DNA of 64,000 bases from Golubevia sp. BC0850. Lineage: Eukaryota; Basidiomycota; Exobasidiomycetes; Golubeviales; Golubeviaceae. The stretch spans positions 434,001-498,000 of the forward strand of contig JAAVVG010000013.1 in assembly GCA_012976225.1 (NCBI GenBank), given 5' to 3'. The notes beneath the pieces are model-generated. The model was not told where the DNA came from. It worked only from the letters and a program-made list of their open reading frames with translations, and searched no databases. A program made the translations under genes and the position numbers. Below, one piece after another: positions 1 to 64,000 of this stretch; position 1 is the stretch's first letter, and each line of letters starts with the position of its first letter.

Positions 1-420
1 TAAGTTCCAATCCCACGTCCCGTTTTCACCACTTCTCTCTCCCTTTGCTTCCTTCGACTACACCTCTGCGACATTCTCCTTATCGCTTTGCTCTTGACCA
101 TCGAATGAACCAACTCTTGAACCCACAAAAAGGCAACCGAAAGGTGGCGAATGTCTTGGTCTCCCCTCCCTTCTCCCTTCTCCCTTCTCCCTTCTTTCTC
201 TTCTCTCCGAACGATCCTCCTCTCTGTCATCTCTTCTCAACCGTGTACATATGACTACTCTTTACTCTTGCCAATTCCAGCTTTTTCTCACCCTCCAAAG
301 TCACCTTGTTGAAACTCCGGCGACTTGTTCACCCTTGGCAAATTCCAAGTCTCCTCCTCCATCCCAACCCTCTCTATCCTAATCCTTCAATATCTTTAAG
401 AGCGGCAGCTGGTTGGTGAA
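1..420. other. Upstream region of the SRF1-like gene, no gene seen
   Basis: Pyrimidine-rich DNA, presumably the promoter and 5' leader of the plus-strand gene starting at 421. It holds a heptamer run (TTCTCCC, three copies, at about 171-191). No open frame here looks coding. Confidence 0.4.
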
Positions 421-3322
421 ATGCCCAAAGAGGCTGCTGAACAAGATTTCGAAGACATCTCTGGTCAAGTACTAGAACTACCAGCAGAGAGTGAAGCAGC
501 AGAGTATCATCGGCTTCATCCTCGTGCCCATCAAGATGGAGATGGAGAGACAACAGAAAGAGTAACTTCAAACATTTCAACCTCTAGTCCATCTACTTCA
601 ACTTCTTCTCCTCCAATTCGGACCAATCCAAATTCCACTCCTGATCCAAACCTTTCAAGAGTTCGATACGATGAGGAGGGGATCAGCAACTCTCCCTCTA
701 AAAGCAAATTCAGAGCTCGGCTCATCAGTTCAGGAAGTGAATACAATCCAACCGATTCAAACAACTACGACAACTCATCTCCAATCGTGGCTCCATTTGG
801 ATCCAGCAGCAACCTAAGCGCATCTACAAGGCGTCCAAGTTCAAGTCATTCAGGTGGTGCAGTTACTCCAACAACTTCTCCTCACTTCAATCATACTCCT
901 TCTCCTGCATCCTCTTCTCAATTCGAATCAAGAGATAGGAATAGGAATGGCAGTGAATTCAGTCTAGCGCCGACTCACAGAGGTCATGGAGCTGGTAGCT
1001 CTCTCCACTCGAGAGATGGCAGCTTGAGGACAGTTGGAAGAGGCTCTGTTAGAGGCAGCGCTAAGGGATCTTTGAGAATGAAACAGAGAGTGGTACCAAC
1101 CCCAGGTGAGTCTTAGATGCTGCCGATGAGACTTCTATGAGTTCATGCATGTAGAGAGAGCAGCTAGGCACTTTGCACCAAGGGGCAAGGTCAGATAGCG
1201 TACCAGGAGAGTGGAACAGTCAGGCTCCTCATTGGGTTCAAGACTAGATTTAGGATTTTCTCTCCTTGCAAGCATCCATGGAAGCAGCCGAGACGTAACC
1301 TAGAGCTGAGACTTAGAGAACCTCCTCGAAATCCATCCCAAGACCCACGCTAATTCTTTTCCTATTCGGTTTTCTCCATCTTCCAGTATGGGCACGGAGT
1401 GAAACATCAACTCCAACTACTTCTCCTCAACTGCGGGCTTCGAATTCTCAATCGATCGGAGCCATTCCTTCTCTCGGAGGAGCTCTTGGGTCGGTCGACA
1501 ATCTCAATCCTTCCCTCAATTCTGCCCTCTTAGCCTCTGGATCCAAATCTGTCACTCCTCCTGATCCTAGCTCAGACGGAGATGCAAAGACTGGTGTTCA
1601 GTCTGAGGGAGAAGAGGCCGAACAAGAACAAGAGCATTCCAAGGGACCGGAAAGGTTTTGGACTTTCACCTTACCAGCCAAATACAGTGCTCGACTACAC
1701 GACCAACAACTCAAGATGAGCTTGGAAGAAGGAGTGAAAGTGGCTTCTCCTCTAGCTACCCCAAAGCTGGAAGAAGGTGGAGCCAGAACATTCAGAGGAG
1801 TGTGGTCTAACCTCCACTCCTCCTCGAAGGAGAAGGATCGTCCTAGAGAAAGAGGGAACACTTCTGGCTCTGGAGGGAAACCAAAGAACGCAAGCTCGGA
1901 CGACGAAGCGGATCAAGAGGGAGATGCGGATAGGACTTTGACTCGAAGGACGAGTGGAGATGGAATGGCTGGAGATCGAGCAGCCCTCGCCGCTGCTGGA
2001 TTCGGTGCTTCGAATCTCATGGGAAGGCGGAGGAACCCGAAACTCAGAGGAGAGTCTGGAGATGATCAACTACCTGGATCGCCTATGTCTCCTGCGACTG
2101 TGGACTCTCAATTCCCTCAAGAGTCAGAGGGGAAGAAGCGATCAGGTTCTCAAGATCAAGACGATGCAAGAGTCTATCAAAACGATCCTTTCTTTGGAAC
2201 TGGAGTCATGAGAGCTAGAATTCCAGATCCAGCTCATCTAGACACTGCTTTCACAAGACATCAACCTCAAACTCCAGGCTGGGAAAGCCCTTGGAGGCCA
2301 GAGTCCAGAGGAGGGAACTCGATCGAGATCAATGGTTACAGGTTCGGTGCCGATGGACAACTAGGAAGGGCCTACAACAGCCATGGATTCTTTCCACGAA
2401 CAGACACCAAGTCTTCGAATGGTCTCAAACGAAGGAGGTTGGGTGGTAGTGCAAGAGGCGCTTCTGTGGGAGGAATCAACGAGAAAGAATCGGGTTCGAG
2501 GATTGTTAACTTTCTGACACCGAGGACGGGTTGGAAGGACTACATGCTACACAATCCTTTCGTTCCGTTGCTGTTCAGATTGTTGAATTTGTGCATCACT
2601 ACTTCCACTTTGGCTGTAGCTATCAAGATTCATCTGCAACTTCAGGACTTGGGAGACACCGATGCTGTCGGGTCTAGTCCTCTTCTGGCTATCATCTTCT
2701 CCCCTATGACTATTGTCCACGTAGCTGCTCAAGTCTATATGGAATATTTTGGAAGGCCTATTGGTCTTTGGGACACCGGAAGCAAGGTGAGTGCTCCGTC
2801 GAAACGACACTGTGTCGAAGCCCTGCTCATCTGACCGCGTGCACCCAACTATCTCTCTCTGCCCTCATCTTTCCAGCTTTTCTACACTCTCATCGAGGTT
2901 TTGTTCATCTGCTTGTGGTCTGCGGAGCTCGGCCTCACTTTCGATAACTACTTCACCTCTCCTTTGGTCTGCGCTACCTTCAACACTCCCTTCTCTGGGA
3001 CTCGGTTGGTCTGCGTCCCAAGTCCAGAAGGTGGTCTCACTCAAGGTTCAGTTGATTATACCAATAGTCCTCAGCAACCCAGCATCTGTCGACTACAAGG
3101 TGCTCTGATAGGTCTTTGCTTCGTCAGTCTGCTGGCTTACATCATCGTTTTCGCAGTGAGCAGAAATGTTTCCCGTCATTTCATGACAAACAATTGACGG
3201 TTCCTAAAGGAATTTTGAAGACGCTTCGAAACAACACAACTGACGTTGACTCCTCTATTCCCTCTCGATCCCAGGTCTCATTGTTCCGAATCTTTGTCAG
3301 AGTTTCGGGTACCAGACGCTGA
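421..3322 (+). CDS. SRF1-like four-pass membrane protein (phospholipase D regulator family)
   Basis: Four exons: 421-1105, 1387-2786, 2877-3155 and 3275-3322, joined in phase with GTGAG donors and CAG acceptors, giving about 803 aa. The first 560 or so residues are Ser/Thr/Pro-rich and probably cytosolic and disordered. The C-terminal part carries four hydrophobic segments, starting at NPFVPLLFRLLNL and including SSPLLAIIFSPMTIVH, YTLIEVLFICLWSAELGL and LIGLCFVSLLAYIIVF. The block EYFGRPIGLWDTGSK followed by a Trp/Phe-rich helix resembles the fungal SRF1 family, known in yeast as a regulator of phospholipase D (Spo14). That assignment is from memory of the family and is moderately sure; the four-TM topology is directly visible. 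The ATG at 421 is the first good start, but an upstream coding exon cannot be excluded. Confidence 0.7.
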
Positions 3323-4361
3323 GAATTCAATGCTTTCATTGTCTCTCCAAAGGAATCCTCACTTATCAAATTGTAAATGCATACCTTTCTTTCCGATTCC
3401 TCTAATTCTTTCATAGCCATTCGATCGCCTTTCTTTCAGTCGCGACATTCAATCTGAATTTGTTGTTCTTGTTCCCCTTTAGATATCACACTTCTTCCCT
3501 CTTCATCTTCAAAAGACTGTCCTGTTTTCTGTGCATTCATTTTAGATCTTCACTTGGAATTGTTCTCAATTAGTAGCTCTGCTGGAACCGAATCGATGGC
3601 TGCTCAGCAGCCTGACTTCGAACCGTCTAACTGACTGAGTGTATAGCCTTACCGAACTGTTTCCAAATCTCATCAATCTTGAAGAGATCTCTTTGAGAGA
3701 AAGATGGTGTGGTTTCCAGTCGAAGCTCTTGCGGATCATCGCGAAGTTTTTCAAGTTGGTCTCGCTGCTTCTTCACTTTCGAACCATCGCATGAGAACTG
3801 CTTCCTTTAGGATCATCCTCCAAAAGATCAGAGGGGACTAGCTAGCAAGACATCTCAAAGCGTATCATCTGGATCTGCAGCACTTTCAAGGTTCAGCAAG
3901 TTCAGGTAAGCTAATTCCCTGCTGTGCTGTGCTGTGCTGTGCTGAGATCCTTCGTGAATCGTTTGAACTTATGCTCCTCTTTCTTGCATCCTGAAACTCT
4001 GACTGACACTCTCTCTTTCTCCTGTACCAACTGATCTGGTCACAGAAACATTCAAGCAACTCACTGGTCAGATTCCTCAGCGATCTTTTAGCCTGTCAGA
4101 ACGAAAAGATTTTGATCCAGTTGAATCTGAACCCTTCTCTTTCATTCTCTCGGTAGGACTCAAGGAGCTGAGTCGAGTGTTATCTTTTTATCCGTGATCT
4201 GAACTATCTTCGCTGCCCTGATAGACCCCCTTGCTGATCAAAGTGCATCTTCTCTTTGCTTCGTTCCGCCCCTCCTCTTCTGTCTTCCTCCCACAGTCCT
4301 CTTTCGAGTCAGATCTCACCTTCAATAGACCTTACTAGTGTCTGTCTACCTCATCACTTCA
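3323..4361. other. Intergenic, no gene seen
   Basis: About 1 kb between the SRF1-like gene and the first F-box copy. It contains a short pentanucleotide run (GCTGT, four copies) at about 3921-3943. No convincing coding frame or RNA gene was found. Confidence 0.4.
3921..3943. repeat. (GCTGT)n microsatellite
   Basis: Four perfect GCTGT units followed by GCTGA, in intergenic DNA. Confidence 0.8.
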
Positions 4362-5377
4362 ATGAACATCAACGATATCCTTCCATCCGAGAATCTTCTC
4401 GCTGTTTTCAGGAGGTTAGACACAAGAGAAGTGGTAAAAATTAGAGAGGTCTGCAAGCTATGGTGGGAATTGATCAACGAGAATAGAATGTTCTGGAGAA
4501 TACTAGAGCTGTCATTGAGGACCTTAGAAGAGACAGAGTCCACATTAATTCAGTTCGATGAGAAGAGCGGGTCAACTCTAGAGGAGCTTTCATTTAAAGT
4601 CAAGTGGGAGGAATCGCGAAACTTCAACTCACTGGCTCAATCGATTCTCAAGTCCAGTCAAGCTCTCCAAGTTCTCAAAATGATTTCAGTCGCCCCACCT
4701 TCTGAGTATAATGAGACTCTCTACATACTCACAGGTTCACTGATTCTGGATCTTCCCAACTTGGTAGACTTCCGAGCTTCGAGAGGTTTCGGTAAGGTGA
4801 AACTCCTTAGGTCAAATAGGGTCAAATGTAGATCTTTTCTAGTTCTTTGGATAGGACTTCTCCAAACATCTCCTTCAATTGATCTATCCGTCAAACGTGC
4901 AGATCTCTTCAAAAGTCTCCGTTCCCTCGAAGTTGGGTCAGCTGCTTATGGCTATTCAACTTGGAGAAAATACTCTCTGACTGCTCTTCATCGCTCAAGA
5001 ATCTGTCCATATGCATGTGCGAGGAAAGCAGCGAGGTTTTTCCCCTTCAGCTCCCAAGTCTACAGGCGCTGGAGATGGCAGAGATGTGTTGCAACTTTCC
5101 AACCTGGATGGTGGTACCTCCAACCTTAAGACTCGTCTTGAAGGTGCAAGTGTTTGGAGAAAAGCCAGTCCCGGAGCGTCTCTTACCTCTTCTTAGAAAA
5201 AGAAAAGAGACCGTGGAAAGTGTATTGGAAGCTGGTGGTGTCCAGAGGGAACTACTGAAGAAGCTCGTGGTCCCCTTCAACCAATTATCTGACGAGAAGC
5301 TGGAACAGTACAGAGAACTGGTTGGAGAGATCGTTGACTTGAAGTCAGAGCCAGAGCTTTGGGAAGTCGAGATTTGA
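4362..5377 (+). pseudogene. F-box/LRR-like protein, copy A, frame broken once
   Basis: The N-terminal ~40 residues are F-box-like (ILPSENLLAVF, then VVKIREVCKLWWELI), the Skp1-binding fold that recruits substrates to SCF ubiquitin ligases. Leucine-rich segments of irregular LRR type follow. The start at 4362 (MNINDIL) is chosen by alignment with the copies at 25.6 and 35.1 kb. The frame is open to about 4970, then continues one frame over to the TGA at 5375-5377. Alignment with the other copies (STWRK..LSDC against SEWREVLSHC) places the break in the A4 run at about 4966-4970, as one missing A. The C-terminal tail (LLKKLVVPF ... PELWEVEI) is well preserved, so the lesion is recent or a sequencing error. 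Product otherwise about 338 aa, intronless. Confidence 0.7.
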
Positions 5378-6304
5378 AAAGAGGGTCTCTTTGTTGAGTG
5401 GAACCTCTTCATTTGGCATAGAAAGAATTTCCAAGCCCATCTATCTAATCTCTTCCTTTCTCTTTCAACATGCTCTCTCTTTGCATCTGGTATTCATAGG
5501 AACTCGGAACTTTCTCATCTTTGGCATATCGTATCTCCACTCGTTCAAGATTCCAATTCAACTCTACTCTCAGCCATTGAACTTCTTCAACTCCTTCTCG
5601 GTTCAGCTTTCATCACTTCTCTGAGCCAGTCAATTCATCGCAATCCCCCTCACAAGCACCTTCAAACATCAAAAACAAGGTTGACCTTTCAAAACAAAAA
5701 GTAGAGAAAAGACAAAAAGGCGTATCCTCAAAGGTGGGAAAGTCGAAGTCGGAAGGAAAAGCTGGAAGCAAAAGAGGTGGCGAGATGAAGCCATGAATCC
5801 TTCCCCCCTCAAGCCGACTTCTCGATCCAAGCTTCTACTAATTTCTAAAGACTTGAAATACTCTCACTCGTCATTCCGTGTCTTCGTGGTCTACCAGTTA
5901 GTGTCTGACTCTCACCCACTTCTTTTGGAAGACGGCTTCAAACAGGTAGAAAGAGAGAACAGTGTTGCAACGAGAGAAAGTAGAGATTTTATTTTAATAC
6001 AAAGGGTAGCGTTGGATGTAAGAAGAAGAGGATAAGGGATTTTGTGGGTTGACTTGACAAGATTTTGGAGGGTGAGAACAGTAAATTTGAAGAACCAGCC
6101 CTTCGACAACATTTTCGAAAGTAGCAAGACCATCCACAAAGTCAGATTTCCTCTGTCCAAAGAACAGACATGGCTGAAGTTTAAAGAAAGTAGCAAAGCG
6201 ATTCAAGAGAGAGTGATAAGAAAATCGTACTTCTCTAATCTCACTTTCCAAACCCAAGAAGTAAACTCACCCATGTTTCGTCCCCAATCCTTCGAATTTT
6301 TCCC
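5378..6304. other. Intergenic, no gene seen
   Basis: Convergent spacer between F-box copy A (+) and RPB2 (-), likely holding both 3' untranslated regions. Short open frames on both strands show no conserved pattern. Confidence 0.4.
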
Positions 6305-9300
6305 TTAACCATAAAGTCTAGCAATAATGTTCATAGCCAACAATTCCTGGAAGAGCAATTTAGCAGCATAAGGAATATGAACTTGAGAGATAGCAGTTCT
6401 ATTTTGACAACTTCTACAATTGAAAGTAGATTTCTTAAGATTAGCAACTGCAGTACACCCACAGATATCACAAACGTGAAGTCTATAAGCATCAGAAGCA
6501 TCAAACATTCTCTCTTTCAAAAATCCAGCAATACCATGAGAGATCATGCAATCTCTTTCCATTTCTCCGAATCTAAGACCACCATCTCTAGATCTACCTT
6601 CTACGGGTTGTCTCGTTAAGATTTGAACCGGACCTCTAGCTCTTGAGTGAATCTTATCATCTACCATATGTTTCAATCTTTGATAATAAGTTGGACCAAG
6701 ATAAACTTGAGCTTGAAGTTTCTTACCCGTATGACCATTGTACATGATTTCTAAACCTCTAGATTGATAACCTAAGGTTCTTAAAATATGAGAAACAGCT
6801 TCCACAGTTAATTCAGTAAATGGAGTTGCATCTCCTTCTTGACCACTTAGAGTTGCGACTTTTGAAAGTAAACATTCTACCAAATGACCAATTGTCATAC
6901 GAGATGGAATGGCATGAGGATTGATGATGATATCTGGTGTGACTCCTTCTGCTGTGAAAGGCATATCTTCTTGTCTGTAAGTGATTCCAATAGTTCCTTT
7001 TTGACCATGACGAGAAGCGAATTTGTCTCCGGTTTGAGGAACTCTTGTAGAACGAACTCTAACCTTGACGAATCTTGATCCATCCTTGTCCGTCGTTAGA
7101 AGAACTTGATCCACGATTCCAGATTCAGTAGACTTGAGAGGGGTAGAGACATCTTTCTTGGTATGGGTCTTACTTCTCATTCCCAACTCTTCTGAATCAG
7201 GAGGCAGAGGAGCTGTCTTTCCAATGATGATGTCTTCTCCACTGACTCTAGTTCCAGGAGCTACGAATCCATCGTTATCCAACTTGTCGTAGGTTCCATG
7301 CTTCAGTCTGAGAGTCGTGTCTCTGGTTGGCTTCTCAAATTCTTCCGTCGTGATCATTCCAACCTTCTTCTCCATGTCCGAATAGGTTCGGTAGTAGAGA
7401 GATCTGAACAGTCCTCTGTCGATCGAGGATTGGTTCATGATGACGGAATCTTCTTGATTGTATCCAGAGTAACAGAGAATTGCTACGATGGCATTCTGAC
7501 CAGCTGGAAGTTCTCTGAATTTGAGATGCTCCATCGATCTAGTAGTGGCGAGAGGTTTCTGAGGGTAGTAGAGAATGTTGGCCATCGTATCCATTCGCAT
7601 CTGATAATTCGTGAGATAGACTCCCATCGCTTGTTTACCCATAGCGGATTGATAGGTGTTACGAGGAGACTGTAGACGTAAGAGGGAAGGGTAAGAATCG
7701 GGGTTAGAGAGAGAAGACCTTGGAATCTCGTCGACCTTTGAGGAAACTCACCTGATTGTGATCCGGGAAAGGAATGATACTAGCACAGATTCCAAGAATC
7801 ATAGCCGGATGAATCTCACAATGAGTCCAAGTAGAAGGAGCATAAGTACCCAAAGCGATAAGTCTAGCGCTAGGATCTGTAGCTTCTTGTTTCATAGCAT
7901 CAGGATTTAATCGATAAGCTCTAGAACTTTCCAAATCTTGAGGACTCATACAAATCAAAACCGTTTCTTCTTCTTCAGCGTCTAAATATTCTATAACTCC
8001 TCTTGTAACCAATTGAGACCATTTGAATTCCTCCCCAGTTTCACGATCCTCTCCATCAAAGAGCATCTTCATATGACTTCTTTTAATCACTAAATGGGAA
8101 TCTTCATCGACGATGAAAAGAGGTCTTAGTACTCTACCTGCATCTGTATAAAGTCTAACTTCTTTCTCTCTAATATCTCTAACCACAGAAACTTCATGCG
8201 TGATATCATCATTTCTTCTTAAAGATCTTAGAGTTTTAACTAAATCTTCTGGATCTGGATGAGTTCCTAACCAAACACCATTGACGAAGACTTTGGTTTG
8301 AGCAGCAGCTGAAGGATGCATATCACTTAAAGAAATCAATCCGAATTCTTCCAAGAAAGTAATGATAGGAGCTGAAGGAGTACCAACTGAGATGTTACTC
8401 ATTAGAGAAAGATTCTTGACCAATCCACAAGCTTGACCTTCCGGAGTCTCGGCTGGACAAACCATTCCCCAATGAGTGTTATGAAGTTGACGAGGTTTTG
8501 CGATCTTTCCATCTCTTCCGATAGGAGTGTTACATCGACGAAGATGTGAGAGAGTAGAGGCGAAGGTGTATCGATTCAAAACTTGAGAAACTCCAGCCTT
8601 GGCTTGCATGGCTTTAGCTTGATCTCCCCAGTTTCCAGTGGCTAGAGAGTATCGTAACCCAGCAGTGATAGTTTGATGCTTGACGGCAGCAGCTAGATGG
8701 AACTGCTTTTGTTCTTCGACACACTGAAGAAGGAAGAAAGAGAGGAAGGGAGTCAGCGGAGATAGAGTGAAGTTCTCTCAGTCTGAGAAGTCTCGATCAC
8801 TCACCTTCTGCAGGTGCCTATAGATATCCCTTGTCATCTTCCTAAATAACATTCTAAACAGATTAGCCAACAGAGGACCAGCCAAGTCCAACCTCTTCTT
8901 TCCGAAATGATCTCTATCATCGATTTCTCTCCTCTCCAAAGCAGCCAACAGTAACCTATGAACCATATAACCAAAGAAATAAGCTTTCTTAGTATTGCTA
9001 CCTTCGGAAGTCGAAATATGAGGTAACATTTCCTTCTGTAAAATATCCTGGGCGTAAGTGATTCTCTTATTTTTCGAAAGACCAGTAGTAGAACCTCTTC
9101 TACCAATGAAATCCAAAGCTAATTCTTTATCCTGAATAACGAAAGCTTCTTCAATACAAGGTTTCAACATTTCAGTCATAGAAGAATCATTTCTATCATA
9201 ACAGATATGTTGAAGAATATTCTTATCAGAAACGATTCCTAAAGCTCTAAAGACAATGACAATAGGAATATCAGATCTAATATAAGGTAGAGTAGCCTTA

Positions 9301-10508
9301 ATAGTATTTCCAACTGCTTTATCTTTATGTCGAGTAAATAATTTCACTTGCATTGTTGAAATCGTTTTGCCTCCCTTCTCAACTGCTGATCTAATTTCTG
9401 CTAAAAATGTAACTGGTGCAGGTGGAGCTTTTGAGAAAACGTAAACATGATTTGCAGCCATTCTTTCTTGAGCGATTAAAACTTTTTCAGAACCATTGAT
9501 AACGAAATATCCACCAGAATCATAAGGACATTCATTTCTATCCATCAATTCTTCATCTGAACAAGTTGGTAACCAACAATATTCAGATTTTAACATGATT
9601 GGAACTCTACCTATGTAAATCTTTTCAGGTTCACTACTTCCATCATCTGGATTCTCTTCTATCCAATGAGTACTATCTCCTGTTTCTTCATCATGGGAAT
9701 CTGAATCTGGAACTAAGATTCGAGTCGTCACGTCTACGAAGATTGGTGAGGAATAGGTTAGGTTTCTTAATCTAGCTTCTTGAGGATAGAGATGTCCTTG
9801 TTGTCCATCTCCTTCAGTGTGAGTCGGTCTTGAAACGTAGATTTGATCGAAAGTGATTTCGTATCGACGCTGAGGAATGAGAAAAGGAGGAGGAAAAGGA
9901 GGTCAGTCTCTAAGGATCACTTCTGTTTTAGAAAAGTGTCACGTTGAATTGAATCTGAACATTGGTAGTTAAAGAGACGAAAGAGGAAGAATACTGTTTC
10001 GAAAGGAAAGGAAAGCTGCGCTACCAACAGCCAGACCCTGTGTCCATCTTACTTCACCTTTCTCCTCCCCCAAATTACTTCGCGATCTATTACAGAGATG
10101 ATCTACTCCTACCAACTTCTACTCCCTTAACTTCCAAGAACCCCCTTTGCATCTACTCTCTCTCTCTCTCTCTCTCTCGCTTCCTCTCAAACTCACCGCC
10201 GTATCCTCCTCTCTCTCAGTATGTTGACTAGCTTGTTCCATAGTCAAAGTCCTAACTTCCTCCACCAATTCCTGCATAGTATTAGAAACGAATTCATTGA
10301 AACTATCCAATTGTTGTCTGACCAAACCTTTCTCATCAAAGAAAGCTCTAATGACTTGCCATGAATCTTCTTGAGACAGTTCATCTGATTCTTCTTCCTG
10401 TTCTTGATCTTGATCATCTTGTATTTGTTCCTGATCTGAATAGGCATCACCATCACCTGATGCTAGGTTCATCGCCTCATCTTGTTCAAGGTAGGAAGAT
10501 TTGTTCAA
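6305..10508 (-). CDS. RPB2: RNA polymerase II second-largest subunit RPB2
   Basis: Four exons on the minus strand: 10508-10197, 9869-8805, 8723-7752 and 7669-6305, all phase 0, giving 1237 aa against 1224 in yeast. The N-terminus has the family block [15 protein letters not shown]. Further on are [30 protein letters not shown], the fork region [46 protein letters not shown], and [13 protein letters not shown]. The C-terminus has the Cys4 zinc site (CDICG ... CRSC) and ends NIIARLYG. Rpb2 forms half of the polymerase II active-site cleft in the nucleus. Intron 1 (9870-10196) is the longest and holds a (CT)n tract. All frames are intact. It shares a 638 bp divergent promoter with CWC25. The first Met at 10508 could be replaced by Met 13. 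Confidence 0.97.
10156..10178. repeat. (CT)n microsatellite in RPB2 intron 1
   Basis: Uninterrupted CT dinucleotides just inside intron 1 of RPB2. On the sense strand of the gene it reads (AG)n, directly after the donor. Confidence 0.85.
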
Positions 10509-11146
10509 GTTGTTGAAGGTTGAGTCTAGGAGGGAAGAGTACGTGTCTGTTCAGGGAGTGAGGGATGGATGGGAGCAGGTTGATTAGAAAGGGATGAATC
10601 TTTCTGTGATACTCTCATGGTGATCTCATTCTAAGAAAGGAAAGGAAGAGAGGTGATGCCTGTCTCTCTTCTTCCTCTACCAACTCCCCTCCTTCTGGCT
10701 ATCTCCATCTCTCCTGCCCTGCCCTCCCTTCTGACAGATTGACGCGTACCTGTCATGATTGCGATCTACTAATTCTACGATCCAGTAGATGATCTGATTG
10801 AGAGTTACACTCTAGACTGGACGTTGAAGCTTGAAGGAGTAATGGTGGTCGTGTGAATCAAAGAGGAAGAAGAATGAGAGGAGAAGGGATTCGAACCTTG
10901 GCTGTTGAGCCTGTCTAGGCTGAGGTTGAGACTTCGAAGGGATTGAAGGATGTGCGATTTGACGAAGCCTTCAACTGAGGCCAACAAGTAGAACCAATGG
11001 GATACAGTAGGATTGAGATGATGGGTCGTCTGGACGGAGAAGCTCTACTGCTGCAGTTTGGGCTCAGTCGCTCCCTCATCTTGACCAACGTCTGACCCTT
11101 CAAACACCCTTTCTAAACCTCTTAACCCCCGGAAAATTGATTCAAG
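10509..11146. promoter_or_regulatory. Divergent promoter of RPB2 and CWC25
   Basis: 638 bp between the start codons of two divergently transcribed nuclear RNA-metabolism genes. No TATA-like box stands out. A minus-strand B-box-like word (GGTTCGAATCC, near 10892) was checked as a tRNA and rejected. Confidence 0.5.
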
Positions 11147-12827
11147 ATGGGTCACGGTGATCTAAACATGAAGTAAGTGTATTCAACAGCTTTTCAATCC
11201 CTCCTTGCTCCTCACTGACTCTGATCCCTCTATCAAATCTTCAGGAAATCATGGCATCCATTGCTTCACACCAATCAAGAAAAAGTTTGGAAAAAGGAAA
11301 GAGCTGCCTTAGATGAACGTAAGAAAACCGAAGAATTAAGAAAGGAAAGAGAACAAGAAAGGGAATTACAAGAACTTCAAAGGTTACAAGAGGAAGCTGG
11401 TGGGAAAAAGAGGATTGACAAATTGGATTGGATGTATGCTACTCCTGCTGCTGGAACTGGTCCAAGTGCAAGTGAATTGGAAGATTATTTACTCGGGAAA
11501 AAGAGAGTGGATGAGATTTTGAAGAAGGGAGATAAGGAGAAGGTGAGTGCTGGGGTAGTCATGAGAGATGACTTCCTTAAGAAACGTTTTCTTAGGTTTC
11601 TTTTTGATGATAGATTTAGATCATCTGGTTTTGTAGACCATTGATATGCGAGCGATAGAGAGAGAGAGAGGTCTGGAGGTTGAGCTATCTACAGCCAAAG
11701 GAGTCTCTGACTACCTCTCCCTCCCCATTCAATGCCTTCAAAAGCTTATCCCACTTCAAATTTCATTCCGAAGGCACTTATAACCAAATCTGACCACTTG
11801 TCCTCCCCTCTTCTCCCCTCGCCCCTCCCAGATCTCTCAAGAAGCCTCGACCGAAGCTTTCATCTCTCTCCAAAAAGCAAATACCGCAAAAGATACAGCA
11901 GCCAAAGTGAGAGACGATCCATTATTATCCATCAAAGCTCAAGAACAAGCTGCTTATCAAGCTTTATTAAAAGATCCGAGTAGACTTAGGATGTTAAAGG
12001 AGAAAGCAGGTTTAGGAGATGGGAAATCAGAGAAAGAAAGAAGAAGAGAAGAGAAAGAGAAGATGAGGGAAGAGAAAGAGGAAAGGAGAAAAATTAGAGA
12101 GGAGAGGAGGAGAAGGAGAGATGAGAGGGGAGGGAGTGATAGTGGAAGTGAGAGGGAAGGTAGGAGGAAGGAGGAGAGATCTAGATCTCCGGTGAGGGAG
12201 GATAGGAGAAGAGATTCTTATGGGAATGGTAGAGATGATAGAGGTGAAGGATCTTCTTCTAGAGATTATAGATCTAGAAATGAATATCAAGAGAGAAGAA
12301 ATGGAGATGAGAGAGATAGGGATGGATTTAGATCTAGAGATTCGAGAGTTTCTTATAGACCTAGAGATTCAAAAGATTCCTACAGACCCAGAGATAGAGA
12401 TTCACATTATTACAGACCAAATCAAGATCGAAATTCGAATTCAAGGTGGGATAATAGAACCTCAAACAATCCTAGACCTCAAGCTTCAGATCTAAACGAT
12501 TCCAAAATCCCCTCAGCCCCAATTTCTACTTCAACCTCGATTTCAACCGTCACAGAAGAAGCATCAAATCGAGCAGCCAAATTAGCAGCTATGCAACAAT
12601 CTGCTTCGAATCTTAATACTACTAGAGATGCTTATCTTAAAAGAGTTGAAAAGGAAGAATTGGAGGAAATGGAGAAAGAAGAGATTCTGAGGAAAAAAGC
12701 TAAGAGAGATGGAGATGGTAAAGGCAGCTTTTTGTTGGATCAGGCTAGAAGTGAAGGTGGGATTGGGTTGGAGGAAAGGTTGAAAAGAGGGGCGGGGAGA
12801 GGGTTGCAGAAGTTGGGAGCCGATTGA
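11147..12827 (+). CDS. CWC25: Pre-mRNA splicing factor CWC25
   Basis: Three exons: 11147-11172, 11245-11542 and 11832-12827, phases consistent, giving 439 aa. The very short first exon encodes MGHGDLNMK and splices to KSWHPLLHTNQEKVW, the hallmark CIR-type N-terminus of CWC25. This is followed by an acidic-basic coiled stretch and the conserved IDKLDWMYATPAAG and ELEDYLLGKKRVDEIL. Exon 3 has DDPLLSIKAQEQAAYQAL, then a long Arg/Ser/Asp/Glu-rich region and a C-terminal KLAAMQQSA segment. Cwc25 joins the activated spliceosome after Prp2 and promotes the first transesterification step. The basic RS-like tail is longer than in yeast, common in basidiomycetes. Both introns are intact. Confidence 0.93.
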
Positions 12828-13062
12828 GGAAGGTTGTGAGGTCAGGGAGTTGTACTTTTTGGAGTTTTAATTTCTGTTTTTGGATCCTTTCTGTCGAGAT
12901 TTCTTTGACTGAATTCGATCGAATAAGAGCTCGAGGAGACTTCGGATGACACTCGTATACCAGACTGCTGGATGGTTGAAACTTGGGCATAGATTGAAAT
13001 CGAAGCTGTGCAAAGTACATCTACTATCCGAGGTCAAATAACAACAATGAACTCCAATCTGC

Positions 13063-13464
13063 TTAATCTCCAGGTCCCAAACCAAACAAAGCCAGCTGAG
13101 CTCTCATTTTTTGATTCTCTCCCAAAACCTTTTCCAAGTCCGATTTCCATTGCATTCTTTCTTCCAATCTTTCTGCTCTTTCACTTCTCAACATATTTCT
13201 CAATCCATTAGCTTCTTCATTCCGATCTAACAACCCTTGAGCTGCCAATTCCAGTATCTGAGCTCTTGTAACTCGAGTACTTTTGGAGTTTGAATCATCA
13301 TTGGAAGTGGTTCTTGAAGGTGAATCTCCCAATGACAAAGTTTGAAGAGTTGCCATTGCTTGTTTTTCTCTATCTCTTCTTGATACACTTCCAATCCTAC
13401 CCTTCTCTTTACGATCCGGTCTTAAAGAAACTCCACCACTTCTTTCCATTCGAGTGGAGTTCAT
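13063..13464 (-). CDS. Uncharacterised protein, C-terminal coiled-coil exon
   Basis: An open frame of 133 residues ending in GLGPGD. The first half is Ser/Arg/Thr-rich. The second half is a predicted coiled coil, with a charged heptad run around NMLRSERAERLEERMQ and ENQKMRAQLALF. A CAG acceptor just upstream of the Met (about 13471) preceded by a CTAAA branch-like site suggests this is a 3' exon rather than a full gene. The likely partner is the frame at 13507-14472, but no join I tried gives a clean donor with matching phase. I do not recognise the family. Confidence 0.4.
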   Translation of the reverse strand: MNSTRMERSGGVSLRPDRKEKGRIGSVSRRDREKQAMATLQTLSLGDSPSRTTSNDDSNSKSTRVTRAQILELAAQGLLDRNEEANGLRNMLRSERAERLEERMQWKSDLEKVLGENQKMRAQLALFGLGPGD

Positions 13465-13506
13465 ACCACTGCTTCGATTCTCGTCTTTGAAATTTAGTCT
13501 TCCAAC

Positions 13507-14889
13507 TTAATCTGAAGGTGATTGACTATTACAAGTTGACTTGAACTCTTGGGAAGAAGAAAGTGCGAGAGGACTTGACAGGTTGGATGTCGACGTCTCC
13601 GTAGAATCGTCCATGACTGAGCGACGAGAACCAGTGTAAGGAACAGGATCTCGACGAGGAAGAGAGCCATGAAAGCGGGTTTGGAAAGCTTTGAGTCTTT
13701 TTAATCCTAGACTAAAAGAGTTCAAAGACCAGAAGAGGTTCGACCATAAGGAGCTAAAGCTGGAGATGAGAGCGTTGCGGCGCGAAGACGACGCTTTTGT
13801 GCCAAGAGTTGACGTTCTCTTGAAGATTCAACCTCCATTCCATACCCGAGAGAAGTCTGAGAGACTTCGAACTCTTCATTGAAAGAAGCAGAGTCCGTTA
13901 GATTGTTCGATGGGGTTTGAAGTGGTCCTGCCGGGTTGGGTCGTCCGTCCCAATTAGATCCAGTCTCTCTTCTTATCGAATGAGTTGCTTCTTCTTTCCA
14001 GATTCCAAGGTAGTCGTTCCATAAATCCTGAAGAGTGGAGAGGTGTTGGTAGAGTCCTCCTTGGGAAGCTGGATGCGAAGTAGAGGACGACTCCGGTGGG
14101 AAGAGTTGTCGCTGCATTTCTAGCTCTGAATCATCTTGGCTTCTGAGGTTCTCTCTACTCGAATTGACTTCTTGACCAGCTCCAGAGCTTGCGAATAGAT
14201 TAGGAGTCCTCCTACCCGCCGAGGGAGGTGTTCCGAAAAAGCTTGTCGTGTCGATGGTCTGACCGCAGTCGTACGATTTGGCAGGAATCCTGGTTGTTTC
14301 CTGTCTCGAAAACCCTGAGTTGGGGTGGAAGATCTCGATCTGAAGCCGAAGTGTAGGTTCCAAATCCCCATTGGGAGCTAGCCTGACGTTGACTGGTTGG
14401 ATCGAAGTTTCGAGAAGAAGTTTGACTTGCTTCAAACGCTCCGGAGGTTGAATTGGGCGTGAAGGGTATCATCGAACTTGACGGACTAGAGCTTTCGGAG
14501 GTAGGTTCTAATTGAAGAGAGAATGGACGACGTTGTTGAAGGATCGGGAGGAGGGGCCAAAAGATCGGTGTCGACGGTCAGCTTTGAGTCCACCTGTCTC
14601 GGTTGGTACGTAGAGGAGCTCCTTCTGATGTGACTCTATGAGGTCAGAGATAGAGACTGATCTTATAGATTGAGCTGTTCTATGGCATTACCGTCCCCAG
14701 AATACTGGGTGAAGGACCCTTTGAAGTGGGATGAAGCTGACTAGATGGAAGCGCCCGAGGGCGAAGTTGAACGGTCTGATCATAAGAACTGTTGAGATTG
14801 TTCAAATTTGATGTGAAAGACTGAATGCGAATTAAAAAGAAGGGAGGTGAAGAGCAAACAGAGTGAGTCTGTCGAAAAAAGGAGGACAA
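13507..14889 (-). CDS. Uncharacterised Ser/Gln-rich protein, exon structure unresolved
   Basis: Coding-like sequence runs through several minus-strand frames. A Met at 14889 opens a 69-residue frame with a GTAATG donor near 14690. A Ser/Thr/Gln-rich frame follows around 14472-14330 (MIPFTPNSTSGAFEASQ). A frame rich in Ser/Gln covers about 14240-13790 (SAGRRTPNLFASSG, LYQHLSTLQDLWNDYLG). A frame ending at 13507 contains RRDPVPYTGSRRSVMDD. Frame changes imply two or three small introns, for example one of about 55 nt near 14.3 kb, but I could not fix their borders. Low complexity suggests a regulatory or scaffold protein; no function can be named. It may be one gene with the coiled-coil exon downstream. 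Confidence 0.35.
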
Positions 14890-15733
14890 GGTTGGGCCGC
14901 TGACGGTGAGAACCGAATCTTGGCCCTATTCCACCTCGAGTTCGAAAGACTCAAAGCACCTGTGCCCACGATTTAAACTTTCAAACTCTCCAGAGAAAAA
15001 AGTACGAGAGAAATCGGCGAGCTTGCACCGACTCCTTGGGTCTCGAATTGCCACTCAACATGGTCAAAGCTTGTAGAAGATTGATCCTTGATTTGACCTG
15101 ATAGTGGAAATCTAGAGAGACTCTCACTTAGATGGAGAGCAAAGCTCGTAAAGAAGAAGAGAGAGAAGAGAGGTGGAGTGAAAGAGCTGGCATTGCGCTT
15201 GGGATCACTTTCTGTCCTTTATAAAATAATTCAAGGTCGTGCGGTGAAGCCTGACTTGCTTGATTAATATCAAAATCGGCGTCAACGGGTGTTGGAAGTG
15301 AAGAAAGAAGAGGTAAGGGAGAACACCAACGGAGAGGTAAGGGGAGGGCATCAGGGGGAGGGGATCGAAACTTCTTGCGGTGAAGAGGGCAACCTCTCCG
15401 AAATTAACGCCAAATCTCCAATAAAAGATAACCCGACTTAATTCCGATGACCCATGATGCGCGTATGGCTTGAAAAAAATTGGAAGAACAAAGGGAAGAT
15501 CCAGGGCTTTCTTTGTCCTCTTCGAATCCATGTGGTTTCGAACGTCATTCTGAATTCGCACTTTGTGCCGACCGGAGAAACGGTTAAACAATTCAAATTA
15601 AACGCACTGCTGTTCGTCAATTTTTGATAGGAGAATGAGAATCAGAGATTTGGGACAGAGCTATCAGCTACCGAGAACATCCTGGCTGTCCTTCTCCACG
15701 TTACCATTCAAGTGAAAGAGATTCATTGCCGAC
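14890..15733. promoter_or_regulatory. Divergent spacer upstream of CDK11, no gene seen
   Basis: About 840 bp between the minus-strand uncharacterised gene and CDK11. It contains a TATA-like TTTATAAAATA at about 15218-15228, whose orientation and use are unknown. Short frames here do not look coding. Confidence 0.4.
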
Positions 15734-17657
15734 ATGGAAGGAGATAGTAAGTCAATACAAACGGAACATTCAATCAAAGGCACCGATATGGTTCAACATC
15801 AACTCAACTTCCAGCTTCAGAGTTAATCTCCATATCTTCCTCCTTGACTTTGTGACAGGCTCGCCTCCTCCCAGGAAACGAAGCAAGTGGGAACAAGATG
15901 ACGATCAAGCTGAAATAAACGAAGCTGAATTGGAAGCCTCAAGAGCTCGAGCAGCTGCCAAAGCAGCGAAGCAAAGAGCAAAGCAAGCTGCAAGAGACAA
16001 GCAATCCTCAAGTTCTACTGCTACTCCAGAATCTGTCTCTCGAAGAGCTGCTTCCATCGACCTCAACAATACCTCTTCTCCAATCCGATCATCTACTCCT
16101 TCAAGGAGCTCGGATCAGAATCAAGCAGCACAAGCAGCAGATAGTCCAGCTCCAATCCAGAGGAAGAAGCTTCCAGTCCCACCTCGGTCGGCTCATCCTC
16201 CGATCACTGGGTGTCGAAGCGTTTATGAGTATGAAAGGTTGAATCATATTGAAGAGGGATCTTACGGAGTAGTCTTTAGAGCTAGGGAGAAGACTACTGG
16301 TGAAATTGTAGCTCTGAAGAAGTTGAAGATGGACAAGGAGAAGAATGGATTCCCAATTACTAGTTTGAGAGAGATTAGGACATTGATGGAAGCTAGGCAT
16401 CCTAATGTGGTGCAGGTGAAGGAAATCGTGGTCGGTGATACTTTGACTCAGTGAGTAGCTATGAGATTAGGATGGAGGGACAAAGTGAAGATAGAAGGTG
16501 CACCTTCTCGAAGCTCAAGGTCGGCCCAGCTGAGGTGAAGGATTGTGTTCTGATAAAGTGTTGTTTCAATCAACAGAATTTTCATAGTCATGGAATTTGT
16601 GGAGCACGATCTCAAGACGCTTCTCTCGAATATGAGGACGCCTTTCCTCCAATCTGAAATCAAGACTCTAATGCTTCAACTCCTCTCAGCTATGAACCTT
16701 TTACACTCAAATTGGATCGTTCATCGGGATATAAAGACTAGCAATCTCTTGATGAACAACAGAGGAATGATGAAGCTGGCGGATTTCGGGCTGGCTAGGA
16801 TGTTTGGAGATCCTCTCGGAGACATGACTACTTTGGTAGTGACACTGTGGTACCGGTGAGTAAGAACATGAAAGCATCTTGAAGAGTTGTACTTGCGATG
16901 CAGAAAGTTGAAATTCTTTGTGTGAAAGTCATGTCTGACTCAAATCCGCTTTCTTTCGTCCTCTCTCAGAGCTCCAGAGCTTCTCTTAGGTGCCAAGGAA
17001 TACAACACAGCTATTGATATGTGGTCTGTAGGATGTATCTTTGGAGAACTGATCAGCAAGGAACCTATGTTCCCGGGAAAGAACGAAGCCGACGAAATTG
17101 GAAAGGTAAGAGTAGAATGTATGCTACCTAATTTCCTTCCTTTCTCTCAGAAGCTGATCTGATTCTTTTTAACCTTTTCAATCTCACAGATCTTCAAGCT
17201 TTTAGGACAACCAACTGAAGCATCTTGGCGAGGCTTCTCGAGTTTGCCACATGCTCGCTCAATCTCAAAAGTTGCCCAACCATATAGCACGTTGAGACAA
17301 AGGTTTCGATATATTACAGAAGCCGGATTGGATCTTCTCTCAAAGCTTCTGACCTATGATCCTGAACAGAGGATCACAGCCGAGGAAGCTCTGGAGCATC
17401 CTTATTTCACAGAATCTCCAGCTCCAGCTCATCCCGAGTCTTTCGCTAGTTTCCCTTCAGTTGCTGCTGGGGAGAAGAAACATGATTCTCCTGACGCTCC
17501 TCAGAGATTGGCTGATCAAAAGTGAGTGTAGCAAAAGTTGAGGTTGCGAGCTGGAGAGGTCCTTTGATTTGCTCTTGGCTTACTTCTCTTGTCCTGTCCT
17601 TTTCTCTTTCTTTTGTTATTCAGATTGGCCTATCAACTCGAACTGGATCTGGTCTGA
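15734..17657 (+). CDS. CDK11: PITSLRE cyclin-dependent kinase CDK11
   Basis: Six exons: 15734-15746, 15859-16450, 16577-16855, 16970-17105, 17190-17521 and 17624-17657, giving 461 aa. A 13 nt first exon encodes MEGD. A short N-terminal region is basic and Ala/Lys/Gln/Ser-rich ([12 protein letters not shown], then a [14 protein letters not shown] helix). The kinase domain starts near residue 150: glycine loop [12 protein letters not shown], catalytic Lys in VALKKLKM, the diagnostic [13 protein letters not shown] helix, [19 protein letters not shown], and [14 protein letters not shown]. The C-lobe ends near ALEHPYF. CDK11 with cyclin L links transcription and splicing in the nucleus. The N-terminal extension is much shorter than in animals. 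All splice sites are canonical. Confidence 0.93.
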
Positions 17658-18114
17658 AATGATTCTACCTACTTCACGCCCCTCGGCTCAAACACTGTAA
17701 CATCACACAACTCTTCTTCAACCTTGCATTTTCATCTTTGCTCAGCCTTTGTATTTTCGTGTTCTACACCATCTCTTTCCTCTCAGGACTTTCGAGTTTG
17801 CTCACAAGACCGGAACGTCTCTGTGTGATGTATGGAGGAGGTGACGTGCGCTTAGCTAGCTGAAGACCTAGAGCCGACTCTTTACTCTCTCTTCTCTCTC
17901 ACCTCTTTCTTTCCTCAGCCGGCCTGTTGCTTGAGCAAACGTTCAACGTCTTTATTATGATATTATTAAACCTAAATTGACCCCGATGTCTCTTCCTGTT
18001 CCTCCTCGCAGTCATCATCTATCTCACTCTAGTCCTCATTCTTAGTCCTCTATCTCTCGGGGAACGAGCTAAAGAAGCACGAGTCCTCACTACCGATTCA
18101 GCCTCAAGTTCAAG
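17658..18114. other. Intergenic, no gene seen
   Basis: 3' region of CDK11 and upstream region of F-box copy B. CT-rich near 17.9-18.05 kb; no coding frame. Confidence 0.4.
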
Positions 18115-19252
18115 ATGAATGACAACAACAAAGCTCTACTTCCAGAGACACTTCTTTCTACCTTCAAACGTCTAACTCCTCAACAAGTAGTCAAAGTCAG
18201 AGAGGTATGCAAGCAATGGCTAGAACTCGTCAACGAGAACAGAGCCCTTTGGAGGATACTGGAGATCTCAAAAGTTAGAAGTCCGGAGGAGGCTCAGGCC
18301 GTACTGGATCAGTACGACGAGAGGAGCGGATCAACTTTAGAGGCGGTCTCGGTTCGAATGGAGCTGGGAGTCAGGAAACTGGATGGTCCTCAACTCGAAC
18401 CGAATTTCTCTGAAATCGAATCATTGGGAGCGACGATGGAGAAGTCTCTAGCGACGCTTCTCGTGATCTCTCTCGAGCTTCCTTATGGTCAACGCAAACC
18501 GTTTGCAGATTCGGTACTTCTGGAGGCTCCCAATCTCGTGGAGCTCAAGGTGTCAGGCATCCCTGACGACACAGTCTCAGTTCAAGTAAAGACTCGACCA
18601 ACAACTGGAGGTCTCAAAACGCTCTGGATCCCTTCTCTTTGGAATCTGCCGAAGGAACGTCTCACTCTCTTCAAGAACCTCGGTTCTCTCAAGGTCGCAG
18701 ATGGTCGATCTCAATCGGAATGGAGAGAGGTTCTCAGTCACTGCTACTCATCTTCGAAACATCTTAGCCTTGAACTCGATGAGACCAGTGACGATGAACT
18801 GAGTTCACTTCAACCGCTTCAATTCCTGATTCTGGAGATTATGGAATTCAAGTACGGCGAGGTGTTTCCGAGTTGGATGGTCGTCCCTTCAAGCTTGACG
18901 CTCATCACGCTCTACGTCCCTCGAGGATTGCCTCTCTCTCATCTCAGAACTTTCTGTTGATTTGATCGATGTCAACAAGTCCGCGCTGATGAATGTGTGT
19001 CCAAGGCTACCAATCCTTCGCCTACCGTACTTAGTTTCTTTGGAAAGAATTGATCTCAGAGAAATTCTCAAGAGGAGAAGAAACAATGTTGAAGCTGGAT
19101 TGGCGATTGGGGGCATCAAGATGGAATCTCTCAAGAGGGTCTATATCCCGTTTGACAGACTTGACGAGTCAGAGCTAGGCGAAATCAGGAAATTGGTAGA
19201 TCAATTGGTGGACTTGAATCTCGAACCGAAGCGTTGGAAAGTCGAAATCTGA
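18115..19252 (+). pseudogene. F-box/LRR-like protein, copy B, frame broken once
   Basis: The frame opens with MNDNNKALLPETLLSTF and VVKVREVCKQWLELV, an F-box-like N-terminus related to the copies at 4.4, 25.6 and 35.1 kb. It runs 281 codons to a TGA at 18958-18960. The family's C-terminal part follows in the next frame, from about 18.91 kb to the TGA at 19250-19252: ISELSVDLIDVNKS, MESLKRVYIPF, then PKRWKVEI. The change of frame must lie within about 18.90-18.95 kb in a CT-repetitive stretch, and no intron of workable size fits there. Apart from that one lesion the roughly 375-codon reading frame is intact, so this is either a very young pseudogene or a sequence error. Confidence 0.65.
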
Positions 19253-19730
19253 AAAGGATTCCTCTCTTGTAAGTGTTGACTCTAGCGTCTTTGGGGTTTT
19301 ATCACTTTCAATCTGAACCAATCTCTCATTTTCACCTTTCCCTTCTCTCTCCCATCGAAGGCACAAGCCTGCAGGTTCCTTTACCCAATCCGATCAGATA
19401 CCGCAATTCCTTCCATTAGCTTTCAGATTCAAGTGCCTTCTCAATAACTCTGTTCCATCTACCTCTCTAACAGGCTCAGCCTTTGTCTGTCCTTTCTCTT
19501 TCTACCCTTCTTTTTCGTCTTGGCTTTCTGTTCCCCATGATCTGATTGGTGTAGATCCTTCTTATGTCAGCAAAGTAAGCGAAACTATTTGAGTTGCGCG
19601 AGAAGTTGTCTTGGAGAGGTTGAGGTTCGGCGATGTGCCAGTGCCGAAGCAAGAGCTTCCTTCTGAGCTGCGAGCATCTGCCTTTAACTTTAGATCTTGC
19701 TCCTTTCTTCTATCTATCTAAGCTCAGTCT
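19253..19730. other. Intergenic, no gene seen
   Basis: About 480 bp between F-box copy B and the PPR-like gene, both on the plus strand. CT-rich, with no coding signal. Confidence 0.4.
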
Positions 19731-22511
19731 ATGGTTTTACGATGCTTCTCAAGGAGAGGTTTGATTCCATCTCGTAGAATCATCGTTATCAGAGATACGA
19801 GTAGATCTTCCAACGATTTCAAACCAAGCATCTGCAACTTTGGAGGAGAATCAACTTGCAATGGTAAACAACGATCTTCATTCTCGACCAGTTCGTCAAA
19901 TCCAAGTCTGAATTCCAATTCCAATTCCACTTCTAACAAATTGAATTCAGAAGTTGAATCAACTGAAGGTATCAAAATCGGATCATCATCTTCAGAAGAA
20001 GCTTCTTCAACTTCTCAATCTTCCACTTCTTCTCATCCATCTCTCACTCAATTTCAATCTCAATCGACTTCAACTTCTTCTCAGCACCCACTGATATCAA
20101 ACCTGTTACGAGAAATTTATTCAACTCATCAGACGCCATCATCGGATAGAGTTTGGAATTCTTATCTTTTATTAACTACAACGACCGATCAACCAGATGA
20201 TTTAGATATCATCAACCCACTTGGTAGTGCAACTTCTTCAGTTCAATTACCTTTAATCAATCAATTAAAGCTAGAACATCATAAATTGGTTTTGAGAGCT
20301 ATTTCACCAGACGTTGTTGAAGAAAGATGGAGGAAGAAGGAATCTAGTAACAGGAGAAAGTTTGAGAACATAGAGACTGACAGGTTCAACAGTTTAGCCG
20401 GCAATGAGGGAAAACAGAAAGGGAAGAATGGGGATGGGGCTGGAGCTGGAAAGGAAGGAAAAGGGATTGAAGGAGTGATCCCTTCACTTCCAAGAAGAAC
20501 TAGAGGAAATCAGAATCCTTCCTCTTCCTCCTCTTCATCTACTCTCAAATCAAATCAAATTGAAATCTCAAAGTACATGCAAAGAGTTTGGTTCATAATT
20601 TCACAAATGAGGTCTTTCAACAATCATTTAGGAAGAGGAGATCAATCATTCGAAGCAAGAAGTTTCTTTAACAAGGTTCTAATCTCTTCTCCTTCACTTC
20701 AACCTCAACCAGTTCCAGATATCTCCGATTTCAATCACATTCTTTCAAACCTTTCAAAAACTTCTTCTGTTTCAGATATGATTTCCATTTGGACTGAAAT
20801 CATGGATTCAGATCTTAAAGTTACTAGAGCTACTTATCATCATTTGTTGAGATGTCTTTCTAATGATTTACAAGAGAGGATAGAGAGAAATCAACTAGAC
20901 GAATTCAGAGAAAAGATGAAAGGAATGGTGGATAGGAGAGGAGAGGGTAGTTTTAGTAAAAGTTGGTTGAAGAAAAATGATGCTAAAGGTTCAAAGCTAG
21001 ATCCAGAAGGATCAACAACAATTTCAACGTCTAAGTTAGGATCTTCAAGGACGCATTCCCTATTGCAAGATATGTTATCAAGAGGTATTAAGCCGAACAA
21101 CCTCACAATCGACCTGGCTTTAAGAAACCTCAGAATCACTGGAGATCTTCAAGGTATCAATTCTCTCATTACTCAATACTTTGGTATTGATCTAAAGAAT
21201 CCTGATGAATTTAGTCATGTCCTCAATCGAACTAGAGAAGAGAGTAATGAGAAGAAATATCTGAAACCAAGTGTTCATACTCTCAACACGCTATTAATGA
21301 CTTTAGGAGAACAAAGGACTGTAGGAGAAATGATAACTGCTTTTGAAACTATCACTAAACCTTTACCACTTGGTGAAGAAGAGATTAGGAAGTTGAGAGA
21401 TGAATTGGAGGAGAGCGTTAGGAATGAAGGAGGAGGGGAGATCGAGGGGAATCTTTTCAAACTCGATTGGAGCGTTTTCAAAGGTCAGGGGAGTGGGGTT
21501 AAAGACTCACAGTTTCATCAGAATGTAAACAGTCCTGAATTTCAAGCTCCAAGTTCAAAGGAGAAGAAAAGCGGCTACCCTGAAGTCTTCAAATACCGAC
21601 ATCCTTCCTCAATTTCACCAAACACCAAAACTTTTACAATCATGATGAAACATGTTTGTTCTTCCTCTAATCCAATGAAGATTTCAAATTCTTCAAATCC
21701 GATTTCATCTCCAACTTCAAAATCTTCAACAAAGCCTTTTGTCAGTCAACTCTCAGAAATTGAACTTCGAAGAAATGGATCCTATATCACTCTAGCCAAA
21801 TACCTTCTATCTGAAGCTTCATCTCAATATCGTTCTCAAATCTCAAGAACCTCTCATCATCTAGGATTTTCTTTGAAATTCGACTCAAAACCTTCTATTC
21901 GTCAAAGATCAATTCCATTCGGAGTTGCTTATTTCTTACCGCCTACTTTAACAATTACTTGGGAAATGATCAATCCTTTGGTTTCGTTGGCTTTTAATAG
22001 TAGAGCAAAATCTAAGGGTGAAGGATTAGGAAAGGTTGATTATGATCTTTTGAGCTGGATTCAAGGATTCTTACAGAAAGCTCTGAGAGATAGGCAGATT
22101 GAAATTGAAATTTTAGAATCCTCTTCGAACAGATTTTCAACAACGACCTCAAATTCTAACATCGATCAAATCAGACAAAACCTTCTTTTGAAAGATCTTC
22201 GACATCAATTATCTTTAACTTCAAGAACTTATCAACCTCTAGAAATCTTTTTGGAAGATTTGAACATCAGAATCAAGGAATCTAGAATTGAGAAAAAAGT
22301 TAGGATGAAAGGTAGAAGAGATGGGATTAAGGAGAAAGTGGAGAGGAAGGTTGAGATGGAGAGGTTGGAGAAGTTGGAGATTGAGAGGCTGAAAGAAGAA
22401 AAGGAAAGGGAAAGAGAAATCAGGAAGAGGAGAAAAGAAATTGAAGAGAGTGAGAATGAAGAAAGAGTGGAAGAAGTTGAGGGGAATAGGAGAGATGGGT
22501 TGGTGCAGTAG
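19731..22511 (+). CDS. PPR-like, probably mitochondrial RNA-binding protein
   Basis: A single intronless frame of 926 codons. The first 25 residues are Arg-rich and lack acidic residues until after position 20 (LRCFSRRGLIPSRRIIVI), a good mitochondrial presequence. Helical repeats with pentatricopeptide character occur in the middle: DFNHILSNLSKTSSVSDM, TRATYHHLLRCLSND, RTHSLLQDMLSRGIKPN, SVHTLNTLLMTLGEQ and NTKTFTIMMKHVC. The typical pattern of a 35-residue unit ending in ..PN or KP is visible. Ser-rich linkers separate the blocks, and the C-terminus is a highly charged coiled coil. Fungal PPR proteins of this size act on mitochondrial transcripts; the exact target cannot be inferred. No close orthologue is recognised. 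Confidence 0.75.
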   Translation: MVLRCFSRRGLIPSRRIIVIRDTSRSSNDFKPSICNFGGESTCNGKQRSSFSTSSSNPSLNSNSNSTSNKLNSEVESTEGIKIGSSSSEEASSTSQSSTSSHPSLTQFQSQSTSTSSQHPLISNLLREIYSTHQTPSSDRVWNSYLLLTTTTDQPDDLDIINPLGSATSSVQLPLINQLKLEHHKLVLRAISPDVVEERWRKKESSNRRKFENIETDRFNSLAGNEGKQKGKNGDGAGAGKEGKGIEGVIPSLPRRTRGNQNPSSSSSSSTLKSNQIEISKYMQRVWFIISQMRSFNNHLGRGDQSFEARSFFNKVLISSPSLQPQPVPDISDFNHILSNLSKTSSVSDMISIWTEIMDSDLKVTRATYHHLLRCLSNDLQERIERNQLDEFREKMKGMVDRRGEGSFSKSWLKKNDAKGSKLDPEGSTTISTSKLGSSRTHSLLQDMLSRGIKPNNLTIDLALRNLRITGDLQGINSLITQYFGIDLKNPDEFSHVLNRTREESNEKKYLKPSVHTLNTLLMTLGEQRTVGEMITAFETITKPLPLGEEEIRKLRDELEESVRNEGGGEIEGNLFKLDWSVFKGQGSGVKDSQFHQNVNSPEFQAPSSKEKKSGYPEVFKYRHPSSISPNTKTFTIMMKHVCSSSNPMKISNSSNPISSPTSKSSTKPFVSQLSEIELRRNGSYITLAKYLLSEASSQYRSQISRTSHHLGFSLKFDSKPSIRQRSIPFGVAYFLPPTLTITWEMINPLVSLAFNSRAKSKGEGLGKVDYDLLSWIQGFLQKALRDRQIEIEILESSSNRFSTTTSNSNIDQIRQNLLLKDLRHQLSLTSRTYQPLEIFLEDLNIRIKESRIEKKVRMKGRRDGIKEKVERKVEMERLEKLEIERLKEEKEREREIRKRRKEIEESENEERVEEVEGNRRDGLVQ

Positions 22512-25500
22512 TAACAGGTGTTAAGTTTATTATTCAATCTTTCGAAAGTAACCAAAGATAACTGGCTTTTTGGAGCTGCGAAAATCTTCAACTTGTTGTC
22601 GTGGTCTTCGAATATCTGGACGTTTGATAACAATCAAAGGCGGACACAAGTGGCTGTGCTCATCAATGATCACACGCTGAACTGCAATCTAGACCACGAA
22701 GAACTATCTGGGAAATTCTCACTCATTTCTAGCTTCGTTCGGACCGCTATGAATGGTATCCAAGTCTTCGAACGGGATCTTGAGGATCTAGCGAAGAGCA
22801 CTCGCTCTCCTCTCCCAGGCGCGAACTTCTGATCCCTTTGTTGCTGGACTTGCAGCTTTCTTAAAGAATCCAAGATACTTGAAAAATTCGAATTATGATA
22901 AGGCGATTGTATTTGAAGGAGGAACAAAACTTCCGGAGATGTTCTCCGGTTGGTTTGGATGCGCGTCATTTTTGACGACGCGTTCCGTTTCCTCAAACTG
23001 CTTTCCTGGCCGGGCTGAATTCAATTTCCTCTCAACTCGAACCTAGAACCGGCTTGGATCTATCCAAACGAGCTTCGAGCGTGCGGTTTCCCTTATAATG
23101 AGCGACACTTTCCTCAAACGTCTTCTTGCCCCCTCATCCACATTCTCACCTCGCTCTTGCAATCCACCTTCCTTCCGTCTACTATGGACCCAACCTCCCA
23201 CTCAAATCCTTTCTTCGAGACACCTCAAGAAATCACAACTTGGAAAAAGGGCCTCCTCAACAGAGGAACTCAGCATACCACTTTCCTCCTTCTCCCAACT
23301 CATTGGAAAGAGAGAGAGAAGCTGGGAAAAGGTCCGAATTGAAACGCTTTGAAAAGCTTCCAATTCGAAATACCATATCGATCTCTTACCTTTGACACCG
23401 AGTTGATTATGCTGGTGAGCCTCCCCTCCCGAATGTAGTCTGTCGATGTTCACTCAGTGTCAGGTGCTTTCACGAGCAGTCTTGGAGAATTTTGACTCCA
23501 CGAAGGGTGAGAGATTAGTAGAGACATCCTTTTTTGAAAAGACAAACAACCCTCAAATCGAGGCTTCGAGAAAAGTCAACAGCTTGAAAGCTGGGCAAGG
23601 TCCGAGTCCAAGACCCTTGAAAGGCTATGACCACCTACACCTCACTTCTGGCTAGAGCGTGGTGACGCAGCTTATCTTCCTTTAAAGGGGGTGGTAGTCT
23701 ACCTCTTTTTAACTCCTTCCTCACATGCTTGTAAAGAGCGGTCGTTGAGCGTTGAGCACTGACGAAGGGTGAGAGATTAACTTGCTCAAGTCACCCACCT
23801 TCTTGACTCTTTCATTTCTCATCTTTCAACCTTAATTTCATGTCAGAAAGCTTCGTCTGGCCTTGAGCCCTCACACTCTCATCACTCTCTCAACAATCTA
23901 GCTTCCACTTTTGCATACAGTCTCTGAAACCATGCATCAGGCTGGAAGTTCACAAGATGGCCTAGAAGAAAGCAGTCAAAGGGAAATGTGGATTACAGAT
24001 TCGAATTGAAATTACAAGCTCTCCTTACGTCGTACCCTATTAGACTTCCTTAGGAAACAGCTGTTGAGATTTGGTCCTTGCGAGAGCTCCAGAATCGACT
24101 CACTGCCCGAAGACAGACCAAAAGATAGTCGTTCGAAAGAAGGGGACGTAAAAAAGTGTCTTACTCACCTTGGCCGGAAATTCTGGACTCATGCTTGACT
24201 TTAGCAGTTTACGATATTTTCAAGATCCGTCTAACGCTTACTATGCTCGGGAACGTGCCAGAGCTTGTCTAGTAGAAGAGAAAGGCGGCATACAGTCGAT
24301 GATTCGAAGACTGCCAAACTGACTTTTGGAGAGAGATTTTCTGAGCTCAAGACATGAGCTGTAGGAACAGAGTTGAGAACGCAGCCATTTTTTTGCTGAT
24401 TGAAAGATCTGTTTGAGAATGGAGAGAAGAGATACGGTCAGATAGACACAAAAACAGATAGCAAGGCAAGGAGAGTAATAGTATCTCTTCGAGGTTCGAC
24501 CAATCTGATTTTTTCTCACTCTTCAAGCTTCACTCAGTATTCCATTCTATATCTGTGATAAATTTGTACTTCCATGTGTAAAAGATTTCTAGCAAAGAGC
24601 CCTTTCCTTCTCAGTCCATCGATACGTAACACTTTCTTCTCGTATCTTCAACCTGAACTTACCTACGGATCTCTCTCAGAGAACCTTCTACCAGCAAGCA
24701 AATCCAATCAAAAGAACAGAACCGAATTTTTCCCACTTACAAGTCGGTTCGTGTCTTTGTGTGAGAGCTGACTGAGTTTCTTCATTTTATCTCATCGAGG
24801 ATCGATCTCATCTCTTTGCTGCCTTTGATTGCCCTTCTTACCTCCTCGCCTCCTCCTTGCCTCGTCTTGTGAGGTACCACATGAGGATGTCGTTCTAGAT
24901 GAGAGGCATTTTTTGCCAACTGTTTTGAATCTGCAGATGGTCTTGATGATTTGAGTCCGTCGAAATGGCTGAGTGGTTTAAAAGAAGACAAACTCGCTTG
25001 CACCTCTTCCTTCCGTAACATTCACTCCTGAGATCGCATCTTTCGCTTCATCATAAATGTTAGTTGTAGAGTGATGGAACGGTATAGAAACTGACAACAT
25101 CAACATGAGACTTGAGAGAGGTTCATCTTCACAGACTTTTCCCCACAACTTGTTTCCTTCGAACAGATTCCTTCGCTCTCTTTCTTCTTCAAGACCTGCT
25201 GGATCTTCAAAATTTGAAACATTTCTTTGAATAGAGAAGATGAGAATGAGACAATCATTTCACTGATCACGTTCAAAGATAGCCAAGTCCAGTCAAAGAG
25301 GACTTTCTCACTCACTCATCTTCCCATCGGTCATCCTCGACGCATCCGGATCCAGCAGATCTCTTGATTGGACCTCCACGAAAGAGATCATTCTCTTTTG
25401 GAAGGTGAGTGAGCAGCAAAGTAAGAATGAGAGAATGAATATCGAGTCTTTTCTACATTGAATGAGAAGGGGTTCGGAAGCTGACCTCACTCCAACCCCC

Positions 25501-25606
25501 TTTGCCTTCTCCTCACAGCCCTAACCTTTCCCTCTCTCTCTCTCTCAAAAACACTCTAGAACTCCATTTCTGAATCTTTCGTCCGCATTTTTCAGATCCA
25601 CCCAAG
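22512..25606. other. 3.1 kb gene-poor stretch
   Basis: No frame above about 105 codons and none with a recognisable pattern. It contains an 18-nt direct repeat (23500-23517 and 23762-23779) and an isolated tRNA A-box-like word at 24966-24980. This is the longest gene-free interval in the window. Long poly-pyrimidine or AT tracts, terminal repeats and transposase-like sequence were not seen. Confidence 0.5.
23500..23779. repeat. 18-nt direct repeat pair
   Basis: ACGAAGGGTGAGAGATTA occurs at 23500-23517 and again, identically, at 23762-23779, 262 bp apart on the same strand. The flanks differ, so the duplicated unit is short. Origin unknown. Confidence 0.75.
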
Positions 25607-26756
25607 ATGAACATCAACGATATCTTCCTTTCCGAAAATCTCCTCTCCGCCTTCAAGCTCTTAGACACCAGAGAAGCGGTTAAAGCTAGGGAAGTCTGCA
25701 AGCTATGGTTGGAGCTGGTTAAGGAGAATAGAACTTTCTGGAAAATGCTAGACCATCAGCAAAAGAACGGGAAGTAGAGGAGATTCTTCCCATCGTCCAT
25801 CAATTCGATGAGAAGGGTGGATCTTCTTTGAAGGAGATTTCCATGGTGATCAAGCAGAAAGAATCTCAAGACTTCAACGAGCTAACTGAATCGATTCTCA
25901 AGTCAAGTCAAGCTCTCCAAGCTTTCAACATCGGTATGAGATGTACAAGTTACTCCAGTCGGGCACTTGGAAATTTCATAAAGTTTAAGGATTTGCTACT
26001 TCTAAAGCTTCCTAACTTGGTTGACTTCAGATTTCGTGTTTCCCTTCCTTCATTCAGCTCGGAACAAGCATGGATCTCTTCAAATTCTCTGGATTCCTTC
26101 TTTACAACTACAGCCTCCAGCCTCCAGCCTATCTACACGTCAGCCATCCAATTATCATTCAAACCCTTGCCTCTCTCAAATTAGATGAAGTCATTCATCG
26201 TTCAACTTGTAGGAATCTGCTGTCCTACTGTTCTCACTCGCGCAAGCATCTCTACATCTTCCTTAGACCAGTTGAGGAAGAGATCATGCCACTTGAATTC
26301 CCAAAACTAGAGGTGCTGGAGCTCTTGCTCTTGTGGTCTCTTTCTGAATTTCCCGCCTGGATGTTGGTGCCTTCAACCTTAAGATGCTTAACTTCCTATT
26401 TTACATCAAACTTTCCTTCAGTCAAAGAGCTGTGGTGGGACAGGCCTTTTTTTTAGGGAGGTCTCTCATCTAGATGTCCAAACCTGCAAGTTCTTCGCTC
26501 AAGATTATTCGAAAGTTTTCCTTCAGAGTCACATTCCGGAATTTCTACTTCAGACTCTCTATCAGGTATTCTCAGAGCAAGGAAAGCGAATGTAGGACGT
26601 GGATTAACTGTAGAAGGTGTCAGGATGCAGCCTCTCAAGAAGATAGTCATCCCCTTGAAGAACATCTCTGCCGAAGCGCTGGAAGAATGTAGAGGGTTGG
26701 TGAAAGAGGTCGCGGATTGGGAGTTGGAGCCAAAGTTCTGGGAAGTCGAGATCTGA
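25607..26756 (+). pseudogene. F-box/LRR-like protein, copy C, decayed
   Basis: The start MNINDIFLSENLL and EVCKLWLELVKENRTFW matches copies A and D closely. The frame ends after about 60 codons. The family sequence then resumes in other frames: HQFDEKGGSSLKE and ESILKSSQALQAF near 25.80-25.93 kb, LLLLKLPNLVDFR near 26.0 kb, VSHPIIIQTLASL near 26.13-26.18 kb, FPAWMLVPSTLRCLTS near 26.36-26.4 kb, and the C-terminal tail RMQPLKKIVIPL to PKFWEVEI ending at 26756. At least three or four breaks are needed, so this is a clear pseudogene. It keeps the family's full length and so probably arose by whole-gene duplication. Confidence 0.75.
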
Positions 26757-27576
26757 ATAATCCAGTCTTATTGATTGGTGAGTCACAAAAGAAAGAAGTG
26801 GGGCCTTGCAAGTAGTTGCTAGATAATCTCGTTTGACTCTACGTCATTTGCTTCCCACTATCCTTCCCCCAGATCCAACTTCGTAGGATTTCTCTCGTCT
26901 TTGACTTCTGTCTCCGCGTCATCAACTTCTCTCAGATGCACTCGAAGGAATCCCAGTCATCCGTATCTTTTTCCAGAATAACTCTCAACTCTCGTCGTCG
27001 ACTTCTCTCCCTCGCCTCATCAATTTTTTCAATTCAATTCTCTCCCCGCCTCTCGTCGCAACTTCAAGTCATCGCCACTCGTTAGAATTCATCAAATAAA
27101 GGTCCTCAATTCGAATTCAAACTACTCCCTCTGTGCGGAACGGTCTAACCTACTTCCGAGAAGAAGAAGGTGGATCGGAGATGTCAGAAAGGTTGGAAAC
27201 GTGGAAAAGAAGTGAGGAAATGGAGAAGGGAACTCTGTACAAAGCTCAATTCGAAGTTATTGGATTCGAATCTGTACTTCTTCTTGAGCTTCGAAAAAAA
27301 AGAAAATATGTGGCGTTCGACGTCAAGTAGCCGTCTTTCTTTCGAGATTACCTCCGTTCCTTTCTGCGAAGATTCTACTTGCCGTGGACGTCGAACGAGA
27401 AAATTCTACTTGAGAGTTGATCATGCCTCATGGAGTAGTTGAAGAAGTTGAAGATGGACTTTCACTTCATTCACGTTCGGGCCAGTCTGAGAATGAAAGC
27501 GAGGCAAGGCAAGCTCTCCAGCTTTCCCCCACAACCAATCTCTTGCTAGCTACAGCATCTCTCCATCTATTGCAAG
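26757..27576. other. Intergenic / 5' leader of the acyltransferase gene
   Basis: About 820 bp, CT-rich. An open plus-strand frame beginning MPHGVVEEVEDGLSL at 27423 overlaps the start of the acyltransferase in another frame. It could be an upstream reading frame or an artefact. Confidence 0.35.
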
Positions 27577-30500
27577 ATGAGTCCAAAACCAAAGCCAAAG
27601 CCATTCTCACCAAGTTCTTCCAGATCTTCATCTTCAACGTCTGCGCCAGGTTCAACTTCTTCACCACCCCCACCTTCACATCTTCCATCTTCTTCAACTT
27701 CAAAGCATCATCTCAAGAATCAGTTAGGTCCGTTAGGTGGTCCAGGCTCAAAACCTCATCCAAATTTGACTGCAAGTTTCATGGAACTTGATGCTCATCA
27801 TCATAAGCAACCTGGAGCAAATGGGGATGGGAATGAATTTGGAGGTCAAGATGAAGATGCTGCTTCTTCCAACGATTTGAACGTGGTAGCTGCTTATAAG
27901 GCTCATTTCAGAGAGGACCCAATAGCCTTTTTGAGTCAACTTTGGGATTATGGTCAGGGTAGAAGTTGGAGAGGGTGAGTAAGAGAGGCAGTTCGGAGCT
28001 GCTCCCGAGTATTCATCTGCGTTGGATTGGTCGGCCAAGCGAGAGAGCTGGTAGGAGTTATTAGCTCTCTCAGATTAAGATTCCGAATAAGGATTCAAGA
28101 GTGGTGATGTAGGAAGAAGAAGGATTAGGAAGGAGCAAGTGGGAAGCGAGGGATCCGGAAAGAGGTGGGGCTTTCCCAGGGAGAGGTCTCATCGTCAAGC
28201 CCTCTGTCTCTCCATACAAGCCTGAAATGATGAAGTATGAAGAAATGAAAGGGAAATGGGAAGGACTCCTCGAAGACAAACGCCGAGATTGAGGACGAAT
28301 CTTGAAATGTGAACTGACCCTTCCCTTTCTCATTCACTCCTTGCCATCTGGCTTATAGGTACCAAAATTACATAGGAAGCAGAATTCTTTATGCAGGCCA
28401 CTCAGAAGAGCAAATCAAATCAGTCCTTCAAAGCGAACATGGTGAGTTCATTCGAGCTTCTGGTCTTGCCTCTCTTTCGAACGCAAACCTCAAGACGTCT
28501 CTGCCCCTTCCATCTCTCTCTCTGATCCTTTCGTCGCAGTCAAAACTCGAATCCAAGCCTTAGCAACCGCACGAATTGAAACTCTCCTAGCTTCTCATCC
28601 ACCTCCAACCACACCTCAAGAATCCAAAAAACTTCAACTTTACATTGCACGCAAGCGTTTAGAATTAGAATTACAATTAACAGATGTAGCTTTAGCGATG
28701 ATTCAAAAATCAGTTGCTAGATTAGATTCTCTCCCTTTCTTGAAATTCTTCGCTGGAACTATCAACAATGTTTTAGCAAGGATGTATCATCTTGGAATTC
28801 ATTTAAACGTTCATCAAGTTCTGGAAGTTAGAAGAGTTGCAGCTTATGCTGCTGAAAGGAAACAGAGTATTGTTTTCTTACCTTGTCACAAGAGTCATAT
28901 TGACTATCTTACAGTGAGTGTTTGGAGAGCTGGAAACTGAGTCAGAGGTTGGAGGTTCTGACCTTTCTTGTTCAACTTCTTCAGGTATCTTGGTTGATGT
29001 TCCGTTTAGGAATCGCTTTACCACACATCGTTGCTGGAGAAAACTTAGATCTTCCGGTATTAGGAAGCATTCTACGAGGAGGAGGAGCATTCTTCATTCG
29101 TCGAACTTTCTCGAATGATCAACTCTATCCAGTAGTAATTCGAGAATACATTGAACAACTTTTAGCATCAGGAAAGAACATTGAATGTTTCATTGAAGGT
29201 ACACGTTCAAGAACTGGCAAACTTTTACCTCCAAAACTTGGAATCTTGAAGTACATTTTAGATGGTTTAATAGATGGTAGAACAGAAGATGTTTGGTTAT
29301 GTCCTATTTCAGTTCAATACGATTCTGTCATTGAATCTGAGACCTATGTCTCTGAATTATTGGGAAAACCTAAAGAATCGGAAAGTTTGTTGGGTTTGTT
29401 AAGTGGAAGTTCTAATCTTTTAGGATTGAAAATGGGCAGAATTGACATTAGATTCCAGACACCTTGGAGTTTGAAAGGGTTTATTAAGGAACAGGTTGAA
29501 AGACGTGAGGCTCCAGGTCCCAATGGAGAGAAAGTCGAATTGGATATCAGAGGGAAACAACATCAAAGTTTGTTACTCAAGACTTTGGGTTATAGAATTC
29601 TGGCCGATATCGTGAGTTTTCAGATTTGACGACACACTCTACTCTTCGATTTCTTACTTTCTCTTTACTCTCACTTCGAACCTCTCCTCTGTCATCAGAA
29701 CAAAGCCTCAGTCATCATGCCAGCCGCTCTGGTCGGAACTGTGATCTTGACTCTACGTGGAAGAGTGAGTTCTCTCTTTCCACTTTCTTTCCCATCTCAT
29801 TCATGCTTCCCTCCCTCGCCATGTCAACTCATCTCTAATCTCTCGGTCTTCCTCTTCTCTTATTCTTTTTCTCAGGGAGTCGGTCGCACAGAACTCATCA
29901 AGCGAGTCGATCAGCTCAAATCCAACATCCTCAAGAAAGGTTATCAAGTTGCTGATTTTGGAAACATGTCAACTTCTGAAGTTGTGGATAGAGCTCTTTC
30001 AACTATGAAAGATATGATCTTGGTGGAAAGTGACGTCATGGAAACCACTTTTCAGCCTATCAAGAGATTCGAATTGAGTTTCTATAGAAACCAAGTGAGT
30101 CCAATCACAAGAGTTCTGACTTTCCAATCCTTTGTCAGAACATGAATCTCATCTCTCATGTTCAGAAGAAAGGTTGACTAACGCACGATCTCTCTGACCT
30201 GCTTGCTTTCTCAGGTCATCCACGTCTTCGTTTCCGAATGTCTAATCTCAACAACTCTCTACACCAAAGTCAAACAAGGAGGTACAGCACCAATGCAAGT
30301 CATGTCAAGAGCTTCAATCTTAAAAGAATGTTCTTGGTTATCTTCACTTTTAAGAAACGAATTTGTTTATTCTACTGATCCTTTAGAAGTCAACGTTGAT
30401 AAGACTTTGAAGGATTTGGAAGAGGACAAGATCGTCTTTGTTGATCAAGATGGAGGTGTAGGAATCAGTCAGGAAGAAAGAGACATTGGAAGAGAGAACT

Positions 30501-31193
30501 TTGATAGTTATCGTGAGTGTTGGATTGTGAGAAGCTGAACGTTGGAGGACTCGGGATTCACTGACGCTTTTCTTCCCGCTTCAATCTTTTTCTCTCTTTA
30601 GTGTTCTTACTATGGCCAGCGATCGAAGCTTATTGGTTGAGTGCATGCTCTTTACTTCTACTAGCTCCACCCCCTCTTTCAGAAGCCAAAGAAACTCACG
30701 ATGGAGTTCCCTGGTTCGCAGCCAAAGATTTTGAATCAAGAGCTCAACTTTTCGGAAAGACTCTTTACGCTCAAGGAGAATTGAGTTATCTAGAAGTAAG
30801 TATCCACCAATCTTGTTTCTGCCTTCCTTCTCTGACCTCTCTCGTTCTCTTGTCTCTCAGGCCATCAATGCCGCCACACTAGGACAATCCTTCACTCGAT
30901 GGGAAGAACTAGGAATGATAAAACGTCGAAAATCGAATTCTGCTAAACCTATTCCATTGATGTCTTTATCTCCAGATTGGTGGCCTACTACCGATTCTAC
31001 TTCTTCTACCAAGGACGCAATCCCGACTGGTAAACTTTGGGATTTCTTGGAACACTTGGGTACTTTTAGAAGAGAGGGTAAAGATAGAAGAGATCAATCT
31101 GAAATTGTTGGAGTGAGGATTATGGAGATTGTTGAGAAGAATTTCCCTCCGGTGGTTGAAAGAGAGAGGAGAGAGGATGAGGCTAAGTTGTAG
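27577..31193 (+). CDS. PlsB-type glycerol-3-phosphate / DHAP acyltransferase
   Basis: Nine exons: 27577-27974, 28359-28441, 28540-28913, 28985-29611, 29699-29764, 29876-30094, 30215-30512, 30602-30795 and 30861-31193. All phases agree, giving 863 aa. After a Ser/Pro-rich N-terminus come the acyltransferase motifs: block I HKSHID (about residue 276, the HX4D catalytic pair), block II RGGGAFFIRR, block III FIEGTRSRTGK (about residue 353), and block IV VWLCPISVQYDSV. This is the PlsB/GPAM/GNPAT superfamily pattern. It acylates glycerol-3-phosphate or dihydroxyacetone phosphate at sn-1, the first step of phospholipid, triacylglycerol or ether-lipid synthesis. Which substrate is used cannot be read from the motifs. 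Hydrophobic stretches near LLWPAIEAYWLSACSLLLLA and in VSWLMFRLGIALP suggest membrane association. Intron 1 (384 nt) is long. Confidence 0.9.
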
Positions 31194-31954
31194 AGAGGTT
31201 TGTCACCGCTGTTGTGATTTGTCGTTTTATTCGCTTTTTTGCTGTTGTTTTTACCTGAGAAATTCGATATCATTGACCTATGTCTTGATGCTTGTTGGAG
31301 CTTGGATATCGCTGACCGAACGATAGTCATCGAACGTGCCATTGTCGAATATCAAGCAAGACAGAAAGATCAAGTCTCGAACCGCACGTCAAAAGGTAAG
31401 TTGAATCTTCTTGAAACAGTTATGAATAGAATAGAAGAATTGAAATCAGAATTGAGAGACAAAGGCGAAGTTATGCTGCACGAATTGGAACCAGAGTCGT
31501 GAAACGGCTGAGAAGAGAGGAGGTGAAAAAAAGAGGAAGAGAACTAGAAGGAGGGAGAACTCAACATTCCAAAACCTGAGGCGCCTCAATGAATACTAGC
31601 AATACTTTCAGTCAGAAATTCTGAATCGATCCGGACAAGTCTGGGACCAGAATTGAAGATTTGAAGATTGGATGGTGGCAGACAGAAGGACAGCTGCAAA
31701 TCTTCCATTCCTCTTTTCAACCAATTCTGCCTCCATAAACGTCTCTTTCAATCGTTATTTTCGTCGAATTCGATATCATTGAATTCAAATTGAGACTCAT
31801 ACACTTCATCTGACTAGACCTTGAAATTGACCTTTAATCCCCTCCTGCTCCTCTCCCACTGCCTTCCTCATCTTCCTCCTTTCCTCAATCCTCAATCCAT
31901 CTCAACTCCTCAACCTTCCACTTCAATCCTCAATCAGTCATCTAATAAGCCGAT
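31194..31954. other. Intergenic, with one unexplained open frame
   Basis: Between the acyltransferase and eS28. A plus-strand frame at about 31239-31502 ends in a charged helical pattern (VMNRIEELKSELRDKGEVML) that looks more protein-like than chance, but it has no proper ATG context or partner exon. The last 100 bp are CT-rich, typical of a ribosomal protein promoter. Confidence 0.3.
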
Positions 31955-33152
31955 ATGGAATCCACTAAAGTCCCAGTCAAGCTCGCTCGTGTTAGTATCT
32001 AGCCTTCTCTTCAAGTACCAAAGACCCAAGAAGAACCGAGATTCCAAGAAGACTCAAATATGTCGTTGCTGGGTCTTAGATGGTTACTTCTGGAGGATTG
32101 TAGCGTGCTCACCTCCTGAGTGAGGCGGTACGTTCTCTTCCAGAGGTGACCGTGCTATGACTTCGATGACTTCGTGGATGGTAGAGGAAGGGAAAGACAG
32201 GAGACCCGGCAGAAGAGGGAGAGGTGTAGACTCTGTGATGAGTGCGGGAGTGGAATACGCTTAGTAGATTGTGGTCAAAAGTGGAAGCCGGGATCTAGTC
32301 GAAGGTCGGAGGCAAGGGAGCAGTAGCTGGTGCTCATGTCAAGCAAGCTCTTTCCAAATCTCAAGGCCCTATTCAACGCTCAAATCCAATTCTATTTCCA
32401 CTTTTGAACTGAACCAAGAACGAATCAGTTGGACTTAATTCGAACTCTATGATCTCAATGAACTCTTATCTTAGATCCGACCTGCCACCGCAAACCCTCC
32501 TCAAGCTCAACTGACCCCAACTTTCTCTAAATCTCAACCCCTCTTCTTTATTCAGGTTACAAAAGTTCTAGGACGTACCGGATCCCGTGGTGGTGTCATC
32601 CAGGTCCGTGTCGAATTCATGGACGATACTTCTCGTTCCATTATTCGTAACGTTAAGGGACCTGTTAAGGAAGATGATATTCTAGCTCTTCTAGAGTCTG
32701 AACGTGAAGCTCGGTGAGTTCGAAAAGAGACAGAGACGAATGGAGGTGTTGGCTTGAGATGGGATAGGAGAGGAGCTGTGAGGTGGACGTATTAGGGAGT
32801 TTGGCTTGAGAAGGATAGTGAGGTGTAGGAGGAGGAATGATGGCGCTCTGGGGAGACGTCAAGTCAGATGGTGGACATACATGGCATTGAAGGATTTAGC
32901 CGCCGGAATGGTCACAGGAAACGAAAGGGTTGGAGGAAAGATCGAAGTTGGATTCTCGGAGTCTTGATTCACGCTCTTCCCTAGACTGGACTTTTGAATG
33001 TGCAGCTCTTTCGTGAAGACCTCAAAAGAGCTAGCAGGGAGGATTGCAAAGAAATCGCAAAGTTTGGCCCGAGTCGAATCAAGATCCATTGTCTCGTAGT
33101 TCATTCACTGACAATGATTTCATTCCTTTTTCTCTCCAGTCGTCTACGTTAA
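31955..33152 (+). CDS. RPS28: 40S ribosomal protein eS28 (RPS28)
   Basis: Three exons: 31955-31990, 32556-32713 and 33140-33152, giving 68 aa, the normal eS28 length. Exon 1 encodes [12 protein letters not shown], exon 2 [14 protein letters not shown] to ESEREAR, and the last exon only RLR plus stop. The core [19 protein letters not shown] is essentially the universal eS28 signature. It is a small-subunit protein near the mRNA exit site. The two introns (565 and 426 nt) are far longer than the coding sequence. Long introns in a ribosomal protein gene are often regulatory or host small RNAs. I saw a C-box-like GTGATGA in intron 1 but no well-placed D box. Confidence 0.97.
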
Positions 33153-33994
33153 GAAAGTGTTTCAATTCTACCCAAAATTGATTCTCAGCTTTTCGTTTTC
33201 AAGTTCTCGTTCTCGTCTAGGTCCTCATTCACATCGCATACTTCCATTTTCTTCAACTTCACAATTTTTTTTCAATCGATGCAAAATTCTATGCAACACC
33301 AAAAAGAATAAACCAAACACTTTCCCTCCTTTTCTTTCTTTGTCTTGTGAGATTGTAACATTATTCAAACTCTCAAAAATAAATCACTCGTCAGAACAAA
33401 AGGCTCTTCGTCTTGAGCGTGAGGAATCATTGGCTCGAGGGGTACAACAGAGCGGAATAGCACCTCCCCAAAAAGCAGATCTAGAATCATTAATCGAGAA
33501 GGTCACTGGGAGTTGAAAAGCGAACCTGTGATTCATTTGTGAAGGAAGCTAAAGACGGTACATGTTTTCATGTCGACAGAAATCCTTTCTCCTCGATTCC
33601 AACCTTTCTCGATTCCAACCTTTCTCGATTCCAACCTTTCTGACTTCCTCCTTACCCTCCTGCAGAAAGAAGGAACAGAGATTTGATTTTGAATTGAGAG
33701 CTTGGTCTGATTGATTCGAAGGATCGGTGGCCGACTTGAGGAGTTGCGATGCGAAAAAGGGGAAGAGAAGTTGCGCTTGATAGGAACCGACGAGCTTCGA
33801 GACTTGTTCTGAAGGAAGATACGAGCGGCAATTATTGGAGCAGCTGAGCGAGGTTGTTGATAAAGACTTGCATTTGTGACCTGGAAGAAGGACAGTGGAA
33901 AGCATGTCGGTCGAGTCAGCTTAGCTAGCAACTGCCAGCTACTTAGAAGGCGAAACCGATATCCTTTGAAACTCACCAATCAAAAGCCAACTTT
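33153..33994. other. Intergenic, with a 16-bp tandem repeat
   Basis: Convergent spacer between eS28 (+) and F-box copy D (-). A plus-strand frame ending at 33516 has a charged C-terminal stretch (ALRLEREESLARGVQQSG) behind a possible CAG acceptor near 33393. It might be an alternative exon, but nothing supports it. A triple 16-bp repeat lies at 33592-33639. Confidence 0.3.
33592..33639. repeat. Three tandem copies of a 16-bp unit
   Basis: CTCGATTCCAACCTTT repeats three times perfectly, head to tail, in intergenic DNA. Confidence 0.85.
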
Positions 33995-35130
33995 TCAGAC
34001 CTCGACTTCCCAAATCGCTGGCTCTGAGTACCAGTCTACGACCTCTCCGACCATTCCTCTGCATTCTTCCAGCGCCTCGGCAGAGATGCTCTCGAAGGGG
34101 ACGATGAGCTTCTTGAGAGGCTCCATTCTGACACCTTCTACTTCCAGTCCACTTTCCACATTCTGTTTCCTTGCTCTAAGGAGAGCTAAAAGGTGCACTG
34201 CGGACTCTTCCTCGATTTGTGCGCGGAGGACTTGAAGGATTGGACATCTAGATGAGAGATATCTCCAATTAGACAGAACAAGGACCCAGAGCTCTTTCGT
34301 CGAAAGGAAGTCCATAAGATCTATGGACAAAAGTGTTTTAAGGTTGGAGGGACCGCCATCCAGGTTGGAAAATGACAGTCCCACATGATCCTGACCATCC
34401 AGAGCTGCAGGACTTCTAATCTAGCAAATTGAAGCGGAAGAACCTCTTGTCCACGGGCCGGTTGTCTGAGGAAGATGGTGAGATGCTTGAGCGTTTGAGA
34501 ACAGTGAGACAGTAGACATCTGAAAGTTGAATGGGAGTCGCCTTTGCTCATTTGGAGAGAGACGAGGGCTTGAAAGAGAATCGGATGGCTGACGTGGAGA
34601 TGGACTGGAGGCTGTAATTGTAAAGAAGTAACCCAGAGAATTCGAAGAGATCCATGCCTGTTCCGACTTGACTGAACAAGGAGCTGAACCTTGGGGTCAC
34701 CACTCCAAATCCTGAAGTCGACCAAGTTAGGGAGCATTAGAAGCAGTGAATCCTCGAAGATTGTGAGAAATGCACGGGCTTGAAATACGTCGCTTTGCAA
34801 TTTGATCCTGAAGGCTTGGAGAGTTTGACTCGAATTGAGAATCAATCCAGCTAGCTGGTTGAAGTCTTGAGAATCTTCATACTTTTTGACTATCGTAGAA
34901 ACCTCCTCCAAAGTAGATCCACTTTTCTCATCAAAGTGGCTGACGGTAGATTGAGTTCGCTCTAGAGAACGTTCTGATAGCACTAGAATCCTCCAGAAAG
35001 TCTTGTTCTCGTCCACCAACTTCCACCATTGCTTGCAAACTTCTCTAACTTTGACCACCTCTTTAATTTCTAGGCATTTAAAAATTGCAAGAAGAGTCTC
35101 GGAAAGTAGGATGTCGTTGATGCATCTCAT
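33995..35130 (-). pseudogene. F-box/LRR-like protein, copy D, frame broken once
   Basis: Minus-strand start at 35130 (MRCINDILLSETLLAIF; VVKVREVCKQWWKLVDEN), an F-box-like head as in copies A-C. The frame stays open to 34321. The family C-terminus is in the next frame, 34384-33995: SNLKTLLSIDLMDF, RYLSSRCPILQVLRAQ, RMEPLKKLIVPFESI, and PAIWEVEV at the end. Comparison indicates one missing base in the A4 run of the sequence coding PTLK, near 34345-34350. Apart from this the protein would be about 378 aa without introns. It is the F-box copy nearest to the mating-type genes, 1.6 kb from the HD2 stop codon. Confidence 0.7.
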
Positions 35131-36687
35131 ATCTGAAGGTGAGAGATATCGAGAGGAATTGAGGTCTGTTTTTAGGAAACTTTCGATCTAGGGCTTGAGG
35201 TCTGGGGAGGGCGAAGAAGGGGAAACCTCTTGATTCAGTGACAATCTCAGCGGCTTCGTCATGTCAGTTGATTGACTTACTTAGACGCTGGGTGGTAGGA
35301 AGGAATTAGCTAGAAGTCAAGTTTTCGCAACTTGAGTTGTTCGATTTGAAAGCTTTCGAGGTCAGACTTCTCTGCTCCGCACCAAAGTTCTGCCTAGAGA
35401 GTCAAAATTCGTCTATTAGAGCTTGAGCATCCAAGAAACGTCTGCCTGCCCAGGGACCTTCCACATCCCCCGTTCTTCCGCCCACGCCAGTGAAACGCTA
35501 AGAAGGTCTAGTGGTAGAGCCTAGTCCAAAGCAGTGGATTCCTGTATCGAGACTGGGGTTCTGAGGTTCTGAAAGAGAGAGTCCGGGTTTGGGCTGAGAA
35601 ATGGGGAAGCGTTTGGAATCTGTCTCTTTCAGGGTCTTTCAAAAGCAGAAGGAGGGTAGAAATGGTGGCTCAGATCTTACATTTGTATGAAACAGAGATC
35701 TTTATATTCACAGAATCCATTCTCCGAGGCAACATTGTTAATTTCCCCTCCGGCTGACTGGTGTGTGTGTGATTTGAGTGAGGCACCTCTTCCTAACTCC
35801 AGAAGATCTGACTGATGACACTTAGATTTCAGAGACAGTCTTTGAGCTTGCAAGCATTTCTAGAATCAAGATCAAATGATTGTCAAGAGATCCATGGTAT
35901 TCCAACAAGATGAGCTTGAGAGAGAAGAGTGTAGTCGATTAAGCAGATCGAATCCTTTGGAAGAAGATCAAGCTCAAGCTCAAGCTCAAGATCCAAAGAA
36001 AACAAAAGAACTCAGATTCAAAAACAACAGTATCAGAGAAAACAAGAGCAGACCATCAAGATCTATGAAACCAAGAGAGACGGAGAAGAGAACAAAGGGG
36101 CGGCATGAGCAAAGAAGACGAGCGAGATGGTCGAAGGAAACGGAAGGTGGGAAAAAGGTAGCCTTGAGAGAGACCTCGCATGGAGAGAAAGAGAGCAAAA
36201 GTATGTTTGGAGAAATAGAGAGCCAGGACATTCGCCTTGGAGAATGGAGAGGTAGAAGGAGCAGAGCAGAGAGAGCAGAGAATAGAGAATAGAGACTACA
36301 TTGTTGATTTAAGAGGTGAGATATTGTGGATTTGATTTGGAGTAGATAGAGTTGAGGAGTCGAAGAGTTGAGGTAGATATATTTGACAAGAGTTGATGAA
36401 TCGAAGGATCTTTGTGACATTTTTTCTGGGTTTTCGTTCTTATTGATTAACCGTATAGCAGGAAGTGCTGAGATTATTTAGATGAGAAGTTCTAAAGAGA
36501 TCAGTTAGAGAAGTAGATTCTGAGTTGAGGTATAAGAGTCGTGACGACCAGCTGTGAAAAAAGTGGGTGATGGGAATGTACAAGTAGGTGTCAGAACTCC
36601 AATCTCATCTCTTCCCTCTCTGAGAAGACGACAACCATGAACTCACTTTATTTTTCCTTCCATAAATCACTATCCATTTCACTTCTT
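35131..36687. other. Intergenic between F-box copy D and HD2
   Basis: 1.56 kb. A (CAAGCT)n run sits at 35969-35990. A 138-codon plus-strand frame (35876-36292) is Lys/Arg/Glu/Ser-rich low complexity without homology that I recognise, and I do not call it a gene. No RNA gene seen. Confidence 0.35.
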
Positions 36688-39359
36688 CTAAACACAAGCC
36701 ACACTTGCTGAGATTTCTCTGAGTCTTGAATCTTGCTCTATAACCTCTTCGTCACCATCGATTTCCATTTCCATCTCCACTCCCTTTCCGTCAACAGGAA
36801 CCTCATTCCCCTTAGAAATGGGTAGAGAATGATTGCTAGAATTCAAACGACTCTCAAACTCTTCTAAACTCTCTCTAGCCAAATCCCAAGATTCCAAAGT
36901 TCCAAGACCTTGGTTTGAGAAATCGAAAGAGTAGATTTCCGCTGCTGCAACTTCCATCCTCATTCCTTCTCCGTTCCCTGGAGTCTTAGGAGAAGAGCTA
37001 GAAGTGGAGTTCGAAGAACTTTCGGCTAGGTCTTCGATTTCATAATCTAAAAACCTTTCTCCCTTCACATCATCATCCCTTACGAATTGGGTGATCTCAG
37101 GAGTTCTCTCTTCAGTTTTAACCAAGATGCCAGCTAAAGGATTGTTGAACTCAGGATCGGAAAGTTGAGTTGCCATTTGATGGACTGAAATTGGTTGAGG
37201 TTGAATTTGACTTGGAGAAGGTCTGGAAGATGAAGAAGATTGAGATTGGGCGAGAAGTGGGGAAGTTCGAGGTTGTGAAGCTCTTGAAGATCTAACAGGT
37301 AAAGAAGGTGGAGGCATCAAACAACCAAGATTCTCATGTTTTGGAGTTTCTTGACTTTCGCAATTGAAGTTAGAGTTCGAGTTCATTCCGATTCCCAGGC
37401 CAACATTTCCAATTCCAGTTCCAACATTCATGTTGATGTTGTTAGCCTTATTATTATTAAACAACCCACTAACTTCAACCTTCCCAAAATCAAAATCGAA
37501 TCCACCTAAAACACCGACTAAATCATTTGGATCTAAGTTCAAATCATCGAAATCTAAATGAGCTACGTAAGGTTCTGGTTCGCCATGTTCAGGTTCTGAG
37601 AAGATGAATTGAGATGATGTGTCGTTGAATTGAGAAAGAAGAGAGTTGTTGAAGTTGTACTGAGAGAAATTTGATAAATTTGTGTTTTGAGAGTTAATAA
37701 AAGTCGGTGAGTTGTTGAGCTGAGAGTTATTTGGAGAGTTGTTGACCATCGAATCATTGTGTTGAGAATTGAACTGCTCCCCAAATCCATCGTTTCTTCC
37801 CAACAATCGATTCGACATCTCTTGAGTACCAAATCCTCCATGATTCTCAGTCTCAGTTGGAGAACAACTCAAACTTCCATCATCCACAGAGGTTCCAATA
37901 CTAGAATGTCCAGATCCCCATCTACCTTTCCCAATTCTTCCGAAAGAAAGAGAGTCTATTGAAGATTGAGAAGAAGAGCTTGGGGTTCTTTGACCGCCTC
38001 CATATCCATTTCTTCCATAACCGTTCTCCATTTCATTCGGAATGTAATCTGAATCGTCTTGTCCTCTTCTAGTTCTTTGACGTTTTCCTTCTCCACCTCT
38101 TTCATCTGAAACTTGACCCCTCCCACCATCATTTGAAGTAGATCCATTCTTATGTTTGTTGTTGAATGATGTACCAGGGGTAGAATCAGGAGATGGAGAA
38201 GAAGTTGGAGATCTACGTTTTGATGAGTAAGAGGGTTTGCGACATGGAGCTTTTGGAGTTTTGATTTTTCGGTTACGACGGTTTTGGTACTGTGGAGGAG
38301 AAGGTGAAGATGAAGAGGTATGTGATGAGAAAGAGGGCGAGGAAAGAGGGTGGGGGGAGAAGGGCGATCGGAGAGAAGGGTGATGAGAGCGATGAAGAGG
38401 CGATCGGAAGAGGGTGGCGAGGAGAAAGAGGGTGGGGAAAGGAGATTAGTTTGCAATCAAGATCGTAATAATTCCAAATCGAGCGAGGATTTTCATCGAG
38501 AAGATGGGTTTGGAGTCCCAGCGTTTCGAGTCCTACTCGCGCGCTCTGACCCCTAGTTTCCCCTTTGTCCCACGCACCTCCACCCTTGCCCGACCTACTT
38601 TTCCCATCTTCTCGCCCCACTTTCTATTTCGATTCAAACTTCCCCTGATTCGTCTCCTCTATACTCCCTACTCCAATGCAAATCCACTCGCTCTGACCCC
38701 CTGATTCCCCTTTGTCCGACCACCCACTTCCCTTTGTCCCCCTCCCGATCTTCCTTTGTACTCACCCAAATGGTGACCTGCCTAGGCTGCAAACCAGTCA
38801 ATTCGGCCAATCGATTCTTTTCAGCTTGAGAAATGTTTTGAGATTGAGAATAGGCGTATTCTAGGATTGTGACTGCCGTTTTGGAATGACCTGCACCTCC
38901 TGGAGATTCGGATTCTGAGGACGAGGAGGAGGCGTCTGCCTGGAACTGAGCGATTCTTGAATCGATCTTTCTGATTAGAGTTGTTTGAAGCTCATCTAGC
39001 TTGTTAAAGTAGCAGGATTGAAAGGTGCTGGCGAGTTGGTCAAAGATCTCTGAAGATGGTGAAGTGGATAGGATTTGGTTTACTGCTTGTTGATGATGAT
39101 TACTTGCGCTGGAATCCAACTGTTGAGCATGTTCCGTGTAAGCAGAGACTATAAGTCTTATTACTTGAGACGACAGCGAGCGCTCTTTGAGAACAGCTTG
39201 TATCGGAGAGGTCTTTATGGGAGGGATATGTAGAGAACTGGAAGTGGAAATGGTAGGGAGCTGCTCTTGATCGCAGTCTGAGCTCAGATTCTTGATATCA
39301 GATGCGATTGAGATTATAGATTTGAGGATCTTTTGTCTTTCGGAAGTCATGATGGCCAT
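36688..39359 (-). CDS. HD2: HD2 homeodomain mating-type transcription factor (bW-like)
   Basis: Two exons, 39359-38766 and 38289-36688, joined in phase 0, giving 731 aa. The homeodomain spans roughly residues 155-210. Helices 1-2 are in exon 1 (TILEYAYSQSQNISQAEKNRLAELTGL). The recognition helix RQVTIW is interrupted after Trp by a 476 nt intron and continues YQNRRNRKIKT in exon 2. Trp-Tyr-Gln-Asn-Arg-Arg is the typical WFxNRR core with Tyr for Phe. A basic nuclear-targeting patch (GGEGKRQRTRRG) follows, then a long Ser/Asn/Gln-rich, acidic tail likely for activation. The N-terminal ~150 residues would mediate dimerisation. HD2 pairs with HD1 from the opposite mating type to drive the dikaryotic/filamentous programme. 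Divergent HD1 lies 912 bp away. Confidence 0.92.
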
Positions 39360-40271
39360 GGTTTAGAAGAAGAAGAGAAGAGAAGAAGGATGGTTTGGAC
39401 GTCAAGTCAGTATCCAATCGAAGGGGTATTGAATTCAGGGTCGTGTCGGTAGTACGACGCCTGAAGACCCGTTACAGCGAATTGACCGCGTGACTAAACT
39501 GTAACGTCAGTCTGGACGGAACCTGCTATGAGCTCTTCCCTTAGCTTCCTATATGTTAGAATTCCAATCTCAAGTCGATTAGAATTCCTTGTGTTTTCCA
39601 AGGTTTAACAAAGAGGCGGAGATAGGAGGATCCGACGTGCGAGCCTGAAGTCACGAGATCGGCAGCGGACTAGATACAAAGGAAGGAAAGACAAAGACTT
39701 CTTTGTTCTTCATCTATCTTTTACTTTTATTTGCGTCAACTCTGTTTGCTGCTGTCTCATTCAATTCAATCTGACTTCGGTGGATACTCACGAATTGACT
39801 GACTTCAGTCGCAAACAAGGACGTCGGATTTCTGTATAGAAATTTCACGAATCAACCCCAGACAATTCTTCTGATTCGTTCACTATACTCGTTGGATGAC
39901 TATTGGATAAGAAAGAATGAGAGAGGAGAGGAAGAGGAGGACGGGCGCTTGAGGTTAGACCTCCGACTAAGAGAGAAAAGGAAACAAGGATGAAGAAAAG
40001 GGAAACAATAATTGGGGAAAGATACTCTAGCTTTATATATGGTTGTCTTCTACGATTCCGATCTACTTTCCAACTCCTTACATCTAAGCATTCGTGCCTG
40101 TCTCCAGTGTCGACGGGTTGCCTTCGCACGCGTTCTCTCCTTTCCTCTTACTCATCAAGAGGGCCTTTGTCCGACCATGCCTTTGTCTCAGGCGCTCGAA
40201 CCTCGCGCGCTCACCTCTGAATCTCCAATTCGAACTTTCTCTCCTTCTTCCCAAACTTCACCATCAACAAG
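39360..40271. promoter_or_regulatory. Shared promoter of HD2 and HD1
   Basis: 912 bp between the start codons of two divergent mating-type genes. A TATA-like TATATAT is at 40034-40040, about 230 bp upstream of the HD1 ATG. No start codon context or frame suggests another gene here. Confidence 0.6.
40034..40040 (+). promoter_or_regulatory. TATA-like box upstream of HD1
   Basis: TATATAT within CTTTATATATGG, about 230 bp before the HD1 start codon. Confidence 0.4.
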
Positions 40272-42312
40272 ATGTCACTCACTCAACTACTCCAAACATA
40301 CGAACCTCAATTCCTCGACTCCATCTCACTCGACGACCTATCCCACCTAGAACATTCGCTAGCGCAATTCGCAGCCATCATGGAGCTTTTCAAGATGGAG
40401 AAAGCCAATGGGTCTGTCACCCAAGAATGTGGAAATCTTGTCAACAGACTTGCTAGTAGGGTGAAAGTTGTAGCAGCAGCGATGCTAGACATCGAACAAG
40501 CCTCTGCAAAGCTTCATGACGCAACTGACAGTCGTTGCGAGTCATTCTTCAACTCTCAAGGCTCCGCAGCCTTCTCCTCCTCATCAACCACTTCAACTCG
40601 CACTTCCAAACCTCCTTCAACTCCCGATACCTCCTCACAAGAAACTCTCCCAACTCGATATCTCCGAGCTTGGCTACTAGACAACCTAGCCGATCCATTC
40701 CCATCAAGATCAGACAAGGAGGACTTGGTCGATCGAACCAATTTGGAGGAAGGTGGGAAGAATACTTTGATTTATAATCAGGTGAGTAACAACTGAGAAT
40801 CTGGAAATCGAAAGGATAGAAGGAAAAATAGAGAGAAGAGGCGAGAGGCGAGAGGCGAGGGAGGGGAGATCGAACAAAGGAGGGATGAGGGTGGGACAAA
40901 GGGAAGGGGTTCGTGTCACCACCTTTTCTCGTCCCTTCACTTCCTCATCCCATCCCATCCCATCCGCTCGATCTCCATCTTCGTTCATCTCACTAACCAA
41001 AACTTTCCTCTGATCTTCTCCTCAGGTCGTACTTTGGTTCACCAACGCCCGTCGTCGTTCCGGCTGGACTTCCTTCTACCGTCGATTCGCCGCTTCCCAA
41101 AAATCTCGAATGATTGAAATCCTCCAAATCCTCCACGATCATTTCACCTCAAACCCTCCGGCCCTAAATCCTCCAATCTCAGCCTTATCTCTATTCTTCA
41201 TCGACTGGAACCTAGAAACCTCTCAAACCAAAGCAGAGAAACTAGCCAAAGAATGTACCGAGCAATTCGAAGGAATGTTAGATTGGATTCATGAGAAACA
41301 TAGTTTAAGAATCGGAGAATGGATGGAAGGGGTTGAAGTTTTAGCAGATGAAACCAGGGAAAAAGAAAGGAAAGAAAGGAAGAGAAGAGGTAGGATGGTT
41401 AAAGAATGTGAAGGGATGGGAGAGAGAAGAACTCCAAGTACTAGAAGTTCTAATGTTGGAAATAGAAATCATTCAAATTCTACAGCTTCTAATAGATCGA
41501 TTTCAAATCAATCTAATTCAAGTTTGTTCTCTGAAAGTAATAGAACTTATTTTACTGGAAGTTCTAATTATTCCACCTATCCTCAAACTGGAGAAAGGGA
41601 AGATTCTTTAACTCCTCCACCTCCTATTTCTAATTCTACTTCCACTTTAAATCGAATTTCAGGAACTGAGAATGGAGTTTCTAGAAACATTGAACAGAAT
41701 TTTGGTTTTAGACAACCTATTGTACCTTCTCAAATGCCGATTACTGCTCCAAGTCCTTCTGCTTTTATTTACTCGAATACTGGAAGAGGTTATTTTTCTG
41801 GAAATATTCTTAAAATTAGAGATCAAAGAAGAATTTCTCTAACTCCAATTTCAAAGAACGGCCAAACTCCAATTTTTGGAACTTCTCTTGGTCTTCCAAA
41901 TTTAGGTCAACCGAATTTTTCAACTTCTAATCATTTCGAAATTGGAAATGGAAATGGGAATGTTAATGGAGTAAACTACTCAAGTTCTCCAGGATCAGAT
42001 GGAGGTTATTCTTTGGGAGCTTTGAATAGTTTACAGAATTCTCCTGAGGAAGTGGCTGGAAGTCCTATTAACAATGACAACTCTACGGATTTATCTGTGA
42101 ATGTTTTGGGTAAGAGAAGGAGGGTCGATGGAATGGTGATGGAGGTTGAAGGACTGGGAGAAAGAGAAGAAGGAAGAAGGGAAGTGGAAAGAGAAGGAGG
42201 TAGTAACAAGAAACTCAAAACCCAGCAAGACTTTAACTTCCTCAACAGCAATGGGGGTTCACATCAACAACAACCTTTACCTGAAAGATGGGTTCCTTGG
42301 AATGGTCAATAA
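40272..42312 (+). CDS. HD1: HD1 homeodomain mating-type transcription factor (bE-like)
   Basis: Two exons, 40272-40781 and 41026-42312, giving 598 aa. The N-terminal 120 residues (MSLTQLLQTYEPQFLDSISL onward) are helical and form the usual specificity/dimerisation region. The TALE-like homeodomain starts near residue 124 with LPTRYLRAWLLDNLADPFPS and has the recognition helix VVLWFTNARRRSGW right after the intron. A basic segment (KEKERKERKRRGRM) and a long Ser/Asn-rich tail follow, with a C-terminal basic patch (LGKRRRVDG, NKKLKTQQ). HD1 and HD2 from compatible partners heterodimerise and control sexual development. The intron (244 nt) carries GAGAGGC and ATCCC repeats. The 3' end is uncertain: a second candidate exon lies at 42444-42532. 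Confidence 0.93.
40841..40964. repeat. Short tandem repeats in the HD1 intron
   Basis: GCGAGAG-type heptamers at 40841-40860 and ATCCC pentamers at about 40946-40964, both inside the intron splitting the HD1 homeodomain. Confidence 0.7.
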
Positions 42313-42443
42313 GGCCAGAGGTGAGTGTCTCTCACTGTTGAACTTTCTCCTCATCACCCCTCTTTTCTCATCCATTTCTTGAAAGACTGACCTCCTCTTC
42401 CCTCTCTTTCTCTCATCTATCAATCTTCTCTACCTCAATCTAG

Positions 42444-42532
42444 TCAGTGTTGAGTCTTCTGATATGGATATGGACTCAGATGAATATACCCGATTCGATT
42501 TCAAGACTACCTATCAAAACCTTCAAACATAA
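42444..42532 (+). other. Candidate alternative 3' exon of HD1
   Basis: After a TAG acceptor at 42441-42443, 29 codons stay open to TAA at 42530-42532, coding an acidic tail (SVESSDMDMDSDEY, then DFKTTYQNLQT). A consensus GTGAGT donor is at 42321, just past the HD1 stop at 42310-42312. A weak GT at 42305 would join in phase before the stop. So this is either a 3'-UTR exon or an alternative HD1 C-terminus. Confidence 0.4.
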
Positions 42533-43175
42533 GTCGTTCCGACTGTTCTATTCTATACCCCTGGTTCTTGAAACGGTTCAAAAGTTTCAACTTCATCCTT
42601 CAGAAGAGAAGAATTCAAGGTGATTCTTTGGTCTATGCTCGGTTTCGACCCCCCCCCCTTTTTTTGAAGAACTCTTTGCTTCTGTTGTTTGATTTTGGTT
42701 CCTTGGCTTCTTCTTGACTTCTAGATGTGTTTCTCGATCTCTCTGTTTCTACTTTGTAATTTCTTTTTTCTAGCCTTGGTTTTTTGTATCTAATGGAATC
42801 TGACTCTTTTTGTCTTAACTTTTACTTTGTTGGATGAGATGCAGTGACTTTGTGAATTTGGTGAGTTCGATTTCTGAGTGCTTTTTCAAACCAGATGAAG
42901 ATCTGGCTGATGAAAATGAGAGCGGTGAAACGTTGAATCATAGAAAAGCGGGAAATTCGAGAGGGAAAAATCCAGAGGAAAATCAAAGGACAGACAATAG
43001 ACAAGAAAGAAAGAAAAGCGAAGCTTTTTCACTCCGTCGAAAAAGTAGAAAGCCTTCTAACGAACACAACTCAAATTGTTTCCAAATCGGGATCTTAAAA
43101 GAAGGAAGTGTCACTGCGAACCACTCAAGAACCTCCAGGCATCTCCATCTCCAAGCTCCTCCCTTCAATCTCAGG
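42533..43175. other. Intergenic, no gene seen
   Basis: Downstream of HD1, with long C and T homopolymers near 42650. The 127-codon plus-strand frame at 42834-43217 is antisense to the cupin fragment for part of its length and looks like chance. Confidence 0.35.
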
Positions 43176-43441
43176 TCCATGATCGTGAAAAAATTGTCTT
43201 CTTCTTTGAAGACCTGAGTTAAGTTCTCAGCCTCGTCTTTCCAATTTCCAGTCTCGATCTCAGAGTCTAACTTAGGTAGATGTTCGTTGGTGACATGGAT
43301 ATCATTTATTCTCAGTTGTGGGTTGAGAAGGAATGGGTCTCGAGCTTCGTCCCTAATGACTATCGATTTTCCTTGAGAATTGTGACCCGTGATGAGTCTT
43401 CGAGGATTTGGTAATGGTAAGCTAGAATTTGTTTCAGACAT
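43176..43441 (-). pseudogene. 5' fragment of a cupin-domain protein gene
   Basis: Minus-strand frame starting with MSETNSSLPLPNPRRLITGH, then NSQGKSIVI and, near the end, a DNFFTIMDLR segment. The start PNPRR-hydrophobic-TGH followed by GK-hydrophobic is typical of small fungal cupin proteins of about 160-190 aa. The family's metal-binding part (His-rich strand after the MDLR region, then PGDVVVQRG) is absent downstream; the frame runs on into unrelated-looking sequence. I therefore read it as a truncated remnant of roughly 89 codons. A further exon beyond a missed donor is possible but none was found within 600 bp. Confidence 0.5.
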
Positions 43442-44404
43442 TTGAGAGGGTGAAAAGATAAGTTGAAGAGGGAAAGAGGTCACGCTTTAAAAGAATGTGT
43501 AGATGCATAGGAAAATCTTTCTCTCGACATGATCGTACGGCACGACGCATGATTACTCTCGTACGGTTCCTCAGATATTCTTCAATTTGGAGCTCTTCTT
43601 TTGATGAATGGATAGTCAAAACTTTTGGGCGAATCTATCACTCGCGATCTTGCGCGCCACCTAACGCACCCACCCCTGATTCTTTGACCCCGAGTTCTTG
43701 CCTCTCGGATTTGTTCCCGCGAGGAATCAAGTAAAAGGACGGATCTTTTTCAAGTTACGCTTGAGTTCCACAGATGAAAGCCAATCCGCAACAACCACTT
43801 CTAAGTCTGCTATCTGAACACAGCTTCTCTGGAACCTCATCCACGTTCCCGCACAAGACCTCACAACAACCCAAAGGTTAATGACAAAGATCTCTATCAA
43901 GATTTACGGCTTCCAAAGAGCTATGCACTTCAAAGCATCCGAAGGATGCCGAGTATCTGAGAATTCAACACAATGAGTGGTCTCCACCAGCAACAAGCTG
44001 CCTTCCCACGGAACCCTCAAAAGATCAAGAACTGATTTCGTAGGAGCCATCTTTCTGGTTAAGAGAATTATTCATCTCAGACCTACAACGAGGGAGAAAG
44101 AAGTCTGATTTCAAGACGTTGGACAGAGCCAATGAGTCCTCCGGAAGCTCGTCCGTTTGGGAGAATGAGACATCCCAACTCTCTTCAAATCAGTTCAAGA
44201 ACTTTGATCAGTAGCAGATTAGAGTAATAGTCTCATAGCTATAATTCCGTTGGACAGTCAGTGATCTTGGTAAGGTATAAAAAGGGGAAGACATCTGTCG
44301 ACCTACTCTTCACTCACAACTTCCTTTCCCTCGCTCTTCTACCTCTCTCTCGAAACATACTCTACCCCCAACAATTCACTCTGAACCTCCCTCTTCCATA
44401 CACC
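43442..44404. other. Intergenic upstream of the secreted repeat protein
   Basis: About 960 bp without a coding frame. It ends in a promoter with a good TATA box at 44276-44284. Confidence 0.45.
44276..44284 (+). promoter_or_regulatory. TATA box of the secreted protein gene
   Basis: TATAAAAAG, 121 bp upstream of the ATG at 44405, followed by CT-rich leader. One of the clearest TATA boxes in the window, which fits a strongly or conditionally expressed gene. Confidence 0.6.
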
Positions 44405-45134
44405 ATGAACTTCTTCAACTTGTCGATCCTCTCCCTCTCTCTCTTCGGAGCTGCTCATGCTTGGAACGACTGCATCCCAGAAGATGGAGACAAGAAAACT
44501 AGTTGCACTGCACTTTCCCAAGGGTGAGTTCACTTCAATGAATCTTTGCGTACTAAGCCCCACTCAACTCCAAGTGACTTTAATTCTGACCCCTTTCTTT
44601 CTCTCTTTCATTTCAGGGGTTTACTGAACCTAGCTCTCCTCGGGTGAGTGTGGTATCTTCATCTTTCAGTCCCAATCCTTTCCAAAGGTTTCTTCTCTAA
44701 CCTCTTTCTTGCTCTCCCAATCTCCGACAGCTGCTCAGACATCGACATCTCTCCAACAATCGACATCCTCAAGCGCGACGAGTTAGAACCACGTCTACCA
44801 TCTCGTTTCTGGAGAGAACCTCGTATCTGTCGCTTCTTCCCTTTTCAAAATATTCCAGAGCTTGGCTGTAGAAGATTTGAGAGACGCGAGAATGAACCTG
44901 AAGCAGTCAAGAGAACTAGTTGTGCCACTAGACCTGAAGACACTTGTTCTACTTTCTCAAGAGCTGGACTTATTAACTTGGATATTCTGTGAGTTTAAAA
45001 GGGAGTTCGATAAATTTAAATTCAGGTTTTTAGCTGATCTTTAAACCTCTTCCATTGACAGGGGATGTCTTGATCTTGATATTAGTCCAACTGTTGATAT
45101 TGGCAGAAGAAACGAGGAGGAGATCGGGGCCTAG
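44405..45134 (+). CDS. Small secreted protein with internal duplication and Lys-Arg sites
   Basis: Four exons: 44405-44523, 44617-44643, 44731-44988 and 45062-45134, all introns phase 2, giving 158 aa. The signal peptide is clear: MNFFNLSILSLSLFGAAHA with cleavage expected before WNDC. The mature part is duplicated. GLLNLALLGCSDIDISPTID in the first half matches GLINLDILGCLDLDISPTVD in the second, each preceded by a Cys-containing SCTALSQ/TCSTFSR segment. Lys-Arg dipeptides occur after the first repeat (ILKRD) and before the second (VKRTSC), as for Kex2 processing. Introns fall at nearly the same point of both repeats (before or within the Gly-Cys). There is no CaaX end, so it is not a pheromone precursor. 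Function unknown; candidates are a secreted repeat peptide or effector. Confidence 0.8.
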
Positions 45135-45882
45135 GTGTTAGAGTAAGTTTCGGAATGACTTACGAATAAATGTGTTGCTTTCTCATTTTTGAGTCCAACG
45201 ATTGCAGTCACGGATAAAACAAACCATTTGTGTCCCCTTCTCCCACCACTTTCCGCCTTTGTTATGAAACAAGTTCTACGGTAGTAGTTATCATCAGCTC
45301 TTCTGTTATGAACTCTGAATGGATCTTTTCACCTTTCCCTGAAGCTTCGAACGTTAGTAGAAGAAGTGGTAGATTGTGACTCCAAGCCGGATTTTGGAAG
45401 TCAAAATTCATCGGGTCGATCGCTTAGTGCTTGACGAAGGTTGAGATTCCTTGATTTCGATTTGAACTTGACCTTGACTTTGCCTTTGCTCCAATGACTC
45501 CCCCTACTCCCCCTCCTCCATGAACACCTCTAGTCGTTTCGAGGAAGAGGTGCAGCATCTCACTCAAATCACACATACGTCAGTCAGCTGGAGAAAAGGC
45601 CTGTCACTTCCAAAGTTAGGTTCTGTGAAATGATGGATCTCCTTTTCATATGCAGGGCTCAAGACACGAGAAATGGTTCCGTTGCTTTGTAGCAAAGATA
45701 CTCACTCGTCCAGTCTCGTGCCCATTTCAGTTCCCACTCTCCATTCCAACTCCTTCCCCACGTCTCAAGTTTCTCCTCACTGGCCCAGAGGGTAAGGCTT
45801 CATCTCGGCCCAAAAATATGGAAAGTTTTAATGTTTTGATCTCTTCCACCGAGCTCAATCGAAAGATAGAAAGAGAAAGACT
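45135..45882. other. Intergenic, no gene seen
   Basis: About 750 bp between the secreted protein gene and the minus-strand gene. No coding signal. Confidence 0.4.
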
Positions 45883-46868
45883 TCAAACTAGGCAGAGGTA
45901 ATTCGTCGGAAGCGACTTGACTCGTCTTCGAATCGACCTTCTCGCTTGTTCAGTCATTTTGTAACGATCCATTGAAGCTCTCCGATACCAACTGAAGATT
46001 GCAAGCATCTTGCATAGCATGTAGTCGATCTTTCCTTTGGTCTCTCCTCCTTGATCCCTAGCTCTCATATCCATTTGACCGAGCCACTCCGCAACAGCCA
46101 CGAGATCAAAGGATTGCAACAGTACCATCTCTAAGAAGCTCTTGCTTAAAGCGGCTACACCTTCTGAAGCAGCCATTTGAGGCAGAAAGATCTCTTCTGG
46201 AGCCGTCTTCTTTCCCCCCATCTCCAACCATCTTTGCCTCATAGAGAACCCTCCAACTAAATCAACCTGGTCTTTGAGACTCCCATCATATACTTCAGGC
46301 TCAGGTTTGAACCAAAGGAGACGAAGTCCCTCTCTTCCAGTTCTCGACAGATATCAGTTCTTGAACTCACCTTCCTTCAACACATCTTTCGCCCCTCCCC
46401 TTTCCTGAGTACGCCTCTAGAAGCCTCTAATTGCTCATCCACAGCACCATAGATCAACCTTCGCCTCGCTCTTTTTGTCCCCGTCATCTCACCATCTCTC
46501 GAAGCTGATGCTCTGGCAGATCTTCTTCTTTGCAGCTCCTCTAAACCATTCAAAGGGCAAACGAACAACTGGAATGGATATTAAAGTTGGTTTGAGTGAA
46601 GCTTGTGTGTCCTTTCCAAAGACTGATGAGTCAAGAGACTGCTCTTCCAACTTGCTTTGCCATCTTGCAGCCTAGACATTGGTAGATGTGCCTCTGCTCT
46701 CATTGAAGACCACTCTTCCACTGCTTTCGCTCCTCTCTCTTTCTCAGAGAGGTCAATGACAAGAGATTGACGAGATGGATCAATTGAATCAAAGAAAAAT
46801 GCAGAGCAGGGAGTGGTTGGTAATGCCGAAGATCGTTTTTTGCTCCTTCTTCTCAACCATCGCATCAT
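45883..46868 (-). CDS. Unrecognised minus-strand gene, exon joins tentative
   Basis: Three successive minus-strand frames look like exons. They are 46868 to about 46680 (FFFDSIDPSRQSLVIDLSEK), about 46568-46377 (SASRDGEMTGTKRARRRLIY) and about 46290-45883 (EEIFLPQMAASEGVAALSKS and MLCKMLAIFSWYRRASMDRY, ending NYLCLV). The last is 119 or more residues, helical and hydrophobic in heptad-like spacing, and is the best supported. A GTGAGT donor near 46373 and a CAG acceptor near 46273 could join the second and third, but the phase of the second is not settled. No family is recognised. It could also be a decaying gene. Confidence 0.4.
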
Positions 46869-47347
46869 CTTTACATCTACTTCTTCAAGAGATTCAGTTG
46901 ATTAGAAAGTCAGCTTTGAAAGAAGCGCACAAAGATCAAGAAAGATCGATCGGGTGAGTTGAGAGGAATGAAGTGCAAAATCCTCCTGATTCGTCCAAGG
47001 TTACTTTGTTGCTTGTCTGCTCTCTTAGTTGCTGAAACCTCTCCAACTTGAACTGAGATTGCTTTCGGAATTTGGATTACTATCTAGTAGAACCCTTGTA
47101 CTGGCACAACGGAAGATCCATTGGGTTTCAATCTCCTTTCCAGCTCATACCCTCCCGTTCGTTCTCTACTTTTCTCGCTCCAAGAAGATGTGAGTATCGG
47201 CATCTGAGTCTTATTCCAGCAGACCAAGTGAAACCTGAAATCTCAACTGGTTCTTTACTACTCACAAATCTGATTCTCTCTCTCTCTCCGTTCTCTCTTC
47301 TTCTCTACTCGCCTCTCAGCTCCTACTCTCCTCTACTCTGCGCAAGC
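46869..47347. other. Intergenic, no gene seen
   Basis: Spacer between the divergent minus-strand gene and F-box copy E. CT-rich near 47.28-47.34 kb. Confidence 0.35.
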
Positions 47348-48636
47348 ATGGTTCAGATGCCAGCAGAGGTACTCATAATGGTATTCAACAAGCTCATCAC
47401 TGTCGAACTAGGTCGTATGCCTTTAGTCTCGAGAGAACGGAATCAAATTCTTTCCGACACCACTTCGCTCTGGAGGAACGTCGAAATCGAAATAGAAATA
47501 AGAAACCACGAAGAGTGGATCAAGATTCTACGAGCAGCTTCAGATCGTTCCAACTACTCCTTGGAATCCATCAAGATCAAGTTTATCTGTGGCGTCCCAA
47601 TCGTCCCAATCGTTCCACTACTGGAGCTCTCTAAGCACTCTCTGAGAAAGTTAGACATCCGTATCGACCGCTACGAATAGATCTTAGGCGATGCCTCCCT
47701 CATACAATTCTTCAGCGCCTTCAATCATATTTTGAGGTTGAATCTAACACCCTTCGAGTTGCCTGAGGTAGAGCCAGCAAGTCCTGGGCTTTCTCTCCTT
47801 GCACTAGACGAATCTCCACAACTGTTAACGGACGAAGATTTGGGATGGCTTTCAAATCTCAAGTTCTTATACTTCGAGTCCATGGATCCCGAAGCACTTC
47901 CCGAGGATCTACTAGCTATCGTGGAAGCGTGTAGGAGCACCCTGGTCGAGCTTAGGATCAACTGCGGGGACGAGGAGAGGACTGATCTAAAACCTATCAA
48001 TCTTCCAAACCCAAGAGTTCTGGAATTCCTTCCTTCTGGTGTGGAAGGCCAGACGATGAGCATTCTGCGGGCACCTGCTTTAAAGGCGCTTCGCGGAGCT
48101 ACTTCGAATTTGCTCTTGTTGCCTTTCATGAACGTGCAAACCCTCAAGCTCAACTGCGCAGTCCTTTACGTAGCTGACGAACACGGTGAAGACAAGAGCT
48201 CCTTCAGTTGGTTCAACGCTACGAATCAACGCTAAGGGAGATCCATTTCGCCCCTTCACTCCACCTCTACCGCAAGCACAAGTACTACTCAATCGATACA
48301 CTTCTTCTTTATCTCAAGATGGATGTCACCAATGGAATCAAGTGCTGCAATCTTTCTCATTTTTACATCGGAATGGATCAAACCTATAGCATGAATTTAC
48401 TAGTGGAAGTGCTATTAAGTCGTCGTCTAGCTTCTACTTTTCGAGCTGCCAATACAGCATGGGAAGACTTCTATTCCTGCTCACGTTTGAGCATCTACCT
48501 TGAAAGGTCTGAGATTGTACAATTCAGAGCTGAAGAAGAGATGGTCTTGTCGCAACGTCCAGAATGGATCAGAGAAGCCGCTGGAAAAGCTGAGGTGAAA
48601 GAATTAGACAAGGAGTTCGAGGAAGTTGGGTGGTGA
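47348..48636 (+). pseudogene. F-box/LRR-like protein, divergent copy E, two breaks
   Basis: Start MVQMPAEVLIMVFNKLI with MPLVSRERNQI and LWRNVEIEI, a typical F-box with the following Trp. A TAG at 47678-47680 interrupts the frame, yet the same frame goes on at once and stays open 184 codons (SLIQFFSAFNHILRLNL, LGWLSNLKFLYFESMD, LLAIVEACRSTLVELRIN), with leucine-rich repeats. It ends at 48235. The sequence continues in another frame from about 48205 to 48636 (VQRYESTLREIHFAP; SRRLASTFRAANTAWEDF). One stop and one frame change in about 430 codons suggest a young pseudogene. It differs in sequence from copies A-D. Confidence 0.6.
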
Positions 48637-49740
48637 TCTCAAAGGATCTCAAGAGAGGCAAAGAGACCTGAGCTTTACCTAACTCTTGAGTTTAAGCTTT
48701 TGAAGGCTAAAATCGTGAGTGCTAGCTACAGGGAGTGGAAATCTCTTTCCTTGCCTCGACTCACCTGCCATCGTCTCGCCCTCTCTCCTCCCCGCCCGTC
48801 AATTTGGGCTAATGATGACCTCAACTCACGCTCCATTCCTGGGCCAAGAACCTCATCTGTTGCAAGAAGTCGACTGCAACTCCTCCACCTACTACCACTC
48901 CCGTTCGCAAGGACTCACTGGAGCTGCCACCATCGGCAATGCAGATTATCTGACCTGCGGTCTTGTGGACTCTGTTAAAGAATGAATCGCCATCTAGAAC
49001 TCGATCAACAACTGCAATCTCATTAACGCTACTCGGTTCTGATCTCAAAGATTCCTACTCTCCTTACTGCCCTTATGGCTTTTCAGGTACTCAGTAAGCT
49101 ACTGATTACGGAGTGAGTTTCGAGTCGACAGAGTCGCGACCATCTTTAATTCCTTCGCTCACCCCTCTTTACTTCATTTTTCCTCTTTGCAGATGATATC
49201 ACTTCGATTCTTAACTCCAGTAGATACTTCAACAATGGTCTTTGAAGTCTGAAGGCTCCACTTTTTCTCTTTCTCCTGGCTCATCACTCTCATCGTCACG
49301 GCTTTCGCTCTCCCGTCACCTCCTCACACTCTCTTTGCCCAATAGCCGCCACTTCTTTTTTCATCATTTTCTTGCATCAAAGTAGGTGTCTGTTCACCTC
49401 CTCAATCTCATCGAAATCTTCTGTCTCGACCCTCTTGACTCGGTTTCTTCCTCGACTCGGTCATTCAAATCAAAGAGTGCCTGCCTGCTCTGTTGTATGT
49501 ACTTCTCAGGCCCAAGAAATTAAAGAATAACCTCGGTTCTAACCCGTTCTATTTGAGATCGTTACTCGTCACCTTGATTCTTTTAATCACTCTGCTGAAT
49601 CAGACGATTATCACCTGTTCAAAATCGTGTCCCAATCAAGTTGCAAGAAGACTCGAAGCAAATCAGAATTTCAAAAAACCGCCATGAAATAAAAAAGAAT
49701 CAATTAAAAAAGAATTGCAAACCATACTTCCTCCCCATCT
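48637..49740. other. Intergenic, with a possible gene remnant
   Basis: 1.1 kb. A plus-strand frame at 48719-48985 contains a Cys/Tyr/Gly-rich stretch (DCNSSTYYHSRSQGLTGAA, then YLTCGL) reminiscent of a secreted protein exon, but no start or partner exon was found. Remainder CT- and AT-rich. Confidence 0.3.
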
Positions 49741-51602
49741 CTACTTCTTCCTCTCCTTCCCCCACTTAAACCTCCCAACAGCTTTCTTCCCTCCATCCAC
49801 CTCATCCACCTCATCATCTTCAATTCCAGGCATTGCCAATCCATTCTTAGTCAATTTTCCCTCTGCAACTTTTTCCAAAAACGATTTTTCTTTTTCATTT
49901 GGAAGTTTTCTAACTGATTGCCCTTTAGTTGACATTAATGAACGAGCTAAGGAAAGTTTAGAAGAAGCTTCTTGAAGGGTTGAAAGACGAAATTGACGAG
50001 ATAGTAGAAGTCTTAGGAGGTGGGAGAGATGTTTCTGTGTAAGAGACAGAGAGATAAGAGAGAGAACAAAGAAGAAGGGGGGGGGATAGAAAAAGTCGAG
50101 GGTTGGATCAGAAAAAGAGACCTTGAAGAGAAGCTTTAAGTTTCCCTCGATCGAATGAACTTGAAAATGAAGAAAAGATCCAAAAAAGAACAGATGAAAG
50201 GATCATTCCATCTCATTTCTCCCCAGACTGTTCTTCGTTCAATTCACTCCCTCTCTTCTCAAACCCAAAGAAACAAGATCCTAATAAGTCTCTAAACCAA
50301 TTCTAATCAATCTCAATAAGCCCAAATTCCGGCTTCTCATTCAGCTGCTCACTCGGACTTTGATATTCAACTTTTCTCAATCCATTCGGATTATCTCATA
50401 CTCCCAATCATTTTCTCATTCTTCACAACCCTCTCCTCTTTTCCCTTCTCCCTTCTCCCTCAAACTTACCTCAAACTTTTTGACTCCACCTTTTTTTATT
50501 CTCTCATCTTCAGCAGCAGCTAATTCATCATCTACAATATCGTCTGCGAAATCTCCATCTGCATCTACCTCTTCTTGACTCTCGTCTCCTTCTTCGCCCT
50601 CACTTCCATCATGATCAGAAGGAGAATCCATCATTTCTTCATCTGAAAGTAAGTCGTCGTTGAAATCTTGCCCGGAAGAAGAGGAAGAGGGTTCAGAAGA
50701 CGGAGTTGTTGAGTTTGAAGTTGAAGGTTTGTAGGCTCGAACTACGAGGAAGGGTTGAGGAGAAGCGCGAGTTCAGTTCGTGAGAATATGGCAGGATATG
50801 AGGAAATTAGACAGGGGGAGAGAGGAGAGCAGAGAGGGAAGAAAGGTTTGAGTTTCTACTTCTGAAATCGAGTAGAGGTGACCTCTATCTAGAAGAAGTG
50901 AACCTTGAGCTTGTCTCACTCATTTCTATTGCTTTGAATTTAATTCCCCGAACATCTTTCTCCCCTTTCAAGTGTACCTCCAGCCACCACCAGCTCGAAT
51001 CACAGAGCACACCACCACTCACCTTGATCATCACCTGCAACCCAAACCGTTTTCTTGCCCAAACTTCCAACCTTCTCACCTTTGACCTCACTAATTTCCC
51101 ATCTTTCCTTTTCCTTTCTTTTCTGTTTCCTATTTCCCTCTCCCTTTTTATCACCTATACTAATCAAACCAGCATTGACCAAACTCAATTTTCTATGTTC
51201 TTTCTCTTCAATCCAATCCACTCTCATTTCAGGAACACAAGGCATGATACGATTTTTCAAAATCTCAATGGCTCTCTTTTCTTTGTTGATTTGAGTCCTC
51301 AAATAACCTGAATCTTGAGTTTTCAGTAATTGAACCACATCATTTTCCATCGCTGCGTTTCCTCTACTCGTTATATGAATTCCATTCCTAGTTTGACTGT
51401 TGATCATTGAAAAATAAAATTCATCTTTGTTTCTTGAAGCTGCTTTTGAACGTAAAAGTTTTAAACGATCTTGCTTTGAATGATGATCTCTTGCTCTAAG
51501 AATGTAATCCTTGTGCTTCTCTAAAAGTCCAAGTTTACTTCGATTACTTGGTTGAGATCTCTCTTTGTGATTTCTTCGGTGAACTACATTCCTTAATCCC
51601 AT
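49741..51602 (-). CDS. UTP11: U3 snoRNA-associated protein UTP11
   Basis: Three exons on the minus strand: 51602-51023, 50741-50470 and 50034-49741, phases 1 then 0, giving 381 aa. The start MGLRNVVHRRNHKERSQP followed by LGLLEKHKDYILRARDHH and DEFYFSMINSQTRNGIH is the UTP11 signature. An acidic insert in exon 2 (DDDLLSDEE region with EEGDESQEEVDADGDF) makes the protein longer than the ~250 aa yeast form. The end, FKWGKERKK, matches the basic Trp-containing family C-terminus. UTP11 is a component of the small-subunit processome that acts in 18S rRNA maturation in the nucleolus. The two introns, 281 and 435 nt, are long and contain CT-rich acceptor tracts. All frames intact. Confidence 0.92.
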
Positions 51603-51781
51603 TTCGTCTGAATTGAATTTAGATTAACTTGAGGGTAATGCTGATGACTGATGATGGTGGGATGGACAAAGGTTGAAGTTAGGATGAAAAAAGAAAGTAA
51701 GTTGTCTTGCCTCTCTCTCCGGTCGATCAATCCCATCATCATCCCATCATCCCATCATCTCCACCTGCTATCCATTTCAAG
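51603..51781. promoter_or_regulatory. Divergent promoter of UTP11 and the aminopeptidase
   Basis: Only 179 bp between two start codons, with an ATCATCCC repeat near 51734-51760. No clear TATA box. Confidence 0.4.
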
Positions 51782-54197
51782 ATGAAGATTTCGATTTCAA
51801 GTTCATCTTTAATCTTACTACCAATCTTATTCTCACCAGTACAATCGCTTCCCTTCTCAATCTCACCCTCAACCTATTCTCCTCTCTCATTCCTATCCTC
51901 AATCTTTCCGACTTTCAATCCAGTGTTACTTCAAACTCAATCTGACGAACCTCCATTCTGGTCAACTGAAGCTTATGAATCTTATTTAAGATTCAGAGGT
52001 ATTAACTTCATTGACATTACAGATCATCAACATCTAGGAGAGCTCAATGCAGCTAGATTTCAATCCTCAAATGATAAGCCTGCATCATTCCCTTCTAAAG
52101 CAGTTCATAAGGATCAAGTTAAGCAGATCTTGAAGGATATCTCTGAGAAAGGTCCTAGAGAACATTTGGAGAAGTTCACTGGGTTTTATAATCGTTATTA
52201 CAAGTCCGATAATGGCAGGCTGAGTCAGAAGTGGTTGTATGGGGTCATTGACAAGGTTGGTAGATGCAGACGATATGGTATGTGATGCATTGTCAGAGGA
52301 ACAGAGGGACTCATTGATGGATAGGGACAGCATCATATAAGAGGCAGAGAATCTCGATTCAAAGGATGGGGTGAATCACATCGGAGAAGACGGGAGGGAT
52401 AAGAAACTGAGCCACCAAGTAAAAATGGGCACCAGATATACGAGACAGGTTTCAGAGATATCGTGAACAAGGAGAGTCTGTTCAGGGGTGACCGGAAGTG
52501 CAAGAAGGCTGAGTCGAGTCTGTGGAGGTTGACTAGCAGTAGATGTGGGGAGCCAGATGAATCTTAGGAGTCCTGATAGTCCCTCCTTGGAGTCTAGCAT
52601 CAGGCTGAAGTTCTCATTTGGAATGCGAGATCACAGTTCCAGCAAGAAGAAAAGGGGTGGGATCAGACCTTTAGAGAGGAGTTGATGGGCAAATCAGATC
52701 CCGAAGGTGGGCATGTTCAGTCTTTGAACCTCTACTTTCTCTTCAGCTTCTTAACTTGGAATCCAATTTGGAAATCATTGTGTCTCTTTACTTTTTTGAG
52801 TTCTGGAGATGCTCTTTTTCCGGGCAAGGTCTTTGGAAAGCTTGAAAGAAATTCTAGGATCCCAGGACCCCACCGGATTTCTTCTCTCTTGGGTATCCAA
52901 GTTCGATTTAACTCTTTTTCCATGTATCATGGATACGTCCTCCGAGATCGAGGTCTCTCCGTGTGACCAAACTCAAGTTGATGGGTATTCGGAAATGCAA
53001 CCTTCAGCTTTGCTGTCCTGGCTCTCTTTCTCTCTTCATTTCGATTCGATCTTTGGCAATGTTCACCTGAGAGAATCAATCTCAAGAACCTTAAATGTAT
53101 TCAAGATGTTTAGGGCTTTGAAGATGCAACCAATTTCTGACAACAACTCGTCCGTCTTCTCCCTTTCAGATCATCTCTAATTCTTCGATTCCAGATATCA
53201 CTTTGAAGGAATTTGATCATCCTTGGGCTCAGAATTCTATCATTTTACATATTCCTGGATCGGATAAGAAATTGACTGAAGAGAAGGGAGTTACGATTTT
53301 GGGAGCTCATTTGGATTCCACTGCTTTTAGTGAGTGGGAATTGGATTGGGAGAAAAGAGGTTGAGAAAGCAGTCGTCAAGAGGATTGTAGAATCATATCC
53401 GAATTGTTCAGAATGTTTAAGTAGCGAGGAGGAGGGGGGGAGTCGAGAATTCAGTCTCTGTTCGTTTCCTAAACTGAGGAAAATTGAACAGGTTCGATCG
53501 TAGATCAAGATGACACTCCTCAAAGACCATCACCAAGTACGAGAAGAGAGAAGAGTGTAGAGATAGACCTTTCAATCCCAATACTCGATCTTACCACATC
53601 TTCTGATCTCTCCACCTCACTCACTCTCCTCACCTTCTTCCAGTCTCTTTCATGAGAGCCCCAGGAGCAGATGACGATGCCTCAGGAGTAGTGACTCTTT
53701 TAGAGACTCTTCGTCTCCTTTTCCAATCCTCCTTCACTCCATCCTCATCTCTAGAGTTCCATTTCTATTCGGCCGAAGAAGGTGGTCTCCTAGGATCTCA
53801 AGCCATAGCCTCATCTTACGAGTCATCTTCCAAAAAAGTTTACGCAATGTTACAACAAGACATGACAGCTTATGTTAAACCCAATACTAAAGAACGTGCA
53901 GGTTTGGTCTCTGATTTCACAAGTCCTGCTCTTACTGAATTCATCAGTATGTTGGTTGAAAGTTACACTTATTTGGAACCTGTTCAAACTAAATTAGGTT
54001 ATGCTGCTTCTGATCATGCAAGTTGGTTTAAGATTGGTGTACCAAGTGCTTTTGCTGTTGAAGCTCCTTATGATGATTGTAATTTGAGGAACATTCATAC
54101 TAGTGGTGATAGATTTGATATCGAGGACTATTCTTTTAATCATTTGTTGGAATTCGTTAAGTTGAGTAGTGGGTTTGCTGTGGAGTTAACTGCTTAG
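51782..54197 (+). CDS. Secreted M28 zinc aminopeptidase
   Basis: Three exons: 51782-52255, 53170-53329 and 53644-54197, giving 395 aa. Signal peptide of about 22 residues (MKISISSSSLILLPILFSPV). The propeptide and PA-like region include HLEKFTGFYNRYYKSDNG. The catalytic domain has all M28 zinc ligands in family order: His in GAHLDS (about 205), the bridging Asp in RAPGADDDASG (about 221), the catalytic Glu pair in YSAEEGGLLGS (about 256), Asp in LQQDMTAY, and His in YAASDHASW (about 335). This matches fungal leucine aminopeptidases, which remove N-terminal residues from extracellular peptides. Intron 1 starts with a GTTGGT donor and is 914 nt, by far the longest in the window; a missed small exon is possible. 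Confidence 0.88.
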
Positions 54198-54818
54198 GAA
54201 AGAGGGGGTAAGTTCCTTTTTTAGGGAAAAGTTTCTAGAGAGGAGGAATTTGTAAATAACACCGTCATTCAGTGTTCAGAAATGTCGATATCTCTCTTTC
54301 GGCAGCTCTGAGGTGATTGTTTGAAGGGTTGGAGTTTCAGGAGGGAAGTCAGACTTTTGACCAAGCCGAAAAAAAAAAAGATAGTGAAACTTCACAATCT
54401 TTTTGGGAACGGACTAGACTCGACGGAAGTAGAACAACCTGACTGGAGAATTCGTAAAATCAGTCGCGGATTAAAAAGCGAGAAAATCCAGAAACATAGG
54501 CCTAATGTTGAAACAAAACGGAGCGTCAGGCTCGAATACTCCCTTCAACGGAGGGAGGCTGGGCAGTACTCTCTGAAACCTAGACGTAATTTGGTCTTGA
54601 ACATTTGAACCATCGTTTTGGGAGAGAAGAAGATCATGGAGGGAGAGGTTGGAGAGCACACCGCTTTGCACGAACCCCTAAAATCCCCGACCGATCGCAG
54701 GGGCTCGAGGAAAGGCCTCGCCTCGCAACCCAGTTATAAAAGGATGAAACAATCTTTCTTCCTCTCTGTCTTCTTCCTTCTCCTCATCTTCCTCTTCTCG
54801 CCTCCTATCTCTTCAGCG
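54198..54818. other. Intergenic, ends with the promoter of F-box copy F
   Basis: About 620 bp. A TATA box lies at 54735-54740. An upstream in-frame Met at 54744 would add a hydrophobic N-terminus but is only four bases after the TATA box, so it is unlikely to be used. Confidence 0.4.
54735..54740 (+). promoter_or_regulatory. TATA box upstream of F-box copy F
   Basis: TATAAA in AGTTATAAAAGG, 84 bp before the Met at 54819. Confidence 0.45.
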
Positions 54819-56500
54819 ATGGATGAAAAAGACAATCAACAGCAATTCGGATTCTGCAAAATCAATCTTGAAACTGTCCCAAGAGAAGTTGCGATCCTAT
54901 AGCGGCTCAGATCCGCTCTTGGGATGAGTCCGATTTCGCATATACAGAAGATGGGTCAGTATCGCATGTAAGGCATGTCAAGCTGATTGCCACTTCCTGA
55001 CGAAAAGCTTCTCCCTCTTCCATGGATCTCTACTTACTCTCACAGTGAATTCTCTTCCATCGACAAGTACTCGGCTCTCAGTGCTTTGACCAAGCTGTCT
55101 CGCGGTTGTCAATCGGTCTGGACTTCTATGCTTCTAGAAGAGGTCCAAGTCACTCCAACTACTCTTCATTCCATCGTTCGACATCTCAACAGAGACCCGC
55201 AAGCAGGAAAGTCTATTTTCGTCTCATCTTCTTGGGAATGCCTCACTCTGATTTCCTGCAACAAGCTCCCGCCTGCTTAGCCATCCAGAACAAATCTCGT
55301 CCAAGCTGCACAATCAACGACAATGGTACTGTCGATATCGATCGTGATATGATTGTCAAAGACAGAAAAAGGAACGCGGTCCCTGAACCAGTGACTAAAC
55401 GCTTAGGTCAACTAAACGCAGAGGGATCTCAAAACTCATCATCACTTCATTCATTTTTCAACAAAGATCCAATCACTCTGGGAGACAACCCTTCCAAGGT
55501 CGAATTCTCACAGCTCCACAAAGATCAAATTGCAACCGCCATTGGTTTAATCATCAATTCTGCTCCAAATTTACAATCAGTGGAGATCAGAGGTAGAGAC
55601 TTGTTCCCTTTCTGCAAGCGCGTCCTTTCAGATGATGAACCTTTGGAAGGCCTCACTAGTCTAAAGGAGATCAAACTTGTTAGAGGCTTAGAGAAAGGGA
55701 AGATCATTTCAGCTAGAAACTCAATTTGGCTCTTAGCACTTCCAAACATCTACAAGGCTACTTTATGCGTTAGTGTGGGAAATAAAGACATCATGTATCT
55801 TCCAAGATCATGCGAGTGTATATCAGCAAAGGAATCCCAGAGTCAAAGATTTGAACCTCATAGTTAGCATGGAAGGATCAGTCGGAATAGAGAAAATCAA
55901 TCTTCGAGAATTATGCTAAGCAGTATCGTAGGCCTTGAACATTTAAAATTTGATGTTAATGGGAATTGGGAAGTGCAATTTCTCTTAGAAGGATTAATGA
56001 AACACTCAACATCTTCCCTTCGTTCGCTGTCAATCAAGATGATCAGTTGTTTTCAGACCGCAAAATGCTTCGCAGACTTGAGCTCATTTTCAAGTCTGGA
56101 AATAATCGAAAGTGTTGGAAACTCGATCGACTTGTTAGTAGATTCTCTCCAGAAGTTGCCCACTGTTAAGAATTCGCACAAAGATGCAAGCAAGAAGCAA
56201 CTCCCTCAAGTTCTTCCACCTTCATTATCTTCCTGGAGGGTCTTTCCTAACTGGTCTAGTGATAATGTCATCACTAAAAATGGTTATCCTTCAGGTTTTG
56301 AACTAACCAGATCAATTCGCTCTGTAACTCTTCCAGCTTCCTTTCGCTCGGTCAGTTTGTTCAAACGTATTAGCTCTGATGGTGCAGTGAGAAATCCTGC
56401 TATTTCTGATGAAGCTTCGAAAAAAGAATTAAAGAATACTTGCTTGGAATTTAGGATCGAATTTCAAATCTTGGAAGCTCACGAAGCAACGTCGTTTTGA
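54819..56500 (+). pseudogene. F-box/LRR-like protein, copy F, multiply broken
   Basis: Begins MDEKDNQQQFGFCKINLE with VPREVAIL (F-box head). It then changes frame to IAAQIRSWDESDFAYTEDGS, then to LPDEKLLPLPWISTYS and SALTKLSRGCQSVW. Another frame carries NSAPNLQSVEIRGRDLF and LTSLKEIKLVRGLEKGK (leucine-rich repeats), and the last covers 55913-56500 (IVGLEHLKFDVNGN; SLRSLSIKMIS; SLEIIES). Four or more frame changes or stops are needed to follow it, so it is a pseudogene. It is divergent from copies A-D and closer in style to larger fungal F-box/LRR proteins of about 500 aa. Confidence 0.6.
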
Positions 56501-57852
56501 ACAAAGTGAGTCTTAGATCTCCTCAAGTCTCCCATTCCGTAGGATGTTTCGACGCCACGGAAAACCAGATTTCAGATGGTCAGATATCAGCTGGTTACTG
56601 GGAAGGTTTCTTCTCCGTCTCTTGTTGACACTTCTCCCCTCTCCTACTTTATAGAACTAAGTCGCAGAGGAGTCGCCAGCTCGGAAAGCTTCCACACTCG
56701 CTTTGAATGCCATACAGAGTTTTTTTTTGCATTCGTTTTGTGGAAGTCAAACTTGAACTCACTATCAGCCAAGTCCAGAATTTCTTTCTTTCTTTCTTTC
56801 TTTCGAAAGTCTAGCGAAACCTTTCGAGCTCAGAGTTTGCCTGAGCAGTCGATCTCTCGGAAACCAGAAGGCTCAGATGCTTCAAAAGGATGCAGCGCCT
56901 GGTGTTCCCTCATTTGAATTTTTGATGAGTAGAAAGAAGTCGATTCTCGTTACTGGTCCTACCAGGCAGCTTTCGGTCCTTCATTCACTTACGACTGAAG
57001 GGGTTTAGTCGCCACCCAGTTCTTTGGCCGTGTACCTTACTAATTTGCCTTGGGTCGAGTTCAAGATTTAAATCCTCTTTTGTCTCGTAAAAGGTACCTT
57101 CAGTGGCCATGCGCCGCGATTGAAGATCGTTCACACGCCCGGCTCTCTTTTGACCGCGCGACGTGATGGCGATGGTTGTTTGGAACCTTTGCCTCTAAGC
57201 ACACGATGTCAAGGTTTTCGGATGAGTATCTCAATGAATATTCAAATGTTTAAAGCTGGCCAGATGACAGGGAAACAGGCCACTACCCTATTCCTATTCA
57301 GTCGCCAGCAATCTCTTCTCCCTCTTCATCAAATCTGAGAAATCCCGTCGAACACGAGATATAGTTCTCACTTTTGGAAGAATTGCCAACTAGAGAGAAA
57401 AGGATTGGTAATGACTGTCGGATTTAGAAGAGAGGGAAGTGTTGGTGCTCCAACTCACCAGTAATCAACCTATCCGAGTTCGGTAATTCTGCTCTCTTCA
57501 AAATCTAGCCTTACTTACCCTAGCAGCGTATCTGCCTTCCATATACAAGTAGCAGAAGCAGCGCAGAGTCGAGCAACGCTTGCTCGTCGAAACCTACCTC
57601 ACTTGCACCGCTCAGGTTCGCCAGCAACTGCGGATCTCTCACAATTCGAACTTGTCAAATCTCTAACTGATCAAAGATTTACACTTTCAAATTTCATTTG
57701 ATTTCGAGATTGATATCTACAAGAAGAAAGGTTGTCCTTGAAGAGTGAATCCACTTTTCCGTTTGAGGAATAATTGATGAAGGTAGAAGGAATAAATAAT
57801 TTCGAAACCAGTAAAAGACAAGAAGGACTACACGTAAAAGTAAAGGTGACGT
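56501..57852. other. Intergenic, no gene seen
   Basis: 1.35 kb with a (TTTC)n microsatellite at 56781-56804 and no coding frame of note. Convergent 3' end of the acidic protein gene near 57.85 kb. Confidence 0.4.
56781..56804. repeat. (TTTC)n microsatellite
   Basis: Six consecutive TTTC units in intergenic DNA. Confidence 0.85.
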
Positions 57853-59498
57853 TTAATTTGGGTGAGCGAAATCGATCATACTGATACTAGCATCAGCGAT
57901 ATTCTCTTGTGGAGCAGCATCATTACTTTGAACTTCATCCTGAACTTTCTCTTGTTCCATTTCCTTCTCTTTCTCAAATACTTTTTCGGGTTCTCTTTTC
58001 TCCTCTTCTTTATCTTCCTCCATTTCCTTATCTCCCTCCTTATCCTTCTGTTCATGACGACTCTGCTCAGTAGTTAAAACCAATCTTCTCTTTCCATTTT
58101 CATTAAGTTGATCATCACCTTCACCAACCTCTTGATCAACCTTCGTATTGTCTTTCTCAGTACTAGTTTCGCCAACTTCGTTTCCCTCCTCATTTTCTTC
58201 TTCGTTATCCTCTGTTTTAACTTTCTTTCCCTGCCAACCACCACCCCACGACGGAGGAGGTAACATTCCTTTCGCTTCCAACATATCCTCAATCATTTCC
58301 CTAGCTGTCTTGATATCACTAAAATTAATGCTTTTAGTAAGTTCACCTCTTTCATTCCTTTCCTTTAAAGCTTTAGCCAAACATTCTTTGACGATCCAAG
58401 GATAACCTTTGAAATTCCCATCTTCATCTAATTCACCTTCTTGAACTAAATGAGCATCTGTCAATAATTTGATCCCAGTCTTGTTAGCTACCGATTTCAA
58501 ACCTTGTAATCTTGCGTTATCTCCCAGAGCAATAGGAGCCGAACCTTCAACTGGGATTTCATTTTTCCAATTGTCATTTCCCCAAGCTCTTGAAACTTCG
58601 TCTTCTTTTCTCTGTCTGACGTGATGAGGATTCTTGGAGGGGTTCTTAGGTCCTTGATTGTCGACGGCTGGACCTGACACTGTGGGAAGAGGGAGAGGGG
58701 AGGAGAGAGGTCAGTAGATGCAGTTACCCCTCTTTCTCATGATGAAAGACACGCACTTCTAGTGGTGATCTTTGTCTTACTCGGCTTTTGAACAGCTTTC
58801 TCCTTCTGAGCTGCCTCCTTCGCTTCCTTTGCCTTCAAGTAGCTGTTTGGCTTCTCCTTGTATTCATCCTCCGCCTTCTTAGCAGCTTTTGATTTCACCT
58901 TCTTCTCTACTTTCTTTTCCACTTCCTTCTCTACTTTCTTTCCTTTCCCCTTCCCTTCCTCTTCCTCTTCCTCCTCTTCCTCATCTTCCTCATCTTCCTC
59001 TTCGTTCTCATCCACTTCCATCTTCTTCTCCTTCTTAACCGCCTTACTCCCACTCCCACTCGCACTTGCAGCAGCAGCACTTGTCCCAGCACTTCCCTCG
59101 ACCTTTTCCTTCTTCTTTCTTCTCAACCAAACTCTATCACCATCTCTAATATCAGCTTCTATTAAACTCTGATTTAAATTCTCAAAGTGTGGAGGATCTG
59201 AGCCAGATTTCCTTCCATTAGATTTTCTAGCTTTATCCTTACAAATGCATTTCAACATTTCATATTTTGAAGCTTCTGCTTCAATTCCTTGATTGGTCAA
59301 AGAAGGAGTGACTTGCTTTGGTTGCTTATTGTTAGAAGGTGAAGTTAGATTGATGGATCGAATGTATGCTCTTAGGATTTTGCTGATAGGTTTGGATTGC
59401 TGAACTCTGACACCTAAAGGTGAGATGTCTGTACCTTCAACTGATCCTGAATGAGCTCTGCGATCATAACAGATGTAAATCAGTGACGTTTCACTCAT
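57853..59498 (-). CDS. Acidic lysine-rich protein with ubiquitin-like N-terminus
   Basis: Two exons, 59498-58757 and 58679-57853, joined at a phase-1 intron (77 nt) that recreates a Met codon, giving 522 aa. Residues 1-130 resemble a ubiquitin/SUMO-like fold: SLIYICYDRRAHSG, GVRVQQSKPISKILRAYI, and near the end LIEADIRDGDRVWL. The middle is an extreme Glu/Asp/Lys region (a run of acidic residues, then EKEVEKKVEKKVKSKAAKK). Exon 2 holds a conserved-looking block (VSRAWGNDNWKNEIPVEG, ILLTDAHLV-like and GYPWIVKECLAKAL) and an acidic tail. No family is named with confidence. Composition points to a nuclear, chromatin- or RNP-associated protein; the UBL reading is an inference from pattern only. 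Confidence 0.6.
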
Positions 59499-59623
59499 AA
59501 TTGGTTGGTTGGTTTGGATGTATGGATGCCAACCGCGTTTGTGGCTCTTCTCGATTTGCTCTCTATGTATACTCTATACCCATCAGACGTTCAATAGTCA
59601 AAACAAAAGCTACTTTTTTTTGG

Positions 59624-61001
59624 ATGACAGAAGCAGCCTATAACATTGGAGTTCTCATCTCTTCAGCTTATTTGTTGGAGAAGTCAGCAGACGTTTTCAT
59701 CAGCAAGACTGCCATCGTCTCCAAACGACTTCGCACTCCGGAAGTGCTAATCGCTCTACTCACTGCAGGTGCTGAATGGGAAGAGGTGAGTACAGAAGTA
59801 TGATCAGCTCGAACTTACAATTACTCTCCTATCTTCGAACTCAGAGCCTGACCTCTCCTCTTTACCTCGATCCCAGTTGGCTGTCATCGTCTCGTCCGTC
59901 TTAGACAAGCATCCCTCTCTGGCTTTAGGAAACGTGATAGGATCTTGTATAGCCAACGTTCTAGGAGCCTTCTCTCTAGGTCTCATATTATTGCCAACTT
60001 CAAGACCAGTTTTTCTCTTTGACAGATCTTCAAAGATATGGGCTTTAGTTCAGCTTCTCATCACTACTCTCGCCGTACCTCTATTCTATCTCTGGCAACG
60101 TTCACTTTCGAAGCAGTCAGAAAAGCTTCTAAGTTCTTTAGAGGATGAGAAAGAGAGACTGAGAAAGGTCGTCTCTGTCACTTTATTGCTCATCTTTCTT
60201 GTCTATCTCATCGCCGTTGGTTGGGCCATTAGCCGAGGTAGATTAGATACTCCAGAAGAAAGTGATAGTGACAGTGATAGTGAGCAATCTTCAAGTCCGT
60301 CTTCAGAAGAAGAAGCAGATCAATCTGATATTAGAGAACCAGAAACTTCAATTCCAGACGAATGTTCCCCACTATTATCACCTCCTTCTGGTCCCTCAAG
60401 ATCAAGGTCTATAACTACGACCACTACAACTTCCAGCGCAAACAACTCAACCACCAACAGTTTACCAACATTCAAAGACAGACCTATCAACTCTCCAATT
60501 CAACGAAGATCTTATAGAAAAAGAAAAGCTTCATCTTTACTCTCCCATCTTTTACCTCTAATCATCTCATCTCTAGCATTATCCCTTTCTGGGTTCTTAC
60601 TTTCCCATTCAATTTCATCTTTAGCTACTACCTTGAACCTTTCAAATACGGTTCTGGGTTTAACTCTTCTATCTTTCATAACGACTTTGCCGGAGAAGTT
60701 CTTAGCTGGTTTGAGTGGATCGAGAGGGAAGAGTGGGATTTTACTGGCTAGTACCGCAGGAAGTAACATTTTCTTGTTGTCTCTTTGTGGCAGTGTCAGT
60801 CTGAGTAGAAAGTGGGATGAAGTTGAAATAACCGGAGAGAAGCAGGTTACGATTAAGAAAGAAGAATTGGCGATTCTTTGGTTAGCTTCTCTTAGTCTAG
60901 TTGGAATTGTTTTTAGGGGTGCAAAAAGATGGCATGGTTGGGTGCTGATGACTGGTTACCTTATGTTTCTAGTGGCGGAATTGAGTGCTTGGAGAAGGTG
61001 A
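59624..61001 (+). CDS. CaCA-family sodium/calcium exchanger-like membrane protein
   Basis: Two exons, 59624-59785 and 59877-61001, phase 0, giving 428 aa. It has the paired alpha repeats of cation/Ca2+ exchangers. Repeat 1 is TAGAEWEELAVIVSSVLDKH followed by LGNVIGSCIANVLGAFSLGL. Repeat 2 is LSFITTLPEKFLAGLSGSRG followed by STAGSNIFLLSL. The acidic Glu in each repeat and the GN-S/GSN motifs are in place. Roughly nine or ten membrane segments surround a long cytosolic loop rich in Ser/Asp/Glu/Thr (SDSDSDSEQSSS). Such proteins exchange Na+ or H+ for Ca2+ at vacuolar or plasma membrane. The first Met at 59624 is assumed. An open frame extends upstream, so the start may be earlier. Confidence 0.85.
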
Positions 61002-61618
61002 AGGAGGTGGCTCGTTGACTCGATACTCCTGGATACCCGAGATTGTTGCCTCTTAACATCCGTCTTCAGATCGTTTCTTTTTGAATTTATAGAACATTGT
61101 GTTTGCTTAACTCGCAAGACTCTCCTAGGCAGTCAAGAAAGCAAAGGAGCGAGCGGAGCCATTTGAGTTACTGCAACAAGAAACTAAAAGTCGAAAAGCG
61201 AAGAAGATCCACTGAGCAGGGGAAGGGTAATGAAGTGGTTTTAGAAGAAAGGGAACCGATAAGTAGACTCAAACCAGAATCGAAGGAGGGGGATCGAGTC
61301 TAGCGGTTTAACAAATAGGGCGTGGTGTCTTCAGACAACAACAGTTCTCACTACCCCTCCCCGCCTTCCCCCTCTCCAACTCCTGTTCTAATTGAAGCAA
61401 AGCTGATGTGAGGAAGAATACCATGAGCTTTTAGAAGAAAGATACAGGATGAGTCAAATCGAAGCTCAGTGAGAGGACCGAGTTTCGGCGGGCTTGGTAC
61501 TTTGGAAGAAAGAGAGCGAAAACCCAGGCCTTCTCTTCTTCTTCTTCTTGAAACCATCCATCTTCTTATCCGAATCCAAGATAACTATCAAGATCGCAGG
61601 TCTCTTATCAAATTAGAA
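61002..61618. other. Intergenic, no gene seen
   Basis: About 620 bp between the exchanger and the broken membrane protein gene. Short frames only. Confidence 0.4.
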
Positions 61619-62111
61619 ATGATGGATTCTGAATTCTTTGACGACCTATCTCGAACACCAACACCAGCAACAACGATGGACTTGACAGATAGCGTTTGGT
61701 GATTGGGGAAATGGATCTTCTATTCCGTCATCTTCTGCCTCTCCGGTTTTTTAATCGTATCTCGCCTACCTCAACTATTCCATCAGGAAGGTTACGTTTA
61801 TGATAGAGCTATCAGACGCACAGGAAGCGAAATGCTGGCTTCATCAACCTTTCCAACGGTCATTGGTCGATTCCCAAGCTTTTCCAAACATCAACGTGGT
61901 TTATCTTCCCTCCGAGCCAGCTGACTATTCCACTGGGAGAATAGTCAACCCTGTACTGACGAATCAATGGTCCTCAAAGTTCAGGTTAGAGCTTGAAGGC
62001 AGTGGACGGATTGAAAATGGAGAGGTCAGGATTGAGCCTTTAGGTCTGGGAGAGAGAGGTGAGTTGTTGGAGCGTCGAAAGCAGAAGAGGTCTGAAACTG
62101 CTAGTCACTAG
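61619..62111 (+). pseudogene. Small membrane-anchored protein gene, apparently broken
   Basis: Start MMDSEFFDDLSRTPTPATTM, then a TGA after DSVW at about 61700. The same frame continues with a single membrane helix (WIFYSVIFCLSGFLIV) and QLFHQEGYVYDRAIRR. A second frame then takes over near 61.85 kb (FPNINVVYLPSEPADYS, FRLELEGSGRIENGEVRIE) and ends at 62111. One stop and one frame change break it, unless an unusual intron removes both. Family not recognised; layout suggests a type II membrane protein. Confidence 0.35.
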
Positions 62112-62578
62112 CCATCTACTTCAAACCTCGTTCCTGCAGTTGGTAATACCTCCAATAACGAGAATTGTACTTCGGTCTTCGAATAGATTTCGCCTTTTCC
62201 TCCTTGAGCCTTCAAGAAAGAAGCTCACAAGTCGACGTCATTGGTCATTCCGTCGATATTCTTTCTTCCCTCTTCTGCTTTTCAAATCAAAGTGGGGTGA
62301 CTTCTTTCGATGGAACTTTGATCGTCCTCCCTTTTTTGATATCATTGTCTTCACCGTTCCACCGTTCCACATCAAGTTCTCGTCTGCCTCCTCTTCCCCC
62401 CCCCCAACTGGCCACTAGTTTGGGTTTCTCCTTCCCATATCTCCCTGCTTCGAGTGTTCTTTTTCACAGATTCTTTTACTCGATCTCAATTCAGCTTCCT
62501 TGCTGTCCTGTCCGTGGGTCTCTCCAAGTTGAAACTTCTCGGAATTCTCTTTGATACGCATCTTCTGAAGTTCGAGGT
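62112..62578. other. Intergenic, no gene seen
   Basis: About 470 bp, rich in C and T homopolymers (nine C at 62398-62406). No coding pattern. Confidence 0.35.
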
Positions 62579-62797
62579 TCAGGTACTTTGAAGTTTTGTA
62601 TTACAACATCTCAGTTCTTGGTCTCCAACAGAAGCTTCGGCAGGATCTGGAGGTTGCCAAATAGAAACCTCGGGTCTCAGAAGAGGGATGACTACGTCCC
62701 ACGTCTGATGATCGATGATCCAACGTTGATCTGCGTTTCCAAGAGGAGACTGAATTCCGAAGAGTAAAAGTACAAGTAAGAGGGGATAAACTGACAT
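62579..62797 (-). CDS. Possible small secreted peptide
   Basis: A 72-codon frame opens MSVYPLLLVLLLFGIQSPLG, a strong signal-peptide-like core, followed by about 50 polar residues with RWIIDHQTWDVVIPLLRP and a CC pair near the C-terminus. Its size and layout fit a small secreted protein. It has no recognised homology, and the downstream part may be chance. No intron is required. Confidence 0.35.
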   Translation of the reverse strand: MSVYPLLLVLLLFGIQSPLGNADQRWIIDHQTWDVVIPLLRPEVSIWQPPDPAEASVGDQELRCCNTKLQST

Positions 62798-62997
62798 GAA
62801 AGACTACAGAAAACCAATAAATGAAGCAAAGGGGGTTAAATGAGTGAAGCCGAAATGAGAAGTTGAGACGGATAGACGTGACTAGATGGGAGTAAATGGG
62901 TGTTGTTTTTTTGGGAAAGGGGGGGGGGGGAAGAGAATGATTCCGAATGAAGTATCGAAGAAGTGCGCATTGAGACCTCAGCCGTGTCATCATGTCA

Positions 62998-64000
62998 TTA
63001 AGGAAATCGTTCGATACCAGCTTCTTTCCTACTACTTGGAGTCATGGTTTCGGTTCCGAAGCTGTTTAATCTCCCTCTGCCATTGAGATTTTCGACCGGA
63101 TCCCAAGCATCTCTAACGACATCTTCATCCCATTCAGATTGAGTCATAGTGTGAACGATTGGACCCGCAGAATATGAAGGTCGTGGAACGAAACTTGAAT
63201 CATTGGATCTCAGATTTGGAGAATTGAATTGAGGAGAATGATTTGTAGCTTGAGAGTTCCTGGCACTGAATTCTCCTTTCTTGATCGAGGAACCGGTACC
63301 TCCTGAAGAAGGTCTTTGTTGTGAAACAGTTGGTAAAGCTGTATCTCCAAGTCCGATATCTTTCTCTTCTAGTGAAGGTCCTAAGTGGAAAGCGATACGT
63401 GCCAAAGTGTCTTGATCTAACATTGTTCCATTAGATACCTTCATTCGAATTGAGGTTGGAAGTCTTTCACAGAGGTTCGAAAGATTCATCTGTCGGTATG
63501 AGATCGGGGGAGAAGGGGTCAAGGTAAGCTTCGAATTCGCGAGGGAAGTGATGGGGTGCGAGACTGAGAAGGAGTACTCACGAAAGCTCTGCAAGCCAAG
63601 ATTGCATGGAACAAGCAACTGAAAGTCAGAGCTGATGACCTTAAAGTAGGATTGTCCGAAATGGAACTGAAGACAATAATGGCAACCAAAGTCGGAATCG
63701 CACAGATCGCGCAGTAAACGATTCCATCTCTGACCAAAAGATTGAGAAGGGAACTGCCTGCGTTGTGTCTTAATTGAACTAGCTTATAGGTGACCAATCC
63801 CATGATGAAAAGATCTGTGAAGAGGATTACTGCGAAACAAAAGGGGAAGGGAAAGGAACTCGAATCAGCCTCCGCGTTCACGCTTCTGTTCTCACTTCGA
63901 AAGAAGAAGGTGCACTGACAGGCATAAGCGAGTGGATATCTCCATTGAGGAGTCACATAGGTAATCGAGCAAAAACCTCCATCGTTGGCCACTAGACTTG
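62998..64000 (-). CDS. 7TM fungal membrane protein (DUF6533-like), 5' end beyond window
   Basis: Minus strand, exons 64000(edge)-63920, 63829-63582 and 63489-62998. The visible part has about three or four membrane helices: LILFTDLFIMGLVTYKL, the loop/helix LLVRDGIVYCAICAIPTLVA with IIVFSSI, and ALTFSCLFHAILACRAF. It continues into a basic MNLSNLCERLPTSIRM and a Ser/Pro-rich cytosolic tail of about 150 residues. The spacing around RDGIVY and the ILACRxFxNL end is characteristic of the large basidiomycete DUF6533-type seven-helix family of unknown function. It is not STE3-like. The N-terminal helices lie beyond the edge at 64000. Confidence 0.7.

What the first reader, a model, noticed from the sequence alone, without database searches (positions are those of the whole stretch)
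36688..42312. Complete HD mating-type locus with both homeodomain genes intact
HD2 (-) and HD1 (+) are divergent, with intact frames (731 and 598 aa), clear homeodomain helices, and a 912 bp shared promoter. In basidiomycetes this pair determines the b/HD compatibility type. The N-terminal ~150 aa of each protein should be the variable specificity region. The neighbours (F-box copy D on one side; HD1 tail exon, cupin fragment and a secreted repeat protein on the other) may be linked to the mating region.
Basis: partly seen in the sequence, partly recalled or inferred. Interest (0 to 1): 0.75.

Follow-up and report, generated by a model that had tools for sequence, protein, structure and literature searches.

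The report
Fungal HD mating-type gene pair
This stretch holds the two intact, back-to-back homeodomain genes that basidiomycete fungi use to tell compatible mates apart, an ordinary arrangement except that a short motif known as a pheromone-response switch is unusually concentrated in the introns and shared promoter of both genes.

Summary
HD2 (731 aa, minus strand) and HD1 (598 aa, plus strand) are intact two-exon genes, divergently transcribed, with 912 bp between the start codons. HD2 has a typical homeodomain, HD1 a TALE-type one; HD1's N-terminus matches the family Mating_N weakly, below the curated cut-off. This is a basidiomycete HD (b-type) mating-type locus, a new member of a known kind. 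Simple scans showed no clear pheromone receptor or pheromone gene in the 64 kb. Allele diversity, the decisive test of function, could not be run: no other strain and no genome is held.

Six lie in the introns, all on the gene's sense strand, five of them in arrays of exact 22-nt steps; three lie between the genes and none in exons. I read this as probable pheromone-dependent control from promoter and introns: an inference. A repeat remnant or RNA-level role is not excluded.

The parts
36688..38289 (-). HD2 exon 2: rest of homeodomain helix 3 (YQNRRNRK) and long low-complexity C-terminal region with an acidic stretch near the end (EMEMEIDGDEE)
38290..38765 (-). HD2 intron, 476 nt, GTGAGT...CAG, 5' half purine-rich; four ACAAAGG sites on the sense strand
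38766..39359 (-). HD2 exon 1: N-terminal region (expected specificity region) and first part of the homeodomain
39360..40271 (.). 912-bp shared promoter region between the start codons; three ACAAAGG sites
40272..40781 (+). HD1 exon 1: helical N-terminal region with weak Mating_N match (residues 3-83) and first part of the TALE homeodomain
40782..41025 (+). HD1 intron, 244 nt, GTGAGT...CAG, 5' half purine-rich; two ACAAAGG sites on the sense strand, 22 nt apart
41026..42312 (+). HD1 exon 2: homeodomain helix 3 (WFTNARRRSGW) and low-complexity C-terminal region with basic stretches (KERKERKRRGR, GKRRR)
38709..38759 (-). array of three ACAAAGG at exact 22-nt spacing (38709-38715, 38731-38737, 38753-38759) in the HD2 intron; the one at 38753 begins right after the GTGAGT donor
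38562..38568 (-). fourth ACAAAGG of the HD2 intron, in a stretch (38542-38587) that is 78% identical over 46 nt to 38689-38734
39676..39682 (+). ACAAAGG in the shared promoter
40164..40186 (-). two ACAAAGG in the shared promoter (40164-40170, 40180-40186), the first within TGGTCGGACAAAGG, also present at 38709
40874..40902 (+). two ACAAAGG at exact 22-nt spacing (40874-40880, 40896-40902) in the HD1 intron; the second is a full ACAAAGGGA
42321..42443 (+). probable 3' UTR intron of HD1 (GTGAGT...TAG, 123 nt); the exon after it (42444 on) is out of frame through this donor
   Evidence: sequence reading

Best explanation
It is the HD (b-type) mating-type locus of an unidentified basidiomycete. 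Shown here: two intact, divergent genes for a typical (HD2) and a TALE-type (HD1) homeodomain protein, with ACAAAGG motifs concentrated in the shared promoter and both introns. From established knowledge of this family: the N-terminal regions decide whether HD1 of one mate can pair with HD2 of the other; only a pair from different alleles forms the active complex that switches on the dikaryotic programme. Inferred: pheromone signalling activates an HMG-box factor of the Prf1/Mat2 kind, which binds the ACAAAGG cluster, including helically phased intronic arrays (22 bp is about two DNA turns), and raises HD1 and HD2 transcription together. The confidence given is for the identity of the locus; for the pheromone-response step I would say about 0.45.
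For: Gene structures and frames; homeodomain matches; helical HD1 N-terminus, pLDDT about 64-82 over residues 1-70 in a single-sequence model, and the weak Mating_N match. The published layout is the same (PMC10977897 passages). Motif: 9 of the window's 21 ACAAAGG lie in 1632 bp of HD non-coding DNA and none in the four exons. It ranks first of the 1245 heptamers present there. In a 246-block scan only 2 blocks reached the HD block's best-word score, and both overlap it. In the purine-rich intron halves 6 sense-strand sites were seen against 0.099 expected, 0 of 20000 shuffles; in the promoter 3 against 0.125, 7 of 20000. Exact 22-nt spacing with unalike spacers (mean identity 6.0 of 15, reached by 1522 of 5000 shuffles). 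ACAAAGGGA is the published Prf1 site near smut mating-type genes (PMC4466345 passage; [quoted passage not shown]
Against: No second allele, transcript or mating test was available. The Mating_N match is below its cut-off (17.9 against 21.4 bits at best) and the HD2 N-terminus model is poor (mean pLDDT 48). The nine motif sites are not all independent: 38562 lies in a partial duplicate of the stretch at 38709. Collapsed to four clusters, the Poisson value is 4e-4. A second word, AGGGTGG, is almost as enriched (5 copies, 1 elsewhere, Poisson 1.0e-9), so repeated sequence as such is part of the picture. Only two of the nine are full ACAAAGGGA, and two more lie elsewhere in the window; with one mismatch allowed, the full motif is hardly above chance over the window (34 against 24.6, reached by 4 of 100 shuffles). 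No HMG factor could be looked for, as no genome is held. I noticed the motif by eye before testing it.
Confidence: 0.9

Rival explanations
1. The HD locus is real, but the ACAAAGG arrays are remnants of a degenerate repeat or a by-product of purine-rich intron halves, with no regulatory role.
For: The two introns resemble each other as imperfect inverted repeats (41 nt, 76%) and one stretch of the HD2 intron is duplicated (46 nt, 78%). The 5' intron halves are 76% and 83% purine. AGGGTGG is also strongly enriched in the same DNA.
Against: Shuffles keeping the dinucleotides of the purine-rich halves never gave six sites (0 of 20000). Spacers of the five 22-nt units are no more alike than shuffled ones. 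TRF finds no 22-nt array even at score 30. Of 85 GTGAGT/GTAAGT sites in the window on both strands, five open a stretch of 100 nt with over 70% purine, and of these only the two HD introns carry the motif within 300 nt. None of four other introns, placed heuristically, holds it.
Confidence: 0.35
2. The intronic motifs act in RNA: sense-strand purine/G-rich elements and pairing of the purine-rich 5' half with the pyrimidine-rich 3' half help to splice the introns that interrupt the homeodomain, giving regulated production of full proteins.
For: All six intronic sites are on the gene's sense strand. The HD1 intron folds somewhat better than shuffles (z -2.1, 4 of 200 as good).
Against: The HD2 intron does not stand out (z -0.96, 14 of 100 as good). 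The motif is also enriched between the genes, on both strands.
Confidence: 0.15
3. The pair is an HD locus that no longer sets compatibility, as in a homothallic species or one where a single allele is fixed; it would act only in development.
For: Only one haplotype is seen, and a study of homothallic basidiomycete yeasts works with their HD genes (PMC8545103, start of abstract and passages).
Against: Both genes are intact, which fits but does not prove working compatibility.
Confidence: 0.12

Closest known systems
HD/b locus of cereal rusts (bW-HD1, bE-HD2)
   Same: One HD1 and one HD2 gene, divergent, about 1 kb apart; HD1 of similar size (598 here, ~620 aa there)
   Different: HD2 is 731 aa here against ~374 aa in Puccinia, which argues against a Puccinia source; neighbours and allele number could not be compared
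b locus of Ustilago maydis and other smuts, regulated by Prf1 through pheromone response elements
   Same: Divergent HD pair (recalled for smuts); motif core ACAAAGG of the published element ACAAAGGGA near the genes
   Different: Here six of nine core sites are inside introns, five of them in 22-nt-spaced arrays; two of nine are the full 9-mer; where the smut elements lie relative to b-gene introns was not seen; no Prf1 homologue could be sought
HD1/HD2 loci of red yeasts (Sporobolomyces, Rhodosporidium)
   Same: Divergent HD1/HD2 with variable 5' regions (PMC2916851 passages)

Membership tests
Basidiomycete HD mating-type locus | One typical (HD2) and one TALE-type (HD1) homeodomain gene | tested here: met
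   PF00046 E 7.6e-11 in HD2; PF05920 E 1e-10 in HD1, TALE matches in the PDB
Basidiomycete HD mating-type locus | Genes adjacent, divergently transcribed, short shared promoter | tested here: met
   912 bp between start codons, opposite strands
Basidiomycete HD mating-type locus | Both reading frames intact | tested here: met
   731 and 598 aa after removal of one GT-AG intron each; transcripts not available
Basidiomycete HD mating-type locus | HD1 N-terminus of the mating-type (Mating_N) family | tested here: inconclusive
   PF12731 E 0.03 whole protein, 0.0035 exon 1, 17.9 bits against cut-off 21.4; helical model
Basidiomycete HD mating-type locus | N-termini differ between alleles; two or more haplotypes | not testable with these tools
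   One haplotype, no genome held
Basidiomycete HD mating-type locus | HD1 and HD2 of unlike alleles form the active heterodimer | not testable with these tools
   Needs binding or mating assays
Fused (bipolar) HD plus P/R locus | Pheromone receptor and pheromone genes close to HD | tested here: inconclusive
   11 ORFs with two or more hydrophobic segments and 5 short ORFs with CaaX-like ends were listed, none judged receptor- or pheromone-like by eye. A receptor cut by introns into single-helix exons would be missed, Pfam was run on only part of the ORFs, and linkage beyond the window is open
Prf1/Mat2-type pheromone response element cluster | Enriched ACAAAGGGA-type sites at mating genes | tested here: met
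   Core ACAAAGG 9 copies in 1632 bp, rank 1 of 1245 heptamers; only 2 are full 9-mers, and the one-mismatch 9-mer is not clearly enriched over the window
Prf1/Mat2-type pheromone response element cluster | Bound by an HMG-box factor and pheromone-responsive | not testable with these tools
   No genome, factor or expression data

The most novel reading that the evidence does not exclude
Both HD mating genes carry an intronic pheromone-response enhancer: ACAAAGG cores in helical phase (22 bp), inside the intron that splits the homeodomain, so that one HMG-box factor drives both genes together from promoter and introns, and the regulatory sites travel with the specificity exons as a single unit when alleles recombine.
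Probability: 0.35. Interest if true: 0.55.

Novelty: new member of a known kind. Interest (0 to 1): 0.38.

Why it matters
The locus gives the species a ready mating-type marker and shows that the HD genes of this haplotype are intact. If the intronic arrays are real control elements, they tie pheromone signalling physically to the compatibility genes in a way that can be read from sequence, and give a simple prediction (conserved cores, drifting spacers) to test in other basidiomycete HD loci.

Tried and rejected
Relatives: a viral-contig scan with the 75-aa HD1 homeodomain gave 13 pattern matches and no relative; no own genome. The genome contigs, phage, plasmid and E. coli collections are prokaryotic by their descriptions and were not searched, and metagenome scans were capped at none, so no second allele could be compared. 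Synteny: a paper search for HD locus with RPB2 among neighbours gave nothing usable; rpb2 and cwc25 do not occur in the main text of PMC6730849. Structure: single-sequence models of exon 1 only (spliced proteins were not sent); the HD1 model had no PDB match at E 0.001 (best 1.6), and the HD2 model was too poor to search. Mushroom-type operator GATGN9ACA (recalled): 5 in the window, none between the genes; a made-up control word TGAN9TGA: 126, none between the genes. Intron hairpins: weak. Coding extension of HD1 into the 42444 exon: rejected through the good donor because the frame stops; a weak donor near 42305 (GTCAAT) would join it in frame, which I regard as unlikely (sequence reading). 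Print: no listing named intronic pheromone response elements in HD genes; passages of PMC6747018 and PMC5295586 did not help either. Only listings and passages were seen, many journals are not held, and the supplementary figure of PMC4466345 that maps such elements at smut mating loci was not seen, so intronic sites may already be shown there.
Full report
What is there. The minus-strand gene runs 39359..38766 and 38289..36688 (731 aa) and the plus-strand gene 40272..40781 and 41026..42312 (598 aa); each has one GT-AG intron, 476 and 244 nt, and the start codons are 912 bp apart. HD2 matches the Pfam homeodomain at 7.6e-11 and HD1 the TALE-type Homeobox_KN at 1e-10. In the PDB, HD1's homeodomain is closest to MEIS, PKNOX and TGIF, and HD2's best matches are DUX4 and HOX13 proteins, with yeast MATa1 further down the list. 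Both introns split the homeodomain at or inside the recognition helix (helix numbering recalled).

What the proteins look like. HD1 residues 3-83 match Mating_N weakly (E 0.03 for the whole protein, 0.0035 for exon 1, below the curated cut-off). A single-sequence model of HD1 exon 1 gives helices 3-17, 23-45, 51-96 and 126-138, with middling confidence in the first part and no PDB match at E 0.001. HD2 exon 1 is also modelled as helical, but at mean pLDDT 48. The C-terminal parts are long, low in complexity by eye, and coded with fewer G/C third positions than the first exons. Codon scores gave only weak support: the second-exon ORFs score like RPB2, but RPB2 was in the training set, a few opposite-strand ORFs score nearly as high, and the first-exon ORFs fell under the filter.

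Surroundings. By Pfam the window also holds RPB2 (6308-10550, -), CWC25 (11225-12824, +), protein kinase pieces (15639-17522, +), four F-box matches (4329, 18073, 34324 and 47057), a PPR protein (19722-22508), a glycerol-3-phosphate acyltransferase, Utp11, an M28 peptidase and a Na/Ca exchanger (Pfam was run on part of the ORFs only). A hydropathy scan and a CaaX scan listed 11 and 5 ORFs, none receptor- or pheromone-like by eye. So there is no sign here of a fused HD plus P/R locus, though a receptor cut into short exons, or linkage beyond the window, is open. The source is not named; Puccinia is unlikely, since its HD2 proteins are ~374 aa (PMC5295586, section 20).

The added observation. 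ACAAAGG occurs 21 times in the window against 10.5 expected, reached by 0 of 100 shuffles of the whole window. Nine of the 21 fall in the 1632 bp made of the HD2 intron (4), the shared promoter (3) and the HD1 intron (2); none is in the four exons. It is the first of 1245 heptamers by enrichment there (Poisson 1.6e-10, which treats sites as independent); AGGGTGG comes second at 1.0e-9, and words overlapping ACAAAGG follow. To allow for having noticed it by eye, I asked for the best-enriched heptamer in 246 overlapping blocks of equal length along the window. Only two blocks reach the HD block's score (8.8e-9) and both overlap it; the next best is 8e-7. Local shuffles give 0 of 2000 for the three segments together, 0 of 20000 for the purine-rich intron halves, and 7 of 20000 for the promoter. 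Collapsing neighbours and the duplicate leaves four clusters and a Poisson value of 4e-4. Against: the full 9-mer ACAAAGGGA occurs four times in the window, two of them in the HD introns, and with one mismatch it is hardly above chance over the window (34 against 24.6, reached by 4 of 100 shuffles).

Spacing and strand. In the HD2 intron the sites start at sense offsets 6, 28, 50 and 197, and in the HD1 intron at 92 and 114: three exact steps of 22 nt, and all six on the sense strand. The 15-nt tails of the five 22-spaced units are 6.0 of 15 identical on average against 5.73 after shuffling (1522 of 5000 as high), so this is not a plain tandem repeat. The fourth HD2 site does, however, lie in a partial duplicate of the third (tails 12 of 15). 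For spacings of 15 to 30 nt, leaving out words of one or two letters, the only other heptamer triples at equal steps in the window were 11 at 16 nt; the 6 shown lie in the 16-nt tandem array at 33592. The HD introns are not odd in length: four other introns placed heuristically are 281-435 nt, none with the motif.

Meaning. ACAAAGGGA is the published site of Prf1, found near mating-type genes of smuts (PMC4466345 and PMC3248468, passages). Mat2 plays that part in Cryptococcus, where the element lies upstream of the homeodomain gene SXI1alpha among others (PMC3744442, passages). [quoted passage not shown] Pheromone-driven HD expression is therefore the natural reading. The position inside both introns at helical spacing is the part I have not seen described in the listings; the supplementary map of PMC4466345 was not seen. 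Rivals are a repeat remnant and an RNA-level role; the RNA folding evidence is weak (z -2.1 for HD1, -0.96 for HD2).

Verdict. A standard, intact HD mating-type locus (confidence 0.9 for its identity), with a statistically firm but functionally untested cluster of pheromone-response cores (about 0.45 that it is one). The decisive test of compatibility function, comparison of alleles, could not be run here.

Noticed in passing
38290-38765, 40782-41025: Both HD introns are strongly split in composition: 5' halves 76% and 83% purine, 3' halves 26% and 27%. Three other donor-like sites (32714 +, 50469 -, 10196 -) open similar purine-rich stretches without the motif.
   Followed up: partly
36688-42312: Third-position GC falls from the N-terminal exons (0.44, 0.46) to the C-terminal ones (0.31, 0.27; down to 0.08 in one 60-codon stretch of HD1).
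   Followed up: no
4329-5126, 18073-18957, 34324-35187, 47057-47677: Four F-box-like ORFs spread over 43 kb on both sides of the HD pair; by eye, 25732-26181 looks like a further related piece without a Pfam match at E 0.01.
   Followed up: no
42321-42443: Good GT-AG intron starting 8 nt after the HD1 stop; the next exon could encode an acidic tail (SVESSDMDMDSDEY...) only through a weak alternative donor (and sequence reading).
   Followed up: partly
33592-33641: Perfect 16-bp tandem repeat, 3.1 copies.
   Followed up: no
38709 and 40164 (-): The 14-mer TGGTCGGACAAAGG occurs in both the HD2 intron and the shared promoter, suggesting a longer site or an old duplication.
   Followed up: no
63522-63998 (-): Possible membrane-protein ORF running off the window end, with two hydrophobic segments; no Pfam match at E 0.01.
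   Followed up: no
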